IMG/VR virus record: IMGVR_UViG_3300036829_000034
Coordinates: 1-41,789 of that record
Source of the DNA: a virus
DNA: 41,789 nucleotides
Direction: 5' to 3' (one strand)
In this document: positions 1 through 41,789 of the stretch, piece after piece
Layout of the letters: every line of letters starts with the position of its first letter
Numbering within the stretch: position 1 is the first letter of the stretch
Program-made: the position numbers and the translations under genes
The notes under the pieces: model-generated
Database searches by the model: none
The model's input: only the letters and a program-made list of their open reading frames with translations
What the model was told of the DNA's origin: nothing

Positions 1-87
1 GGCACCAGCGGCCAGGGCCCGTCAGCCGAGAACGCCCCCCGGTACAAGCAGCTGCTGGACAAGCTCGCAAAGGCGGTCGGCCGATGA
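1..87 (+). CDS. C-terminal end of an unknown protein (partial)
   Basis: Only the last 28 codons are in the window, ending ...KLAKAVGR and a TGA at 85-87. The tail is Lys/Leu-rich and probably helical. The stop overlaps the start of the next gene (ATGA), so it is the upstream member of the same operon. Nothing identifies its function. Confidence 0.6.
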   Translation, partial: GTSGQGPSAENAPRYKQLLDKLAKAVGR

Positions 88-281
88 CCGCCGTCTGCCA
101 CCTCACCAGCACCCAGCTCGCCGAGCGACTCGGCGTCACCGAGCAGGCGCTCAAGGAATGGCGGCGCGACGGACGCGGCCCGAACTACATCCAGGACGGC
201 CGCAAGTTCATCCGCTACCCGCTCGCCGAGGTCGTGGCGTGGGAGAAGTCCCGCCTCGTCCGCACCAGCCAAGCCGCATGA
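84..281 (+). CDS. Small helix-turn-helix DNA-binding protein (excisionase/MerR-like)
   Basis: This 65-residue protein is almost entirely one winged HTH of the helix_turn_helix_17/excisionase type. The segment TSTQLAERLGVTEQALKEW is helix-turn-helix, and the following basic wing (GPNYIQDGRKFIRYPLAEV) is the usual motif of Xis-like proteins. In phages such proteins act as excisionases or small transcription regulators, and the sequence does not separate these roles. It starts by ATGA overlap with the upstream gene and is followed by two hairpins, so it may close a leading transcript. No integrase is visible, so a role as excisionase is unproven. Confidence 0.75.
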   Translation: MTAVCHLTSTQLAERLGVTEQALKEWRRDGRGPNYIQDGRKFIRYPLAEVVAWEKSRLVRTSQAA

Positions 282-285
282 AAAA

Positions 286-336
286 GCGCCCCGCCGTCGT
301 GAGCGGCGGGACGCGCCCGGCAGGAGCAACGCCGGG
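286..336 (+). terminator. Two tandem hairpins, possible terminator or attenuator
   Basis: In the short gap after the HTH gene, CCCGCCG (290-296) pairs with CGGCGGG (304-310) across a 7-base loop, extended by GCG/CGC beyond one mismatch. CCCGGC (316-321) pairs with GCCGGG (331-336). There is no T-run, as is common for actinobacterial terminators, so termination is only an inference. Confidence 0.4.
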
Positions 337-363
337 ACAGCCCCCAACCTACAGGAGCGCGCA

Positions 364-825
364 ATGAGCAACACAGAAATGGCACCTGAGCGCCGCATGG
401 AGCCGCGCGTGGAGTTCGTCGCATCCCTCGACAGCCTCCAGGCGGCGACGCTGCTCGCCTACATCGCCGGGTACCGCCCGGAAGCGTTCGACGAGGCCGT
501 CAAGGCGTGGGCGGCCGTCTGGCTGCCGCGCCCGGCCGACGAGGCCGTCGCCGAAGAGCCGGCCTGCCCCAGCATCCGAGATGGCATGAAGTGCACGCGG
601 ACGGTCACGGCCGACGGCCACCCGGGCCTGCACATGGACGCCGACGGTAACACCTGGACGCGCGGCGACGACAGCGGCGACATCGTGACTGTGCCCGTTG
701 CGTGCCCTGAGGCCGACCCGTTCAGCGGCGACGTCTGCGTCCTGAATGCAGGCCACGGCCCGGTGCACGAGATGCCCGACGGCCAGACGTGGACCTTCGC
801 TGACGAGGCCGGGAGCCGGGTGTGA
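364..825 (+). CDS. Hypothetical early phage protein with Cys/His pairs
   Basis: A 153-residue acidic protein with an AGGAG ribosome site upstream. The N-terminal half (about residues 12-60) is predicted helical. The C-terminal half holds two similar segments, around CPSIRDGMKCTRTVTADGHPGLH and CPEADPFSGDVCVLNAGHGPVH, each with two Cys and a GH..(L/V)H. This looks like a duplicated small metal-binding repeat of the kind seen in Streptomyces phage proteins. No catalytic motif is seen. The stop overlaps the next start (GTGA). Confidence 0.65.
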   Translation: MSNTEMAPERRMEPRVEFVASLDSLQAATLLAYIAGYRPEAFDEAVKAWAAVWLPRPADEAVAEEPACPSIRDGMKCTRTVTADGHPGLHMDADGNTWTRGDDSGDIVTVPVACPEADPFSGDVCVLNAGHGPVHEMPDGQTWTFADEAGSRV

Positions 826-978
826 AGACCATCGGACAGACCGCCTACGAGCGGCACAACCGGCGCAACGCCGAGGCCCCGGACTGGGCTCTCCTGCCGG
901 CCCGGTGAGCGCCGCCACTGGGAGAACACCGCCGCCGCCGTCCTCGAGTTCGCCACCGCAGACGGGAGCCGGGCGTGA
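822..978 (+). pseudogene. Small actinophage early protein split by a one-base insertion
   Basis: From GTG 822 a 28-residue frame (VKTIGQTAYERHNRRN...LLPAR) stops at 906-908. The next frame, entered one base later (GAG at 907), continues ERRHWENTAAAVLEFA and ends at 976-978. Removing one C from the CCC run at 901-903 joins them into one 51-residue protein. That protein matches the layout of a widespread small actinophage family, which I recall as GQ.AYE...W..L......W...A.AV. The break may be a real mutation, a programmed shift, or a base-calling error in a C run. Confidence 0.55.
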
Positions 979-1127
979 TCCTCACGACCTCCTCCGGCGG
1001 CGGCGCCTGGATCGTCGGCGCCTACATCATCGCCGTCTGGACCCTCGCCTCGGTCGCCACCGGCGTGTGGCAGCCCATCCCCGCCGCTATCCGAATCGTC
1101 CACCGCGTCTCCGGGAGGCAGCAGTGA
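975..1127 (+). CDS. Small single-pass membrane protein
   Basis: A 50-residue frame from GTG 975 (overlapping the preceding stop by GTGA) to TGA 1125-1127. Residues about 9-33 (AWIVGAYIIAVWTLASVATG) form one strong transmembrane segment, followed by a basic tail. Its overlaps on both sides support expression. Function is unknown; small membrane proteins of early phage operons sometimes affect exclusion or lysis timing, but nothing here shows that. Confidence 0.55.
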   Translation: MILTTSSGGGAWIVGAYIIAVWTLASVATGVWQPIPAAIRIVHRVSGRQQ

Positions 1128-1465
1128 GCACCAAAGAGAAGCCCCTCACCCCCGAAGAGCGCGACCGGCTCGCCGCCGGAAAGGCCGCCTTCGAGGTGTG
1201 GTCGCAGCGGTTCGACGGCCGCATGGTCGAGGACTGGGATAAAGACCTCGCCGACAGCGAGCGCCAGGACTGGGCGGACATCGCTGAGGCCGCCTCCGAC
1301 GAGATCGCCGCGCACGTCAACCTGGAACGCGACGCCAGGATTCAGCACCTCGAAGAGCTGCTTACCGAAGTGCTCTGGGCGGTCGGCGAGTGGTCCGGGT
1401 TCGGCGAAGACAAGGCGCGGATCGCCGAATGGCGCAAGCGCGCCGCAATCGAGGTGCAGTCATGA
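1124..1465 (+). CDS. Hypothetical helical early protein
   Basis: A 113-residue charged protein starting at GTG 1124 (GTGA overlap) and ending at 1465. It is rich in Glu, Ala, Arg and Trp (AFEVWSQRF, DWADIAEAASDEI, LLWAVGEWSGF), with several amphipathic helices, and resembles small unknown actinophage proteins. No metal-binding or catalytic motif is seen. The stop overlaps the start of the following membrane protein by ATGA. Confidence 0.6.
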   Translation: MSTKEKPLTPEERDRLAAGKAAFEVWSQRFDGRMVEDWDKDLADSERQDWADIAEAASDEIAAHVNLERDARIQHLEELLTEVLWAVGEWSGFGEDKARIAEWRKRAAIEVQS

Positions 1466-1857
1466 CCGCCAACGGCAGTCCCTCCGACCTGGTCGCTGTC
1501 GTCACCGGCGTGGCCGTCCTGCTCATCATCGCCGTCATCTACGCCGTCCTGACCGCCGAGCCCGGCGGGAACCATCACGCGCCGCGCACGCCGCTGCGCG
1601 TCCGGGTCGGCGAGCTGGCGGCATCCGCTGCCAGGTCCGCGTACGCCCACCTGATCCTCGTGCTCCAGCTGCTCGCCTGGGACCCCCGGGACGCGAAGCC
1701 GGACGTGCCCACTGAGCGCGGGGACCTGCCTGTGACGGAGGCCGGGCAGGTCCCCGACACCACGCTCGGCGCCCCGCAGGCCGCACGCAGGCCCGAACTG
1801 GACGACACGCGCAGCGACATGCTCGCCATCGGCAGCGGGACGGAGGCGACGCTGTGA
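1462..1857 (+). CDS. Small membrane protein with one N-terminal TM helix
   Basis: A 131-residue protein from ATG 1462, chosen because it overlaps the previous stop (ATGA). Residues about 9-30 (LVAVVTGVAVLLIIAVIYAVL) form a clear transmembrane helix. The rest has a second mildly hydrophobic stretch (AHLILVLQLLAW, about residues 65-76) and a hydrophilic Pro/Asp-rich tail. Function unknown. Confidence 0.6.
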   Translation: MTANGSPSDLVAVVTGVAVLLIIAVIYAVLTAEPGGNHHAPRTPLRVRVGELAASAARSAYAHLILVLQLLAWDPRDAKPDVPTERGDLPVTEAGQVPDTTLGAPQAARRPELDDTRSDMLAIGSGTEATL

Positions 1858-2069
1858 CCGCGATCTCGTACCGCGAGTACAAGCTGCTGTGCGACTGGCC
1901 CGGCTGCTACCGCGATTTCGGCTGGATGCAGCGGGAAATATCCCGCGCGGACGTGCGCAAGCTGGCCGTGAAAGTCGGCTGGACGCACGTGCATGAGCCG
2001 GGCGCGGCGCGCAACTGGGACAAGGACTTCTGCCCCCTGCACAAGCCGGAGACGGAGGCCAAGCCATGA
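1854..2069 (+). CDS. Small Cys-containing hypothetical protein
   Basis: A 71-residue protein, GTGA-overlapped upstream and ATGA-overlapped downstream. It has Cys in LLCDWPGCYRDF and FCPLHKPE plus conserved-looking His (WTHVHEPG). The C..C..H..C..H arrangement resembles a treble-clef or zinc-ribbon fold like other small proteins in this run. Metal binding is inferred from spacing only. Confidence 0.6.
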   Translation: MTAISYREYKLLCDWPGCYRDFGWMQREISRADVRKLAVKVGWTHVHEPGAARNWDKDFCPLHKPETEAKP

Positions 2070-2263
2070 CGCAGATCCCCGACCTCATCCCCGCCGGAGA
2101 CGGCGAAATCGACGCCGAAGACGCGCTCTGGGCTGAGCAATGCATCACCCGGCACGCCCGGGACGCCTACGACGAAGCCCTCCTGATGGAGATATGCGGC
2201 ATCGCCCCGTACCGGCGCGCAACACCCCCCACCTACATGTACGGAAGGAGGCGGGAACCGTGA
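2066..2263 (+). CDS. Hypothetical 65-residue protein
   Basis: An acidic small protein starting MTQIPDLIPAGDGEIDAED and ending with a basic tail. It has no recognised domain. The only support for its being a gene is the ATGA overlap on its left, the GTGA overlap on its right and its codon usage in the same operon. Confidence 0.5.
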   Translation: MTQIPDLIPAGDGEIDAEDALWAEQCITRHARDAYDEALLMEICGIAPYRRATPPTYMYGRRREP

Positions 2264-2544
2264 GCGCCGCCTGCACGCCCCGTTGCGGCCGGGAGATGAC
2301 CCGCTACGAGGTCGCCGGGCGTGAAGCCAACCCCGGCGCGGCCGCCTGGTGCGGACGGCCGGAAGGCCACCCGGGGAAGTGCCGCACCCGCGAGTCGCTG
2401 CACCGCGCCGCACAGGCCATGCTGCGCCGGCGTACCGAACGGTACCGGGCCGCGCGCATCGCCGGTCTCTCCTGCGCCGACGCCAAGAAGGCCGCAAAGA
2501 GCGGCCGCCAGTTCGCCCGGGTACTCGGGGAGGTCGCAGCATGA
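2260..2544 (+). CDS. Small basic Cys/His protein
   Basis: A 94-residue basic protein starting at GTG 2260 behind an AAGGAGG-type ribosome site (2243-2249). The N-terminal part has Cys residues (ACTPRCG, WCGRPEGHPGKC) spaced like a zinc-binding knuckle; the C-terminal half (about residues 45-90) is a basic helical stretch including RYRAARIAGLSCADAKKAA. A nucleic-acid-binding role is plausible but not shown. Confidence 0.55.
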   Translation: MSAACTPRCGREMTRYEVAGREANPGAAAWCGRPEGHPGKCRTRESLHRAAQAMLRRRTERYRAARIAGLSCADAKKAAKSGRQFARVLGEVAA

Positions 2545-2819
2545 TCTGGGTCTACATCGGCACCGGCTGGTGCGTCACGGGCGTCATGTCCGCCGCCGCC
2601 ATCGGCCTCTACGCCGACCAGCAGCAGCGGGCACGCCGCCTCCCGTCGGCTCGCAAGTTCCGCCGCGCCCTGCGCCACGCCCGCGCTGGCGACGCCGTCG
2701 ACTGCGTCCGCTGCAGCCAGCCGCCGAGCTGGAACGCCTCGCAGTTCATGTGCGCCTGCATCTACCGCGAATGGTGCGGCGCGTCTGTCTGCCTCGCCGA
2801 CGCAGAGGAGATTTCTTGA
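2541..2819 (+). CDS. Small membrane-anchored Cys-rich protein
   Basis: A 92-residue protein from ATG 2541 (ATGA overlap). Residues 2-24 (WVYIGTGWCVTGVMSAAAIGL) form a transmembrane helix. A basic linker follows, then a Cys-rich domain (CVRCSQPP...CACIYREWC...C) that looks like a small zinc ribbon. A membrane anchor joined to a zinc ribbon is unusual, and its function is not recognised. Confidence 0.55.
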   Translation: MIWVYIGTGWCVTGVMSAAAIGLYADQQQRARRLPSARKFRRALRHARAGDAVDCVRCSQPPSWNASQFMCACIYREWCGASVCLADAEEIS

Positions 2820-3253
2820 CCGCCATCCTCATCCCGACCGCCAGCGAAGCTGCCCGGTTCTGGGCCAAGGTCGACAAGTCCGGCGACTGCTGGATGTGGA
2901 TCGCAAGCACCGATTGTCGCGGCTACGGGCAGATCAAGTGGGGCGCTCGCGTCCGCAAGGCTCACCAGGTCGCCTACGAGATCTGCGTTGGCCCGATCCC
3001 TGAGGGGACTGAGCTTGACCATCTGTGCCGCGTTCCCGCGTGCGTCAATCCCGCCCATCTGGAGCCGGTAAGTCACCGCGAGAACTATGCGCGCGGCGCA
3101 AGCCGGTCGGCTAACGCCCTTCGGACCAACGTCTGCATCAACGGCCACGAGTTCACCCCCGCGAACACGCGAATCCGGAAGGGCGGATCGCGGGTGTGCA
3201 TCGAGTGCGCCCGCAAGCGGACGCGCGAGTGGCGTGCAGGGAGGGCGGCATGA
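2816..3253 (+). CDS. HNH endonuclease (HNH_3, homing-type)
   Basis: A 145-residue protein from TTG 2816, chosen for its TTGA overlap with the previous stop. Residues 12-35 carry FWAKVDKSGDCWMW and the GYG element, and about 60-85 the HNH core (ELDHLCRVPACVNPAHLEPV, then EN). This is the layout of freestanding HNH_3 homing endonucleases common in phages. The C-terminus adds a Cys pair set (CINGHEF...CIECARKR), probably a zinc ribbon helping DNA binding. It is likely a DNA nicking or cutting enzyme acting as a selfish insertion between early genes. Confidence 0.85.
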   Translation: MTAILIPTASEAARFWAKVDKSGDCWMWIASTDCRGYGQIKWGARVRKAHQVAYEICVGPIPEGTELDHLCRVPACVNPAHLEPVSHRENYARGASRSANALRTNVCINGHEFTPANTRIRKGGSRVCIECARKRTREWRAGRAA

Positions 3254-4191
3254 CCGGCCGACTGATACCGACTGCGACCGAGGAAGAGTGGCTCGAGGCG
3301 CGGCGCCAGCGCATCACCGCATCCGAGATGGCGATCATCCTCGGGCTGTCGTCCTACTCGTCGCCCTACGCCCTCTATCACAGCAAACTCGGCAACCTGC
3401 CGCCGCAGGACGACAGCGTGGCGATGGAACTCGGGCGCCTTTTCGAGCCGTACATCGCGGAGAAGTTCGCCGAGATGTACCCGGAGTTCATGGTGACCGG
3501 CGACGGGCGTCAACTGTACGCCCACCCGGAGCGCGACTGGCTGGCCGCAACGCCCGACCGTCTCGTCACCGAAGGCTCGTACTCGGCTTACGACGCCATC
3601 GCCGTCCTGGAATGCAAGGTCGACGGCGGCAGCGACGAATGGGGCGAAGAGGGCACCGACGAAATCCCCGTTGCGTACAGGTGCCAGGCCCTCATTCAGA
3701 TGGACGTCATGGGCGTCAGCACGGCCTACGTGGCCGCGTTCCGGTGGCAGCAGCGCAAGGTGCGCGTCTATGAGCTCCATATGGATGACGCCGCCCAGGC
3801 CGACCTGAAGCTGATGCGCGCCGAGGCGCGGGACTTCCTGGACCGCCTGGACCTCGGCGACGAACCGGACGTCGACTGGCGTCCCGCCACGATCGACGCC
3901 CTGAAGACCCTGCACCCGCTCGGCGACGGCGAGGAAACCGCCGAGATCGGCCCGCAGCTCGCTGACTGGTACGAGGCGGCCGTGCGCAACTCCAGGCACT
4001 GGGAGCGGCGCAAGAAGCTCTACGAAGCCCGCATCCGGGAGGCCATGGGCTCCGCGCGCCGCATCGTCCGGAGCGGCCCCGGTCAGGCCCCCGTCGCCCG
4101 CCGCGACGTCTACGACGTCCGCGAGTCGATTCGCAAGCCCTACACCGTCGACAAGCTCGTCAGCACCCCGCCGAAGGAGAAGAAGTCTTGA
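3250..4191 (+). CDS. YqaJ-type viral recombinase exonuclease (lambda Exo family)
   Basis: A 313-residue protein starting at ATG 3250 (ATGA overlap). Family motifs are in order: RITASE near residues 21-26, GRLFEP (E66), TPDRLV (D103), LECK (E121, K123) and RCQALIQMDVMG (Q146). These are the PD-(D/E)XK nuclease residues of YqaJ/lambda exonucleases, which digest the 5' strand of double-stranded ends. The next gene encodes RecT and starts in the stop of this one (TTGA), giving the classic exonuclease/annealase pair for phage recombination and end processing. The C-terminus (about 260-313) is a basic helical extension. Confidence 0.9.
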   Translation: MTGRLIPTATEEEWLEARRQRITASEMAIILGLSSYSSPYALYHSKLGNLPPQDDSVAMELGRLFEPYIAEKFAEMYPEFMVTGDGRQLYAHPERDWLAATPDRLVTEGSYSAYDAIAVLECKVDGGSDEWGEEGTDEIPVAYRCQALIQMDVMGVSTAYVAAFRWQQRKVRVYELHMDDAAQADLKLMRAEARDFLDRLDLGDEPDVDWRPATIDALKTLHPLGDGEETAEIGPQLADWYEAAVRNSRHWERRKKLYEARIREAMGSARRIVRSGPGQAPVARRDVYDVRESIRKPYTVDKLVSTPPKEKKS

Positions 4192-5261
4192 CCACTGTTT
4201 CCCAGGCCGTCGCCACCCGCGAGAACGGCCCCGTCACGCTCATGTGGGGCCGCAAGAAGCACTTCGACGCCGTCCTCCCCGCGCACGTCGACGTGACATC
4301 GTTCCTCGGCACGGCCGCGGGCGCGCTGTACGGCAACAAGGACCTGATGGACGCCGCGACCCGCTCGCCGGACTCCCTCATCGTCGCCCTGATGCGGTGC
4401 GCGGCGCTCGGCCACCAGCCGGGCACCGACGAGTTCTACCTCACCCCGCGCAAGCGCAAGGGCGTCCCGGAGGTCCTCGGCATCGAGGGATACCGGGGCA
4501 TCGTCGAGCGCATGTACCGGTCCGGTGCGGTCGCCTCCGTCGTCGTCCGCGAGGTGTGCGCCGGCGACTCGTTCCGGTACGTGGAAGGCGTGGACGACAA
4601 GCCCGTGCACTCCACCGGCGGCGAGGGCAGCACCGGCGCCGACTTCTTCGGGAAGGACGGCAGCCGCAGCCGCGGCGACATGGTCGGCGTCTACGCCTAC
4701 GCCATCCTCACCACCGGCGCCGTCTCCCGCGTCGTCCTGCTGTCCCGTGACGACGTGCTCGCCGCGAGGGACGCGGGCGGCTACAGCGGGCCTGGCGACT
4801 CCTTCAGCCCGTGGAACCGGATGGACGGCGGGAAGGACCACCCGGAGTTCAAGGGCCGGTCGATGTGGTGGAAGACCGCTGCGCGCCGCCTCGAGCCGTG
4901 GGTGCCCACCTCTGCCGAGTACCGCCGCGAGCAGCTGCGCGCCAGCGCCACCGCGGCCAGCCTCACCGCGCCGCAGCCGCACCAGCCGTCGCCGACGGTC
5001 GCGCCGCCGCCGGAAGACGGCATCGTCGATGCCGAGCTCGTCGACGAAACCCAGCAGGACGAGTACCCGCACTGGGCCGACGCCGCCCACCGCAACCAGG
5101 CGAAGCGGCTCAAGCTGACCGGCGACGAGCTCGACCGCGCCGCCGTCCTCGCCTCCGGCGACCTCGAGGCGCTGACCGGCATCCTCGCCGGGTTCAGCAG
5201 CCGCGGGGACCTGGTCGCCGCCCTCGCCGAAGCCACGCAGGGAGCGACCGATGGCCAGTGA
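4188..5261 (+). CDS. recT: RecT-family single-strand annealing protein
   Basis: A 357-residue protein from TTG 4188, coupled to the exonuclease gene. The RecT core spans about residues 35-235, with the family features ALMRCAALGHQPGTDEFYLTP and LGIEGYRGIVERMYRSG, then WNRM and SMWWKTAARRLEPWVP. A Pro-rich linker (about 250-275) and an acidic helical tail follow, as in RecT partners that bind SSB. It coats exonuclease-made single strands and anneals them to homologous DNA. No SSB gene is visible nearby, so the host SSB would be used. Confidence 0.92.
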   Translation: MTTVSQAVATRENGPVTLMWGRKKHFDAVLPAHVDVTSFLGTAAGALYGNKDLMDAATRSPDSLIVALMRCAALGHQPGTDEFYLTPRKRKGVPEVLGIEGYRGIVERMYRSGAVASVVVREVCAGDSFRYVEGVDDKPVHSTGGEGSTGADFFGKDGSRSRGDMVGVYAYAILTTGAVSRVVLLSRDDVLAARDAGGYSGPGDSFSPWNRMDGGKDHPEFKGRSMWWKTAARRLEPWVPTSAEYRREQLRASATAASLTAPQPHQPSPTVAPPPEDGIVDAELVDETQQDEYPHWADAAHRNQAKRLKLTGDELDRAAVLASGDLEALTGILAGFSSRGDLVAALAEATQGATDGQ

Positions 5262-5769
5262 CCTCGATCAGGCGTTCATCATCAACGGCGACGACCTGCG
5301 CATCGCGCTCGGGCGCTGCGCCTATTGGTTCCGCGACGACGCCAAGCGCGAGTACATCGGGACGCTGATGTTCCCCGAAGAGGTCGCTCCGGTCGTGCTG
5401 AGTGAAATCGCCATTCCGTACGAGGCGCGCACGGCCGACGTCCAGGCCCTCGCCCGCGTGCTGCGCGACTATGCCGTAGGCATCCGGAATCCGGTGCCCG
5501 GCGCCGTGGACGGCACCGCCGTCGGCAAGGTCGTCAACCCGGAAACGCTTGCCGAGACGCTGCTCGAGGAGATGGACGGGAAGCCGCACCCGATGCCCGC
5601 GCCGCCCGACTGGGACGGCGGCCTCACCGGCATCGACGATCCGGAACTCGACGCCCTGCACGCCATCAAGGACGCCCTCTACGGCCTGGACGCCGACGCG
5701 CAGCGCCGCCTCATCCGCTACTGGGCCGCCCGGGTCGACGCCGCCATCGTCTGCGGCGACCCGTTCTAA
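5251..5769 (+). CDS. Hypothetical protein downstream of recT
   Basis: A 172-residue acidic protein whose ATG at 5251 overlaps the end of recT by 11 bases. It has no recognised motif. The N-terminal part (ALGRCAYWFRDDAKREYIG) and the C-terminal helices (ALYGLDADAQRRLIRYWAARV) look like a compact globular fold. It is the last gene before a hairpin, so it likely ends the recombination transcript. Confidence 0.6.
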   Translation: MASDLDQAFIINGDDLRIALGRCAYWFRDDAKREYIGTLMFPEEVAPVVLSEIAIPYEARTADVQALARVLRDYAVGIRNPVPGAVDGTAVGKVVNPETLAETLLEEMDGKPHPMPAPPDWDGGLTGIDDPELDALHAIKDALYGLDADAQRRLIRYWAARVDAAIVCGDPF

Positions 5770-5775
5770 CGCGAA

Positions 5776-5806
5776 GCGGCCCGCGCCGTCCCCCGGCACG
5801 GGCCGC
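5776..5806 (+). terminator. Hairpin after the recombination genes
   Basis: GCGGCCCG (5776-5783) pairs perfectly with CGGGCCGC (5799-5806) around a 15-base loop, just past the stop at 5769 and before the next gene's ribosome site. There is no T-run; it is probably a weak terminator or an mRNA-stability element. Confidence 0.5.
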
Positions 5807-5840
5807 AATCCCCTACAGCAACGAAACGAAAGGCTACCAA

Positions 5841-6413
5841 GTGACCGACATTAAGCAAGAGCGCGACCGGGACGAAGAGGCCCTCAACTTCGCCGTCTGG
5901 ATGAACCACGACCTCAAGGTCCGCGGATGGAAGCGCAGCGACCTCGCCCGGAGAAGCGGCCTCGACTACGCCTACGTCAACCCCATCGCCAAAGGTGACA
6001 CCGTCTACCTCGGCCGCGCCGCGAAGATCGCCGCAGTGCTCGGCCGCACCCTCGACCAGATGATCCAGCCATGGGGCTGCGGCACCTGCAACGGGGAACC
6101 GCCAGCCGGGTTCACCTGCCAGGGTTGCGGCCTCGAGGGAGAACGGAAGTTATGGACCACGCAGAGGTGCCGGAGACGCTGCACTGCGTTTGGTGCGAGA
6201 CCGAGCTCTCCCCTGACGACGCCAAGCCGATTAAGTACGCCCGCAATCCCGACGTATCCGACGCCGAGAACATGCAGTGCCGCGACTTCAAGGCATGCCA
6301 GGAGCGGCAGGACGCCCTCGACGCGGCCCAGCGTGCGCGCGCCGGGATGGCGGGCGAGTCGTGAGCGACCTCGTCATCACCGTCTACGGCACGCCCGCGC
6401 CGCAGGGCAGTAA
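5841..6413 (+). CDS. XRE-type HTH plus zinc-ribbon regulator, apparently with lost stop
   Basis: The real-looking part is residues 1 to about 104: an XRE helix-turn-helix (about 30-70, SDLARRSGLDYAYVNPIAKG, then LAKIAAVLG-like helix) followed by a zinc ribbon (CGTC...CQGCG). Beyond residue 104 the frame runs another 86 codons through the next two genes, with a Pro/Arg/Ser/Thr-rich composition typical of out-of-frame reading. At 6152-6155 the sequence is ATGG; ATGA there would give both this gene's stop and the usual 4-base overlap with the gene at 6152. A single A-to-G change at 6155 would therefore explain the extension. It is a likely repressor or regulator, sitting after a hairpin with its own start. 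Confidence 0.7.
   Translation: MTDIKQERDRDEEALNFAVWMNHDLKVRGWKRSDLARRSGLDYAYVNPIAKGDTVYLGRAAKIAAVLGRTLDQMIQPWGCGTCNGEPPAGFTCQGCGLEGERKLWTTQRCRRRCTAFGARPSSPLTTPSRLSTPAIPTYPTPRTCSAATSRHARSGRTPSTRPSVRAPGWRASRERPRHHRLRHARAAGQ
6152..6364 (+). CDS. Small Cys-rich protein
   Basis: A 70-residue protein from ATG 6152. Cys residues at LHCVWCETEL and later MQCRDFKACQERQ give a C-x2-C ... C-x5-C set, consistent with a zinc ribbon of the kind found in many actinophage proteins. It lies inside the extended reading frame of the XRE gene and overlaps rusA by GTGA. Function unknown. Confidence 0.6.
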   Translation: MDHAEVPETLHCVWCETELSPDDAKPIKYARNPDVSDAENMQCRDFKACQERQDALDAAQRARAGMAGES

Positions 6414-6798
6414 GCGGCACGTCGGCAACGGCGTCATGGTCGAATCCAGCGCCGCCGTCAAGCCGTGGCGCGAGGCCGTCAAGGCAGCCGCGCTGGAGAC
6501 CAGCACACGGACCCTGTCCGGCGCCGTAGAGGTCTGGGCGTGCTTCTACCTCAAGCGGCCGAAGTACCACTACGGCACCGGCCGCAACGCCCTGTACGTC
6601 AAGCCCAGGTACCTCGACGCACGGCCGGACGCGAAGCCCGACCTGGACAAGCTGCTGCGGTCCACGCTCGACGCCCTGTCGGACGCGGGGATATGGCGCG
6701 ATGACTCGCAGGTCGTCCGCATCGAGGCGGGCAAGTGGTGGGCGGACCTCGGCAAGATCCCCGGCGCCACCATCTACGTCCGGGCGGTAGCGCCGTGA
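6361..6798 (+). CDS. rusA: RusA-family Holliday-junction resolvase
   Basis: A 145-residue protein from GTG 6361, within the usual RusA length (about 120-150). It opens with the family's ITVYGTPAPQGSKR strand and has the catalytic aspartates in AKPDLDKLLR (D94, D96) and WRDDSQV (D114/D115). RusA is a homodimeric nuclease that cuts four-way DNA junctions symmetrically with Mg2+. With the exonuclease and RecT it completes a recombination set and would also clear branched replication products before packaging. Confidence 0.9.
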   Translation: MSDLVITVYGTPAPQGSKRHVGNGVMVESSAAVKPWREAVKAAALETSTRTLSGAVEVWACFYLKRPKYHYGTGRNALYVKPRYLDARPDAKPDLDKLLRSTLDALSDAGIWRDDSQVVRIEAGKWWADLGKIPGATIYVRAVAP

Positions 6799-7241
6799 GC
6801 GGACCCCATTGCAACTGCGCCGGCGAATGCCGGGTAACCGAGTGCAAGGAGTGCGGCGTGGCGATCCCGGAAGAGGACAAGCGGCGCATCCTCCACGACC
6901 TGTGCCTGCCATGCAAGGCCGCCATGATCCCGGTCAAGTCCCGGTTCAAGGCCGGGGACCGGGTGCAGATGCACGGCACTCCTGGCCACCAGTTCACCGG
7001 GCACAACCGCCCGGGCAGCCTCGAATACATCGGGTTCCGGGGCACCTTGGAAGGCTGGATCAAGCCGCACCTCATCGGGATCGCCGACGACGGACGTGAA
7101 TGGTACGAGCGTCCCGGCGGCCTCTATCGCGACGGGGAACCAAAGCACGACAGGTTCATTTCCTGCACCTGCTGTCCGGATCCGGTGCCGGAGCCGGTAC
7201 AGGGCGAACTGTTCGCGATGACGAGCGGTGAGGCCGCGTGA
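6795..7241 (+). CDS. Zinc-binding hypothetical protein
   Basis: A 148-residue protein from GTG 6795 (GTGA overlap). The N-terminus is Cys-rich (CNCAGEC, ECKECG, LCLPC, about residues 6-46), giving a zinc-ribbon pair. The middle (about 55-105) is a beta-rich stretch with GDRVQMHGTPG and GREWYERPG, like a small SH3-type barrel. A second Cys group (ISCTCCPDP) lies near the C-terminus. No enzyme motif is seen. Confidence 0.6.
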   Translation: MSGPHCNCAGECRVTECKECGVAIPEEDKRRILHDLCLPCKAAMIPVKSRFKAGDRVQMHGTPGHQFTGHNRPGSLEYIGFRGTLEGWIKPHLIGIADDGREWYERPGGLYRDGEPKHDRFISCTCCPDPVPEPVQGELFAMTSGEAA

Positions 7242-7471
7242 CCGCCCCGCAGGCCGCCGTCGCCCGCGCCTTCCTGATCACGTTCACGCCCTGCGGCCAC
7301 GTCCAGCACTGGCACACCGCGCCCGCGATCGGCATGTGGGTCAGCTGCTGGGCTGGCCCCCGGCCGGGCTGCCAGACCTCACGGCAGGTCCAGGCCGTCA
7401 AGCCGTGCCCCGGCTGCCCCGACTGCTGGCAGCAGCCGGACCTGTTCGGCAACCTCGGGAGGGTCGCGTGA
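7238..7471 (+). CDS. Small Cys/His-rich protein
   Basis: A 77-residue protein starting at GTG 7238 (GTGA overlap) with Cys/His in TPCGHVQHWH, WVSCWAG, GCQTS and KPCPGCPDCW. The number and spacing of Cys suggest one zinc ribbon. It belongs to the run of small metal-binding proteins between rusA and the nucleases; function unknown. Confidence 0.55.
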   Translation: MTAPQAAVARAFLITFTPCGHVQHWHTAPAIGMWVSCWAGPRPGCQTSRQVQAVKPCPGCPDCWQQPDLFGNLGRVA

Positions 7472-7833
7472 TGCCAATCCGTCCCGAGAACCGCAACCGC
7501 TACCCGGCTGACTGGCCGGCCATCTCGCGAGCCATCAAGGAACGCGCCGGATGGCGGTGCGAGTGCGAAGGCGAGTGCGGCCGTCCCGGCTGCGCAGGCC
7601 GCTGCCCCAACCGGCACGGACAGCCAGCCGTCGGCACCGGATCGCACGTGGTGCTCACCACCGCGCACCTCAACCACACGCCCGAAGACTGCCGCCCCGA
7701 GAACCTCAAGGCCATGTGCCAGGGCTGCCACCTCCACTACGACCGCGAGCACCACGCCGAAACCCGGCGCGCAACCCGCGCAGCCGAACTGGCGGGGCAA
7801 ATGGACTCGCTGTTCGACGAGGTGAAGCCGTGA
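7471..7833 (+). CDS. HNH endonuclease
   Basis: A 120-residue protein. ATG 7471 is preferred because GGGAGG lies about 7 bases upstream; GTG 7468 would add one residue. The first part holds Cys-rich WRCECEGECGRPGC, and residues about 65-95 give the HNH core: TTAHLNHTPEDCRPENL with CQGCHLHYD, where two CxxC pairs bind structural zinc and the His/Asn/His bind the catalytic metal. This is the classic HNH fold of phage nucleases acting in replication or DNA processing, here next to a second nuclease. Confidence 0.8.
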   Translation: MPIRPENRNRYPADWPAISRAIKERAGWRCECEGECGRPGCAGRCPNRHGQPAVGTGSHVVLTTAHLNHTPEDCRPENLKAMCQGCHLHYDREHHAETRRATRAAELAGQMDSLFDEVKP

Positions 7834-8423
7834 GCCAGCGCCTGGGACCTCACGCCGAGATCATCGCCCACCTGGAAGCGGGAAGACGCGACATCACCGA
7901 AGGCATCCCGACGGACTACGCCGGCGCGCACCTCCGCTCGCGCCTCGAGGCCGGATGGGCACAGACCTTCGATCGCTACGGCATCCGGTGGGAGTACGAG
8001 CAGGAACTCGTGGAGCTGCCCTCGGGCGTCCGCTACCTGCCTGACTTCCGGCTGCCGGAGCTGAACACCGTCATCGAGGTCAAGGGGCCGCACATGCAGC
8101 GCCTCGACAAGACCCGCGAGTACGCGAAGGAGAACCATCCCGGAACCATCGTCCTCATCGGCTACCCGCCCGTGCGCCGCACCCTCTCGCCGTTCCTCTG
8201 GCAGGGCTACATGCAGTGGAGCGACGCGCTCGGATATCCGGCCCTGTTCACCGAATGCCTCAGCTGCCACGCCTACCAGTGGTGCCGCCCGCGCTTCTCC
8301 ATGCAGTGCAGGCGGTGCCAGGAGAGATTTACCGGGCACTTCGCGGGCTGCGGCGAAATGCGGTTCGACGACTGGCACGAGCAGCCGTTCGAGCTTCCGT
8401 CCAAGGAAGGCAGCGCAACCTAA
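7830..8423 (+). CDS. PD-(D/E)XK nuclease with C-terminal zinc ribbon
   Basis: A 197-residue protein from GTG 7830. The nuclease signature is RLEAGWAQTFDRYGI (E40), YLPDFRL (D72) and TVIEVKG (E83, K85), the arrangement of small PD-(D/E)XK endonucleases. The C-terminal third has four Cys (ECLSCHAYQWC...MQCRRCQERF), a zinc ribbon probably for DNA binding. It sits between an HNH protein and the replication initiator, with a TAA-ATG junction to the latter, so a role in replication or branched-DNA processing is likely but not shown. Confidence 0.75.
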   Translation: MSQRLGPHAEIIAHLEAGRRDITEGIPTDYAGAHLRSRLEAGWAQTFDRYGIRWEYEQELVELPSGVRYLPDFRLPELNTVIEVKGPHMQRLDKTREYAKENHPGTIVLIGYPPVRRTLSPFLWQGYMQWSDALGYPALFTECLSCHAYQWCRPRFSMQCRRCQERFTGHFAGCGEMRFDDWHEQPFELPSKEGSAT

Positions 8424-9122
8424 ATGCCCTGGTTCCGCCTCGAGGACAGCTTCCATTCCCACCCGAAGGTCATCAAGGCAGGGAATGAAGCGGTCGGCCT
8501 GTACGTCCGCTGCGGTTCGTACGCCGCCCAGCATCTCACTGACGGGTTCATCCCTGAGCACGTTGCGCTGCTTTACGGCACGCCCGAGCTCATCGACTCG
8601 CTCGTCCAGGCGAAGCTGTGGCGCCGCACGAAAGGCGGCTGGCGCATGCCGGATTACCTCGACTACAACCCCTCGAAAGAGGCTGTGGAAAACGAGCGCA
8701 GGGGTAAGGCGGAACGTCAGAAGCGCTGGCGTGATTCCAAAAAGACATCCGGCCGTGACCATTCCGAGATCAACGGAACAGTCGGTAAGAGTTTCAAACC
8801 GACCCCTGTGGATAACTCGGCTGGCTACGGGTTGAATGGAATCAACGCAGGTCAGAACGGTCAGCGTAGACGCGTTACTAACGCGTCGCGAGACGCGCTA
8901 GTAACGGCCGCCCCGACCCGACCCGCCCCGAAGGAAGCGGGTCGGGGAGTACCCCGACCCGGAGCGCCCTCCCGGGCGAGCGAGCCAGGAGGCTCGCCCG
9001 TCCGGGCGCTCAAACCGGAGTGGTGCGGCAAGTGCGACGAGACCACCCGAATCCTCGACGAGGAACCGCCGCGACGCTGCCCGGACTGCCACCCCCTGAC
9101 GATCATCCCGGAAGCGATCTGA
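8424..9122 (+). CDS. Replication-initiator-like protein (winged helix, zinc ribbon)
   Basis: A 232-residue protein starting directly after the previous TAA. Residues 1 to about 80 (PWFRLEDSFHSHPKVIKAG, then LYVRCGSYAAQHLTDGFIP) match the winged-helix N-domain of phage replisome organisers, as in many actinophages. A Lys/Arg-rich helix (to about 110), a low-complexity basic/Pro linker (about 110-195) and a C-terminal zinc ribbon (CGKCDETT...RRCPDCHP) follow. The linker DNA carries a DnaA box and three large inverted repeats, as lambda O carries its origin inside its gene. No helicase, primase or polymerase is in the window, so it would recruit host replication proteins. Assignment rests on the N-domain and the origin-like DNA. 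Confidence 0.7.
   Translation: MPWFRLEDSFHSHPKVIKAGNEAVGLYVRCGSYAAQHLTDGFIPEHVALLYGTPELIDSLVQAKLWRRTKGGWRMPDYLDYNPSKEAVENERRGKAERQKRWRDSKKTSGRDHSEINGTVGKSFKPTPVDNSAGYGLNGINAGQNGQRRRVTNASRDALVTAAPTRPAPKEAGRGVPRPGAPSRASEPGGSPVRALKPEWCGKCDETTRILDEEPPRRCPDCHPLTIIPEAI
8807..8815 (-). promoter_or_regulatory. Perfect DnaA box (TTATCCACA) inside the initiator gene
   Basis: The minus strand reads TTATCCACA exactly, the consensus DnaA-binding 9-mer. In DNA this GC-rich such a match is rare. It lies 54 bases before the first palindrome of the origin-like block, in a locally less GC-rich stretch (about 8755-8850). It supports host DnaA taking part in initiation. Confidence 0.6.
8869..9010 (+). repeat. 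Dense inverted repeats, candidate replication origin
   Basis: Three strong dyads lie in the initiator linker. (1) GACGCGTTA (8869-8877) and TAACGCGTC (8879-8887) form a perfect palindrome; overlapping it, 8873-8887 pairs with 8892-8906 at 14 of 15 positions around a GCGA loop. (2) CGGGTCGGGG (8938-8947) pairs perfectly with CCCCGACCCG (8952-8961) with loop AGTA; another CCCCGACCCG copy is at 8911-8920. (3) 8963-8981 pairs with 8992-9010 at 16 of 19 positions. Short direct repeats GGTCAG (8850, 8859) precede them. An origin is the best explanation; transcriptional attenuation is the alternative. Confidence 0.6.
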
Positions 9123-9123
9123 C

Positions 9124-9360
9124 ATGACCGCGGGCTGCTGTCGTCGCTGCGGAGATCCCGGCCACTGGGCCGACACCTGCCCGCACAACCAGCGCGCCGC
9201 CAGCCAGCGCGACCACGAAGCCCGCATCGACGGATACGTCGCCCGCTACCACGACGGCGGCATAGACGCCCGCGAGAAACAGCACATGATTCAAGCCGAA
9301 AACCAGCAGTGGTACGGGGACAGGCTCCCCGCCGCACTCAAACCCAGGAGCAACTCATGA
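9124..9360 (+). CDS. CCHC zinc-knuckle protein
   Basis: A 78-residue protein from ATG 9124, two bases after the previous stop. Residues 6-19, CRRCGDPGHWADTC, match the retroviral-type zinc knuckle C-x2-C-x4-H-x4-C exactly. The rest is a charged helical tail (ASQRDHEARIDGYVARY and on). Zinc knuckles bind single-stranded nucleic acid, so a helper role at the adjacent origin or on phage RNA is plausible. The next gene overlaps it by ATGA. Confidence 0.7.
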   Translation: MTAGCCRRCGDPGHWADTCPHNQRAASQRDHEARIDGYVARYHDGGIDAREKQHMIQAENQQWYGDRLPAALKPRSNS

Positions 9361-9845
9361 CCACGCAGCCCGCCCACAAGTGCTCGTTCCCCGTCCAGCC
9401 ACCGAAGGGGTCGTGGTTCAATCCCGGCCCGTGCGAGTGCGGGAAGACCTACGCCCGCAGCATGGCCGAGACGCTGCTAGGGGAAGCCACCGCGGCCATG
9501 AACGTGGCCGAGCACGCCGAGCACGCCGAGCACGAGCTGGCCGCCGCCACCAGGCAGGCACAGGACCTCAGCGCCCTCGTGGAGGAGCTGGAAGCCAAGC
9601 GCGACCAGCTCGCCGCCCGCGTCCGCGAGCTGGAGGCGCAGCTTCGCCAGTCGAGCACCTTCGTTGCCGAGACGACCCGGACTAACGGCCAGCACCTGAC
9701 CCGCATCGGCGAGCTGGAGGCGAAGCTGGGCATCGCTGTCCGCGCTCTCGAAACCATCTCTGTCGACACCGAGGAGCAGGTAGCAGGCGGCATCGCCGAT
9801 CAAGCACTGAAGGCCCTCGGCGTCAACGACGAGGACGACGAGTGA
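9357..9845 (+). CDS. Coiled-coil protein with N-terminal Cys/His motif
   Basis: A 162-residue protein from ATG 9357. The N-terminus (HKCSFPV...PCECGKTYAR) resembles a small zinc ribbon. Residues about 40-130 are a long heptad coiled coil (LVEELEAKRDQLAARVRELEAQL). The tail is acidic (VNDEDDE). It is probably an oligomer; no enzymatic motif and no known function. A 9-bp tandem repeat at 9507-9533 encodes AEH three times. Confidence 0.6.
   Translation: MTTQPAHKCSFPVQPPKGSWFNPGPCECGKTYARSMAETLLGEATAAMNVAEHAEHAEHELAAATRQAQDLSALVEELEAKRDQLAARVRELEAQLRQSSTFVAETTRTNGQHLTRIGELEAKLGIAVRALETISVDTEEQVAGGIADQALKALGVNDEDDE
9507..9533 (+). repeat. Three tandem copies of GCCGAGCAC
   Basis: Three perfect 9-bp copies in frame inside the coiled-coil gene, encoding Ala-Glu-His repeats. 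Slippage could change copy number in steps of three residues without breaking the frame. Confidence 0.8.
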
Positions 9846-9897
9846 CCCGCGACGACCTCGACGCCGCCCACGCCGCTGACCACCGATAGGAGCAACG

Positions 9898-10512
9898 TTG
9901 AACATCTTCGACGAAGTCCGCGAGCACATCCCGTTCCACGAGCACGCCGCGGCCGCGACCGGGCCGCAGCCGGGCCCGAAGACGCTCGCCCAGGCCGTGC
10001 ACCGCGACCTGAACAGCATCGGCCGCGTCATCGCCCACGGCCTCCCGCTGCTCGAGCGCATCGTCGCCAACCCGCAGCTGGACGAGTTCGTCGAGCTGGC
10101 GCTCAAGGCCGACGGGCTCGGCGTCTGCGCGGAGGCGTTCACGGCCGCCAGCGACGTGCTGCGCGCCGCTATGGCACGGACGGCGACCGGGCCGCAGCCC
10201 ATGCTCGAGCCACTGCCGCAGCGGACGCCCGGCGCCACGCTGCCGGGCGACGTTCCGTCGACGGCGACGCCGCCGCCTGTGAGCAGCATCAGCATCAGCG
10301 TGCCGCCTACCGGTGTCACGCAGATCATGGCCACGCCCGCGGCCGATGCGCCGCCCGTGCCGCCAGAATCGAGCGGGGAGGCGGCCACGGCTGGAGAAAA
10401 CCATTCGGGTGTAACCTCGGATGCCCCCGCGCCTGCGAACGGCTCTCCGGCCGTCTCCGAGCCGCAAGCGCCAGCGGACGGGACTGAGGCGCAGACGCAG
10501 GTGACCACGTGA
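9898..10512 (+). CDS. Hypothetical protein with long disordered C-terminus
   Basis: A 204-residue protein from TTG 9898, chosen because TAGGAG at 9887-9892 is a good ribosome site 5 bases upstream. Residues 1-100 are helical (FDEVREHIPFHEH, then LAQAVHRDLNSIGRVIAHGL). Residues about 100-204 are Pro/Ala/Thr/Ser-rich and probably disordered. No motif suggests function. The stop overlaps the RyR gene by GTGA. The 55-base gap before it holds only a 15-codon frame. Confidence 0.55.
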   Translation: MNIFDEVREHIPFHEHAAAATGPQPGPKTLAQAVHRDLNSIGRVIAHGLPLLERIVANPQLDEFVELALKADGLGVCAEAFTAASDVLRAAMARTATGPQPMLEPLPQRTPGATLPGDVPSTATPPPVSSISISVPPTGVTQIMATPAADAPPVPPESSGEAATAGENHSGVTSDAPAPANGSPAVSEPQAPADGTEAQTQVTT

Positions 10513-10880
10513 CCCGCGACGCCGACGTCGAGCGGATCGCCCGCCTGGTGCACGAGGTCAACCGGGCATGGCAGGGCGAGCACGGCGACGAGGCGCCAAG
10601 CGTCCCGTGGGACTGCGAGAGCGAGCACATCCGGCAGACGACCATCGCCGGGGTGCGCCGCGCCCGAACTGGCGTCACCCCGGAACAGCACCACGGCGCA
10701 TGGTGCGAGGCCAAGCGCACCGCCGGATGGGTGTGGGGGCCGACCAAGGACCCGGTCGCGAAGACCCACCCGTGCTTGGTCGGCTATGCGCAACTCCCCG
10801 AATATCAGCAGGCCAAGGACCGCGTGTTCCTGGCCATCGTCACGGAGCTGACCACCCCTGCATTGGAGGATGCTGGGTGA
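10509..10880 (+). CDS. RyR-domain protein
   Basis: A 123-residue protein from GTG 10509. Residues about 55-118 match the RyR domain, named from ryanodine receptors: EQHHGAWCEAKRTAGWVWG, KDPVAKTHPCLVGYAQLPEY and K..D near the end fit the family's H..W...K...GW..G..KD...K.HP.L..Y..LP pattern. The domain is common in actinophages and bacteria, and its ligand and role there are not established to my knowledge. It lies among regulatory or unknown early genes, overlapping both neighbours. Confidence 0.8.
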   Translation: MTRDADVERIARLVHEVNRAWQGEHGDEAPSVPWDCESEHIRQTTIAGVRRARTGVTPEQHHGAWCEAKRTAGWVWGPTKDPVAKTHPCLVGYAQLPEYQQAKDRVFLAIVTELTTPALEDAG

Positions 10881-11623
10881 CCAACGCAACCCCGCTGTGC
10901 GGCTCGTGCGGATCGCCCGTCAATGACGCGGTGATCTGCACGGGCTGCACGACCTCGCTCGCCCGGTCGCTGACCACGGCCGCCGCCATCGCACCCGACC
11001 TCGAGGACGCCGTCGCACGGCTGATGAAACGCGGCAGCGGCGGCAAGCGTGGCAGCGACGACCGGCCCATGCCCATCGACACAGGCGCCATGGACGTGCG
11101 CGATCAGCTGCACAACTGCCTCGCGACATGGGCACGGGTGCTGCTGGACGTCCACGCCGGACCGCCGTATCCGCCGGACACCATCGCCAGCATTGCCCGG
11201 TGGCTCCGCGAGCGCGTCGGCCTGGTACGGCAGCTCGAGGGCGCGGCCGACATGCTGAACGACATCCGCGACAGCGTCGCCGCGGCCATGGCCGCCACCG
11301 ATCACAAGCCGGAGCGCGTGCACGCCGGCACGTGCGAGGCATGCGGATCACAGCTGCTCGCCGAGCTCGGCGCCGACGAAGTCCGGTGCGCGTGCGGAGT
11401 GCTTGCCCGTGCGCTGAACGAACGCCGCCGCGAACGTGCTGCCGCGGCCGACGTGCTCGGCAGCGCAGGTGAGATTTCAGGTGCTCTGGCAAAGATCGGG
11501 ATTCAAGTGCCCCGCGGAACGATCACGTCGTGGGCATCACGAGGCCGTCTTGCCGTACGCCCTGGCGGCGTGTACGCCATGAGCGAGGTGCTCGCGCTTA
11601 ATGCGCAGCGGGCGGCGCGTTGA
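10877..11623 (+). CDS. Zinc-ribbon and HTH protein, possible late regulator
   Basis: A 248-residue protein from GTG 10877 (GTGA overlap). It begins with a zinc ribbon (LCGSCG and ICTGC; C8, C11, C21, C24), has a helical middle, a second zinc ribbon (CEACG...RCACG, about residues 155-178), then a C-terminal helix-turn-helix (about 198-245, GEISGALAKIGIQVPRGTITSWASRG with a wing). This is typical of actinophage DNA-binding proteins at the end of the early region. It ends exactly where three tandem octamers begin and just before the late operon, so it may control late transcription; that is inference from position. Confidence 0.65.
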   Translation: MTNATPLCGSCGSPVNDAVICTGCTTSLARSLTTAAAIAPDLEDAVARLMKRGSGGKRGSDDRPMPIDTGAMDVRDQLHNCLATWARVLLDVHAGPPYPPDTIASIARWLRERVGLVRQLEGAADMLNDIRDSVAAAMAATDHKPERVHAGTCEACGSQLLAELGADEVRCACGVLARALNERRRERAAAADVLGSAGEISGALAKIGIQVPRGTITSWASRGRLAVRPGGVYAMSEVLALNAQRAAR

Positions 11624-11646
11624 CTTGCGTACTTGACAACTTGCAT
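11623..11646 (+). repeat. Three tandem octamers ACTTGNNN
   Basis: ACTTGCGT (11623-11630), ACTTGACA (11631-11638) and ACTTGCAT (11639-11646) follow each other without gaps. They overlap the stop of the HTH gene and a TTGACA element. Tandem octamers at a promoter suggest an operator. Confidence 0.6.
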
Positions 11647-11664
11647 CAATAATGTTTCTAGATT
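11633..11664 (+). promoter_or_regulatory. Candidate promoter for the late genes
   Basis: TTGACA at 11633-11638 is a perfect -35 consensus in an unusually AT-rich patch. A -10 match is weak: TAGATT at 11659-11664 keeps four of six consensus bases but the 20-base spacing is long. An activator at the overlapping octamers could compensate. It precedes all packaging and virion genes. The gap 11624-11753 holds no gene. Confidence 0.45.
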
Positions 11665-11670
11665 CAGCGA

Positions 11671-11698
11671 AATGGCCCTGGTGAAAGCCGGGGCCATT
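11671..11698 (+). terminator. 11-bp hairpin before the late operon
   Basis: AATGGCCCTGG (11671-11681) pairs with CCGGGGCCATT (11688-11698) with one U-G pair and a 6-base loop TGAAAG. No T-run follows. It may end early transcripts or act as an anti-termination or leader element of the late mRNA. Confidence 0.55.
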
Positions 11699-11753
11699 CG
11701 CATGCTCAGGTGCTTTCAGGTCCTGAGCGCTAGATCCACATGCTGGAGCAGCC

Positions 11754-12050
11754 ATGGCACTGCGACCGTGCACCGGCGGCTGTGGCCGTCTAGTCAGCGG
11801 GTCACGGTGTTCGTCCTGCCGCGGCAGTACGGCCAGCCGCGGCTACGGTGGCAGTCACCAGGCCGAGCGTGCCAGGTGGCAGCCCATCATCGACGCAGGC
11901 GAAGGCTGGTGCAGCGCCGACGCCTGCCTTGAATCCTCAAGACGCATCCTTCCGGGTGCTTCATGGGACCTCGGGCACTTGCAAGATCGTTCCGGCTGGT
12001 CAGGACCCGAGCACCGCCGCTGCAACCGGGCAACGCGACGTCGTCACTGA
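11754..12050 (+). CDS. HNH endonuclease next to terminase
   Basis: A 98-residue protein from ATG 11754. It opens with a Cys-rich zinc ribbon (CTGGCGRLVSGSRCSSC) and carries the core WCSADAC...WDLGHLQDRSGWSGPEHRRCNR, the HNH variant (GH...GPEHRRCNR) commonly found beside terminase in actinophages. In HK97-like phages such HNH proteins work with terminase in cutting concatemers. The position just upstream of terS fits that job. Confidence 0.82.
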   Translation: MALRPCTGGCGRLVSGSRCSSCRGSTASRGYGGSHQAERARWQPIIDAGEGWCSADACLESSRRILPGASWDLGHLQDRSGWSGPEHRRCNRATRRRH

Positions 12051-12211
12051 GTGTCACGTCACGGTCAGCGACCAGGGGGGCGGGTCGGCGACGGAAAGCT
12101 GAGTGCCCTCCTGACCCGCCGCAGCTGATTCGCGATGTGTACGCTTCGCGACGTTGCGGATGGTGCCCATCCAGCCGTTTTTCGTCACTTTCCGTGATCG
12201 AAGGGAGGAAC
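12051..12211 (+). other. Intergenic region before terminase, candidate cos/pac site
   Basis: No gene is seen in these 161 bases. GGCGGGTC (12079-12086) can pair with GACCCGCC (12113-12120), and ACGGAAAG (12091-12098) is inverted at CTTTCCGT (12188-12195). The stretch ends in the strong ribosome site GGGAGGAA before terS. Packaging sites often lie between HNH and terminase genes, so this is a candidate cos or pac region by position only. Confidence 0.35.
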
Positions 12212-12613
12212 GTGCCGCAGCCGCCGAAGTTCGACCCCGTCCGGCGCAACGCCCGTTCCGGCCCGATGAAGCTGCCGGCGGAGGGCCGGAAGGGCGAAAT
12301 TCCGCCCTGGCCGCTGTCCGGACGCGGCCTGGCGGCCGAAAGAGCCGCCTGGGCCGAGTTGTGGGCCACTCCGCAGGCCGTCGCGTGGGAAAAACTGGGC
12401 TGGACGCGCATCGTTGCCCGTTACTGCCGCCTGATGATTGAGGCGGAGAAGCGCAACGCGGACGCGAGGGCGCTGGCGGAGGCACGCCAGCTCGAGGACC
12501 GCCTCGGGCTGACGCCGAAGGCCATGCGGCTGCTGCTGTGGGAGATCACGAGCGACGAAATCGCCGAGCAGCGGGCCGTTTCCGACGTCCGGAAGCGGAT
12601 CAAGGCGGTCTGA
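12212..12613 (+). CDS. terS: Terminase small subunit
   Basis: A 133-residue protein from GTG 12212 behind GGGAGGAA. It is basic and Pro-rich at the N-terminus (KFDPVRRNARSGPMKLPAEG), then helical (AAWAELWATPQAVAWEKLGW; LEDRLGLTPKAMRLLLWEI), which is the usual pattern of actinophage terminase small subunits. It binds the packaging site and recruits the large subunit. Its stop overlaps the terL start (TGATG), supporting the assignment. Confidence 0.8.
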   Translation: MPQPPKFDPVRRNARSGPMKLPAEGRKGEIPPWPLSGRGLAAERAAWAELWATPQAVAWEKLGWTRIVARYCRLMIEAEKRNADARALAEARQLEDRLGLTPKAMRLLLWEITSDEIAEQRAVSDVRKRIKAV

Positions 12614-14196
12614 TGCCGTGGCGCGGCCCGTCCGAGCCCGGTGAGTTCCCGACGCTCGGCTATGCGATCGGCGAGTGGATCGAGGCGAACGTCGTCATCC
12701 CGGACGGCTACCGCCGCGGCGAGCAGTACCGGCTCACGGACGAGATGTGGCGCTTCCTGCTGCGCTTCTACCGCGTCGACGAGGCCGAACAGGGCCTGCG
12801 CTACTACGGCGGCCAGCTGCGCCGTTCCCAGAAATGGGGGAAAGATCCATTTGGCGCGGCGATCATCCTGGCCGAGGCGCAGGGCCCGGCGCGTTTCGAC
12901 GGCTGGAATGCCAGCGGCGAGCCCGTGGGGCGCCCGTACCCGACGCCGTACATCCCGTGCCTGGGCACCTCGGAAGAGCAGACCGACAACACGTACCTGC
13001 CGCTGCTGGACATGATCAGGCTGGGGCCGCTGGCGGACCTTCCGGGCATGGACGCGGGCGAGACCAGGGTGAAACTGCCCTCTGGCGGCATGATCGAGCC
13101 GGTGACGGCCTCGGCCAGGGCGCGGCTGGGGCAGCGGATGACGTTCGCGACGCTGACCGAATCGCACCTGTTCACGCTGCAGGGCGGTTTCCGGCGGCTG
13201 GCGGGGGCGGTGAAGCGGAACATCGCGGGCATGGACGGCCGCTGGCTGGAGCTGACGAACGCGTGGGACCCGACGGAGGGCTCCGAGGCGCAGGTGACGT
13301 CAGACTCGGCGAACGACCGCGTCTACATCGACACCGTGGAGCCGCAGCGGGTGGAGGACCTGTCCGACGACGAGGCCCTGTACCGCGAGCTGCTGCGCCA
13401 GTACGGCGATTCGGCGGCCGAGCGCGGCGGCTGGGTGAACATCCGGGGCCGGATCATGCACGAGGTGCGCTCGCTGGGCCACCTCGAGGCGGACCGCCGC
13501 CGGTTCTTCCTGAACGAGATCGTGACCGGCGAGTCAGTGTTCGTGGACCCGGTGCGCTGGGATCTGCAGGCGCGGCCCGATGAGGTGCTGGCGCCGGGGA
13601 CGCGGATCGCGCTCGGCTTCGACGGCAGCAAGTACCGGGATGCGACGGCGCTGGTGGCCTCGCGGATGAGCGACGCCCGGCTTTTCGAGATCGGCATCTG
13701 GGAGCGGCCGGAGAACGCGCCGAAGGACTGGCGGGTGCCGTCGGTGCAGGTGGACCGGACGGTGGCGGAGACGTTCGGCGCCTACACGGTCGAGGTGATG
13801 TTCGCGGACCCGTACCGCTGGCAGGACTACCTGGACGCATGGGCGCTGAAGTTCGGCGCGGAGCGGGTCGTGGAGTTCCCGACGAACCAGGAGCAGCGGA
13901 TGGACAAGGCGCTGGAGCGGTTCTCCACGGCGTTCGGGAACCTGGAGATCACGCACGGCGGGTCGGGGAAGCTGTCGGCGCACTTCCGGAACGCGGTGCT
14001 GGTGAAGGGGGCACGGAAGAAGCCGCGGCCGGGCGAGGAGTACAGCCTGGCGACGCATTACCTGAAGCTGGCCAAGCGCGGCGACGGCCTGCTGATCGAC
14101 GGATCGGTCGCGGGCGTGCTGGCGCATGAGGCGCGGGCGTGGGCGATCGAGCACGGCAGCACCGTGCATGACCCGTTCGTGATGTTCGGACGCTGA
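12613..14196 (+). CDS. terL: Terminase large subunit
   Basis: A 527-residue protein from ATG 12613. The N-terminal ATPase has an adenine/Walker-A-like segment (GGQLRRSQKWGKDPFGAA, about residues 67-82) and a Walker-B/catalytic Glu region (TFATLTESHLF, about 157-167). The C-terminal RNase-H-type nuclease starts at IALGFDGSKYRDATALVA (about 336-353) with later acidic positions (MFADPYRW and LLIDGSVAG). It drives DNA into the prohead and cuts it at each genome end. Length and order (HNH, small subunit, large subunit, portal) are as expected for HK97-type phages. Confidence 0.92.
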   Translation: MPWRGPSEPGEFPTLGYAIGEWIEANVVIPDGYRRGEQYRLTDEMWRFLLRFYRVDEAEQGLRYYGGQLRRSQKWGKDPFGAAIILAEAQGPARFDGWNASGEPVGRPYPTPYIPCLGTSEEQTDNTYLPLLDMIRLGPLADLPGMDAGETRVKLPSGGMIEPVTASARARLGQRMTFATLTESHLFTLQGGFRRLAGAVKRNIAGMDGRWLELTNAWDPTEGSEAQVTSDSANDRVYIDTVEPQRVEDLSDDEALYRELLRQYGDSAAERGGWVNIRGRIMHEVRSLGHLEADRRRFFLNEIVTGESVFVDPVRWDLQARPDEVLAPGTRIALGFDGSKYRDATALVASRMSDARLFEIGIWERPENAPKDWRVPSVQVDRTVAETFGAYTVEVMFADPYRWQDYLDAWALKFGAERVVEFPTNQEQRMDKALERFSTAFGNLEITHGGSGKLSAHFRNAVLVKGARKKPRPGEEYSLATHYLKLAKRGDGLLIDGSVAGVLAHEARAWAIEHGSTVHDPFVMFGR

Positions 14197-14202
14197 GGAG
14201 GG

Positions 14203-14364
14203 ATGACGATGGCGCTTGCCGAGGGCACGCCGGGCGACTGGCAGCCGGGGAGCTACCCGGCCGCTGTCCAGCTCGTGCACAAGGGTGATGACCGGTCGCC
14301 GCTTCCGGTCGTCTGCTGGCCGGCCGGTCCCGTGAAGCTGCCTGTCCCGGAGGGGGCGTCGTGA
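14203..14364 (+). CDS. Short hypothetical protein
   Basis: A 53-residue frame from ATG 14203 (GAGGAGGG ribosome site just upstream) to TGA 14362-14364, overlapping the next GTG. It is Pro/Gly-rich (LAEGTPGDWQPGSYPAAVQL) with no motif. Ribosome site and overlap support translation. Confidence 0.5.
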   Translation: MTMALAEGTPGDWQPGSYPAAVQLVHKGDDRSPLPVVCWPAGPVKLPVPEGAS

Positions 14365-14591
14365 CGGTGCTGGACACGGTCCCGGTTGACCGGATCACGG
14401 CGCGGGCCCGCGAGGCGAATCCGCTCCGCCTGCTGCTGGCGCTCATCGGCGGCCTGCTGTTCGGCCTCGGCTGGCTGGCATTCAAGGTCGTCCGCGTGCT
14501 GTGGTTCGCGGCTGCCTGGTGCGCGTTCGCCGTCGCCGAGGGCTGGCAGCAGGCGCGCAAGGAGACCAGTGGGCCTGTCGGACCGCATTAG
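14361..14591 (+). CDS. Small membrane protein between terminase and portal
   Basis: A 76-residue protein from GTG 14361 (GTGA overlap). Residues about 22-58 (LRLLLALIGGLLFGLGWLAF, then VLWFAAAWCAFAVA) give one long or two short transmembrane helices. Its end overlaps the portal start by 23 bases in another frame. A membrane protein here is unusual; function unknown. Confidence 0.6.
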   Translation: MTVLDTVPVDRITARAREANPLRLLLALIGGLLFGLGWLAFKVVRVLWFAAAWCAFAVAEGWQQARKETSGPVGPH

Positions 14592-15948
14592 CGCCAGGGC
14601 GTCGAGGGCGCTCGCGCAGCGGTCCGGGAGTTCGCTGTCGGTCGACGATTACGCGAACTTCTTCAACTTCGGCGGCCTCGCCTACCCGGTTGTCCAGACG
14701 ACGCTGGGCTCCGTCGACCGCGAGCGGGTGGCGCTGTCGGCGGTCGGCGCGTACAAGGCGTCATCGCCGATCTTCGCGCTGATCCTGGCGCGGCTTCAGG
14801 TGTTCTCGCAGGTGGCGTTCCAGTTCACGAGGATGACCGGATCCGTGCCCGGCGACCTGTTCGGCACGCAGGACCTTCAGGTCCTGGAGAAGCCGTGGGC
14901 GAACGGCTCCACGGCCCGGCTGCTGTCGGTGATGGAGGTCGACAACAGCCTCGCGGGCAACAGCTACATCATCCGGACGCGCCCGGACACGCTGTCGCGG
15001 CTGCGGCCGGAGTTCATCACGATCATCCTGGGCAGCGAGACGGACGCCGAGTCCCCGGCCGACGCGCCGGACTGCACCGTGGCGGCCTACCTGTACACGC
15101 CGCCGTCGGGCCGGGCGGTGCTGTACGACCCGGCATCGGTCGCGCACTACGCGCCGATCCCGGACCCGTACTATCACTTCCTCGGCCAGTCGTGGGTGAC
15201 GCCGGTCATCCGCGAGCTGGAGGGTGACACGCTCGCCACCGAGCACAAGACGCGGTTCTACGCCAACGCCGCCACGCCCAATCTGGCCATCAAGTTCGAC
15301 GCCTCCCTCGACATCACGAAGGTGAAGGCGTTCAAGGAGCTGATGGAGGATGAGCACCGCGGCGCGATGAACGCCTGGAAGACGCTCTACCTCGGCGGCG
15401 GCGCGGACCCGGTGACGGTCGGCATGAACTTCCGCGACATGGAGTACGCGGCGATCCAGGGCAAGGCCGAATCGCGGCTGGCCGCCGCGGCGGGCGTGCC
15501 GCCGTCGTGGGTCGGCTTCTCCGAGGGCCTGCAGGGCAGCAGCCTCAACGCCGGGAACTTCAACACGGCGCGCAGGCGCTTCTCCGACGGCACTATCTGG
15601 CATCTGTGGCGGGCCGCGGCCTCGGCGCTGGAGTCCGTGGTCGACGCGCCGCCGGGCGCGAGCCTGTGGCCGGACACGCGGGTGCCGTTCATGCGCCAGG
15701 ACGAGGGCGACGTCGCCACGATCCAGATGCAGGAAGCAACCACGATCGGCGGCCTGATCAAGGACGGCTTCACGCCAGAGTCGGCGGTGAAGGCCGTGCA
15801 GAACAACGACTGGGGCCTGCTGCAGCACAGCGGCCTCACTTCGGTCCAGCTGCAGCCGCCGGGGAGCTCCCCGGCACCGGAGCCTCCGGCGCTGCCGGGA
15901 GCGGACAGCGAAGACGACAGCGAGGACGGAGGCGACGGCAATGGCTGA
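14569..15948 (+). CDS. Portal protein
   Basis: A 459-residue protein from GTG 14569, chosen because AAGGAG at 14559-14564 is well placed. It matches HK97-type portals: early segment AYKASSPIFALILARLQVFSQV, core positions HFLGQSWVTPV, KTRFYANAATPNLAIKF, and the wing/stem region AGVPPSWVGFSEGLQGSS. The tail is acidic (DSEDDSEDGGDG). Twelve copies form the ring at one head vertex through which DNA is packed. Its stop overlaps the protease-capsid gene by 8 bases. Confidence 0.9.
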   Translation: MGLSDRISARASRALAQRSGSSLSVDDYANFFNFGGLAYPVVQTTLGSVDRERVALSAVGAYKASSPIFALILARLQVFSQVAFQFTRMTGSVPGDLFGTQDLQVLEKPWANGSTARLLSVMEVDNSLAGNSYIIRTRPDTLSRLRPEFITIILGSETDAESPADAPDCTVAAYLYTPPSGRAVLYDPASVAHYAPIPDPYYHFLGQSWVTPVIRELEGDTLATEHKTRFYANAATPNLAIKFDASLDITKVKAFKELMEDEHRGAMNAWKTLYLGGGADPVTVGMNFRDMEYAAIQGKAESRLAAAAGVPPSWVGFSEGLQGSSLNAGNFNTARRRFSDGTIWHLWRAAASALESVVDAPPGASLWPDTRVPFMRQDEGDVATIQMQEATTIGGLIKDGFTPESAVKAVQNNDWGLLQHSGLTSVQLQPPGSSPAPEPPALPGADSEDDSEDGGDGNG

Positions 15949-18664
15949 CAGGCGGGTACGCCGGGCGCTGGAGGGCGACACGTCGCTGCTGGTGACGCGC
16001 GTCATGGCGCTGAATGACATGGAGATCCTGTCACGGTCGAAGGGCGGCGACGGCCGGACGGTCGTCGCGTACGCGGCGGCGTTCAACCGCTCCGCCGAGA
16101 TCGTCGACGCTGACGGGCACTACAACGAGCAGATCGCCCCTACGGCGTTCAACGCGTCGCTGGCGAGCGGCCGGCAGATCAGGGTGTTCTACAACCACGC
16201 CCGCACGCTGCACGGCACGCCGAGCGAGTCCGGTTCGGTGCCGATCGGGACGCCCGCCGAGCCGCCGCGCCCGGACGGCACGGGCCTGCTGACCGTCACC
16301 CGCTACAACAAGACGCAGCTCGCCGATGACGTGCTCGAGGCGATCCGCAACGGCGACATAACCGGCCAGAGCTTTACCGGGGTGTTCCTGCAGTCTGACC
16401 CTGAGCGCGGCCCGTACCTCAGCCGGAACGGCCAGCTGACGACGGTGACCCGCAGGGAGATCGGGCTGATCGAGTACGGGCCCACGCCGATGCCGGCCTA
16501 CCAGGACGCGGCGATCGTCGGCGTCCGCAACAGGGAGCTGCTGATGGACACCGAGCTGGAGCAGGACGCGCCGCAGGAGCGGACGACGGTCACGATCCAC
16601 GTCGACCAGGGCGCGCAGGCGCGGGCAGCCTCGCCGGAGCCGCCGCGGGTGCCGCAGGAGCGCACGGGCGTCCCGGTGCATCACACGGCGGTCGTGGACG
16701 AGCCGTGGGACGCGGACGAGAACACCTCCCGCCTGCCGGACATCAAGGGCCGCGCCGACGCGGAGAAGTACCTGAAGGTTTACGCCTGGTACGACGCGTC
16801 CGGCCCGGATCCGGATCACGACGACCTGCCGGACACGCGCGGGTCGTGGAAGCTGCCGCATCACATGGTGGCCGCCGACGGCACGCCGGGCGCGGCGAAC
16901 ATCAACGGCGTCCGTGCCGCCATGCAGCGCCTGGGGCAGATGGACCCCCCGCTGTCGTCCGGCGACGAGACGGCGGTGAAGGCGCACCTTCAGGCGCACA
17001 TGGATGACTGGCACAAGGACCACCCCGCCGATGGCGGGGAAGGACAGCGCACCGCGACTGCGGCCGCGCCCGTCCAGCCCGGGCCGCCCGCGAAGCACCC
17101 GGTGACCGAAGAAAACGGCAAGCAAGGAGACACTGCCATGACAGACCGTCAGATGACGGTGGAAGAGCGGGCGGCACGCCAGGAGCAGATCAGGAGCCGC
17201 ATGGCCGAGATCGATCTCCAGTACGCGGGTGCCGCGCTGCCTGACGACGCACGCGCGGAGTGGGACGACCTGACAGGCGAGATGGCGGCCCACACGACTG
17301 CGATCCGCGACAGCAACTCGCGGGCCGCGTACCTGCAGACGATCGTGGCGAGCAACCCGGACGCGACCATTCCCGGCGCTGACCAGGGCCAGGGCTATGA
17401 CGGCCAGGCGCCACAGGGCTCGCGCTCGGTTCGCGGCTTCCGCGCCCCGGCACTGAACAAGGGCCGCCCGGACAACCTGTACGACGTGGCGTCGGCCCGC
17501 AACGACGCGCGCAGCCTCGAGGACATGGGCCGCGTCTACCGCGAGCGCGCGAAGTGGGCGGTCGACGAGGCGACGTTCCCCGGCGCGCTGGACGGCGATG
17601 GCGCGATCAAGGGCAGGCTGGAGCGGCTGCTGGCCCGGGTCGACGACCCGGACACGCTGTCGCGGAACATGCTGCTGACCGGCTCGCCGGAATACCGCAC
17701 CGCGTTCGGGAAGCTGCTGATCTCGCAGAACCCGGCGATGCTGGGGCAGGCCGAGCAGCGGGCGCTGCAGATGGGCGCCCCTGCGTCGTTCCAGTCCGGT
17801 TCGTTCCCCGTTCCGTTCCAGCTGGACCCGACTGTGATCCTGACGTCCAATGGCGCGGTCAACGCGCTGCGGGAGATCGCCCGCGTGGAGCAGATCGTCG
17901 GCAAGGAGTGGCTCGGCGTCACGTCGCAGGGCATCACGGTGACCCGCGCGAACGAGCTGGCGCCTGCCTCTGACGGCAGCCCGACGCTGGCGCAGCCGGG
18001 TGTCGCCCCGACTCGCGTCCAGGCGTTCGTGCCCTTCTCGGTGGAAGTCGAGCAGGACTGGAACGGCCTGATGGCGGAGATCGCGATGATGCTGGCCGAC
18101 GCCAAGGACGTGGAGGAAGCCTCGACGTTCCTGACCGGCGCCGGCACCGGGTCCATCCCGCAGGGTGTCCTGACCGGCACCTCCGGCACCGCTCAGCAGG
18201 TGCTCACCGCCGGCACCGCCACGTCCGTGGCTCCCGGCGACGTGTACGCGCTGGAGAACGCGATGCCCCCCAGGTTCCGCGCCCGGGCATCGCTCCTGGC
18301 CAGCAAGGGCGGATACAACGCAATCCGCGCCTCGTTCGGCCAGCTTGCCTCGGCCGCCGGGGATGTGTGGGTCCGCCCGTCGGCGGGCACCGCGCCGGAG
18401 CTGCTCGGCTACCCGGCCTACGAGAACAGCAACATGTCCGGCCTGAGCACCGGCGCGACCCTCATGCTGATGGGCGATTTCAAGCAGTTCATCATCGTGG
18501 ACCGGATCGGCATGAGCGTCGAGCTCGTGCCGCACGTGTTCGCGACCGGTGCCAGCGGCGGCGCGCCCGCGATGCCGCAGGGCGAGCGGGGCATCTACGC
18601 GCTCTGGCGCAACTCCTCGCAGGTGCTGGTCCCGAACGCGTTCCGCTACCTGCAGACGCACTAG
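15941..18664 (+). CDS. Fused prohead protease, scaffold-like region and HK97-type major capsid
   Basis: One 907-residue frame. Residues about 25-200 are a U35-type prohead protease, with likely catalytic His (FYNHARTLHG, H86 or H91), Ser (GDITGQSFTG, S144) and acidic position (REIGLIEYG, then MPAY). Residues about 265-355 form a separate domain (RADAEKYLKVYAWYDASG to LQAHMDDWHKD). From residue 400 a helical delta-like region (MTVEERAARQEQIRSRMAEI) leads to the capsid fold (PVPFQLDPTVILTSNG, FVPFSVEVEQDW, LGYPAYENSNM). An internal ATG at 17138 with AAGGAG can make the 508-residue capsid alone. The protease would cleave scaffold during maturation. Confidence 0.9.
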   Translation: MADRRVRRALEGDTSLLVTRVMALNDMEILSRSKGGDGRTVVAYAAAFNRSAEIVDADGHYNEQIAPTAFNASLASGRQIRVFYNHARTLHGTPSESGSVPIGTPAEPPRPDGTGLLTVTRYNKTQLADDVLEAIRNGDITGQSFTGVFLQSDPERGPYLSRNGQLTTVTRREIGLIEYGPTPMPAYQDAAIVGVRNRELLMDTELEQDAPQERTTVTIHVDQGAQARAASPEPPRVPQERTGVPVHHTAVVDEPWDADENTSRLPDIKGRADAEKYLKVYAWYDASGPDPDHDDLPDTRGSWKLPHHMVAADGTPGAANINGVRAAMQRLGQMDPPLSSGDETAVKAHLQAHMDDWHKDHPADGGEGQRTATAAAPVQPGPPAKHPVTEENGKQGDTAMTDRQMTVEERAARQEQIRSRMAEIDLQYAGAALPDDARAEWDDLTGEMAAHTTAIRDSNSRAAYLQTIVASNPDATIPGADQGQGYDGQAPQGSRSVRGFRAPALNKGRPDNLYDVASARNDARSLEDMGRVYRERAKWAVDEATFPGALDGDGAIKGRLERLLARVDDPDTLSRNMLLTGSPEYRTAFGKLLISQNPAMLGQAEQRALQMGAPASFQSGSFPVPFQLDPTVILTSNGAVNALREIARVEQIVGKEWLGVTSQGITVTRANELAPASDGSPTLAQPGVAPTRVQAFVPFSVEVEQDWNGLMAEIAMMLADAKDVEEASTFLTGAGTGSIPQGVLTGTSGTAQQVLTAGTATSVAPGDVYALENAMPPRFRARASLLASKGGYNAIRASFGQLASAAGDVWVRPSAGTAPELLGYPAYENSNMSGLSTGATLMLMGDFKQFIIVDRIGMSVELVPHVFATGASGGAPAMPQGERGIYALWRNSSQVLVPNAFRYLQTH
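17124..17140 (+). promoter_or_regulatory. Internal ribosome site and start for free capsid protein
   Basis: AAGGAG at 17124-17129 stands 8 bases before ATG 17138, in frame with the fusion. Translation from here begins MTDRQMTVEERAARQ, exactly where the capsid's helical delta-like domain starts. This would give many capsid copies per protease copy. Confidence 0.65.
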
Positions 18665-18671
18665 TCATGTG

Positions 18672-18705
18672 CCCGGCCGGGGAGCTGCCCCGCTTCCCGG
18701 CCGGG
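18672..18705 (+). other. Hairpin between capsid and glycosyltransferase genes
   Basis: Two copies of the self-complementary CCCGGCCGGG (18672-18681, 18696-18705) can pair with each other across 14 bases. They sit in the 58-base gap after the capsid stop. A likely role is partial termination or mRNA protection below the highly expressed capsid gene. A 19-codon frame (18667-18726) spans it without a ribosome site. Confidence 0.5.
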
Positions 18706-18722
18706 ACCTACCCGGAGATCCC

Positions 18723-19859
18723 GTGAAAATCCTCTGGCACTCCAACTCGCCCGCCGTCGGCACCGGCTACGGCCAGCAGACGGCGCTGTTCGTCCCGCTC
18801 ATCGCGGCCCTGGGCCACGAGGTCGCCGTCAGCGCGTTCTTCGGCCAGCAGGGCGCTCCCAGCGAATGGAACGGCCACACGGTCTACCCGTCGGGCCGTC
18901 ACCCGTACGGCTCGGATGTTCTCTCGCGGCATGCTAAGCACTTCGGCGCGGACATCATCATCACGCTGATGGACGTGTGGGCGCTGGACGCTGAGCCGCT
19001 GCAGGGCCTGCCGCTCGCGCACTGGCTCCCGGTCGACACCGACGACGGGGACGGCCTCCAGGCACGCGGCCTGTCCCTGCGCGACCACGTGGCGCTGAAG
19101 GCGACGGGCGGCATACCCATCGCGATGTCGCGGCATGGCGCCCGGATGCTGGTCAAGTCGGGGCATAACGCGCTGCACGTGCCGCACGGCGTGGACACCG
19201 GCATCTTCCGCCCGTCGGGGGACTCGCCGTTCGGTGACCGGTTCGTGATCGGCATGAACGCGGCCAACGCGTCCAAGGCCGACCGGAAGGCGTGGACGGT
19301 CCAGCTGGCCGCGTTCGCGAAGCTGCACCGCAAGCACCCGGACACGCTGCTGTACGCGCACACGATCGCGAACGACGACCGCGGCATCAACCTGAAGGGC
19401 ATCGCCCGCGATCTCGGCATCAGCGCCGCGATCGCGTGGTCTGATGAGTACGCGATGACGGCGGGCACGCTGACCCCGGCGCAGCTGGCCGCGACCACGG
19501 CCGCATGGGACCTGTACAGCGGCTGCAGCAAGGCCGAGGGGTTCGGCATCCCGGTGATGGAGGCGCAGGCGTGCGGCGTCCCGAGCGTCGTCACCGACGG
19601 CTCGGCGATGTCCGAAGTCGGCTGCGGCTGGAAGGTGCCGGGCGAGCCGGAGTGGTCGCCGCTGCACGCCGCATGGTGGCGGACGCCGCGGATCGCGGAC
19701 GTCGCGAAGGCCTACGAACGGGCGTATGAGCGCGGCCCTGCCTATCACGCCAAGGCGGCGAAGGCGCGGGAGCACGCGCTGGCCTACGACGCGAACCGTG
19801 TCACGAATGAGCACTGGAAGCCCGTCCTCGACGCGCTGGAGGAGAGACTGTGCGGCTGA
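18723..19859 (+). CDS. GT4-type glycosyltransferase
   Basis: A 378-residue protein from GTG 18723 (GGAG at 18714-18717). It has the GT-B two-domain layout: N-terminal KILWHSNSPAVGTGYGQQT with early Gly-rich loop, mid HVPHGVDTGIFRP, and C-terminal SGCSKAEGFGIPVMEAQACG with the E-x7-E motif of GT4 enzymes. It transfers a sugar from a nucleotide sugar. Between capsid and connector genes, and coupled to a methyltransferase, it probably modifies virion proteins, as phage-encoded glycosyltransferases do to capsids and tails of some mycobacteriophages. Sugar and target are unknown. Confidence 0.85.
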   Translation: MKILWHSNSPAVGTGYGQQTALFVPLIAALGHEVAVSAFFGQQGAPSEWNGHTVYPSGRHPYGSDVLSRHAKHFGADIIITLMDVWALDAEPLQGLPLAHWLPVDTDDGDGLQARGLSLRDHVALKATGGIPIAMSRHGARMLVKSGHNALHVPHGVDTGIFRPSGDSPFGDRFVIGMNAANASKADRKAWTVQLAAFAKLHRKHPDTLLYAHTIANDDRGINLKGIARDLGISAAIAWSDEYAMTAGTLTPAQLAATTAAWDLYSGCSKAEGFGIPVMEAQACGVPSVVTDGSAMSEVGCGWKVPGEPEWSPLHAAWWRTPRIADVAKAYERAYERGPAYHAKAAKAREHALAYDANRVTNEHWKPVLDALEERLCG

Positions 19860-20293
19860 ACCTGGGATGCGGCAGCCAGCCCGAGCCGGGCTGGGTGAAC
19901 CTCGACGCGGCGGACATCCCCGGCGTCGACGTCGTCCACGACCTGGACGTCTTCCCGTGGCCGTTCAAGGACGGCGAGGCGGCGGAGATCAAGGCGTTCG
20001 ACGTGTACGAGCACGTCGACAAGCCGCTGGAGTTCATGGGGGAGTGCCACCGGGTCCTGCAGCCGGGCGGCCTGCTGTACATCCACACGTCGTACTGGAA
20101 GAACGAGGACTCCTACCGGGATCCGACGCACAAGCGGTTCCTGACCGAGGGCTCGTTCGACTACTGGATTCCCGGCACCTACCTGAACCAGCGGTACGGC
20201 GCGGCATACGCACGCGGACGCCATTTCGCGAAGGATCGTATCTGGCTCGACACGCCGCACGGGGACCTGAACGTCTCCCTGCGGCGGATTTAG
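19850..20293 (+). CDS. SAM-dependent methyltransferase
   Basis: A 147-residue protein whose GTG 19850 overlaps the glycosyltransferase by 10 bases. It has motif I (RLNLGCGSQPEPGWVNLD), the acidic strand (VVHDLDVFPWPF), VYEHVDKPLEF and the post-motif RVLQPGGLLYIHTSYW, a class I methyltransferase fold, slightly short. Coupled translation suggests it methylates the sugar added by the partner, or the same virion protein. The C-terminal half (RDPTHKRFLTEGSFDYW) matches methyltransferases found beside glycosyltransferases. Confidence 0.82.
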   Translation: MRLNLGCGSQPEPGWVNLDAADIPGVDVVHDLDVFPWPFKDGEAAEIKAFDVYEHVDKPLEFMGECHRVLQPGGLLYIHTSYWKNEDSYRDPTHKRFLTEGSFDYWIPGTYLNQRYGAAYARGRHFAKDRIWLDTPHGDLNVSLRRI

Positions 20294-20307
20294 CGAAAGG
20301 ACACGGC

Positions 20308-20526
20308 ATGGCCGGGGACATCTTCATCGCCCGTCAGGGTGCGGTCATCTTCCTGGACGGGCAGACGCAGTACATCACGCCCGGCCAGACTGCCCGCGCC
20401 GGGCATCCGGTGCTCGCTTCCTACGGCCACCTGTTCGCGCCGCTCACCATCGACTTCGATGTCGAGCCGGAGGCCCCGAAGAAGCCGGCGTCCGCGCGGA
20501 AGGCCGGCGGGCAGGCCCCGGCGTGA
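20308..20526 (+). CDS. Small head-region protein
   Basis: A 72-residue protein from ATG 20308 with GAAAGGA upstream. It is beta-rich (DIFIARQGAVIFLDGQTQYI and LFAPLTIDFDVE) with a Lys/Ala tail. In actinophages such proteins lie between capsid and connector and are thought to be minor head proteins. Role uncertain. The stop overlaps the next start (GTGA). Confidence 0.6.
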   Translation: MAGDIFIARQGAVIFLDGQTQYITPGQTARAGHPVLASYGHLFAPLTIDFDVEPEAPKKPASARKAGGQAPA

Positions 20527-21350
20527 TCGACCTCGGCGATACCATCCAGGCCGGGCCGTTCCGCGTCGCCGACGCGGACGGGAACCCGGTCAACGCGGAG
20601 ACGGTCACGCTGACGGTCACGCAGCCTGACGGCACCACCGTGCAGGCCGCGGTCACGAACCCGCCCGCGGTCATCGGCTCGTACACGGCCGAGTTCACGC
20701 CGGCGATGGCGGGCCGGCATGTCCTGCAGTGGCTCGCGCAGAATCCGGCCGCCGCGGACGCGGACGTGCTCGAGGTCGCCGACGACGCGGCGCTGCCGTC
20801 GATCGTGTCGCTGGCCGACGCGAAGGAATTCCTCGGCATCGACGCCGCGGACACGAGCGGGGACGGCGAGCTGCGCGCGTGGCTGGCGGGGACGACGGAG
20901 GTCGTCGAGCGGGTGAAGAACGAGGTGATCGCCGTCCGGCAGTTCACCGTCACCGGCGAGGAGAATCATCACCCGTCGCGGCTGCGGCTGTGGCGGCTGC
21001 CGGTGGTCTCGCTGGATTCCCTCGCCCGCTGGGACGGCACGCACACGTGGGACGTGACGGCTGACGTCCGTCCGCCGGATCCGGATACGGGCCTAGTGCG
21101 GCTGGTGTCCGGCGCGTCGCTGCGCGGCGCGCTGAACTACACCTACACGGCCGGGTACCGGGTGGTCCCGTACCACGTCCAGCAGGGCGCGCTGGTGCTG
21201 CTGCAGCACGTGTGGGAGACGCAGCGCGGCCCGGGCGTCATCGGCGGCGGCGTCATCGGCCCGGAGGAAGCGGGCGACTTCAAGCAGATGTACATGCTTC
21301 CCCGCAAGGTGCGGGAGTGGCTCGGCGAGCCGCGCCCGGCGGTGGCCTGA
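20523..21350 (+). CDS. Head-tail connector (gp6-like) with N-terminal Ig-like domain
   Basis: A 275-residue protein from GTG 20523. Residues 1 to about 85 form a beta-sandwich of the kind in phage surface proteins (GPFRVADADGNPVNAETVTL, then YTAEFTPAMAGRHVLQW). Residues about 95-270 match HK97 gp6-type adaptors (SLADAKEFLGID, WLAGTTEVVERVKN, and the helical C-terminal part). The connector ring docks under the portal. The extra Ig-like domain would project from the neck. Confidence 0.75.
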   Translation: MIDLGDTIQAGPFRVADADGNPVNAETVTLTVTQPDGTTVQAAVTNPPAVIGSYTAEFTPAMAGRHVLQWLAQNPAAADADVLEVADDAALPSIVSLADAKEFLGIDAADTSGDGELRAWLAGTTEVVERVKNEVIAVRQFTVTGEENHHPSRLRLWRLPVVSLDSLARWDGTHTWDVTADVRPPDPDTGLVRLVSGASLRGALNYTYTAGYRVVPYHVQQGALVLLQHVWETQRGPGVIGGGVIGPEEAGDFKQMYMLPRKVREWLGEPRPAVA

Positions 21351-21841
21351 TGGCGTGGGCGTCGACCGTCCCGGCTGCGATCGCAGGGCTTGTCTCGGCA
21401 CTGAAGGCGCAGGAACTGGAGGGCGTCGAGATCTACGACGGCCCGGCGGTCAGCGAGAGCAAGGCGCTCGAGGTGATCATGGTCGGGTTCGCCGGCGAGA
21501 CGATGGCGAGGACGGGCGCGTACCCGGAGCCGGAACAGCCGGAGATCGAGGTCACCGCGTCGCTTGACATGCAGCTCGGCCTGGTGCCCGTGCGCGAGCA
21601 GTACCCGGTCCGGTCGCTGATCGCCGTGCTGAACGGAGCGAAGGACGTTACCGCGGCGACGGCACGCGCCTTCGAGCTGCTGGCGGCGGTCGGCGCGGCG
21701 CTGGCAGCAGACAAGAAGCTCGGCGGCGCGGTCGCGCTCGCGACGCTGGGGAATCACAGCACGACGCGGGCGCAGACCGCGAAGGGCGCGCTGGTCTCCA
21801 TCGTGTTCGATGTGAACTGCGACGGCTGGACGTCGCGCTAG
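21350..21841 (+). CDS. Tail terminator-like / head-tail joining protein
   Basis: A 163-residue protein from ATG 21350 (TGATG overlap). It starts with a helix (VPAAIAGLVSALKAQELEG), then VEIYDGP and VIMVGFAG strands, a long middle strand region and a late helix (AAVGAALAADKKLGG). This matches the small tail terminator/joining proteins of siphoviruses that cap the tail tube at the neck. Its stop overlaps the stop of the opposite-strand gene at 21838. Confidence 0.7.
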   Translation: MAWASTVPAAIAGLVSALKAQELEGVEIYDGPAVSESKALEVIMVGFAGETMARTGAYPEPEQPEIEVTASLDMQLGLVPVREQYPVRSLIAVLNGAKDVTAATARAFELLAAVGAALAADKKLGGAVALATLGNHSTTRAQTAKGALVSIVFDVNCDGWTSR

Positions 21842-22068
21842 CGCTGCGCGACCTGCCGCATGCCGGCGGCAAGCCGCTCGTTCATCTCCTGCCGCTTGCG
21901 CGCCCGGCTCCTGGCGGTCCCGCGCACCGCCAGGATCACCACGGCCGCCACGGCGCCGAGGACGGCCGCCAGCGCCGCGCTCAGCACGCCTGCCCGCCAC
22001 AGCCAGTACGCCGCGCAGGCGTCCGCGATGATCAGCACTGCCCAGCCGCTGAGCCTGTTGCCGTTCAT
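21838..22068 (-). CDS. Small two-TM membrane protein on the opposite strand
   Basis: A 76-residue minus-strand protein, ATG at 22068, with a good ribosome site (AAGGAA about 5-10 bases upstream). It has two transmembrane helices (about residues 6-24 and 29-49; WAVLIIADACAAYWLWRAG, VLSAALAAVLGAVAAVVILA) then a basic tail (RGTARSRARKRQEMNERL). It occupies the only sizeable gap (21841-22166) in the late operon, convergent with the tail terminator gene. Isolated opposite-strand membrane genes in late operons are often expressed from lysogens (morons). The start could also be the upstream in-frame codon, but that part is low-complexity. Confidence 0.6.
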   Translation of the reverse strand: MNGNRLSGWAVLIIADACAAYWLWRAGVLSAALAAVLGAVAAVVILAVRGTARSRARKRQEMNERLAAGMRQVAQR

Positions 22069-22166
22069 GATCCATTCCTTCCGCGCGCCCGCGTGCGGGG
22101 TGCTTCCAGTCCAGTTGACGCGCGGGAGCGGCCCGCGGTTCACCTACTCCGAAAGGAAAACCGCAC

Positions 22167-22505
22167 ATGGCAACTTTGCCTGTGAAAGTCGTGCCGCACG
22201 GCGGCCTCTCGCTGGCCGCCTCGGACTACGCCGCGGCGACCGCGTCCGGCGGCGACAAGGCCCCGACCGGCAGCGGCGTCGTGCTGCTGGTGAAGAACGG
22301 CGACTCGGCGGCGCACACGGTGACGCTGGCCGTGCCGGAGACGGTCGACGGCCTGGCCGTCACCTCGCGGACGGTGACCGTGCCCGCGGGCGACACCGGC
22401 TTCATCCCGCTGCTGGACCTGTACAAGAACCCGTCGAACGGCCTGGCGACCTTCACCTACGACAACACGACGAGCGTGACCGTCGCCGTGATCCGGGCCG
22501 CCTGA
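22167..22505 (+). CDS. Small beta-sandwich virion protein
   Basis: A 112-residue protein from ATG 22167 with GAAAGGA upstream. It is rich in alternating hydrophobic strands (VVLLVKNGDSAAHTVTLAVP, VTSRTVTVPAGDTGFIPLLD, TFTYDNTTSVTVAVIRAA), an Ig-like fold. Position between neck and tail-tube genes suggests a head decoration or minor tail protein. No specific family recognised. Confidence 0.6.
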   Translation: MATLPVKVVPHGGLSLAASDYAAATASGGDKAPTGSGVVLLVKNGDSAAHTVTLAVPETVDGLAVTSRTVTVPAGDTGFIPLLDLYKNPSNGLATFTYDNTTSVTVAVIRAA

Positions 22506-22729
22506 TGGAGTGGACCTGGGTTGAGCACCCGGCCACCGGCCTGAAGGCTCGCATCGCCCGGCAGGCGCTCGCTCATCACCTGCTTCGCGGCTGGGTCGAG
22601 ACGGCCGCGCCGGAGCCCGGGCCCGTGAAGCCGGCAGAACCTGCCAGCCCCGTACCTGACGAGGTGCCAGACGCCCCGTCACCCAAGGATGTCCCGCCGC
22701 CGGGCGGGCCAGACAAGACAGGAGAGTAA
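22505..22729 (+). CDS. Short Pro-rich protein
   Basis: A 74-residue protein, TGATG-overlapped start at 22505. The N-terminal 35 residues (WTWVEHPATGLKARIARQAL) form a small domain that in other siphophages lies beside neck genes. The rest is Pro/Ala/Glu-rich and disordered. Function not known. Confidence 0.55.
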   Translation: MEWTWVEHPATGLKARIARQALAHHLLRGWVETAAPEPGPVKPAEPASPVPDEVPDAPSPKDVPPPGGPDKTGE

Positions 22730-22732
22730 GCC

Positions 22733-23218
22733 GTGGTAGCCACGCCTATCGCCGCGAGCACCCGCTACTACCCGCCCGGTACCCGCGAGGTGTACTGGGT
22801 GCCCGCGATCGCGAACAAGAACGCGCCCTCCCGGGCCGAGCTGGACGCGGGAACCAACCTGACCGGCGAGATCTCGGCCATGGCCGGGTTCTCCGTCGCG
22901 TCGGCGACGATCAGCGTCCCGGACCTGGCCAACCGGTTCGCGCCGGACATCCCCGGCCAGATCACGTCGGCCAGCTCGTCGATCACCATGTACACGTCCG
23001 AGGACAGCCAGGACGTGCGGCAGCTCATGCCGCGCGACACGGCGGGCTTCATCGTGGTGCTGTGGGAGGGCGACACGCCCGGCCGGCTGATGGACGTGTT
23101 CCCGGTGACGGTCACGTCCGCCCCGAAGGACGTCACCACGACCAACGCCGGCACCATCACGATCGACTTCGCGGTCACGTCGGTGCCGGTCGAGAACGCG
23201 GTCATCCCCGCGTCGTGA
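22733..23218 (+). CDS. Major tail tube protein
   Basis: A 161-residue protein from GTG 22733 with CAGGAGAG upstream. It begins with a strand region (YYPPGTREVYWVPAIANKNA) and ends with strands (GTITIDFAVTSVPVENAVI) typical of siphovirus tail tube proteins of actinophages. Hexamer rings of this protein stack to form the tube. It precedes the tail-chaperone and tape-measure genes by the usual interval. The stop overlaps the next GTG (GTGA). Confidence 0.78.
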   Translation: MVATPIAASTRYYPPGTREVYWVPAIANKNAPSRAELDAGTNLTGEISAMAGFSVASATISVPDLANRFAPDIPGQITSASSSITMYTSEDSQDVRQLMPRDTAGFIVVLWEGDTPGRLMDVFPVTVTSAPKDVTTTNAGTITIDFAVTSVPVENAVIPAS

Positions 23219-23691
23219 GCATCAGCGTCCGCGCGTCCGGCCAGGACCTGGCGGAGGTGTCGCGCAAGCTGCGGAAGGCCGGGAACAAGGGGGCCGCGCG
23301 CCAGTTCCGCACGGAGCTGCGCGCCGCGGCTGCCCCGTTCGTCCCGGCCGTCCGCGCCTCCATCGCCGCGATCCCGGTCAAGGGCACGTCCGGGTCGACC
23401 GGGCTCCGCAAGAGCCTCCAGAAAGCCGTCACGCTGCGGGTCCGCACCACCGGCAAGAACGCCCAGGTGTCGATCCTCATGTCCACCGCGAAGATGGCGG
23501 ATGGGCACAAGGCGCTGCCCGCGATGATGGAAGGCACCAAGCGCTGGCGCCATCCCGTGTTCGGCAACGAGGACGTGTGGGTGTCGCAGGAGTCCCACCC
23601 GTACTTCTTCCCGGTGGTGCGCAAGGCTGGCCCGGCGGCGAAGGTGGCCGTGAACAAGGTCGTCGGCAACATCACCCGCGAGATCACCTAG
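23215..23691 (+). CDS. HK97 gp10-like tail completion protein
   Basis: A 158-residue basic protein from GTG 23215. It has the family's early DLAEVSRKLRKAGNKGAARQ, a central region (AKMADGHKALPAMMEGTKRW) and RHPVFGNEDVWVSQESHPYF, then VVRKAGPAAKVAVNKVV. These fit HK97 gp10-like minor tail/neck proteins. It usually lies before the tube gene; here it follows it. A large structured gap lies downstream. Confidence 0.75.
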   Translation: MSISVRASGQDLAEVSRKLRKAGNKGAARQFRTELRAAAAPFVPAVRASIAAIPVKGTSGSTGLRKSLQKAVTLRVRTTGKNAQVSILMSTAKMADGHKALPAMMEGTKRWRHPVFGNEDVWVSQESHPYFFPVVRKAGPAAKVAVNKVVGNITREIT

Positions 23692-23693
23692 CC

Positions 23694-23760
23694 CCCGCCA
23701 GGGCGGCATGCCGCGATCCGGCCGCGGGACCGGCGAGCGGCGGGGCGCTGCCCTGGCGGG
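23694..23760 (+). terminator. Large RNA hairpin between tail genes
   Basis: CCCGCCAGGGC (23694-23704) pairs perfectly over 11 bp with GCCCTGGCGGG (23750-23760). Inside are further dyads, including the palindrome GCGGCATGCCGC (23703-23714) and CCGGCC/GCGG stretches. It lies right after the gp10-like stop. It may be an attenuator setting the level of tail chaperone and tape measure, or an RNase shield. Confidence 0.5.
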
Positions 23761-23810
23761 TTCCATTTCCCGCGTTCCCGCAACCCATCCCGCATGCAAA
23801 GGAATCATCC

Positions 23811-24212
23811 ATGGCAAAGCCACTGCTGTCCCGCGCCGCGATCCTCAACGCCGACGACCTGGAGTCCGAGAACCTGGAGATCCCCGAGTGGGGCGGCACC
23901 GTCCGCGTCCGTGCCCTGACCGGCGCCGAGCGCGACGCCTACGAGGCGTCGATGCGCCAGCAGCGCGGCCGGGAGTTCGTCGCGAACCTGGCCAACGTCC
24001 GCGCCAAGCTCGTGGTCCGCAGCGTCGTCGACCAGGCCGGCGATCGGATCTTCACCGACCAGGACGCGAACGCGCTGGGGAAGAAGTCGGCAGCGGCGCT
24101 GGACCGGATCTTCGAGTGCGCGGCGAAGCTGTCGCGACTGTCAGACGAGGACGTGGATGAGCTGGCGGGAAAATCCGGGAGCGACCAGAACGGCGATTCT
24201 ACTTCCAGCTAG
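23811..24212 (+). CDS. Tail assembly chaperone, short form (gpG-like)
   Basis: A 133-residue protein from ATG 23811 with AAAGGAA upstream. It begins AKPLLSRAAILNADDLESE and has helices ending SRLSDEDVDELAGKSG, matching siphovirus tail chaperones encoded just before the tape measure gene. A slippery GGGAAAA at 24167-24173 lets part of the ribosomes slip back one base and continue into a longer form. The two forms bind the tape measure protein during tail assembly. Confidence 0.85.
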   Translation: MAKPLLSRAAILNADDLESENLEIPEWGGTVRVRALTGAERDAYEASMRQQRGREFVANLANVRAKLVVRSVVDQAGDRIFTDQDANALGKKSAAALDRIFECAAKLSRLSDEDVDELAGKSGSDQNGDSTSS

Positions 24213-24361
24213 CCGAGCGGCTCGGCTGCACCGTCCGCGAGCTGCTGCAGCGCATCGACTCTGCCGAGATCACGGAGTGGATGGCCTTCTATCGCGTGAA
24301 GGCCGAGGACGAGGAAAGCGACCGGGACGGCGGCACCGCCTGGTCGCCCGAATTTGAGTAG
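23811..24361 (+). CDS. Tail assembly chaperone, frameshifted long form (gpG-T-like)
   Basis: The product joins 23811-24173 to 24173-24361, giving about 183 residues. After the slip the frame reads IRERPERRFYFQLAERLGC, then TVRELLQRIDSAEITEWMAF and an acidic tail, ending TAG at 24359-24361. This is the T-domain pattern of frameshifted tail chaperones (FYFQLA...W.A/MAFY). The T frame has no good start codon of its own, so -1 frameshifting is the only clear way to make it. The known phage rule is that both forms are needed in a set ratio. Confidence 0.85.
24167..24173 (+). promoter_or_regulatory. -1 frameshift slippery site GGGAAAA
   Basis: The heptamer sits in frame as G GGA AAA, the X XXY YYZ form of -1 slippery sites (lambda uses GGGAAAG). 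The -1 frame is open for 62 codons beyond it with chaperone-like sequence. Confidence 0.85.
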
Positions 24362-24381
24362 CGGAGGGGAGGTCCCCGGCC

Positions 24382-27300
24382 ATGTCGACTGTCAGCGTCA
24401 TCTATGACCTCGTCGGCCGCGACAACGTCAGCGGCACGTTCAAGAAGGCCGGGGACTCCGCCGATGGCCTGCGCGGCACGCTCGGGACGCTCGGCAAGGC
24501 GGCCGTCGCGGCGGGCGCTGCGATCGCCGCTGGCGCGGTCGCGATCGGCGCCGAGTCCGTCAAGGCCGCGGTCCAGTTCCAGTCCAGCATGGAGAAGATC
24601 CACACGCAGGCGGGCGCCAGCCAGGGCGCGGTTGACTCGCTGACGAAAAGCGTCCTCCAGCTCGCCCCGTCCACGCAGCAAGGACCCGAGCAGCTCGCCG
24701 ACTCCCTCTATCACCTGAAGTCCGTCGGCATGGACAACGCCGACGCGATGAAAGCGCTGAAGACCGCGTCCGACCTGGCGGCCGTCGGCGGCGCGAACCT
24801 GGAGGACACCACCAACGCGCTCGCCGGGGCGTGGCGGTCGGGGATCCGCGGCGCAACGGACTTCGGCAGCGCGGCCAGCACAGTCAACGCCATCATCGGC
24901 GCGGGCAACATGCGGATGAGCGACTTTGTCGAGGCCATCGGCACCGGCATCCTTCCCTCGGCGAAGACGTTCGGGCTGTCGCTGTCGCAGGTGGGCTCCG
25001 CGCTCGCGCTGATGACGGACGAGGGCGTGCCCGCCGTCGACGCCGCGACACGGCTGCGGATGTCGTTCTCGCTGCTCGGCGCCCCGTCCGCCGCAGCGGA
25101 CAAGGTGCTGAAGTCGATCGGCCTGTCCGGGCTCCAGCTGGCCAACGCGATGCGCGGACCGCAGGGCCTCATCGGCGCGATCAGCCTGCTGAAGGACCAC
25201 CTCGACGCTAGCGGCATGTCCGCGTCGAAGCAGGCGCAGATCATCAGCGCCGCGTTCGGCGGCGGCCGGTCCAGCTCGGCGATCATGACGATGCTGAACA
25301 ACCTGGACGTGCTGGAGAAAAAACAGCAGCAGATCAACGACACGACCGGGAAGTACGGGTCAGCGGTCGCGGCGCAGAGACAGACAGCGCAGGCCCAGTT
25401 CGCCATCCTGCGGTCGTCGATCGACACGCTGGGGATCCAGCTCGGCCTGGACCTGCTGCCACCGGTGACGGCGTTCGTGAAATACCTCGCGAAGACGGCG
25501 GTCCCGGCGGTCGCGAACTTCGCGCACACGCTCAAGTCCATCATCCCTGTCGATGCGATCAAGAGCGACTTCGACAAGGCGATGTCGTGGATCGACAAGC
25601 TGTTCGGCATCGACCAGAAGCCGAAGCCGGTCACGGTGCCGGTGAAGCTCGGGCCCGTGGTGGGCGGCATGAAGGCCCAGATCTTCAACGCGCCGGTTAC
25701 GGTCCCGGCAAAGCTCGGCCCGGTCGTCGGCGGCACGAGCGCGCTGTACAACCTGCCCGCGACCACAGTCCAGGCCCGGCTGGGGCCGAAGATCGGCGGG
25801 ACAGAGCAGATCTTCAACGCGCTGCCCGGCCAGGCGAAGAAGTCCGCGAGCAACTTCGCGGACACCCTGACCAGCGCGGTCAAGAAGGTCAACTGGGGCA
25901 CGGTGTTCGCCGACGTGCTCCGCGGGGCAGTGAGCGGCGCGCAGCAGATCGGTGCGGCGTTCGTCGACTTGCTCGGGAAGATCAACTGGACGCAGGTGGG
26001 CGGAGCGGCTGCGAAGGTCATGGTCGGCCTCGTCGTCGGGATCTTCAACGGCCTCCTCCCGGCGATCCTGGACGAGGCGATACATCACCCGCTCGACATG
26101 CTCCAGTTCGTCCTGGCGCTGATCCCGATCGGGCGGGCCGCCGGGATCCTCATCGACGTGCTCGACAAGGTCCCGTTCATCGGCCCGCTGGCGAAGTTCT
26201 TCCTCGGCCCGGTCGCGAAGGTCGGGGACATGGTCGAGTCCGCGCTCGGGTCGATGCTTAAGAAGGTATTCGGCCCGGTCGCTGACCGGATCGGCGGATT
26301 TTTCAAGGGCGTCGGCTCGTGGCTGGCCGGCAAGGGCGAGTCCATCATCCTCGGCCTCTGGTACGGCGCGGAGGACGCCTGGGGAACCGTCGCCCGGTGG
26401 CTCGGCAAGTTCGGGGATTTCATCCTCGCCCCGTTCAAGGCGGCCGGGAAGTGGCTGCTCGAGAAGGGCTCGGACATCCTGTCCGGCCTGTGGGACGGCC
26501 TGAAGATCGCCTGGAACTGGGTCATCGGGTGGGTCGGGAAAATCGGCGGCTGGCTGCTCAGGCCCTACGCCAAGGCCGGAACATGGCTCCTCAGCAAGGG
26601 GCGGGACATCATCTCGGGCCTGTGGGACGGGCTGAAGGCGGCCTGGAACTGGCTCTGGTCGTGGATCACGAAGATCGGCGGCTGGATCGGCGGCGTCTTC
26701 GCCAAGGCCGGGAGCTGGCTGCTGGGTCACGGCCGTGACATCATCTCCGGGCTCTGGAACGGGCTGAAGGGCCAGTGGTCCGCCGCGTGGTCGTGGATCA
26801 CGAAGATCGGCGGCTGGATCGGCGGCGTCTTCGCCAAGGCGGGCTCGTGGCTCGTCGGGCACGGCGGCGACATCATCTCCGGCCTGAAGAACGGCATGTT
26901 CAATGCCATGAAGGACATCGGCGGCTGGATCAAGACGTATGTGGTCGACCCGGTAGTGAACGCGGTCAAGCACTTCTTCGGCATCAAGAGCCCGTCCACC
27001 GTCATGGCCGGTCTCGGCGGCCACCTGATGAGCGGTCTGTTCAAGGGGATGATGGGCGCCGACCTGACCGGCATGATCCAGCAGATCTTCGGATCGATGC
27101 CGGACGCGCTCGGCGCCATCGTCCAGAAGGGCCTCGTGTCCATCACGAGCCTGCCGTCGAAGGCGCTGGATGCGATCGGCGGACTGGCAGGCAAGGGCGC
27201 CTCGTGGCTCAGCGGCCTGCTCGGCATCGGCGGCGGCGGCGGAGGCGGCAACGCCGGAAACCAGGCGATCGGCAAGGCGATGGCCGCGGCGATGGGCTGG

Positions 27301-27807
27301 ACCGGCGGCCAGTGGACCGCGCTGCAGGCGCTGTGGAACCGGGAGTCCGGCTGGAACGCGCTCGCCAAGAACCCGTCCAGCGGCGCGTACGGCATCCCTC
27401 AGTCCCTGCCCGCGTCGAAGATGGCCAGCGCCGGGGCGGACTGGCTGACGAACGCGGCCACTCAGATCAAGTGGGGCCTCGGCTACATCGCGGCGACGTA
27501 CGGGTCTCCGGCGGCCGCGTGGGCGCACGAGACGGCCGCGGGCTGGTACGGGCACGGCGGCAAGTTCGCCGCGGGACAGCTGATCGGCGTCGGGGACCGC
27601 GGGCGCGAGCTGGTCAGCTTCGACCAGCCCGGCACCGTCCTGTCGCCGGAGCAGTCGGCGGCGGCGCTGGGCGCGCGGGCGAAGGGCGGCGACGGCCCGC
27701 TCGTCGGGACGCTGAACGTGAACCACGTGCCGGGCTTCACCAGCACGGCGGACATCGAGAACGCGCTGACCATGGCCTCGCGCCAGGTGCGCCTGGCCCG
27801 GAGGTAG
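24382..27807 (+). CDS. Tape measure protein with repeats and lytic domain
   Basis: A 1141-residue protein, GGAGGGGAGG upstream. The N-terminus (SVIYDLVGRDNVSGTFKKAG) and the alpha-helical region to about residue 330 are typical tape measure. Hydrophobic segments lie about 540-640. Trp-rich repeats follow (about 640-850; GSWLLGHGRDIISGLWNGLK type), with a period of 44 residues. The C-terminal region (about 965-1060) is a lysozyme-like transglycosylase domain (LQALWNRESGWNALAKNPSS, GAYGIPQSLP), likely catalytic Glu in NRESGW, which would open the cell wall for DNA entry. Length predicts a tail on the order of 150-170 nm. Confidence 0.92.
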   Translation: MSTVSVIYDLVGRDNVSGTFKKAGDSADGLRGTLGTLGKAAVAAGAAIAAGAVAIGAESVKAAVQFQSSMEKIHTQAGASQGAVDSLTKSVLQLAPSTQQGPEQLADSLYHLKSVGMDNADAMKALKTASDLAAVGGANLEDTTNALAGAWRSGIRGATDFGSAASTVNAIIGAGNMRMSDFVEAIGTGILPSAKTFGLSLSQVGSALALMTDEGVPAVDAATRLRMSFSLLGAPSAAADKVLKSIGLSGLQLANAMRGPQGLIGAISLLKDHLDASGMSASKQAQIISAAFGGGRSSSAIMTMLNNLDVLEKKQQQINDTTGKYGSAVAAQRQTAQAQFAILRSSIDTLGIQLGLDLLPPVTAFVKYLAKTAVPAVANFAHTLKSIIPVDAIKSDFDKAMSWIDKLFGIDQKPKPVTVPVKLGPVVGGMKAQIFNAPVTVPAKLGPVVGGTSALYNLPATTVQARLGPKIGGTEQIFNALPGQAKKSASNFADTLTSAVKKVNWGTVFADVLRGAVSGAQQIGAAFVDLLGKINWTQVGGAAAKVMVGLVVGIFNGLLPAILDEAIHHPLDMLQFVLALIPIGRAAGILIDVLDKVPFIGPLAKFFLGPVAKVGDMVESALGSMLKKVFGPVADRIGGFFKGVGSWLAGKGESIILGLWYGAEDAWGTVARWLGKFGDFILAPFKAAGKWLLEKGSDILSGLWDGLKIAWNWVIGWVGKIGGWLLRPYAKAGTWLLSKGRDIISGLWDGLKAAWNWLWSWITKIGGWIGGVFAKAGSWLLGHGRDIISGLWNGLKGQWSAAWSWITKIGGWIGGVFAKAGSWLVGHGGDIISGLKNGMFNAMKDIGGWIKTYVVDPVVNAVKHFFGIKSPSTVMAGLGGHLMSGLFKGMMGADLTGMIQQIFGSMPDALGAIVQKGLVSITSLPSKALDAIGGLAGKGASWLSGLLGIGGGGGGGNAGNQAIGKAMAAAMGWTGGQWTALQALWNRESGWNALAKNPSSGAYGIPQSLPASKMASAGADWLTNAATQIKWGLGYIAATYGSPAAAWAHETAAGWYGHGGKFAAGQLIGVGDRGRELVSFDQPGTVLSPEQSAAALGARAKGGDGPLVGTLNVNHVPGFTSTADIENALTMASRQVRLARR
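26656..26840 (+). repeat. 132-bp tandem repeat in the tape measure gene
   Basis: A stretch of 53 bases from 26656 to 26708 recurs without change at 26788-26840, an offset of 132 bases (44 codons). Related but diverged copies precede it at about 26400-26650. Such recently duplicated units can change tail length by recombination. Confidence 0.7.
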
Positions 27808-27813
27808 GTGGCG

Positions 27814-28737
27814 GTGACCACTGCATGGGCGGCCAAGGGCATCTCGTGGACCTCGGCGGCCGGGGCGACGGTCAGCCTCACCGACAGCGCGGGCGGCTAC
27901 ATCAGCACGACGGGCCGCGCCGGGTTCGGCCCGGTGGACGCGCAGATCGTCTCCGACCAGATGTGGGACGGCTCCACGCTGGTGCGCACGCACCGGGTAC
28001 AGCCCCGTCTCATGACGGTCCCGCTGTACGTGATGGGCCCGGACGCGGAAACCTACCTCGCGCGGCTCCGGGCGCTGCAGGCGACGCTGCGTCACCCGGT
28101 GGACCCGTCGACGAACCTGCCCGTTCCGGGCCGGGTCGCGGTGCAGCTGCCCGACGGGTCGCAGCGGTCCATCGCCGCGTTCTACCAGGGCGGCGCGGCG
28201 CCGACGGAGAGCGACGTCGATGACGTTGCCGCCGGCTGGTGCTCGCTGCCTAACCTGCAGTTCTACGCGCCGGTCCCGACATGGGAAGGCGACACGGTCA
28301 GCCGGACGTGGCAGCTCGCCCCCTCCTCGGCCGGGGTGCCGCCGATGCCGCCGGTGCTGCTCGGATCCGGCGCGGTCATCGGCGCGAGCACGGTCACTAA
28401 TCCCGGTGACACCGACGCCTACCCCATCTGGACGATCACCGGCCCCGGCACCGTGACCGTCACCAACAGCGACACCGGCCAGTCGTACGCGTTCACGCAG
28501 GCGATCCCGGCCGGGACGGTCGTGACCGTGGACTGCCGGCCGGTGGAACTCGCCCCGTCCACGGGCCTGACGGCGACCGACGCCGGCGGAACCGACTGGT
28601 GGCCGCACCTCGCGGATTACCCCAACTTCTGGACGCTTCCGCCCGGTGACGCGAACCTGTCCATCACGGTGACCGGCGCGACGGCAGCGAGCAGCGTCAC
28701 CGTGGAGTTCGCGCCGAGGTATCTCGGCGCATGGTAG
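27814..28737 (+). CDS. Distal tail protein (Dit-like)
   Basis: A 307-residue protein; GTG 27814 is preferred because GGAGG (27800-27804) is 9 bases upstream, while GTG 27808 would be too close. The N-domain (TTAWAAKGISWTSAAGATVS, RTHRVQPRLMTVPLYVMGPD, LRALQATLRHPVDPS) fits the phage_tail/Dit family. The C-domain (about 170-307) is a beta-sandwich (VTNPGDTDAYPIWTITGPGT, VTVEFAPRYLGAW). It forms the ring joining tail tube to tip and follows the tape measure gene as usual. Confidence 0.85.
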   Translation: MTTAWAAKGISWTSAAGATVSLTDSAGGYISTTGRAGFGPVDAQIVSDQMWDGSTLVRTHRVQPRLMTVPLYVMGPDAETYLARLRALQATLRHPVDPSTNLPVPGRVAVQLPDGSQRSIAAFYQGGAAPTESDVDDVAAGWCSLPNLQFYAPVPTWEGDTVSRTWQLAPSSAGVPPMPPVLLGSGAVIGASTVTNPGDTDAYPIWTITGPGTVTVTNSDTGQSYAFTQAIPAGTVVTVDCRPVELAPSTGLTATDAGGTDWWPHLADYPNFWTLPPGDANLSITVTGATAASSVTVEFAPRYLGAW

Positions 28738-29927
28738 TCAGCGACGAGTGGCAGGTCATCGCGCGTGACCCGGACCTGAACAGGCGCGGCTACCTGCCGT
28801 GGAAGACGCTCACCCTCGACCACCGGCACGCCGACGTGTCGAGCTGGACGCTGACGCTGCCCGCCATCCCGTCGGCGCTGTCCAAGATCGGTCCGGGATG
28901 GGGCATCATCCTGCTGCGCTACGGGCAGGAACTGCTGTCCGGCCCGCTCGAGGACGACGGGCCGCGCTCGTGGACGGCCGCTGATGACGGCGGCCCGGGG
29001 ACGCTGACCGTCACCGGCGCCGACGATCTCGCCATCGTCGCGAACGAGCTCGCCTACCCGGACCCGACGAAGAACGCGGCCGGGCAGCTGAACGGCACCT
29101 ACCAGGACACGCGGACGTCGCTGGCTGCCGAGACCGTCATCAAGCACTATGTGTCCGCGAACGTGGGCAGCACGCGGGCGACGGCCCGCGGGGACGCGAG
29201 CGCGCCGCAGGCCCGCACGGTCACTGTCGCGACGGACCAGGCGCGCGGCGATATCGTGTCGTTCTCGGCGCGGTTCAACGGGCTGCTGGACATCATCCAG
29301 ACGATCAGCCAGGCCGGGTCCAATCTCGGCGCTGAAGTCCTGCAGTCCGGCAGCTCGCTCGTGTTCGACGTGTACGAGCCGCGTGACCTGTCGGCCCGGA
29401 TGCGGTTCTCCCGCGAGTCCGGGACGCTGATCTCCGCGTCAACCACCGTCAGCATGCCGACGCTCACGCACGCCGTGGTGCTCGGCTCCGGCACCAACCA
29501 GGCCCAGGTGATCGCGGAGGTCGACGACAGCGCCTCGGCGCAGTCGTGGCGGATGATCGTGCGGCAGACGGTCGACTCCTCGAGCACGTCGGACGCCACG
29601 CAGCTGACGCAGGCAGGCCAGGCGGCCCTCACCGCCGGGGCACGGCAGTACGCCCGCGACTGCACGATCGTGGAGACGCCACAGGTGCGCTACCCGCAGA
29701 CCGTGAAGCGGGGCGACATCGTCACGATCGTCGACCCGACCCGCCCCGGCACGGTGATCACGGACGTCATCAGCTCCGTCCACATCGAGGCGGACGCCAG
29801 CGCCGGGACGCGGCTCCTGCAGTTCAACGTGGGCACCAGCACGCAGACCGCGACCGGGAACGACCTCACCGACCAGCTGACCATCGTGAAGCGGCGCGTG
29901 AACGAGCTGCAGAAAAGGACACCATGA
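28731..29927 (+). CDS. ReqiPepy6 Gp37-like tail hub protein
   Basis: A 398-residue protein whose ATG 28731 overlaps the Dit stop by 7 bases. It starts EWQVIARDPDLNRRGYLPW and TLTLDHRHADVSSWTLTLPA, matching the Siphovirus ReqiPepy6 Gp37-like family, common in actinophages and related to tail-tip hub (Tal) N-domains. Later segments include VIKHYVSANVG and VKRGDIVTIVDPTRPGTVI. It likely forms the tail tip below Dit. Confidence 0.85.
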   Translation: MVVSDEWQVIARDPDLNRRGYLPWKTLTLDHRHADVSSWTLTLPAIPSALSKIGPGWGIILLRYGQELLSGPLEDDGPRSWTAADDGGPGTLTVTGADDLAIVANELAYPDPTKNAAGQLNGTYQDTRTSLAAETVIKHYVSANVGSTRATARGDASAPQARTVTVATDQARGDIVSFSARFNGLLDIIQTISQAGSNLGAEVLQSGSSLVFDVYEPRDLSARMRFSRESGTLISASTTVSMPTLTHAVVLGSGTNQAQVIAEVDDSASAQSWRMIVRQTVDSSSTSDATQLTQAGQAALTAGARQYARDCTIVETPQVRYPQTVKRGDIVTIVDPTRPGTVITDVISSVHIEADASAGTRLLQFNVGTSTQTATGNDLTDQLTIVKRRVNELQKRTP

Positions 29928-30901
29928 GCGACGATGCATACCCGCTGCCGGGCGTCAGCGCGATGTCGACGGTCGGCCAGTGGGAGGAGTTTTTCCATCC
30001 GGCGTTCGGGTCCGGCATCATCAGCGGCGAGGGCTCGGAGATGGCGCCGAGCCTGGATTCGTCCGGCCGCAATGTCGTGATCCAGCCGGGCGGCGCGATC
30101 GTCCGCGCGTTCTACAAGCCGGTAAGCACGGCAACGTACACGCCGATCCCGGCGGCTTCGAGCCAGAACCGGATCGACCGCCTGGTGCTGCGGCTGAACC
30201 GGGCCGCGTCCACTGCGGCCAGTTTCATCGTCCCGACGGTCATCACGGGCACCCCGGCGGCGAGCCCGGCGATTCCGGCGGTCACGCAGACGAGCGGCGG
30301 CCTGTGGGACCTGCCGATCGCGCACTGGACCAGCGCGTCTAACGGGTCGCTGTCCGGCCTCGTCGACGAGCGGATGAAGATATCCAGCCCGATGGCGGTC
30401 ATGAACTCGACGGCGGGCACGCCGGTCCTGGACCGGGCGGCGCTGCTCATCCAGCCGGACACCGGCAACCTGCTCGTGTCGTCCTCGCCCGGCGGGGCAT
30501 GGAAAACCGTCTGGGTGGACGACGACTGGCAGGACGGCGGCAACGGGCTGAACGGCTGGACAGCCGCGGCTCACCCGGCGAACTACTTCATCTACAAGTT
30601 CGCCGCCCCGGGCCTGGTCGTCGCCGAGTTCAACCTGGGCGCCCCCGGCAGCACCTCGGGCACGAACGACGGCACGCAGGTCCTCGCCAGCCCGCTGCCC
30701 GCGGCCTACAGGCCGACACAAGACCGGGTGCTGCCCGCCCACACCGACTACCAGCGGATCCTGCCCAACAGCCCGTTCAGCAACAACGAGTCGTCATGCC
30801 TGCGGGTCAGCGCCGCCGGAATCGTCAGCTGCTTCGGGTTCGCGACCGCCGCGACTTTCGCCTTCGGCGGCGGCGTCTACTCGGTCGGCTCGCCCTACTA
30901 A
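29924..30901 (+). CDS. Minor tail / baseplate protein
   Basis: A 325-residue protein from ATG 29924 (ATGA overlap; AAAAGGA upstream). The N-domain (VGQWEEFFHPAFGSGIISG, then VIQPGGAIVRAFYK and NRIDRLVLRLNRAAS) is the pattern of baseplate upper/receptor-base proteins of Gram-positive siphophages, which hold a spike. The C-part is beta-rich (PANYFIYKFAAPGLVVAEF). It ends 14 bases before the tailspike. Confidence 0.78.
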   Translation: MSDDAYPLPGVSAMSTVGQWEEFFHPAFGSGIISGEGSEMAPSLDSSGRNVVIQPGGAIVRAFYKPVSTATYTPIPAASSQNRIDRLVLRLNRAASTAASFIVPTVITGTPAASPAIPAVTQTSGGLWDLPIAHWTSASNGSLSGLVDERMKISSPMAVMNSTAGTPVLDRAALLIQPDTGNLLVSSSPGGAWKTVWVDDDWQDGGNGLNGWTAAAHPANYFIYKFAAPGLVVAEFNLGAPGSTSGTNDGTQVLASPLPAAYRPTQDRVLPAHTDYQRILPNSPFSNNESSCLRVSAAGIVSCFGFATAATFAFGGGVYSVGSPY

Positions 30902-30915
30902 AGGAGACAGCAAGG

Positions 30916-33429
30916 ATGCCTTTCCCCACGGACCTGACTGTCATCACGGTTACCGCCACCTACGAGGCGATCGACGGCAGCCCGGCATCCGGCGGGTCGG
31001 TCACGTTCGACCCCGGCGGCGTCATCGCCGACAACATCGGGAAGGCGATCTTCGACAGGCCCGCCACTGTCCTCCTGCAAAACGGGACGATCAGCGTGCA
31101 GTTGCCAGCCACCGACAACGCGAACCTGAACCCGACCGGGTTCAGCTACACGGTGACGGAGAAGATCAACGGCACGACCTCCCGCGCGTACACGATCCAG
31201 CTTCCGTCCAGCCTCGGCACCACCGTGGACCTGGCCCAGCTCACGCCCGTCGCCCAGCCGCCGGCGCCCACAGCGCAGGCAGGCGGCGACCTGTCCGGTG
31301 CCTACCCCAACCCGACCGTGACCGGCACCCACCTGGCCGCGCCGCTGCCACCTGCACAGGGCGGCACCGGCCTGCCCGCCGCGGGCAGCAACGGCGAAGT
31401 CCTCACCGCTGACGGGACCGGCGGAATGTCGTGGCAGCCTGCCGGGACCAGCGCCGTCGGCGGTGACCTGACGGGCAGTCTCCCGTCTCCGGAAGTCGCC
31501 GCCACCCACCTCGCCGAGCCGCTCCCCGTTAACCAGGGCGGCACGGGCATAGCGGCGGCCGGGGCCGCGGGAACCGTCCTCACCTCCGGCAGTGACGGCA
31601 GCCTGTCATTCCAGCCTGTCTCCGGCGCGCTGATGCCCGCCGCCGTGCAGACGGCCGCCTACAACGCGGAACCCGGCGACCTCGTCCCGTGCGACGTCTC
31701 CGGCGGATCGTTCACCGTCACCCTGCCGCAGGCCCCGCCCGCCGGGACCACGGTCGCGGTCATGGTCACCGCGGCATCCGGCGGTCACATGCTCACCGTC
31801 GCCGCCCAGGGCGCAGACACGTTCAACACTGCGGGCAGCCCCGCGGCGATCACGCTGTCGGCACCATCCCAGGCCGCCACGTTCCGGTACTCCGCCGGAT
31901 TCTGGTACACGGCCGCCCGCGGGGCGGACTGGCTGAACGTGAAGTCGTTCGGCGCGAAGGGCGACGGCGTCACCGATGACACGGCGGAGATCCAGAACGC
32001 GCTGACAGCAGCCGGGAACGCCGGCGGCGGCACCGTGTACGTGCCGGCAGGCACCTACAAGACCGGCCCGCTGACGATCCCGCAGAACGTGACGCTGCGC
32101 GGTGCGGGGATCGCCGCGACAACCCTGCAGCTGGCTCCCGCCGTCTCCCAGTACGGCAACCTGATCATGAACCAGCAGCTTGCCGGCACTTCCTACGACG
32201 CCAACTGCGTGCAGGTCCGCGACCTGCGAATCGACGGCAACAAGTCAGCTATGCCAGCCGGCTGGCGGAACTGCGGCCTCGTCCTGTCGAACCGGGCCCC
32301 CAGCGGCAGCTTCGAGTACAACGACGCCCGGCACCAGGTGTCGAACGTGCTGATCCAGAACTTCACCGGCGACGGGTTCGTGCAGGCCGGGCGGGGCGTA
32401 GTGCAGGCCAGCGACGTTCAGGCGTGGGTGTGTAACGGGTTCGGGTTCAATCTCAACCAGGATTCGGAGTACGTGAACTGCGACGCCGGGAGCTGCGGCC
32501 TCGACGGGTTCATCATCCAGGGGGGCTCCAACCGGCTGACCGGATGCAAGGCGTGGTTCAGCGGCGCGGCGCTGGTGTCCGGGCGCGGCGCGGGCGCGAC
32601 GCTGCTGACCGTTACCGCGCCGCCGAACTCGTGGGACGGCGGGAACATCGCCGGCGGCCTGACGTTCAGCCTGGCGAACGGGTACGGCAACGGGTTCCTG
32701 TGGCGGAACATCTCAGGGACCAGCGTGGCCGGCAACTCCTCTGGCGGGTCTTACAGCGCGCTGGGCGCCCAGGATAACGCGCGAGCAGGGTTCCTCGTGC
32801 AGGGAGCCCGGCAGACCCTGGCCGGGATAGAGGCCGACTCCAACGGCAACTGCGGCACCACCGGCGGTGCGCCCAACGGCACCTACGCGGGGGTGGAGGC
32901 CAACTGCTCTAGCAGCATCATCATCGGCACCTGCTGGGACCGGGGTGCCAACATCAACCATCAGGGTGCCGCGTTGCGCCTGGTGTCAAGTTCCGGCACC
33001 AACACGCGCAACCGGATCCAGCTGGGTTTCTCCGGCAGTCTCAACGACTCGTCGAACATGCCGCCGCTGACCGCCGACAGTACCATCTACCAGAACAGCG
33101 TGCAGTTCCAAGGAATGGGCGGCTCGTTCCAGAACCCGTCGTTTACATCCTCCTTCACCCCGGACCCGTTCGCGGCCGAGGTGTTCGCGCCGGGCGCCCT
33201 CACCGGCAACGTTACGATCAACAACCCCGCGCTGGCCGGGACGAACACTACGGGCCTGTTCCTGGTGCCGGGCATGAAACTGACTCTCATCCTGACCCAG
33301 GACGGCACCGGTGGCCGCACGGTTACGCTCGGGGCGGCGTTCAGGCTGAACGGGAAGTCGTTCTCCACGGCAGCCGGCGCGACAACGGCGATCACGTTCA
33401 TCTACGACGGCACATCCTGGCAGGCCTGA
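30916..33429 (+). CDS. Tailspike with pectin-lyase-like beta helix
   Basis: An 837-residue protein from ATG 30916 (AAGGAGA upstream). The N-domain (about 1-110, TVTATYEAIDGSPASGGSVT) is a strand-rich attachment domain. Two linker repeats follow (GGDLSGAYPNPTVTGTHLAA and GGDLTGSLPSPEVAATHLAE, with QGGTG), typical of phage fibres. From about 340 (WLNVKSFGAKGDGVTDDTAE) a right-handed beta helix begins, as in pectate-lyase-fold depolymerases, with many N/G turns. A C-terminal beta domain ends at residue 837. It probably binds and may cut a surface polysaccharide; catalytic residues were not identified. Confidence 0.85.
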   Translation: MPFPTDLTVITVTATYEAIDGSPASGGSVTFDPGGVIADNIGKAIFDRPATVLLQNGTISVQLPATDNANLNPTGFSYTVTEKINGTTSRAYTIQLPSSLGTTVDLAQLTPVAQPPAPTAQAGGDLSGAYPNPTVTGTHLAAPLPPAQGGTGLPAAGSNGEVLTADGTGGMSWQPAGTSAVGGDLTGSLPSPEVAATHLAEPLPVNQGGTGIAAAGAAGTVLTSGSDGSLSFQPVSGALMPAAVQTAAYNAEPGDLVPCDVSGGSFTVTLPQAPPAGTTVAVMVTAASGGHMLTVAAQGADTFNTAGSPAAITLSAPSQAATFRYSAGFWYTAARGADWLNVKSFGAKGDGVTDDTAEIQNALTAAGNAGGGTVYVPAGTYKTGPLTIPQNVTLRGAGIAATTLQLAPAVSQYGNLIMNQQLAGTSYDANCVQVRDLRIDGNKSAMPAGWRNCGLVLSNRAPSGSFEYNDARHQVSNVLIQNFTGDGFVQAGRGVVQASDVQAWVCNGFGFNLNQDSEYVNCDAGSCGLDGFIIQGGSNRLTGCKAWFSGAALVSGRGAGATLLTVTAPPNSWDGGNIAGGLTFSLANGYGNGFLWRNISGTSVAGNSSGGSYSALGAQDNARAGFLVQGARQTLAGIEADSNGNCGTTGGAPNGTYAGVEANCSSSIIIGTCWDRGANINHQGAALRLVSSSGTNTRNRIQLGFSGSLNDSSNMPPLTADSTIYQNSVQFQGMGGSFQNPSFTSSFTPDPFAAEVFAPGALTGNVTINNPALAGTNTTGLFLVPGMKLTLILTQDGTGGRTVTLGAAFRLNGKSFSTAAGATTAITFIYDGTSWQA

Positions 33430-33476
33430 CATTGAGCCCGGTCGATGACCGTCCGGCGACACCACGGGGGGTGTTC

Positions 33477-33632
33477 GTGGGCCGATGAGCCTTCAAACGC
33501 CGAGCTTGCGTGGCGCCTTGAGCAAATACAGGGCACGCTGAACAGCCTCGCCGGGCACCCTGAACCTCAACTCGGCGGGCGTCATCAAGTTCGGGCCCGC
33601 GCTCGACACTGACCTGTACCGGAGGGAATCAT
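33477..33632 (+). pseudogene. Broken duplicate of the 34159 gene fused to tail-fibre-like remnant
   Basis: Starting at GTG 33477, deleting the G at 33480 gives ADEPSNAELAWRLEQIQGTL, close to ADEPSSAEMDWRLREVQ... of the gene at 34159. At 33556 another shift is needed to continue TLNLNSAGVIKFGPALDTDL, a sequence resembling the end of phage tail/fibre proteins. No single open frame spans it and no stop closes it. The region 33430-33632 holds no intact gene, so it looks like a decayed duplicate or recombination scar. Confidence 0.55.
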
Positions 33633-34130
33633 ATGACGGATCCGCAGCCGGGAGACTTCGGCCTGGTGAAGATGTACGGCGACGCAGGCAGGCTGATCAG
33701 GATCGGCCAGTGGCTGAACGGCGACGGCTTCGGGGACTACGAGCACGCGTTCGTGCTCGTCGAGGGCGGTTCCGTCGTGGAAGCCGAGCCGGGCGGCGCG
33801 CGGATCGCCCCCGTAAGCGAGTACAGCGAAGTGCTGTGGTCGACGGGGCATGTCGCGCTGACCGGCGAGCAGCGCGCCGCGGTCATCAAGGCGGCGATGG
33901 GCTACGTCGGAACGCCGTACAGCGCGGCCGACTATTTCGCGCTGGCCGCTCACCGGCTGCACCTGCCGCTGCCCGGCCTCAAGACGTACGTGGCCAACTC
34001 GGGTCACATGATCTGCAGTCAGCTCGCCGACCAGTGCTATCAGGACGCAGGCGTGCAGCTATTCAAAGACGGACGCTGGCCGGGCTACGTCACGCCGGGC
34101 GCCCTGGCTGATCTCCTGCTGGCGAGATGA
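33633..34130 (+). CDS. Permuted papain-like (NlpC/P60 or YiiX type) peptidase
   Basis: A 165-residue protein from ATG 33633 (GGAGGGAA upstream). A His comes first in YEHAFVLVEGG and a Cys later in HMICSQLADQCYQDAG, the order of permuted NlpC/P60 enzymes, with PYSAADYFALAAHRL between. It may cut peptidoglycan peptides or lipid/thioester bonds. Between tail and lysis genes it could serve at the tail tip or in lysis. Confidence 0.75.
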   Translation: MTDPQPGDFGLVKMYGDAGRLIRIGQWLNGDGFGDYEHAFVLVEGGSVVEAEPGGARIAPVSEYSEVLWSTGHVALTGEQRAAVIKAAMGYVGTPYSAADYFALAAHRLHLPLPGLKTYVANSGHMICSQLADQCYQDAGVQLFKDGRWPGYVTPGALADLLLAR

Positions 34131-34158
34131 CGCACTGGCAACACGGAAGGGAGCGGGC

Positions 34159-34485
34159 GTGGCCGATGAGCCGTCCAGCGCCGAGATGGACTGGCGGCTG
34201 CGTGAGGTGCAGCGGATCTTGCACGATCTGGTCAGCCGCGCCGAGTATCAGGCGCGCCTGGAGTCTGCCGAGCACCGGTTCGCCGACCTCCGCGACGACC
34301 TCGGCCGCCTGGACCGCAAGCACGACGAGGATGTCAAGCGGCTGCACGAGCGGCTCGACGACCATAGCAAGGCGCATTCCGAGAGCGGCTTGTCGTGGCG
34401 GCAGATCCTGTGGCCGATGCTCGGGGCGGGCGTGGCGTCGGCCGCGGCAATCGTGGTGCAGCTGGTCTCGAGCGGAGGGCACTGA
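34159..34485 (+). CDS. Coiled coil plus C-terminal TM protein (holin-like accessory)
   Basis: A 108-residue protein from GTG 34159 (GGAAGGGAG upstream). Residues about 8-80 are a charged coiled coil (LREVQRILHDLVSRAEYQAR). Residues about 84-104 (WPMLGAGVASAAAIVVQLV) form one transmembrane helix. This is like XhlA/DUF-type haemolysin accessory proteins in lysis cassettes. Next to two lysis genes it may be a holin or holin partner. A decayed copy of its N-terminus lies at 33477. Confidence 0.65.
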   Translation: MADEPSSAEMDWRLREVQRILHDLVSRAEYQARLESAEHRFADLRDDLGRLDRKHDEDVKRLHERLDDHSKAHSESGLSWRQILWPMLGAGVASAAAIVVQLVSSGGH

Positions 34486-34946
34486 TGACACCACGGACGC
34501 ATAAGTACGTCACGGCCGCCGCGGTCGCCGTTATCGCGGGCGCAGGCATGGCGGCGACGGCGGTAATCCAGCAGCACGAGGACCGCGCCGCCAGTCCGCC
34601 CGTTGCCGCGCCAGCGCGCCCGTCCGTCACGCCCCGCAGCACATCGCCGCCTGCCGCACCGCAGCCGTCCAGAACGCCCGCAGGACGCCGCTCCGCGTCG
34701 CCGTCCGGCACGACTCCCTCGAGCGCCCCGGCCGCGCCAGGCGTGCCCGTGCTGGCCGCCCAGCTCGGCACCAGGGCGGCCCGCACCGCAGCCGCGGCCG
34801 CCAAGACAGCGCCGCCTGCGCCATCGCCGCAGCCGACGTCGCCCCGGCCGTCATCACCCACGCCGACAGCGCCATCGTGCCTCGTCGGCGTCCGCGCACT
34901 CACCATCAGCGCATGCATCAGGATCGGAGAGACCACCAGCCCATGA
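34485..34946 (+). CDS. Membrane-anchored Pro/Ser-rich protein in the lysis group
   Basis: A 153-residue protein, TGATG-overlapped start at 34485. Residues about 9-29 (VTAAAVAVIAGAGMAATAVI) form a transmembrane or signal-anchor helix. Residues 35-135 are Pro/Ala/Ser/Thr-rich and would extend through the cell wall. The end has two Cys (SCLVGVRALTISACIRIG). It resembles holin or spanin-like proteins by layout, not by sequence. The last 4 bases overlap the endolysin start (ATGA). Confidence 0.6.
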   Translation: MTPRTHKYVTAAAVAVIAGAGMAATAVIQQHEDRAASPPVAAPARPSVTPRSTSPPAAPQPSRTPAGRRSASPSGTTPSSAPAAPGVPVLAAQLGTRAARTAAAAAKTAPPAPSPQPTSPRPSSPTPTAPSCLVGVRALTISACIRIGETTSP

Positions 34947-35782
34947 CCCGCCTCATGTACGACGGCATCAAGTCGCTCGCCGCCGGCATTCACCATTCGT
35001 TCCCGAACGCCGCAATGGTCGCCGGGTACGACAACGGCCTCTATGCCTGGACGACTGCGGAATGGAACCTGTTCCCGCACGCCGTCAAGGTCCACATCTC
35101 GATCACGGCGAGCGCCAACACCGGAGACGTCCTGGACGTCGAGCAGGGCGACGCGACACCCGCGCAGGCTAAGGCGTGGATCGAGATGCGCAAGCGCGCC
35201 GGGCTGTACCGGCCGACGATCTACTGCTCCCGCTCGGTGATCCCGGCCGTGCGGCAGGCCACCGGGAACCTGGTGCTCGGCCGGGACTACGACATCTGGG
35301 CCGCCGACTACACCGGCCAGCCGCACCAGGTGGCCGGGTGCGCGGCCACGCAGTACATCAACACCACCGGATATGACGCGTCCATCGTCCATGACGACGG
35401 CTGGCCGCACCGCAGCGCCCCGAAGCCCGGCGGCACGCAGACCAGCACCGGCACCGTGCCGGCGCGCAAGCCCGCACTCACGGAGGACGAATTGTCAGTA
35501 GAGATCCCGCCCGGCGCGACCACGCCGGACATCGGCGTCAGCTTCAACGGCGCGCCGTACACGACGGTTGGCTTCCTCGCCGACCCGTCGCGCGTCGGCG
35601 CCGCGCAGACCGCGGTCCGCTGCGCGTTCCACAACGGCAAGGGCGCCGTGTTCGCGGTAGTCAACGCGACCATGACGAAGGACGAGCCTAAGGCCGTCGT
35701 CAAGGTCCCGGACGGCGCCGACGGCGTGAGCTTCCACCGGCTCGACAACGCGAACATCACCCTGTATCCCAACTTCGCCTGA
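34943..35782 (+). CDS. Endolysin, GH25-like muramidase fold
   Basis: A 279-residue protein from ATG 34943. The N-domain (about 1-165) has alternating strands and helices of a TIM-barrel glycosidase: AMVAGYDNGLYAW, VHISITASANTGDVLDVEQG (with D-x-E), RPTIYCSRSVIPAV, YDIWAADYTGQP and ATQYINTTGYDASIV. It is close to GH25-like lysins of actinobacteria, which cut the glycan of peptidoglycan. A Pro-rich linker (about 155-185) leads to a beta-sandwich C-domain that could bind the wall. It ends the late operon and is followed by a strong terminator. Confidence 0.8.
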   Translation: MTRLMYDGIKSLAAGIHHSFPNAAMVAGYDNGLYAWTTAEWNLFPHAVKVHISITASANTGDVLDVEQGDATPAQAKAWIEMRKRAGLYRPTIYCSRSVIPAVRQATGNLVLGRDYDIWAADYTGQPHQVAGCAATQYINTTGYDASIVHDDGWPHRSAPKPGGTQTSTGTVPARKPALTEDELSVEIPPGATTPDIGVSFNGAPYTTVGFLADPSRVGAAQTAVRCAFHNGKGAVFAVVNATMTKDEPKAVVKVPDGADGVSFHRLDNANITLYPNFA

Positions 35783-35805
35783 CCATCTAGCCCTAGACAG
35801 CAAAG

Positions 35806-35833
35806 CGCCCCCGCCGGGTTACCGGCGGGGGCG
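35806..35833. terminator. Bidirectional terminator between convergent operons
   Basis: CGCCCCCGCCGG (35806-35817) pairs perfectly with CCGGCGGGGGCG (35822-35833), 12 bp with a GTTA loop, followed by TCTTCGCG. It ends the plus-strand late genes and, read the other way, the minus-strand translocase operon. Confidence 0.88.
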
Positions 35834-35868
35834 TCTTCGCGTGTTCAGCCGACTGTCGCTCTAGCTGT

Positions 35869-37923
35869 TCATGCTCCCTCTGGCGCGTGATCGGTTGGGG
35901 TGCTTTCGCCGCGCGGCGCGAGGGCCTCGTACCGACCGTCGCGGGGCTTGATGACAGGGCGGTCCGGGTGCTTTCCGCTAACGAGGTCGCTGAGGGCGTT
36001 GGTGATGGACCGGATGCCGTACGGCATGTCGCGGCCCCACTCGCCGGTGACGAGCCTGCCGGCCATGTCGATGATCTCGGCGCGCTCCATCTCGCGTCCC
36101 GCGCCCTTCAGCACCGTCCACACGGCGTCGATGCAGCGCCGCCCCTCGGGACCGTCGTCGGCGGGGACATCGGGCTGCGCAGCGGATGCGGGAGCGGGCG
36201 CAGCGGACGGGAGGAGCACTCCCCCGCCGCGCATGGCACGGTCCATTGCCTCGAGGAACTCATCCTCCAGATGCGGGACCTCCACGGCCCGGTGGCGCAT
36301 CCGGGAGGGCACGATGTCGGTGCGCATCGGGGCCTGCCGGTTGTCCAGGGTGACCGCGTAGCCGATGCCCTGCGTCGGCTCGCCATCGGGAAAGTACTTC
36401 GGCAGCGCCGCCGGGTCGGCCTGGAGTCCGACCATGCCGGCGGACACCGCGTCGCCGGTCCGCAGGGAGACGACGTTGCCGCCGACGAGCATCGACCGGA
36501 GCGCCTGGTCGCCGCCAAGCTCAGCGAGCGACGGCACCTGCGTGACCAGCCACTTGCTGACGCCGGCCTTGCGGCCGAGTTTCGCGTCGTCAGCAGTGAG
36601 CCGTGCCATCTCGGCGGCGAGCTTGGCGTTGCCGTCACCCCCCAGCAGCAGCGGCGCCTCATCGATGATCGCCATGACGATCGGAAGGCCGGTCATGCGG
36701 GCATCGAAGAACTCCATGCCCTTCGCCTTGTGGCCGTCGTCGTCCCACGTCATGGAGGCGAGGCGGCGGGACCGGTCCATCATGCCGGCGTTGAGTCCGC
36801 GAACCATGCGGACGCATTCCTGAATGCCGGAGGCGTATGGCACCTTGCCCTTCCACTGCGGGAGGGACTGGCCGTTCTGCGGGTCGAGGATGACGGGGAC
36901 GACCGGGACTTCACTGGTGATGGCCAGCCACAAGAGCAAATTCAGCAGTTCAGACTTTCCAGCTCCGCTCGTTCCGGCAATGAGACCGTGCCTGGCGCCG
37001 TCTTTCGGAACCCAGGCCCGGATCCGGACGGGCTTGCCGTCGGCGAACCGGCCGATGCGGGCGATGCCGTTCTCACCGAATCCGCTGCCATCCCATTCGC
37101 GCAGATGCTCCAGGGTGCCGGACTTCAGGATGGTGAGGATGCCGCGGGATTCGACGGCGGTCGGGTGCGGCTCGGCGTACACCTCGGTGCGGGACCGGTC
37201 GAAGGCGGAGGCAAGGGCCCGCGGTTCGTTCATCACCTGCCCGATGTGGGTTTCGACGCCGTCGAGGCGGATCTCGTACTTGCGTCCACCGGGGAAGTCT
37301 TCCCGGTCGCCGAGGGTGCCTACCCATCTGCGCTTAGCGGCAAGGCGTTCCCAGATGGCCCGGTCGCCGGTCACTTCCGGCTCCGGCTCGGGCTGCGGCT
37401 CCTGCGGGCGGGCGCGGTAGTGCTTGATCCATGCACCGGAGGCGGCGGTGACCGTGATCGCGAGCAGCGCGGGAACCGGCGCGCCGAACCCGAAGGCAGC
37501 GAGGGCAGGCAGCCATCCGAGCGTGAGGAACGCCGCGGCGTCGAACCAGCGGCGGCCGAACCCGGACAGGTGGCGGGTGCACAGGATCAGCAGGGCGGCC
37601 GCCCCGAGTCCCCCGAGGATGCCGAACAGTACCGGGTTCCTGGTCGTGTGCAGGATCTCGCCGATGACGGCCAGCCCTGCACCCCAGGCGACGGGGGGCA
37701 TCTGGCGGCGGCGGCGCCACGCGCCCGTGCGGGCGAGCATGTCGTTCGTCGCGGCTGCCGGGTTGGGTGCCCTCCCTGCCTGCCCTGCCTGCTGAATCTC
37801 CAGCTGGCGCATCATCTCGATGGCCTTGCGTCCGCGGACCTGGACAACCTGCGGCTGCGGTGCGAAGGCGGGGGACCTGCCGCGCCGCCAGCGCGGGATC
37901 TCACGCGTTTGACGGCGCGGCAT
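35869..37923 (-). CDS. FtsK/SpoIIIE/TraB-type DNA translocase
   Basis: A 684-residue minus-strand protein. The basic N-terminus is followed by two to four membrane helices (about residues 77-165). A connector leads to the motor domain with Walker A GTSGAGKS (317-324) and Walker B VMAIIDEAP (416-424). The C-terminal region (about 590-665) looks like a winged helix (CIDAVWTVLKGAGREMERAE and later). This order (membrane, ATPase, DNA-reading wing) is that of TraB/TraSA proteins that move double-stranded DNA between mycelia in Streptomyces plasmids and AICEs, and of FtsK. It is the last gene of a six-kb minus operon. A chromosome-segregation or host-takeover role is the alternative. Confidence 0.85.
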   Translation of the reverse strand: MPRRQTREIPRWRRGRSPAFAPQPQVVQVRGRKAIEMMRQLEIQQAGQAGRAPNPAAATNDMLARTGAWRRRRQMPPVAWGAGLAVIGEILHTTRNPVLFGILGGLGAAALLILCTRHLSGFGRRWFDAAAFLTLGWLPALAAFGFGAPVPALLAITVTAASGAWIKHYRARPQEPQPEPEPEVTGDRAIWERLAAKRRWVGTLGDREDFPGGRKYEIRLDGVETHIGQVMNEPRALASAFDRSRTEVYAEPHPTAVESRGILTILKSGTLEHLREWDGSGFGENGIARIGRFADGKPVRIRAWVPKDGARHGLIAGTSGAGKSELLNLLLWLAITSEVPVVPVILDPQNGQSLPQWKGKVPYASGIQECVRMVRGLNAGMMDRSRRLASMTWDDDGHKAKGMEFFDARMTGLPIVMAIIDEAPLLLGGDGNAKLAAEMARLTADDAKLGRKAGVSKWLVTQVPSLAELGGDQALRSMLVGGNVVSLRTGDAVSAGMVGLQADPAALPKYFPDGEPTQGIGYAVTLDNRQAPMRTDIVPSRMRHRAVEVPHLEDEFLEAMDRAMRGGGVLLPSAAPAPASAAQPDVPADDGPEGRRCIDAVWTVLKGAGREMERAEIIDMAGRLVTGEWGRDMPYGIRSITNALSDLVSGKHPDRPVIKPRDGRYEALAPRGESTPTDHAPEGA

Positions 37924-37933
37924 GATGGCCTCC

Positions 37934-39118
37934 CTATTCCTGGTAGAACGGCTTGGCGGCGGCTTGCACCGGCGCGTTCTTGTGAGCCTCGCTGAGACCC
38001 GCGTGACCGCGCTTGAGGGTCGCCTCGACGTTGCCGGCGGACTCCAGGACGCGCTGGTCGGCCTTCACGGCGATCTCGCTGGCCTCCTGGACGGCCTGGT
38101 GCGCCTTCGCCGCCGCGGCGTGGGCGTCGAGGTGGTCGACCATCGCGGACTGCGTCCCCGGGTCGACCTCCAGGCCGTCCATGGCGTCCGCGAGCTGCGC
38201 GGCGGTCCTGCTGGCGCTGGCGGCCTCGTTCGCCCGCGCCTCGGCCTGCTGGCTGGCGGCGGCGGACTCGACGGCGGTGTTCTCGGCCTGGGCCTTGGCG
38301 GCGGTCATGTTTCGCAGGACGCCGTCGTAGGTGACATCTGCGGTTCCGGTGGGCATTGCTTCTCCTCTGGGTGATGGTGACTGCACCGGGGCGGCGGTTT
38401 CCGTCCCGGCCGGCTTGTCTTCTGGCTTCGCGGCGGTCGCGTGGCACGGGCAGCCGCATCCGGGGGCGTTGCAGGACGCGTGCTGACCGGCGTGCTCGTC
38501 GGCCGGCGGCCCCGGCTCAAGCGGCGGAGCCGGCCTGACTGACACCTCCAGATCCGGGTCGGCCGAGGCTGCGGCGAGACGGCGCTGCAAGTCCTCGGGG
38601 TCGTAGACGGTCGCCCGGTCGAAAGACTCGCCCGTGAGCGGGTTCACCTTCCGGCCGCTCTTACTGCGGGCCGTCAGGATCACAGGGAACGTCCTGCCTT
38701 CCCCGCTGTCTGCCTTGTGCTGCGCCGGCGCAGGACCGTCTGTGTTGTCGACGGACCCCGGGCGGACGAACGTGTAAGTGTGGGACGTGCCCGGGGCCCG
38801 GCGCCACCGCGGGTCCTCCTTTATCGGCTGCTTCGCCCGCTGCCGGGCTGCCTTGCTCTGTTCCTGCGCCTGCCTTCCCGCGTTCCATCCGGCGGACAGG
38901 CCGTGACGGGCGACGGGGAAGCCGTGGGCCAGCTGCCCCGTCCAGTAGCCGATGTCGTGGCCGGCGGCGAGGGCTACGCGCTTGCTCTTCGGCGCGTTCG
39001 GGTAGCGCTGGTCGGCGCTGGCCGTGTAGGCGGCTTTCGACTTGCTGTAGCCGTTCTTCGCGTCCTCCCAGGCTTTCTTGAACGCGTACATGATGAGCAG
39101 GATGCTGATGAGTTCCAT
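37934..39118 (-). CDS. Hypothetical protein, N-terminal hydrophobic segment and coiled coil
   Basis: A 394-residue minus-strand protein from ATG 39118. It starts with a short hydrophobic stretch (LISILLIMYAFKK), a Lys-rich helix, and a Gly/Ala region (HDIGYWTGQLAHGFPVARHG). The middle has VNPLTGESFDRATVYDPEDL and a Cys-rich spot (CNAPGCGCPCH). Residues about 260-390 form an Ala/Glu coiled coil. It lies next to the translocase and resembles spread-type accessory proteins of actinomycete transfer operons by layout only. Confidence 0.6.
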   Translation of the reverse strand: MELISILLIMYAFKKAWEDAKNGYSKSKAAYTASADQRYPNAPKSKRVALAAGHDIGYWTGQLAHGFPVARHGLSAGWNAGRQAQEQSKAARQRAKQPIKEDPRWRRAPGTSHTYTFVRPGSVDNTDGPAPAQHKADSGEGRTFPVILTARSKSGRKVNPLTGESFDRATVYDPEDLQRRLAAASADPDLEVSVRPAPPLEPGPPADEHAGQHASCNAPGCGCPCHATAAKPEDKPAGTETAAPVQSPSPRGEAMPTGTADVTYDGVLRNMTAAKAQAENTAVESAAASQQAEARANEAASASRTAAQLADAMDGLEVDPGTQSAMVDHLDAHAAAAKAHQAVQEASEIAVKADQRVLESAGNVEATLKRGHAGLSEAHKNAPVQAAAKPFYQE

Positions 39119-39120
39119 GG

Positions 39121-39531
39121 TTAACCGCCGATTGTCTTAACGTTGCCGACGCCGTGCCGGACGTTCGCAGGGACGCTGTTCAGCGCCGGGATGGAGGAGA
39201 TTCCCGCGACCAGGCAGGCGGCAAGGGCGATGGCGATGTACATCGTCCGGGCGCTGGCGCCCTTGCGCGGGTGAAGGTCATGGATGAACACGATGCCGAG
39301 CACGATGACGAGCACGCCCGGAAGCGCGACGCCGAACGCCTTCCCGGCAAGGCCGCCGAGCAGTCCGGACACGATGCCCACCCCGTGGCCGAGCAGATTA
39401 CCGAACAGGCCGCCGGTCACCGCGCATGTGCCGATGAAGGCGAGGATGGCGCGGGCCTTCACGAATACGCCGAGCCAGTGGAAGACGACGGCCACGACGA
39501 GGCAGGTGGCGCCGATTGCGAGAACGGACAT
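39121..39531 (-). CDS. Multi-pass membrane protein (Spd-like)
   Basis: A 136-residue minus-strand protein from ATG 39531. Four membrane helices are likely (about 4-24, 28-46, 52-84, 96-113; for example LAIGATCLVVAVVFHWLGV and GVALPGVLVIVLGIVFI). The end is polar. Small multi-TM proteins beside a TraB-like gene are typical spread (Spd) proteins of Streptomyces plasmids. No sequence-specific motif proves this. Confidence 0.6.
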   Translation of the reverse strand: MSVLAIGATCLVVAVVFHWLGVFVKARAILAFIGTCAVTGGLFGNLLGHGVGIVSGLLGGLAGKAFGVALPGVLVIVLGIVFIHDLHPRKGASARTMYIAIALAACLVAGISSIPALNSVPANVRHGVGNVKTIGG

Positions 39532-39537
39532 GACAGG

Positions 39538-39966
39538 TCAACTCCAGTGCCAGATGACAAGCGCGAGGATTGTCGCGCCGATGAGACGGAGCGGAGTCTT
39601 GGTGACCCACTCCAGGCCGTTGAGGACGGACTTGATGAAGATCAGGTGGAAGTAGCCCCACGCCAGGCGCATGCCCTTGAACAGGGGGACGCTGTGGCGG
39701 TCCGCGGCCTCGTGGTGCTGCTCACGGGCCCGGGCCAGGGTAGGGGGCTGGGCATGGACGAGGGAGCCGGGACGGTCCAGGGCCGCCGCGGCATGGCTGA
39801 GAATCTGACGCGGTGCCTGGACACGCCGGGTGACTGGCAGGAGGGAAGCGGGCGCAGCCGGCGGTGTATCCTCACGCGCGCACGCGCGCGCGGGCGCAGT
39901 GGATTCCGGGGGCGGCGCGACGGCAGTTGCGCTGCCTTCCTTCCCTTCCTCGCGGACTGTTGTCAC
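39538..39966 (-). CDS. C-terminal membrane-anchored protein
   Basis: A 142-residue minus-strand protein from GTG 39966. The N-terminal half is Ala/Pro/Glu-rich and disordered and includes a slippery CG-rich repeat in the DNA. The C-terminal part (SVPLFKGMRLAWGYFHLIFI, then PLRLIGATILALVIWHWS) holds one or two membrane helices. It fits the family of small membrane proteins in transfer operons. Function unknown. Confidence 0.58.
   Translation of the reverse strand: MTTVREEGKEGSATAVAPPPESTAPARACAREDTPPAAPASLLPVTRRVQAPRQILSHAAAALDRPGSLVHAQPPTLARAREQHHEAADRHSVPLFKGMRLAWGYFHLIFIKSVLNGLEWVTKTPLRLIGATILALVIWHWS
39873..39892. repeat. Alternating CG-rich tract
   Basis: Twenty bases alternate pyrimidine and purine (CACGCGCG then CACGCGCGCGCG), within the gene at 39538. 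Such tracts can take Z form and are slippage-prone. Confidence 0.8.
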
Positions 39967-39972
39967 TGAGGG

Positions 39973-40251
39973 TCATCGCCTTCCTGCGTCGAACTTGCCC
40001 CGGTCAATCGCCTGGGCGAGTGCCGCAAGGTACTCGGTTGCCTCATGGATCAGGCGTGCCGCCTGCCGCCGGTTCACTTCCTGGCTGTAGCCGAGCGGCA
40101 CCCGGCGCCGCGCCAGCAGCGAAACCGACGAGCGGAACCAGTCGTAAGCCACTGCGAGCCGGTCCGCGTCGGTGCGCGCCGCGGCGAACTCGCGGGCACG
40201 ACGCGCCTTGTGCGCGGCGTTCCGCATCTCCCATGAACCGCGGCGGGGCAT
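39973..40251 (-). CDS. Hypothetical basic helical protein
   Basis: A 92-residue minus-strand protein, ATG 40251. It is Arg/Ala-rich and helical (RNAAHKARRAREFAAARTDA, then VNRRQAARLIHEATEYLAAL). No known domain. The start overlaps the preceding gene's stop (TAATG). Confidence 0.55.
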   Translation of the reverse strand: MPRRGSWEMRNAAHKARRAREFAAARTDADRLAVAYDWFRSSVSLLARRRVPLGYSQEVNRRQAARLIHEATEYLAALAQAIDRGKFDAGRR

Positions 40252-40475
40252 TACTCGGCCCTCACCTTCGCGAGCTGCTTCGACTTACCCGCGTCACGCG
40301 CCACGATCTCGAATTGCCCCCAGAGGCCCTTGTCCCAGCGCCTAGCCTCGAGCCAGCCCTGGAGCCGCTTCTGCAGCCACTTCAGGTCTTCGGGGTCGCC
40401 GTGGGCCTGGAACTCGTCCAGGGGTCGGTCCCTGCGGACCACTTCGAGATCAAGTGGCATTGCGCGGTTCGTCAT
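40251..40475 (-). CDS. Hypothetical 74-residue protein
   Basis: A minus-strand protein, ATG 40475, starting with ATGA overlap. It is charged and Trp-rich (DLKWLQKRLQGWLEARRWDK, LWGQFEIVARDAG). It may be a small DNA- or protein-binding partner of the cassette. Function unknown. Confidence 0.55.
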   Translation of the reverse strand: MTNRAMPLDLEVVRRDRPLDEFQAHGDPEDLKWLQKRLQGWLEARRWDKGLWGQFEIVARDAGKSKQLAKVRAE

Positions 40476-41152
40476 CCGTCCTCCCTGAGTGCGGTGCCGT
40501 TCACTGACGCCACCGGCTGCAGGTGTGGCGCGACCAGCTCAGCCACCCTGGGGCGGCTCAGGCCGAATGCGGCAGACAACTGCCGCTGCGAAATCGGCTC
40601 GCCCTGGCAGTCGCGGGCATGTAGCCACATCTGGATAGCGGATTCTTCCGCAGTTGAGGCGATGTGATGGGAACACGGATTCGTGTCCATCTCGCTGTCA
40701 TCCTCGTCAGAGGCTTCCGTATTCGTTTGGCCACCCTGGCCACCCTGGCCCGACGTGGCGACCTGCGCTTTCGCCCACCGCTCCAAGGTGAACGTAGCCA
40801 CCGCGAAGCTGAGCGCGGGCACCGCGTACCACCCGGCAGCCAGATAGCCGTGAGAGATCCCCGCCTCGTAGTTCGCGAACAGCGATTCGAGCATGCCCAG
40901 GCCGATGCCGAGCCACCCCCACCTCGCCGCGGCACCGGTGGCCGTCATCAGCACTACCGATCCGACGACCATCTGCCCGTCAACGCCGAACGGCATCAGG
41001 TGGCCGGCCATCGCCGAGCCACCCAGCGCCAGGGTGAGGGCATCGATGTGGGTGTAGCTGACCACTCCGGCCACGCTCGCGACGGCCGCCAGCGCAGCCC
41101 CGGCGATGATGCGGGGGAACTGCTGCCGCAGCCACTCCAGGACGTCGCTCAC
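40472..41152 (-). CDS. DUF2637-like membrane protein with C-terminal HTH
   Basis: A 226-residue minus-strand protein from GTG 41152. Residues about 14-125 give four membrane helices, including the family-like segment VVSYTHIDALTLALGGSAMA followed by MPFGVDGQMVVGSVVLM. This is the DUF2637 pattern, widespread in actinomycete AICEs and plasmids beside tra genes. A polar linker (about 135-165) leads to an HTH (about 178-205, QRQLSAAFGLSRPRVAELV). It would be a DNA-binding membrane protein, perhaps tethering the element to the transfer site. Confidence 0.72.
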   Translation of the reverse strand: MSDVLEWLRQQFPRIIAGAALAAVASVAGVVSYTHIDALTLALGGSAMAGHLMPFGVDGQMVVGSVVLMTATGAAARWGWLGIGLGMLESLFANYEAGISHGYLAAGWYAVPALSFAVATFTLERWAKAQVATSGQGGQGGQTNTEASDEDDSEMDTNPCSHHIASTAEESAIQMWLHARDCQGEPISQRQLSAAFGLSRPRVAELVAPHLQPVASVNGTALREDG

Positions 41153-41454
41153 TATGCCACCGCCCTCTTCACGCGCCGCCGCTCCCGCTCCGACATGCCG
41201 CCCCAGATGCCGAAGCGCTCACCGTTGTCGAGCGCGTACTCAAGGCATTCCGCCCGGACCAGGCAACTGCGGCAGATCCGCTTGGCCTCCCGGATTGAGC
41301 CGCCCTTCTCGGGAAAGAACGCCTCCGGATCCGTGTACTGGCATTCGCCGAACGCCTGCCATGGCAGGCCGGGTTCAGGCTCGGTCAGCGCCTCAGCGGC
41401 GATCAGCGGGTCGGCCGCGCCGGGGCTGAACTGGAGGGAGATTCGGTTCTTCAC
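41152..41454 (-). CDS. WhiB-family transcription regulator
   Basis: A 100-residue minus-strand protein from GTG 41454. The four iron-sulphur cysteines are C38, C61, C64 and C70 (FGECQYTD, ICRSCLVRAEC) and the family turn GIWGG is at 82-86, followed by a basic C-terminus (SERERRRVKRAVA). WhiB proteins are actinobacteria-specific [4Fe-4S] regulators that bind sigma factor or DNA. Phages and mobile elements of actinomycetes often carry one. It precedes the membrane protein gene by TAGTG overlap and could control this cassette. Confidence 0.9.
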   Translation of the reverse strand: MKNRISLQFSPGAADPLIAAEALTEPEPGLPWQAFGECQYTDPEAFFPEKGGSIREAKRICRSCLVRAECLEYALDNGERFGIWGGMSERERRRVKRAVA

Positions 41455-41651
41455 GCCGTCGCCCCAGTACCCGCGGTCGTGACGCTTGTCCCGGCCAGGA
41501 AGGGGCGGCCCGCCTCGTGCTCGACGATGATCATCGTGCCGCCGGGGCCGGCCTGGACGGACCAGTTGATGCCGGGCGTGTCGGCGTGGGCGCGGGTCCA
41601 GCGGGACATGTCCTGCCTGGTGTTGATGTGCGTGACGAAGGTGGGGTTCAC
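41451..41651 (-). CDS. Hypothetical 66-residue protein
   Basis: A minus-strand protein from GTG 41651 (GTGA overlap with the next gene out). It is beta-rich (TFVTHINTRQDMSRWTRAHA and TMIIVEHEAG) and short. It might be a small regulator partner. No motif recognised. Confidence 0.5.
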   Translation of the reverse strand: MNPTFVTHINTRQDMSRWTRAHADTPGINWSVQAGPGGTMIIVEHEAGRPFLAGTSVTTAGTGATA

Positions 41652-41789
41652 GCCGGCACCTTGCTCAGTCCCCGCAGCTCGGACAGCAGCGCGCGGGCGT
41701 CAGACTCGCGATAGCGGCGATGGCCGCCCGCGGTGCGTACGGCGGCGATCTTCCCGGCGTCAGCCCAGTCCTTCAGGGTGCTCCGCGGC
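41648..41789 (-). CDS. BldC/MerR-like HTH protein (partial)
   Basis: The last 46 codons of a minus-strand protein whose start lies beyond the window. TLKDWADAGKIAAVRTAGGH and RRYRESDARALL match the recognition helix and wing of BldC-type MerR-like proteins, which bind tandem direct repeats and control development in Streptomyces. It is the first visible gene of the minus cassette and could regulate it. Confidence 0.8.
   Translation of the reverse strand, partial: PRSTLKDWADAGKIAAVRTAGGHRRYRESDARALLSELRGLSKVPA

Follow-up and report, generated by a model that had tools for sequence, protein, structure and literature searches.

A candidate replication origin with iterons and a C-tract inside a RepA-like initiator gene of an actinophage

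Genomic context of the initiator gene

The window, i.e. the whole stretch of DNA that was analysed, is the complete 41,789-base virus record IMGVR_UViG_3300036829_000034, from a Streptomyces-phage-like siphovirus. Its genes follow the order HNH, RecE, RecT, RusA, initiator, then terminase, portal, protease-capsid fusion, tape measure, tail and spike, and the initiator gene is thereby located among replication and recombination genes, with HNH, RecE, RecT and RusA upstream of it. No helicase, primase or polymerase was found among the screened ORFs of the window, a record that may be a fragment; for these ORFs, the remark of the initial annotation that no other helicase or polymerase gene is present is correct. 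In several relatives (Appa, Dardanus), a helicase gene lies just downstream of the initiator gene.

Several other features of the window were recorded. A gene for a RyR domain protein (10509-10880; PF02026, E 4.9e-10) adjoins the replication genes, and in the head operon a glycosyltransferase gene (18549-19859; phrog_2170) comes immediately after that of the protease-capsid fusion. The lowest-GC stretch of the window (11621-11660) carries a sigma-70-like promoter (TTGACA, about 17 nt, TAATGT) and precedes the packaging and structural genes; the minimum of the cumulative GC skew, at 11310, is near this promoter-like stretch. Finally, a block of genes on the - strand (35869-41788) encodes a TraB/FtsK-SpoIIIE-like protein of 684 aa (weak NF041214 match, E 2.8e-15), a DUF2637-like protein and several unknowns. 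This block resembles parts of actinomycete integrative conjugative elements and may be a neighbouring element or the host boundary of the record.

The initiator and its predicted fold

The product of the initiator gene (Table 1) matches phrog_2447, "replication initiation protein", over residues 1-218 (E 5.6e-47), and tblastn with this product retrieved 631 actinophage records, many of which are annotated "RepA-like replication initiator". By homology, the gene is a member of the actinophage RepA-like replication initiator family (phrog_2447). AlphaFold2 predicted a winged helix that is confident over residues 1-115 (pLDDT about 93-98 at residues 1-110), the remainder of the protein being disordered. 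The fold matches of this N-domain are weak and concern generic winged helices (ORC2 WH, RepA_N plasmid initiators, DnaD-N and LexA; VIA Z 5.4-6.8). No Foldseek match to the predicted structure reached E 0.001, and a sequence search of the PDB with the initiator gave no match either. In addition, the Pfam search returned no lambda-O match and the family searches matched none of the HUH-type Rep families typical of rolling-circle origins, the predicted fold being a winged helix. The Pfam match of the putative zinc ribbon was not significant (E 1.6).

Table 1. Features of the initiator gene and of the candidate origin, in window coordinates.
Feature	Position	Strand	Basis or remark
Replication-initiator gene, 232 aa, holding the candidate origin	8424-9122	+	phrog_2447 and tblastn
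N-terminal winged-helix domain, residues 1-115, putatively iteron-binding	8424-8768	+	AlphaFold2, fold matches
AT-richer linker DNA between DNA-binding domain and iterons	8730-8870		GC 52.5% vs. 69.6% for the genome
Single perfect DnaA box, TTATCCACA	8807-8815	-	Not conserved in relatives
Octamer GCAGGTCA, near the GGTCAG repeats	8847-8854	+	Recurs in Streptomyces-phage relatives
Iteron cluster: GACGCGTTA (8869-8877), TAACGCGTC (8879-8887), GACGCGCTAG (8892-8901), TAGTAACGG (8899-8907)	8869-8909		
C-chain CCCCGACCCGACCCGCCCC	8911-8929	+	Canonical G-quadruplex motif on the - strand
Perfect 10-bp hairpin, arms 8917-8926/8937-8946	8917-8946		Adjoins the C-chain
16-mer CCCCGAAGGAAGCGGG, hairpin core	8926-8941	+	In initiator linkers of other phages, in three frames
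Second GC-rich hairpin, 17/20, arms 8962-8981/8992-9011	8962-9011		
Putative C-terminal zinc ribbon, WCGKCDE...RCPDCHP	9021-9092	+	Cysteine pattern common to L012, L014, L016, L017

A repeat array in the linker-coding region

All the repeats that the initial annotation had described between 8807 and 9010 were recovered where it had placed them. They include the perfect DnaA box (TGTGGATAA at 8807-8815), GGTCAG direct repeats beginning at 8850 and 8859, a perfect 19-base palindrome (8869-8887) and a 14-of-15 hairpin (8873-8887/8892-8906). The arm of the 10-bp hairpin has further copies at 8911-8920 and 8952-8961, and alternative hairpins are possible. The C-chain had been overlooked. It is the only + strand chain of at least four runs of three or more C in the window, and its - strand shows the at least four runs of at least three G with short loops that define a G-quadruplex motif. 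In this window, the iterons lie inside the coding sequence of the initiator, and the iteron motifs GACGCGTC and GTTACTAACG are also repeated in relatives.

We compared the array with 300 synonymous-codon shuffles of the gene, counting stems with a score of at least 9. The region 8807-9010 contains 6 stems; the shuffles average 0.19 and never exceed 2. A 204-nt bin moved along the window in 102-nt steps (408 bins) does not contain 6 stems at any position. Moreover, the single-stranded fold of 8860-9015 has a z of -5.4. The repeat array is real and far beyond chance.

The DnaA box fared differently. The window holds a single exact occurrence of TTATCCACA/TTGTCCACA, and the corresponding region contains a box in only 2 of 102 relatives, so no conserved cluster of DnaA boxes, as in a DnaA-dependent origin, is found in the window or across these relatives. 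The assistance by host DnaA that the initial annotation had assumed finds no support in conservation, and DnaA was dropped as a general feature of the candidate origin because of this count.

The octamer GCAGGTCA occurs at 0.573 per kb in the linkers of relatives vs. 0.067 per kb elsewhere in the loci. In many Streptomyces-phage relatives it sits between the iterons and the C-chain, in one codon frame in those inspected by eye.

Of all 140-nt segments of the window, the linker DNA before the array is one of the two richest in AT. An A+T-rich opening region directly after the iterons is absent from the window, 8911-9011 having 80% GC and the AT-richer DNA lying upstream. We considered whether the true origin might be elsewhere in the window, for example in the low-GC stretch at about 11.62 kb, since the lowest 140-nt GC is found at 11621 and the skew minimum is nearby. 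However, this sequence has the look of a promoter located before the packaging and structural genes, it contains no iteron-like array, and we regard such a location as improbable.

A three-part layout in relatives

Relatives were fetched with the N-domain only. Of the 119 non-redundant genes obtained, 102 are full-length and continue for at least 150 nt beyond this domain. Some counts were made with an iterated profile to which scan hits had been added, and the headline numbers are therefore those of the profile built earlier. Judged from their sequences, about 100 relatives have a common layout, composed of phage-specific iterons, a C-tract (at least four runs of C3-5 with spacers of 1-3 nt) and, often, an abutting inverted repeat. 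A chain of at least four C-runs is present on the coding strand in 68 of the 102 relatives and on the other strand in none; with at least three C-runs, the number rises to 79. The density of C-chains is 1.34/kb in the linkers after the N-domain vs. 0.012/kb in 916 kb of flanking DNA, and synonymous shuffles gave on average 15.7 of 102 members with a chain (maximum 23), against the 68 observed. The C-runs are the constant part of the tract: the spacers measure 1-3 nt in 284 of 290 cases, while their sequences vary widely (GT, GA, G, T, GTA, AT, AA).

The other two parts are also organized around the chain. Upstream of it, the commonest 7-mer is found in 3.3 copies on average (2.0 in shuffles), and iterons exceed those of an equal downstream segment in 59 members, the reverse being true in 4. 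A fixed-spacing logo of this upstream region is weak. In 34 of 79 members, the chain is directly followed on its 3' side by a strong hairpin (shuffles 5%, control segments 1.4%). Over the 20 nt downstream of the chain, local GC is on average 13.7 points lower. For the initial annotation, repeats that were not conserved in relatives would have spoken against an origin. The outcome of this check favours an origin: the type of array is conserved, although the sequence of the iterons is specific to each phage.

Among named isolates, this layout was found in Ignacio, Phinally, Appa, Darolandstone, Dardanus, Finkle, Fenry, Cumberbatch, ShroomBoi, GMA1 and phi1_186001. A related gene, in which repeats precede a three-run tract, is present on an 86-kb Saccharopolyspora plasmid. 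A chain of even three C-runs is absent in 23 of the 102 relatives, including whole clades without such a chain near the gene; Giles and SF3 have no C-chain. In Giles gp63 (L144:1173-1340), the iterons GTAACGCCGTTAGTAACGC are followed by a purine-rich AGTAGAGTAGAGATAAGTAGAGA tract where the C-chain would be expected, which is possibly an alternative opening element.

Conservation of the tract as DNA

Then, we looked at the frame, position and polarity of the tract. A scan of 2.9 million viral contigs with the 16-mer CCCCGAAGGAAGCGGG found 14 contigs, 10 of which have the core in a homologous initiator linker; the other 4 matches are in unrelated genes and lack the hairpin arms. This core is read as PKEAG (window, L002, L020), PEGSG (L009, L012, L014-L017, L021) or PRRKRG (L011), and is preceded in relatives by iterons such as AGACGCGTCT or GTGACGCGTCAC. 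Across 79 members, the chain starts are distributed over the three codon phases as 42/19/18. All three frames are therefore used, and the encoded peptides are diverse (SRPVPSRP, TRPDP, PVPVPV, PQPQPQ). The use of phases is not uniform (chi-square p 0.0009), and some preference at the protein level may therefore exist.

Nine short initiators composed of the N-domain only (L025, L026, L027, L004, L036, L037, L038, L061, L092) have a noncoding chain 34-113 nt after the stop codon, mostly directly after visible iterons. With initiators reduced in this way and the candidate origin just behind the gene, such phages seem able to dispense with the C-terminal half of the protein. In some clades, the tract is inverted, with G on the coding strand and a Gly-rich peptide, and still comes after the iterons. 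On the N-domain tree, this inverted polarity is limited to a few clades, and well-supported branches force at least two changes.

The association also appears from the tract itself. In the viral-contig scan with exact (CCCGT)3CCC, 77 of 120 among the matches listed fall in or just 3' of initiator genes (48 in the genes, 8 just 3' and 21 with the G-rich strand coding), vs. 11% for random positions. For (CCCGA)3CCC, the figure is 70 of 120 among the matches listed, vs. 10%. The control pentamer repeat (CGCTC)3CGC, of similar composition, had an initiator ORF at none of its 39 loci, and the all-GC CCCGC-type tract is far less specific (9 of 97 in initiators vs. 1.7% at random).

A conserved proline-rich protein linker, with the DNA pattern as a by-product of codon use in GC-rich genomes, would account for C-runs that encode prolines in every frame, for the chains that persist in synonymous shuffles and for the uneven use of frames. 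It does not fit the use of all frames, the noncoding tract 3' of short initiators or the inverted Gly-rich version of other clades, and the hairpins and iterons exceed the synonymous nulls. This explanation is extremely improbable and was rejected on the frame, intergenic and inverted cases. Because the tract varies in frame between phages and can lie beyond the gene or on the opposite strand, the comparison shows that it is conserved as DNA, for its own sake and not for the encoded protein. Selection thus acts on the DNA at the position of the array.

The same observations bear on two other explanations. The strand is transcribed and bears strong hairpins, which would fit an RNA-level element (attenuator, terminator or control of initiator-mRNA translation). 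However, direct-repeat iterons whose sequence differs from phage to phage would be unexpected in an RNA switch, and neither the opposite polarity of some clades nor the position after the stop codon in others suits one, which makes this function improbable. The array could also mark a recombination boundary, a conserved sequence for swapping C-terminal domains or origins. Phage genomes are mosaic, and the C-terminal parts of the relatives differ in the alignment. This possibility, which leaves the iterons, the abutting inverted repeats and the variable spacers unexplained, appears more improbable still.

Proposed function of the array

Very probably, the segment from about 8860 to 9011 is a phage replication origin that is located where the initiator gene of the phage encodes the linker and that acts as proposed below; this reading is well supported by comparison, not proven. 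The relatives that have no C-chain, the lack of AT-rich DNA next to the iterons and the uneven use of codon phases weigh against it. The origin embedded in the initiator gene, put forward in the initial annotation, is thus retained through the relatedness of the initiator, the conservation of the array as DNA and the origin-like layout, and loses its DnaA component.

By analogy with lambda and iteron plasmids (PMC5043065), we infer that the winged helix binds the iterons and melts the DNA next to them, and that the host helicase is brought to this melted DNA. The winged-helix N-domain would most likely bind the palindromic iterons at 8869-8909, probably as dimers, and this binding, under negative supercoiling, would open the adjacent DNA. 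The C-tract would be the opening or holding site: its G-rich complement could fold into a quadruplex and/or the hairpin could extrude, which would hold the strands apart, and the host helicase machinery would load on the separated strands. The C/G-tract may act by a quadruplex or as a single-strand landing site, with the hairpin helping.

In the second case, the array would still be an origin, and the tract would be a sequence- or strand-specific landing site for the initiator, a primase or a helicase loader rather than a quadruplex. We give this possibility somewhat less than an even chance. The C-runs are constant, the tract usually comes directly after the iterons, and contacts of lambda O with opened single strands have been reported (PMC5043065). 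However, the wide variation of spacers and the flips of polarity between clades suit a structural signal better, and for these reasons a structure is favoured over a single binding sequence. More tentatively, the quadruplex reading could extend to a widespread class of phage origins, in which a G-quadruplex (or its C-rich partner) next to iterons is the strand-opening element. This element would replace or accompany an A+T-rich region, and could be carried within the initiator gene, whatever the frame, downstream of this gene or in inverted orientation.

Comparison with known systems

An origin inside the initiator gene is already known in lambda and has been suggested for mycobacteriophage RepA. 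Wetzel et al. (2020) described the RepA prophage replicons of Miko, Rachaly and Jeeves, suggested a lambda-like origin upstream of or inside repA, showed that repA with 171 bp upstream replicates in the case of Miko, and found no repeated motifs in the regions that they examined (PMC7157519). These systems, which we compared by description only, have a RepA-like phage initiator as in our window but a RepA of 320-350 aa. The phrog_2447 initiators Phinally gp52, Appa gp42 and ShroomBoi gp75 have a homologous N-domain, iterons and a C-chain, and differ by a C-terminal domain unlike the zinc ribbon of the window; no description of an origin for initiators of this type was found in the literature searched. 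In this same literature, with most subscription journals outside its scope, we found neither a conserved C/G-tract as third origin element nor a precedent for quadruplexes in phage or plasmid origins.

If the proposed reading is true, one three-part signature would make the origins readable in the sequences of several hundred actinophages and phage-plasmids, for which annotation has until now named only an initiator gene. Fragments carrying them could give new replicons for Streptomyces, Gordonia and Mycobacterium.

As in the DnaA-trio/box of bacterial oriC, duplex-binding sites adjoin a short-period tandem tract. Here, however, the tract is made of C/G-runs with a period of 4-6 nt, the initiator is a protein other than DnaA, and relatives generally lack the DnaA box. 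There is also a likeness to the lambda ori, with iterons inside gene O, between the parts encoding the DNA-binding and C-terminal regions of a winged-helix initiator, and a presumed recruitment of the host helicase. In lambda, the iterons are followed by a 40-bp A+T-rich opening region (PMC5043065), whereas the window has a C/G-tract and hairpins at this place. If the proposed reading is true, it raises the questions of how the strands of so GC-rich a genome are separated, and whether a tract able to form a quadruplex can take the place of an A+T-rich region.

Follow-up and report, generated by a model that had tools for sequence, protein, structure and literature searches.

A TraB-type transfer operon in a tailed phage, shared with other viral contigs and related to operons of plasmid-phages and Streptomyces plasmids

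A tailed phage carries a compact operon built around a TraB-type DNA translocase; several phages share much of this operon, and its motor is kin to the transfer proteins of a plasmid-phage and of Streptomyces plasmids. The operon occupies one end of the window, by which we mean the whole stretch of 41,789 nucleotides analysed here (IMG/VR record IMGVR_UViG_3300036829_000034). It is probably the TraB transfer operon of mycelial actinomycetes in a form carried by phages, one that would pump the prophage or plasmid form of the phage. The features originally described for this region were confirmed as a whole, some of them weaker than stated; the reading put on them was borne out in part.

The element is a tailed phage with an actinomycete-like putative host. 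Its plus strand encodes a replication-initiation protein (8424-9122) with palindromic repeats inside the gene (8870-8906), a large terminase subunit (12538-14196), and portal, protease/capsid, connector, tape measure and minor tail genes (14386-29927). The contig has no end repeat, and one gene is cut at each end. By ORF calls, the cassette consists of ten tightly packed minus-strand genes (35869-41788) that converge with the plus-strand late genes, which bears out the convergent operon first described. Successive gaps along it measure 10, 2, 6, 6, -1, -4, -1, -4 and -4 nt, negative values being overlaps. A hairpin of 12 G-C pairs (35806-35833, no strand assigned) lies between the late operon and the cassette and is likely to be a two-way terminator for both. 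This hairpin stands where a "strong terminator" was originally proposed; its T tail is weak, however, and over the region as a whole terminator-like sites are no more numerous than in shuffled sequences (2 found, 2.4 expected).

The motor gene (35869-37923, minus strand) encodes a 684-aa TraB-type DNA translocase of the FtsK family, recognised from profiles, motifs, fold and a structural model. The protein comprises an N-terminal membrane part with two hydrophobic segments (residues 96-117 and 138-156), an alpha domain (approximately 184-270), a RecA-like motor with Walker A (GTSGAGKS, from residue 317) and Walker B (IIDEA, 419-423) motifs, and a C-terminal winged helix (approximately 591-670). 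Its best curated family is plasmid_TraB of NCBIfam (2.8e-15); at 55.9 bits the equivalog cut-off of 800 bits is not reached, and the motor is classed on sequence as a TraB-type relative outside that equivalog. A pairwise profile comparison with an annotated plasmid TraB gave 5.6e-8, and the FtsK_SpoIIIE profile scored 25.3 bits in one search and 23.2 in another, around its cut-off of 24. Structural models had a mean pLDDT of 43 (poor) and, in a second attempt, 55, with the winged helix modelled at 73-90. Foldseek matched the model to FtsK and to the conjugation protein TcpA (E about 1e-10), with low TM-scores (0.21-0.26 by query length among the top 19) and large rmsd; the alpha domain matched that of FtsK with a Z of 10.0 and an rmsd of 3.0 over 83 residues. 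For the C-terminal tail, the matches were to winged helices of a general kind, with no FtsK- or TraB-specific one among them. The Walker motifs, family match, hydrophobic segments and modelled winged helix agree with the membrane-anchored FtsK/TraB motor with a winged C-terminus that had been predicted. A role for TraB as the packaging ATPase was rejected, since an ordinary large terminase is present.

The remaining genes of the cassette, all on the minus strand, are less uniform in their affinities. The 394-aa protein (37934-39118) has a conserved C-terminal motif and is, by profile, a relative of a protein of approximately 400 aa encoded near a TraB-like gene in PhiNon1 and two Streptomyces linear plasmids; it matched the profile of those three at E 1.6e-5, whereas nothing was obtained against the PhiNon1 protein alone. 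Its N-terminus has a short hydrophobic stretch by eye, with no segment over threshold. The 136-aa membrane protein (39121-39531) has three hydrophobic segments and is Spd-like by position and topology only; its profile similarity to a 133-aa PhiNon1 protein is weak (E 0.001, probability 20%). Several small membrane proteins like Spd had been anticipated, and this one fits; the other proteins below 200 aa have no hydrophobic segments over threshold. The 142-aa protein (39538-39966) has counterparts in viral relatives and no plasmid match at E 0.01. For the 92-aa protein (39973-40251), counterparts of 52-62% identity occur in three of the four relatives, and none was found in G002. Among the small genes of the cassette, the 74-aa one (40251-40475) is the best conserved (63-75% identity), and in G004 it lies on the opposite strand; plasmids gave no match to its product, and viral contigs gave a single 16-residue match that was not counted. 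Next comes a DUF2637-type membrane protein (40472-41152), assigned from Pfam and hydrophobic segments, with a C-terminal region that looks HTH-like by eye. The window copy scores 18.1 bits, below the cut-off of 22.8; the counterparts in G002, G003, G004 and G006 exceed it, and the G001 counterpart has no DUF2637 match. The predicted WhiB-family regulator (41152-41454) was recovered at 2.7e-25, with counterparts in G001-G003 and none found in G004. A 66-aa ORF (41451-41651) belongs to no family and has no counterpart among the four relatives. Finally, a MerR/BldC-like HTH regulator (41648-41788; MerR/HTH_17 matches), whose 5' end is cut by the contig end, has as its sole match among the relatives a short one located elsewhere in G002.

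Four other viral contigs (G001-G004) have most of the operon as well, with TraB 60-67% identical. The TraB, 394-, 136-, 142- and 74-aa genes are found in all four of these close relatives; the operon is held together beyond chance. G004 is an apparently complete circular phage of 50.9 kb; it has an integrase, and its ends share a 127-bp repeat. In all four, the cassette precedes the terminase by 4.6-12.4 kb and points the same way; its position and orientation in the window differ from theirs. Because head and packaging genes diverge more than the operon between these phages, the operon appears to be a portable module of phages. Two scans of genome contigs returned no relative among 115 and 61 candidate stretches. 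In the viral contig G005, Pfam recognised no family in the ORF holding the TraB match, and the head genes were assessed visually from the starts of the ORFs. The TraB match of the 151-kb viral contig G007 (L039) is split over two frames, and G003 has a weak phrog_9 match outside its terminase gene. It is quite possible, and we propose it tentatively, that several unrelated actinophage lineages missing from cultured collections have the TraB operon as a standard, portable module, which would spread their lysogens or plasmid forms through and between mycelia.

Relatives were also found among plasmids. TraB matched 118 of 72,556 plasmid records, 104 of them from Streptomyces. In three of the Streptomyces records that were inspected, the TraB-like gene is flanked by WhiB, DUF2637 and a gene for a protein of 400 to 455 aa. 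The window protein is 25-32% identical to four aligned plasmid or plasmid-phage versions. In the tree it shares one clade with the PhiNon1 TraB (98/97), and the Streptomyces plasmid transfer proteins are more distant; six of 15 inner branches are well supported, with a long-branch warning for pSLE1, a Micromonospora protein and the pSM17B TraB. A TraB-type motor and related operons on Streptomyces plasmids accord with the proposal of a Streptomyces-plasmid transfer module.

By the mechanism that we favour, TraB would form a membrane-anchored ring in the prophage or plasmid state, its winged-helix tail would dock on a putative site in the phage genome, and unprocessed double-stranded phage DNA would be pumped through cross-walls and at hyphal contacts. 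The 136-aa and DUF2637-type membrane proteins and the 394-aa protein may act as helpers, with WhiB and MerR control and expression presumably in the quiescent state. The mycelium would thereby be colonised without lysis while virions are still made. The quiescent state is open to doubt because no integrase, serine recombinase or ParA was found in the cut-ended window. Searches of the window for a docking site yielded no clt-like short-repeat clusters or over-represented octamers, and the plasmid sps palindrome matched five times against 6.9 expected; the TRS and KOPS motifs were among those scanned. The lack of a clt/sps signal, the lack of plasmid matches for the 74- and 142-aa proteins, the low TraB identity and plasmid_TraB score, the weak TM-scores and large rmsd of the fold matches and the sub-threshold DUF2637 score of the window were all counted against transfer.

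The motor might instead be an intramycelial segregation device only, one that drives phage or plasmid copies past septa as they close and so into compartments and spores, in the manner of FtsK/SpoIIIE. The same FtsK fold and parts would serve such a device, and the accessible part of a published account describes spd-type genes acting in intramycelial spread, one of them in stability (PMC4170104). Moreover, the AAA_31 profile detected no ParA in the window or in G001-G004 (five contigs, G000-G004), so that another stability device could be needed. We nevertheless regard this reading as unlikely, given that the motor's best family is a transfer protein rather than FtsK and that its relatives sit in plasmid operons, one with annotated traA and traB.

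Transfer also fits better than a lytic-cycle accessory that acts on host or phage DNA during infection, by clearing or moving it, or that interferes with the FtsK of the host; we consider such a role quite improbable. Distinct FtsK-like proteins do occur in phages, LittleE of Mycobacterium among them, with E values of 0.2 and weaker to the TraB of G002, and in G001-G004 the cassette is in line with the terminase. In the window, however, the cassette is antisense to the late genes and a hairpin separates the two, the sole phage FtsK-like protein on the tree groups apart, and none of 50,697 catalogued phage records matched TraB at E<=1e-5. That the cassette is a separate neighbouring element or an assembly chimera, as the cut genes and missing end repeat of the window and the differing position and orientation of its cassette might suggest, is hardly credible, since four other contigs, one of them bearing a 127-bp end repeat, have the operon alongside phage genes, and the cassette has the same composition as the phage part.

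The G+C content of the cassette is 0.6946 against 0.6964 in the phage part, and its tetranucleotide distance of 0.150 falls within the 0.118-0.198 spanned by 30 same-sized windows of that part. A recent insertion was rejected on this composition, and the suggested recent phage/AICE fusion is not sustained, most of the operon being part of other phages. Nor was a separate element seen, and in G004 the operon lies inside an apparently circular phage genome. Homologues confined to virulent phages at the same place, the other outcome named as counting against the original prediction, did not emerge either: positions differ and plasmids have relatives. AICEs are defined by an integrase plus a RepSA, RepAM or Prim-Pol replication protein, according to the accessible part of their description (PMC3218068). 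The 41,789 bases contain neither a tyrosine or serine integrase, which could lie beyond the cut contig ends, nor a Prim-Pol, and the link to AICEs was rejected on these bases; RepAM was sought with PF12307, a search run without a positive control.

Phages of hyphal bacteria meet cross-walls; with a pump of the plasmid type, a prophage could colonise a whole colony without lysis and perhaps also carry host DNA between strains. An operon common to differently built phages is a defined, testable module, and its 74-, 92- and 142-aa proteins are new candidates for spread functions still unexplained in Streptomyces plasmids. If the operon is a standard actinophage module, there would be a hidden class of phages that move by two routes and are adapted to multicellular hosts.

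Among known systems, AICEs of the pSAM2 type share a single FtsK/TraB-type motor with the window, which differs in its full tailed-phage gene set as well as in the hallmarks not found. In the Mycobacterium phages, LittleE among them, an FtsK-family ATPase likewise occurs in a phage; the LittleE protein has 442 aa, and on the tree its type groups with a plasmid FtsK-like protein outside the window TraB clade. In the tra operons of the Streptomyces plasmids pSV2, pPZG101, HUAS 15-9, AM 2-1-1 and pSM17B, a regulator (WhiB in four of the five, otherwise GntR), DUF2637 and a TraB-like motor come in an order similar to that of the window; three of the operons include a gene of 400 to 455 aa, and three have annotated GntR regulators next to them. 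Unlike the window, these plasmids have no phage genes annotated in the stretches examined, and their TraB is 28% identical to that of the window (two aligned).

PhiNon1 (Nonomuraea gerenzanensis plasmid III, NZ_LT559120.1) is close in layout: DUF2637 is followed by 74-, 150-, 133- and 396-aa genes and then TraB, lengths and order close to those of the window. It likewise has head and tail genes of a phage, three of them with matches to window proteins (29-33%). Its TraB is just 31-32% identical, however, it lacks a counterpart of the 92-aa gene, and the row is interrupted by a gene on the minus strand. Its 74-, 150- and 396-aa proteins and DUF2637 gave no convincing match to the window, and nothing convincing emerged when small proteins, DUF2637 and TraA were set against PhiNon1 or pSM17B. 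As far as the accessible part of its publication goes, PhiNon1 is both a circular plasmid-phage and an integrated prophage (PMC5431353), whereas no integrase was detected in the window.

The Streptomyces plasmid-phages pZL12/PhiZL12 and pSLE1 resemble the window in joining a phage genome to a tra locus, for pZL12 by published description. For this plasmid-phage, particle and infection data reportedly exist. According to partly accessible reports, its tra locus is required for transfer (PMC3583192), and pSLE1 is homologous and syntenic with it, both having ParA/ParB (PMC4487206), whereas no ParA was found in the window. The pSLE1 TraB is only 25% identical to that of the window; its gene lies approximately 1 kb before the terminase, with two small genes between, likewise recalling the cassette upstream of the terminase in G001-G004. 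The literature surveyed, which left most subscription journals outside its coverage, yielded no description of the operon in phages among the titles and abstract openings. Plasmid-phages are recognised by structural and packaging genes, by plasmid replication or partition with a circular quiescent state, and by a transfer locus as in pZL12/PhiNon1-type elements. The window has the first and, at the level of sequence, the last; of the second, it shows a replication-initiation gene and, by one profile, no ParA. The phage with its own tail and a plasmid-type motor that had been predicted is present. A phage with a conjugal transfer locus was already known in pZL12, and the window extends these known, little-studied plasmid-phages rather than representing a new kind of system.

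Conjugation in Streptomyces requires a single plasmid protein, the FtsK homologue TraB, whose hexamer recognizes 8-bp repeats in the docking site clt and moves double-stranded DNA; spreading is the role of the spd genes, and one membrane protein, SpdB2, both interacts with TraB and binds DNA (as described in parts of PMC4170104). Judged by its anatomy, the operon of the window would move the phage genome as TraB moves plasmids. It comprises ten minus-strand genes from position 35869 to the right end, with gaps or overlaps between neighbors of 10, 2, 6, 6, -1, -4, -1, -4, and -4 nt, and a 12-pair G+C hairpin (35806-35833) lies between the converging plus-strand and minus-strand units. Its composition, compared with that of the phage part, gave no sign of recent arrival. 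Searches of the window found no docking site for TraB, and no integrase, serine recombinase, or ParA that would point to a quiescent state.

The motor gene (35869-37923, minus strand) encodes a 684-aa protein with hydrophobic segments in its N-terminal part, a Walker A motif starting at aa 317, and a Walker B motif at aa 419-423. Its best curated family was NCBIfam plasmid_TraB (2.8e-15; 55.9 bits against the 800 required), and Pfam FtsK_SpoIIIE scored 25.3 bits in one search and 23.2 in another, around a cut-off of 24. When a profile of the five phage TraB proteins was aligned with TraB as annotated on plasmid pSM17B, the value for the pair was 5.6e-8. A structure model built from seven sequences (mean pLDDT 55) gave matches at E ~1e-10 to FtsK motors and to TcpA, a conjugation protein of pCW3; their TM-scores were low and their rmsd large. 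An earlier, poorer model matched aa 183-271 to the FtsK alpha domain (2ius_A; Z 10.0, rmsd 3.0 over 83 residues) and gave generic winged helices as matches for the tail. A motor serving segregation only is an unlikely reading, albeit one that retains some weight.

Tailed-phage genes fill 3196-35782 of the 41,789-base window, a whole virus record with no end repeat and one gene cut at each contig end. Family tests covered 28 plus-strand ORFs, and the matches within this part include RecE- and RecT-like proteins, RusA, a replication-initiation protein, large terminase, portal, a protease/capsid ORF, connector, tape measure, and minor tail proteins; a glycosyl-hydrolase-25-like protein near its end matched below the cut-off. 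A single 907-aa plus-strand ORF (15941-18664) combines the head-maturation protease (aa 21-212) and the major head protein (aa 408-905), which are separate genes in the related viral contig G004. The plus-strand tail-region protein at 30499-33429, whose called start seems too early, carries a pectate-lyase-like domain (PF12708, 8e-19). Several repeats were also observed. Within the replication-initiation ORF (8424-9122), palindromic repeats at 8870-8906 contain three exact matches to ACGCGNTANTAACG, both strands counted, and appear origin-like. In the tape-measure gene a 132-nt unit (44 aa) is repeated four to five times (26328-26895), and two small adjoining ORFs, possibly paralogues, have a 39-nt stretch in common (33480-33518 and 34161-34199, 79%). 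The window terminase matched 1,987 of 50,697 phage records, with Streptomyces phages on top (34-38% identity), and the host is therefore likely actinobacterial. For TraB, tblastn at 1e-5 matched none of the 50,697 catalogued phage records; with E up to 10, the TraB of contig G002 matched 55 of these records, the best at 0.2. A lytic role for the motor is improbable, more so than segregation.

Three scans of IMG/VR with the motor or its alignments returned two relatives in 29 stretches, four in 87, and seven in 120, for a total of seven contigs apart from the window. The close ones are the four contigs G001 (17.6 kb), G002 (105 kb), G003 (62 kb), and G004 (51 kb), whose TraB is 60-67% identical to that of the window. 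All four have counterparts of the 394-, 136-, 142-, and 74-aa genes, and in G004 the 74-aa gene is on the other strand; the 92-aa gene recurs in G001, G003, and G004, and WhiB in G001, G002, and G003. BLAST with the DUF2637 gene matched only that of G004 among these contigs, and a profile search placed DUF2637 genes after TraB in G002, G003, and G004; the G001 gene at that place had no DUF2637 match. No counterpart of the 66-aa gene was found among the four, and the MerR-like gene had merely a short match, elsewhere in G002. That the operon is an artefact is scarcely credible. Directly after traB, G001 carries an actinobacterial IHF gene (L002:5482-5805; NF041260, 2.6e-32), which an ORF after TraB in G002 resembles by eye. 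More distant are G005, with a serine recombinase, and G006, with a terminase, a DUF2637 gene, and an integrase-like gene (TraB identity 31% and 27%, respectively); in the 151-kb viral contig G007 (L039), a distant TraB match is split across two frames.

The large terminases of these contigs belong to several families: that of the window to phrog_19179/phrog_9, those of G004 and G006 to phrog_9, that of G001 to phrog_979, that of G002 to phrog_38, and that of G003 to phrog_2. Structural genes link the window with G004, the portal, protease, and capsid being 33-44% identical against 60% for TraB; the TraB tree groups the window with G001-G003 at a support of just 85/76. The operon of G001-G004 precedes the terminase by 4.6 to 12.4 kb and has the same orientation, whereas that of the window follows the late genes in inverted orientation. 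We read the operon as an old module that would move among actinophages, tree support being modest. A 127-bp end repeat makes it probable that G004 is circular and complete at 50,855 bp; it encodes a tyrosine integrase. Five tandem copies of the 13-nt unit CATGATGCCCGCG, the last diverged, sit iteron-like at the end of its replication-initiator-like ORF (L026:344-408, G004 ~20344-20408), and its phrog_9 terminase match (713-2571) is divided between two adjoining ORFs. In G003, a head-maturation/morphogenesis protein (L023:3838-6081) has an ADP-ribosyltransferase-like C-terminal part (phrog_3895).

Among plasmids, tblastn with TraB matched 118 of 72,556 records, 104 of them from Streptomyces, at identities below 60% throughout. 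A DUF2637 gene was annotated near TraB in six of nine plasmid stretches examined, and none in those of pSLE1, S. coelicoflavus, and Micromonospora. The profile of the 394-aa family matched that of a ~400-aa protein from three plasmid stretches (E 1.6e-5), and did not match the ~400-aa protein of PhiNon1 alone. The top plasmid match, NZ_LT559120.1, is PhiNon1, a plasmid-phage of a cultured Nonomuraea strain and itself a phage, with annotated terminase, portal, protease, capsid, and tail tube. It has matches of 29-33% to three of the window's head/tail proteins, and its gene order is similar to that of the operon. In the available parts of PMC5431353, PhiNon1 is described as circular as well as integrated at a tRNA-Val gene and is likened to pZL12, and transfer genes are not discussed. 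The Streptomyces plasmid-phage pSLE1 (PMC4487206) has a TraB-like gene ~1 kb before its terminase. A phage with conjugal transfer functions, pZL12, has already been published; given also the gene order of PhiNon1, phages with such transfer genes are a known kind. The literature searched yielded no account of this shared operon. What is added here is an operon that five IMG/VR phages have largely in common and that encodes small conserved proteins of no assigned function.
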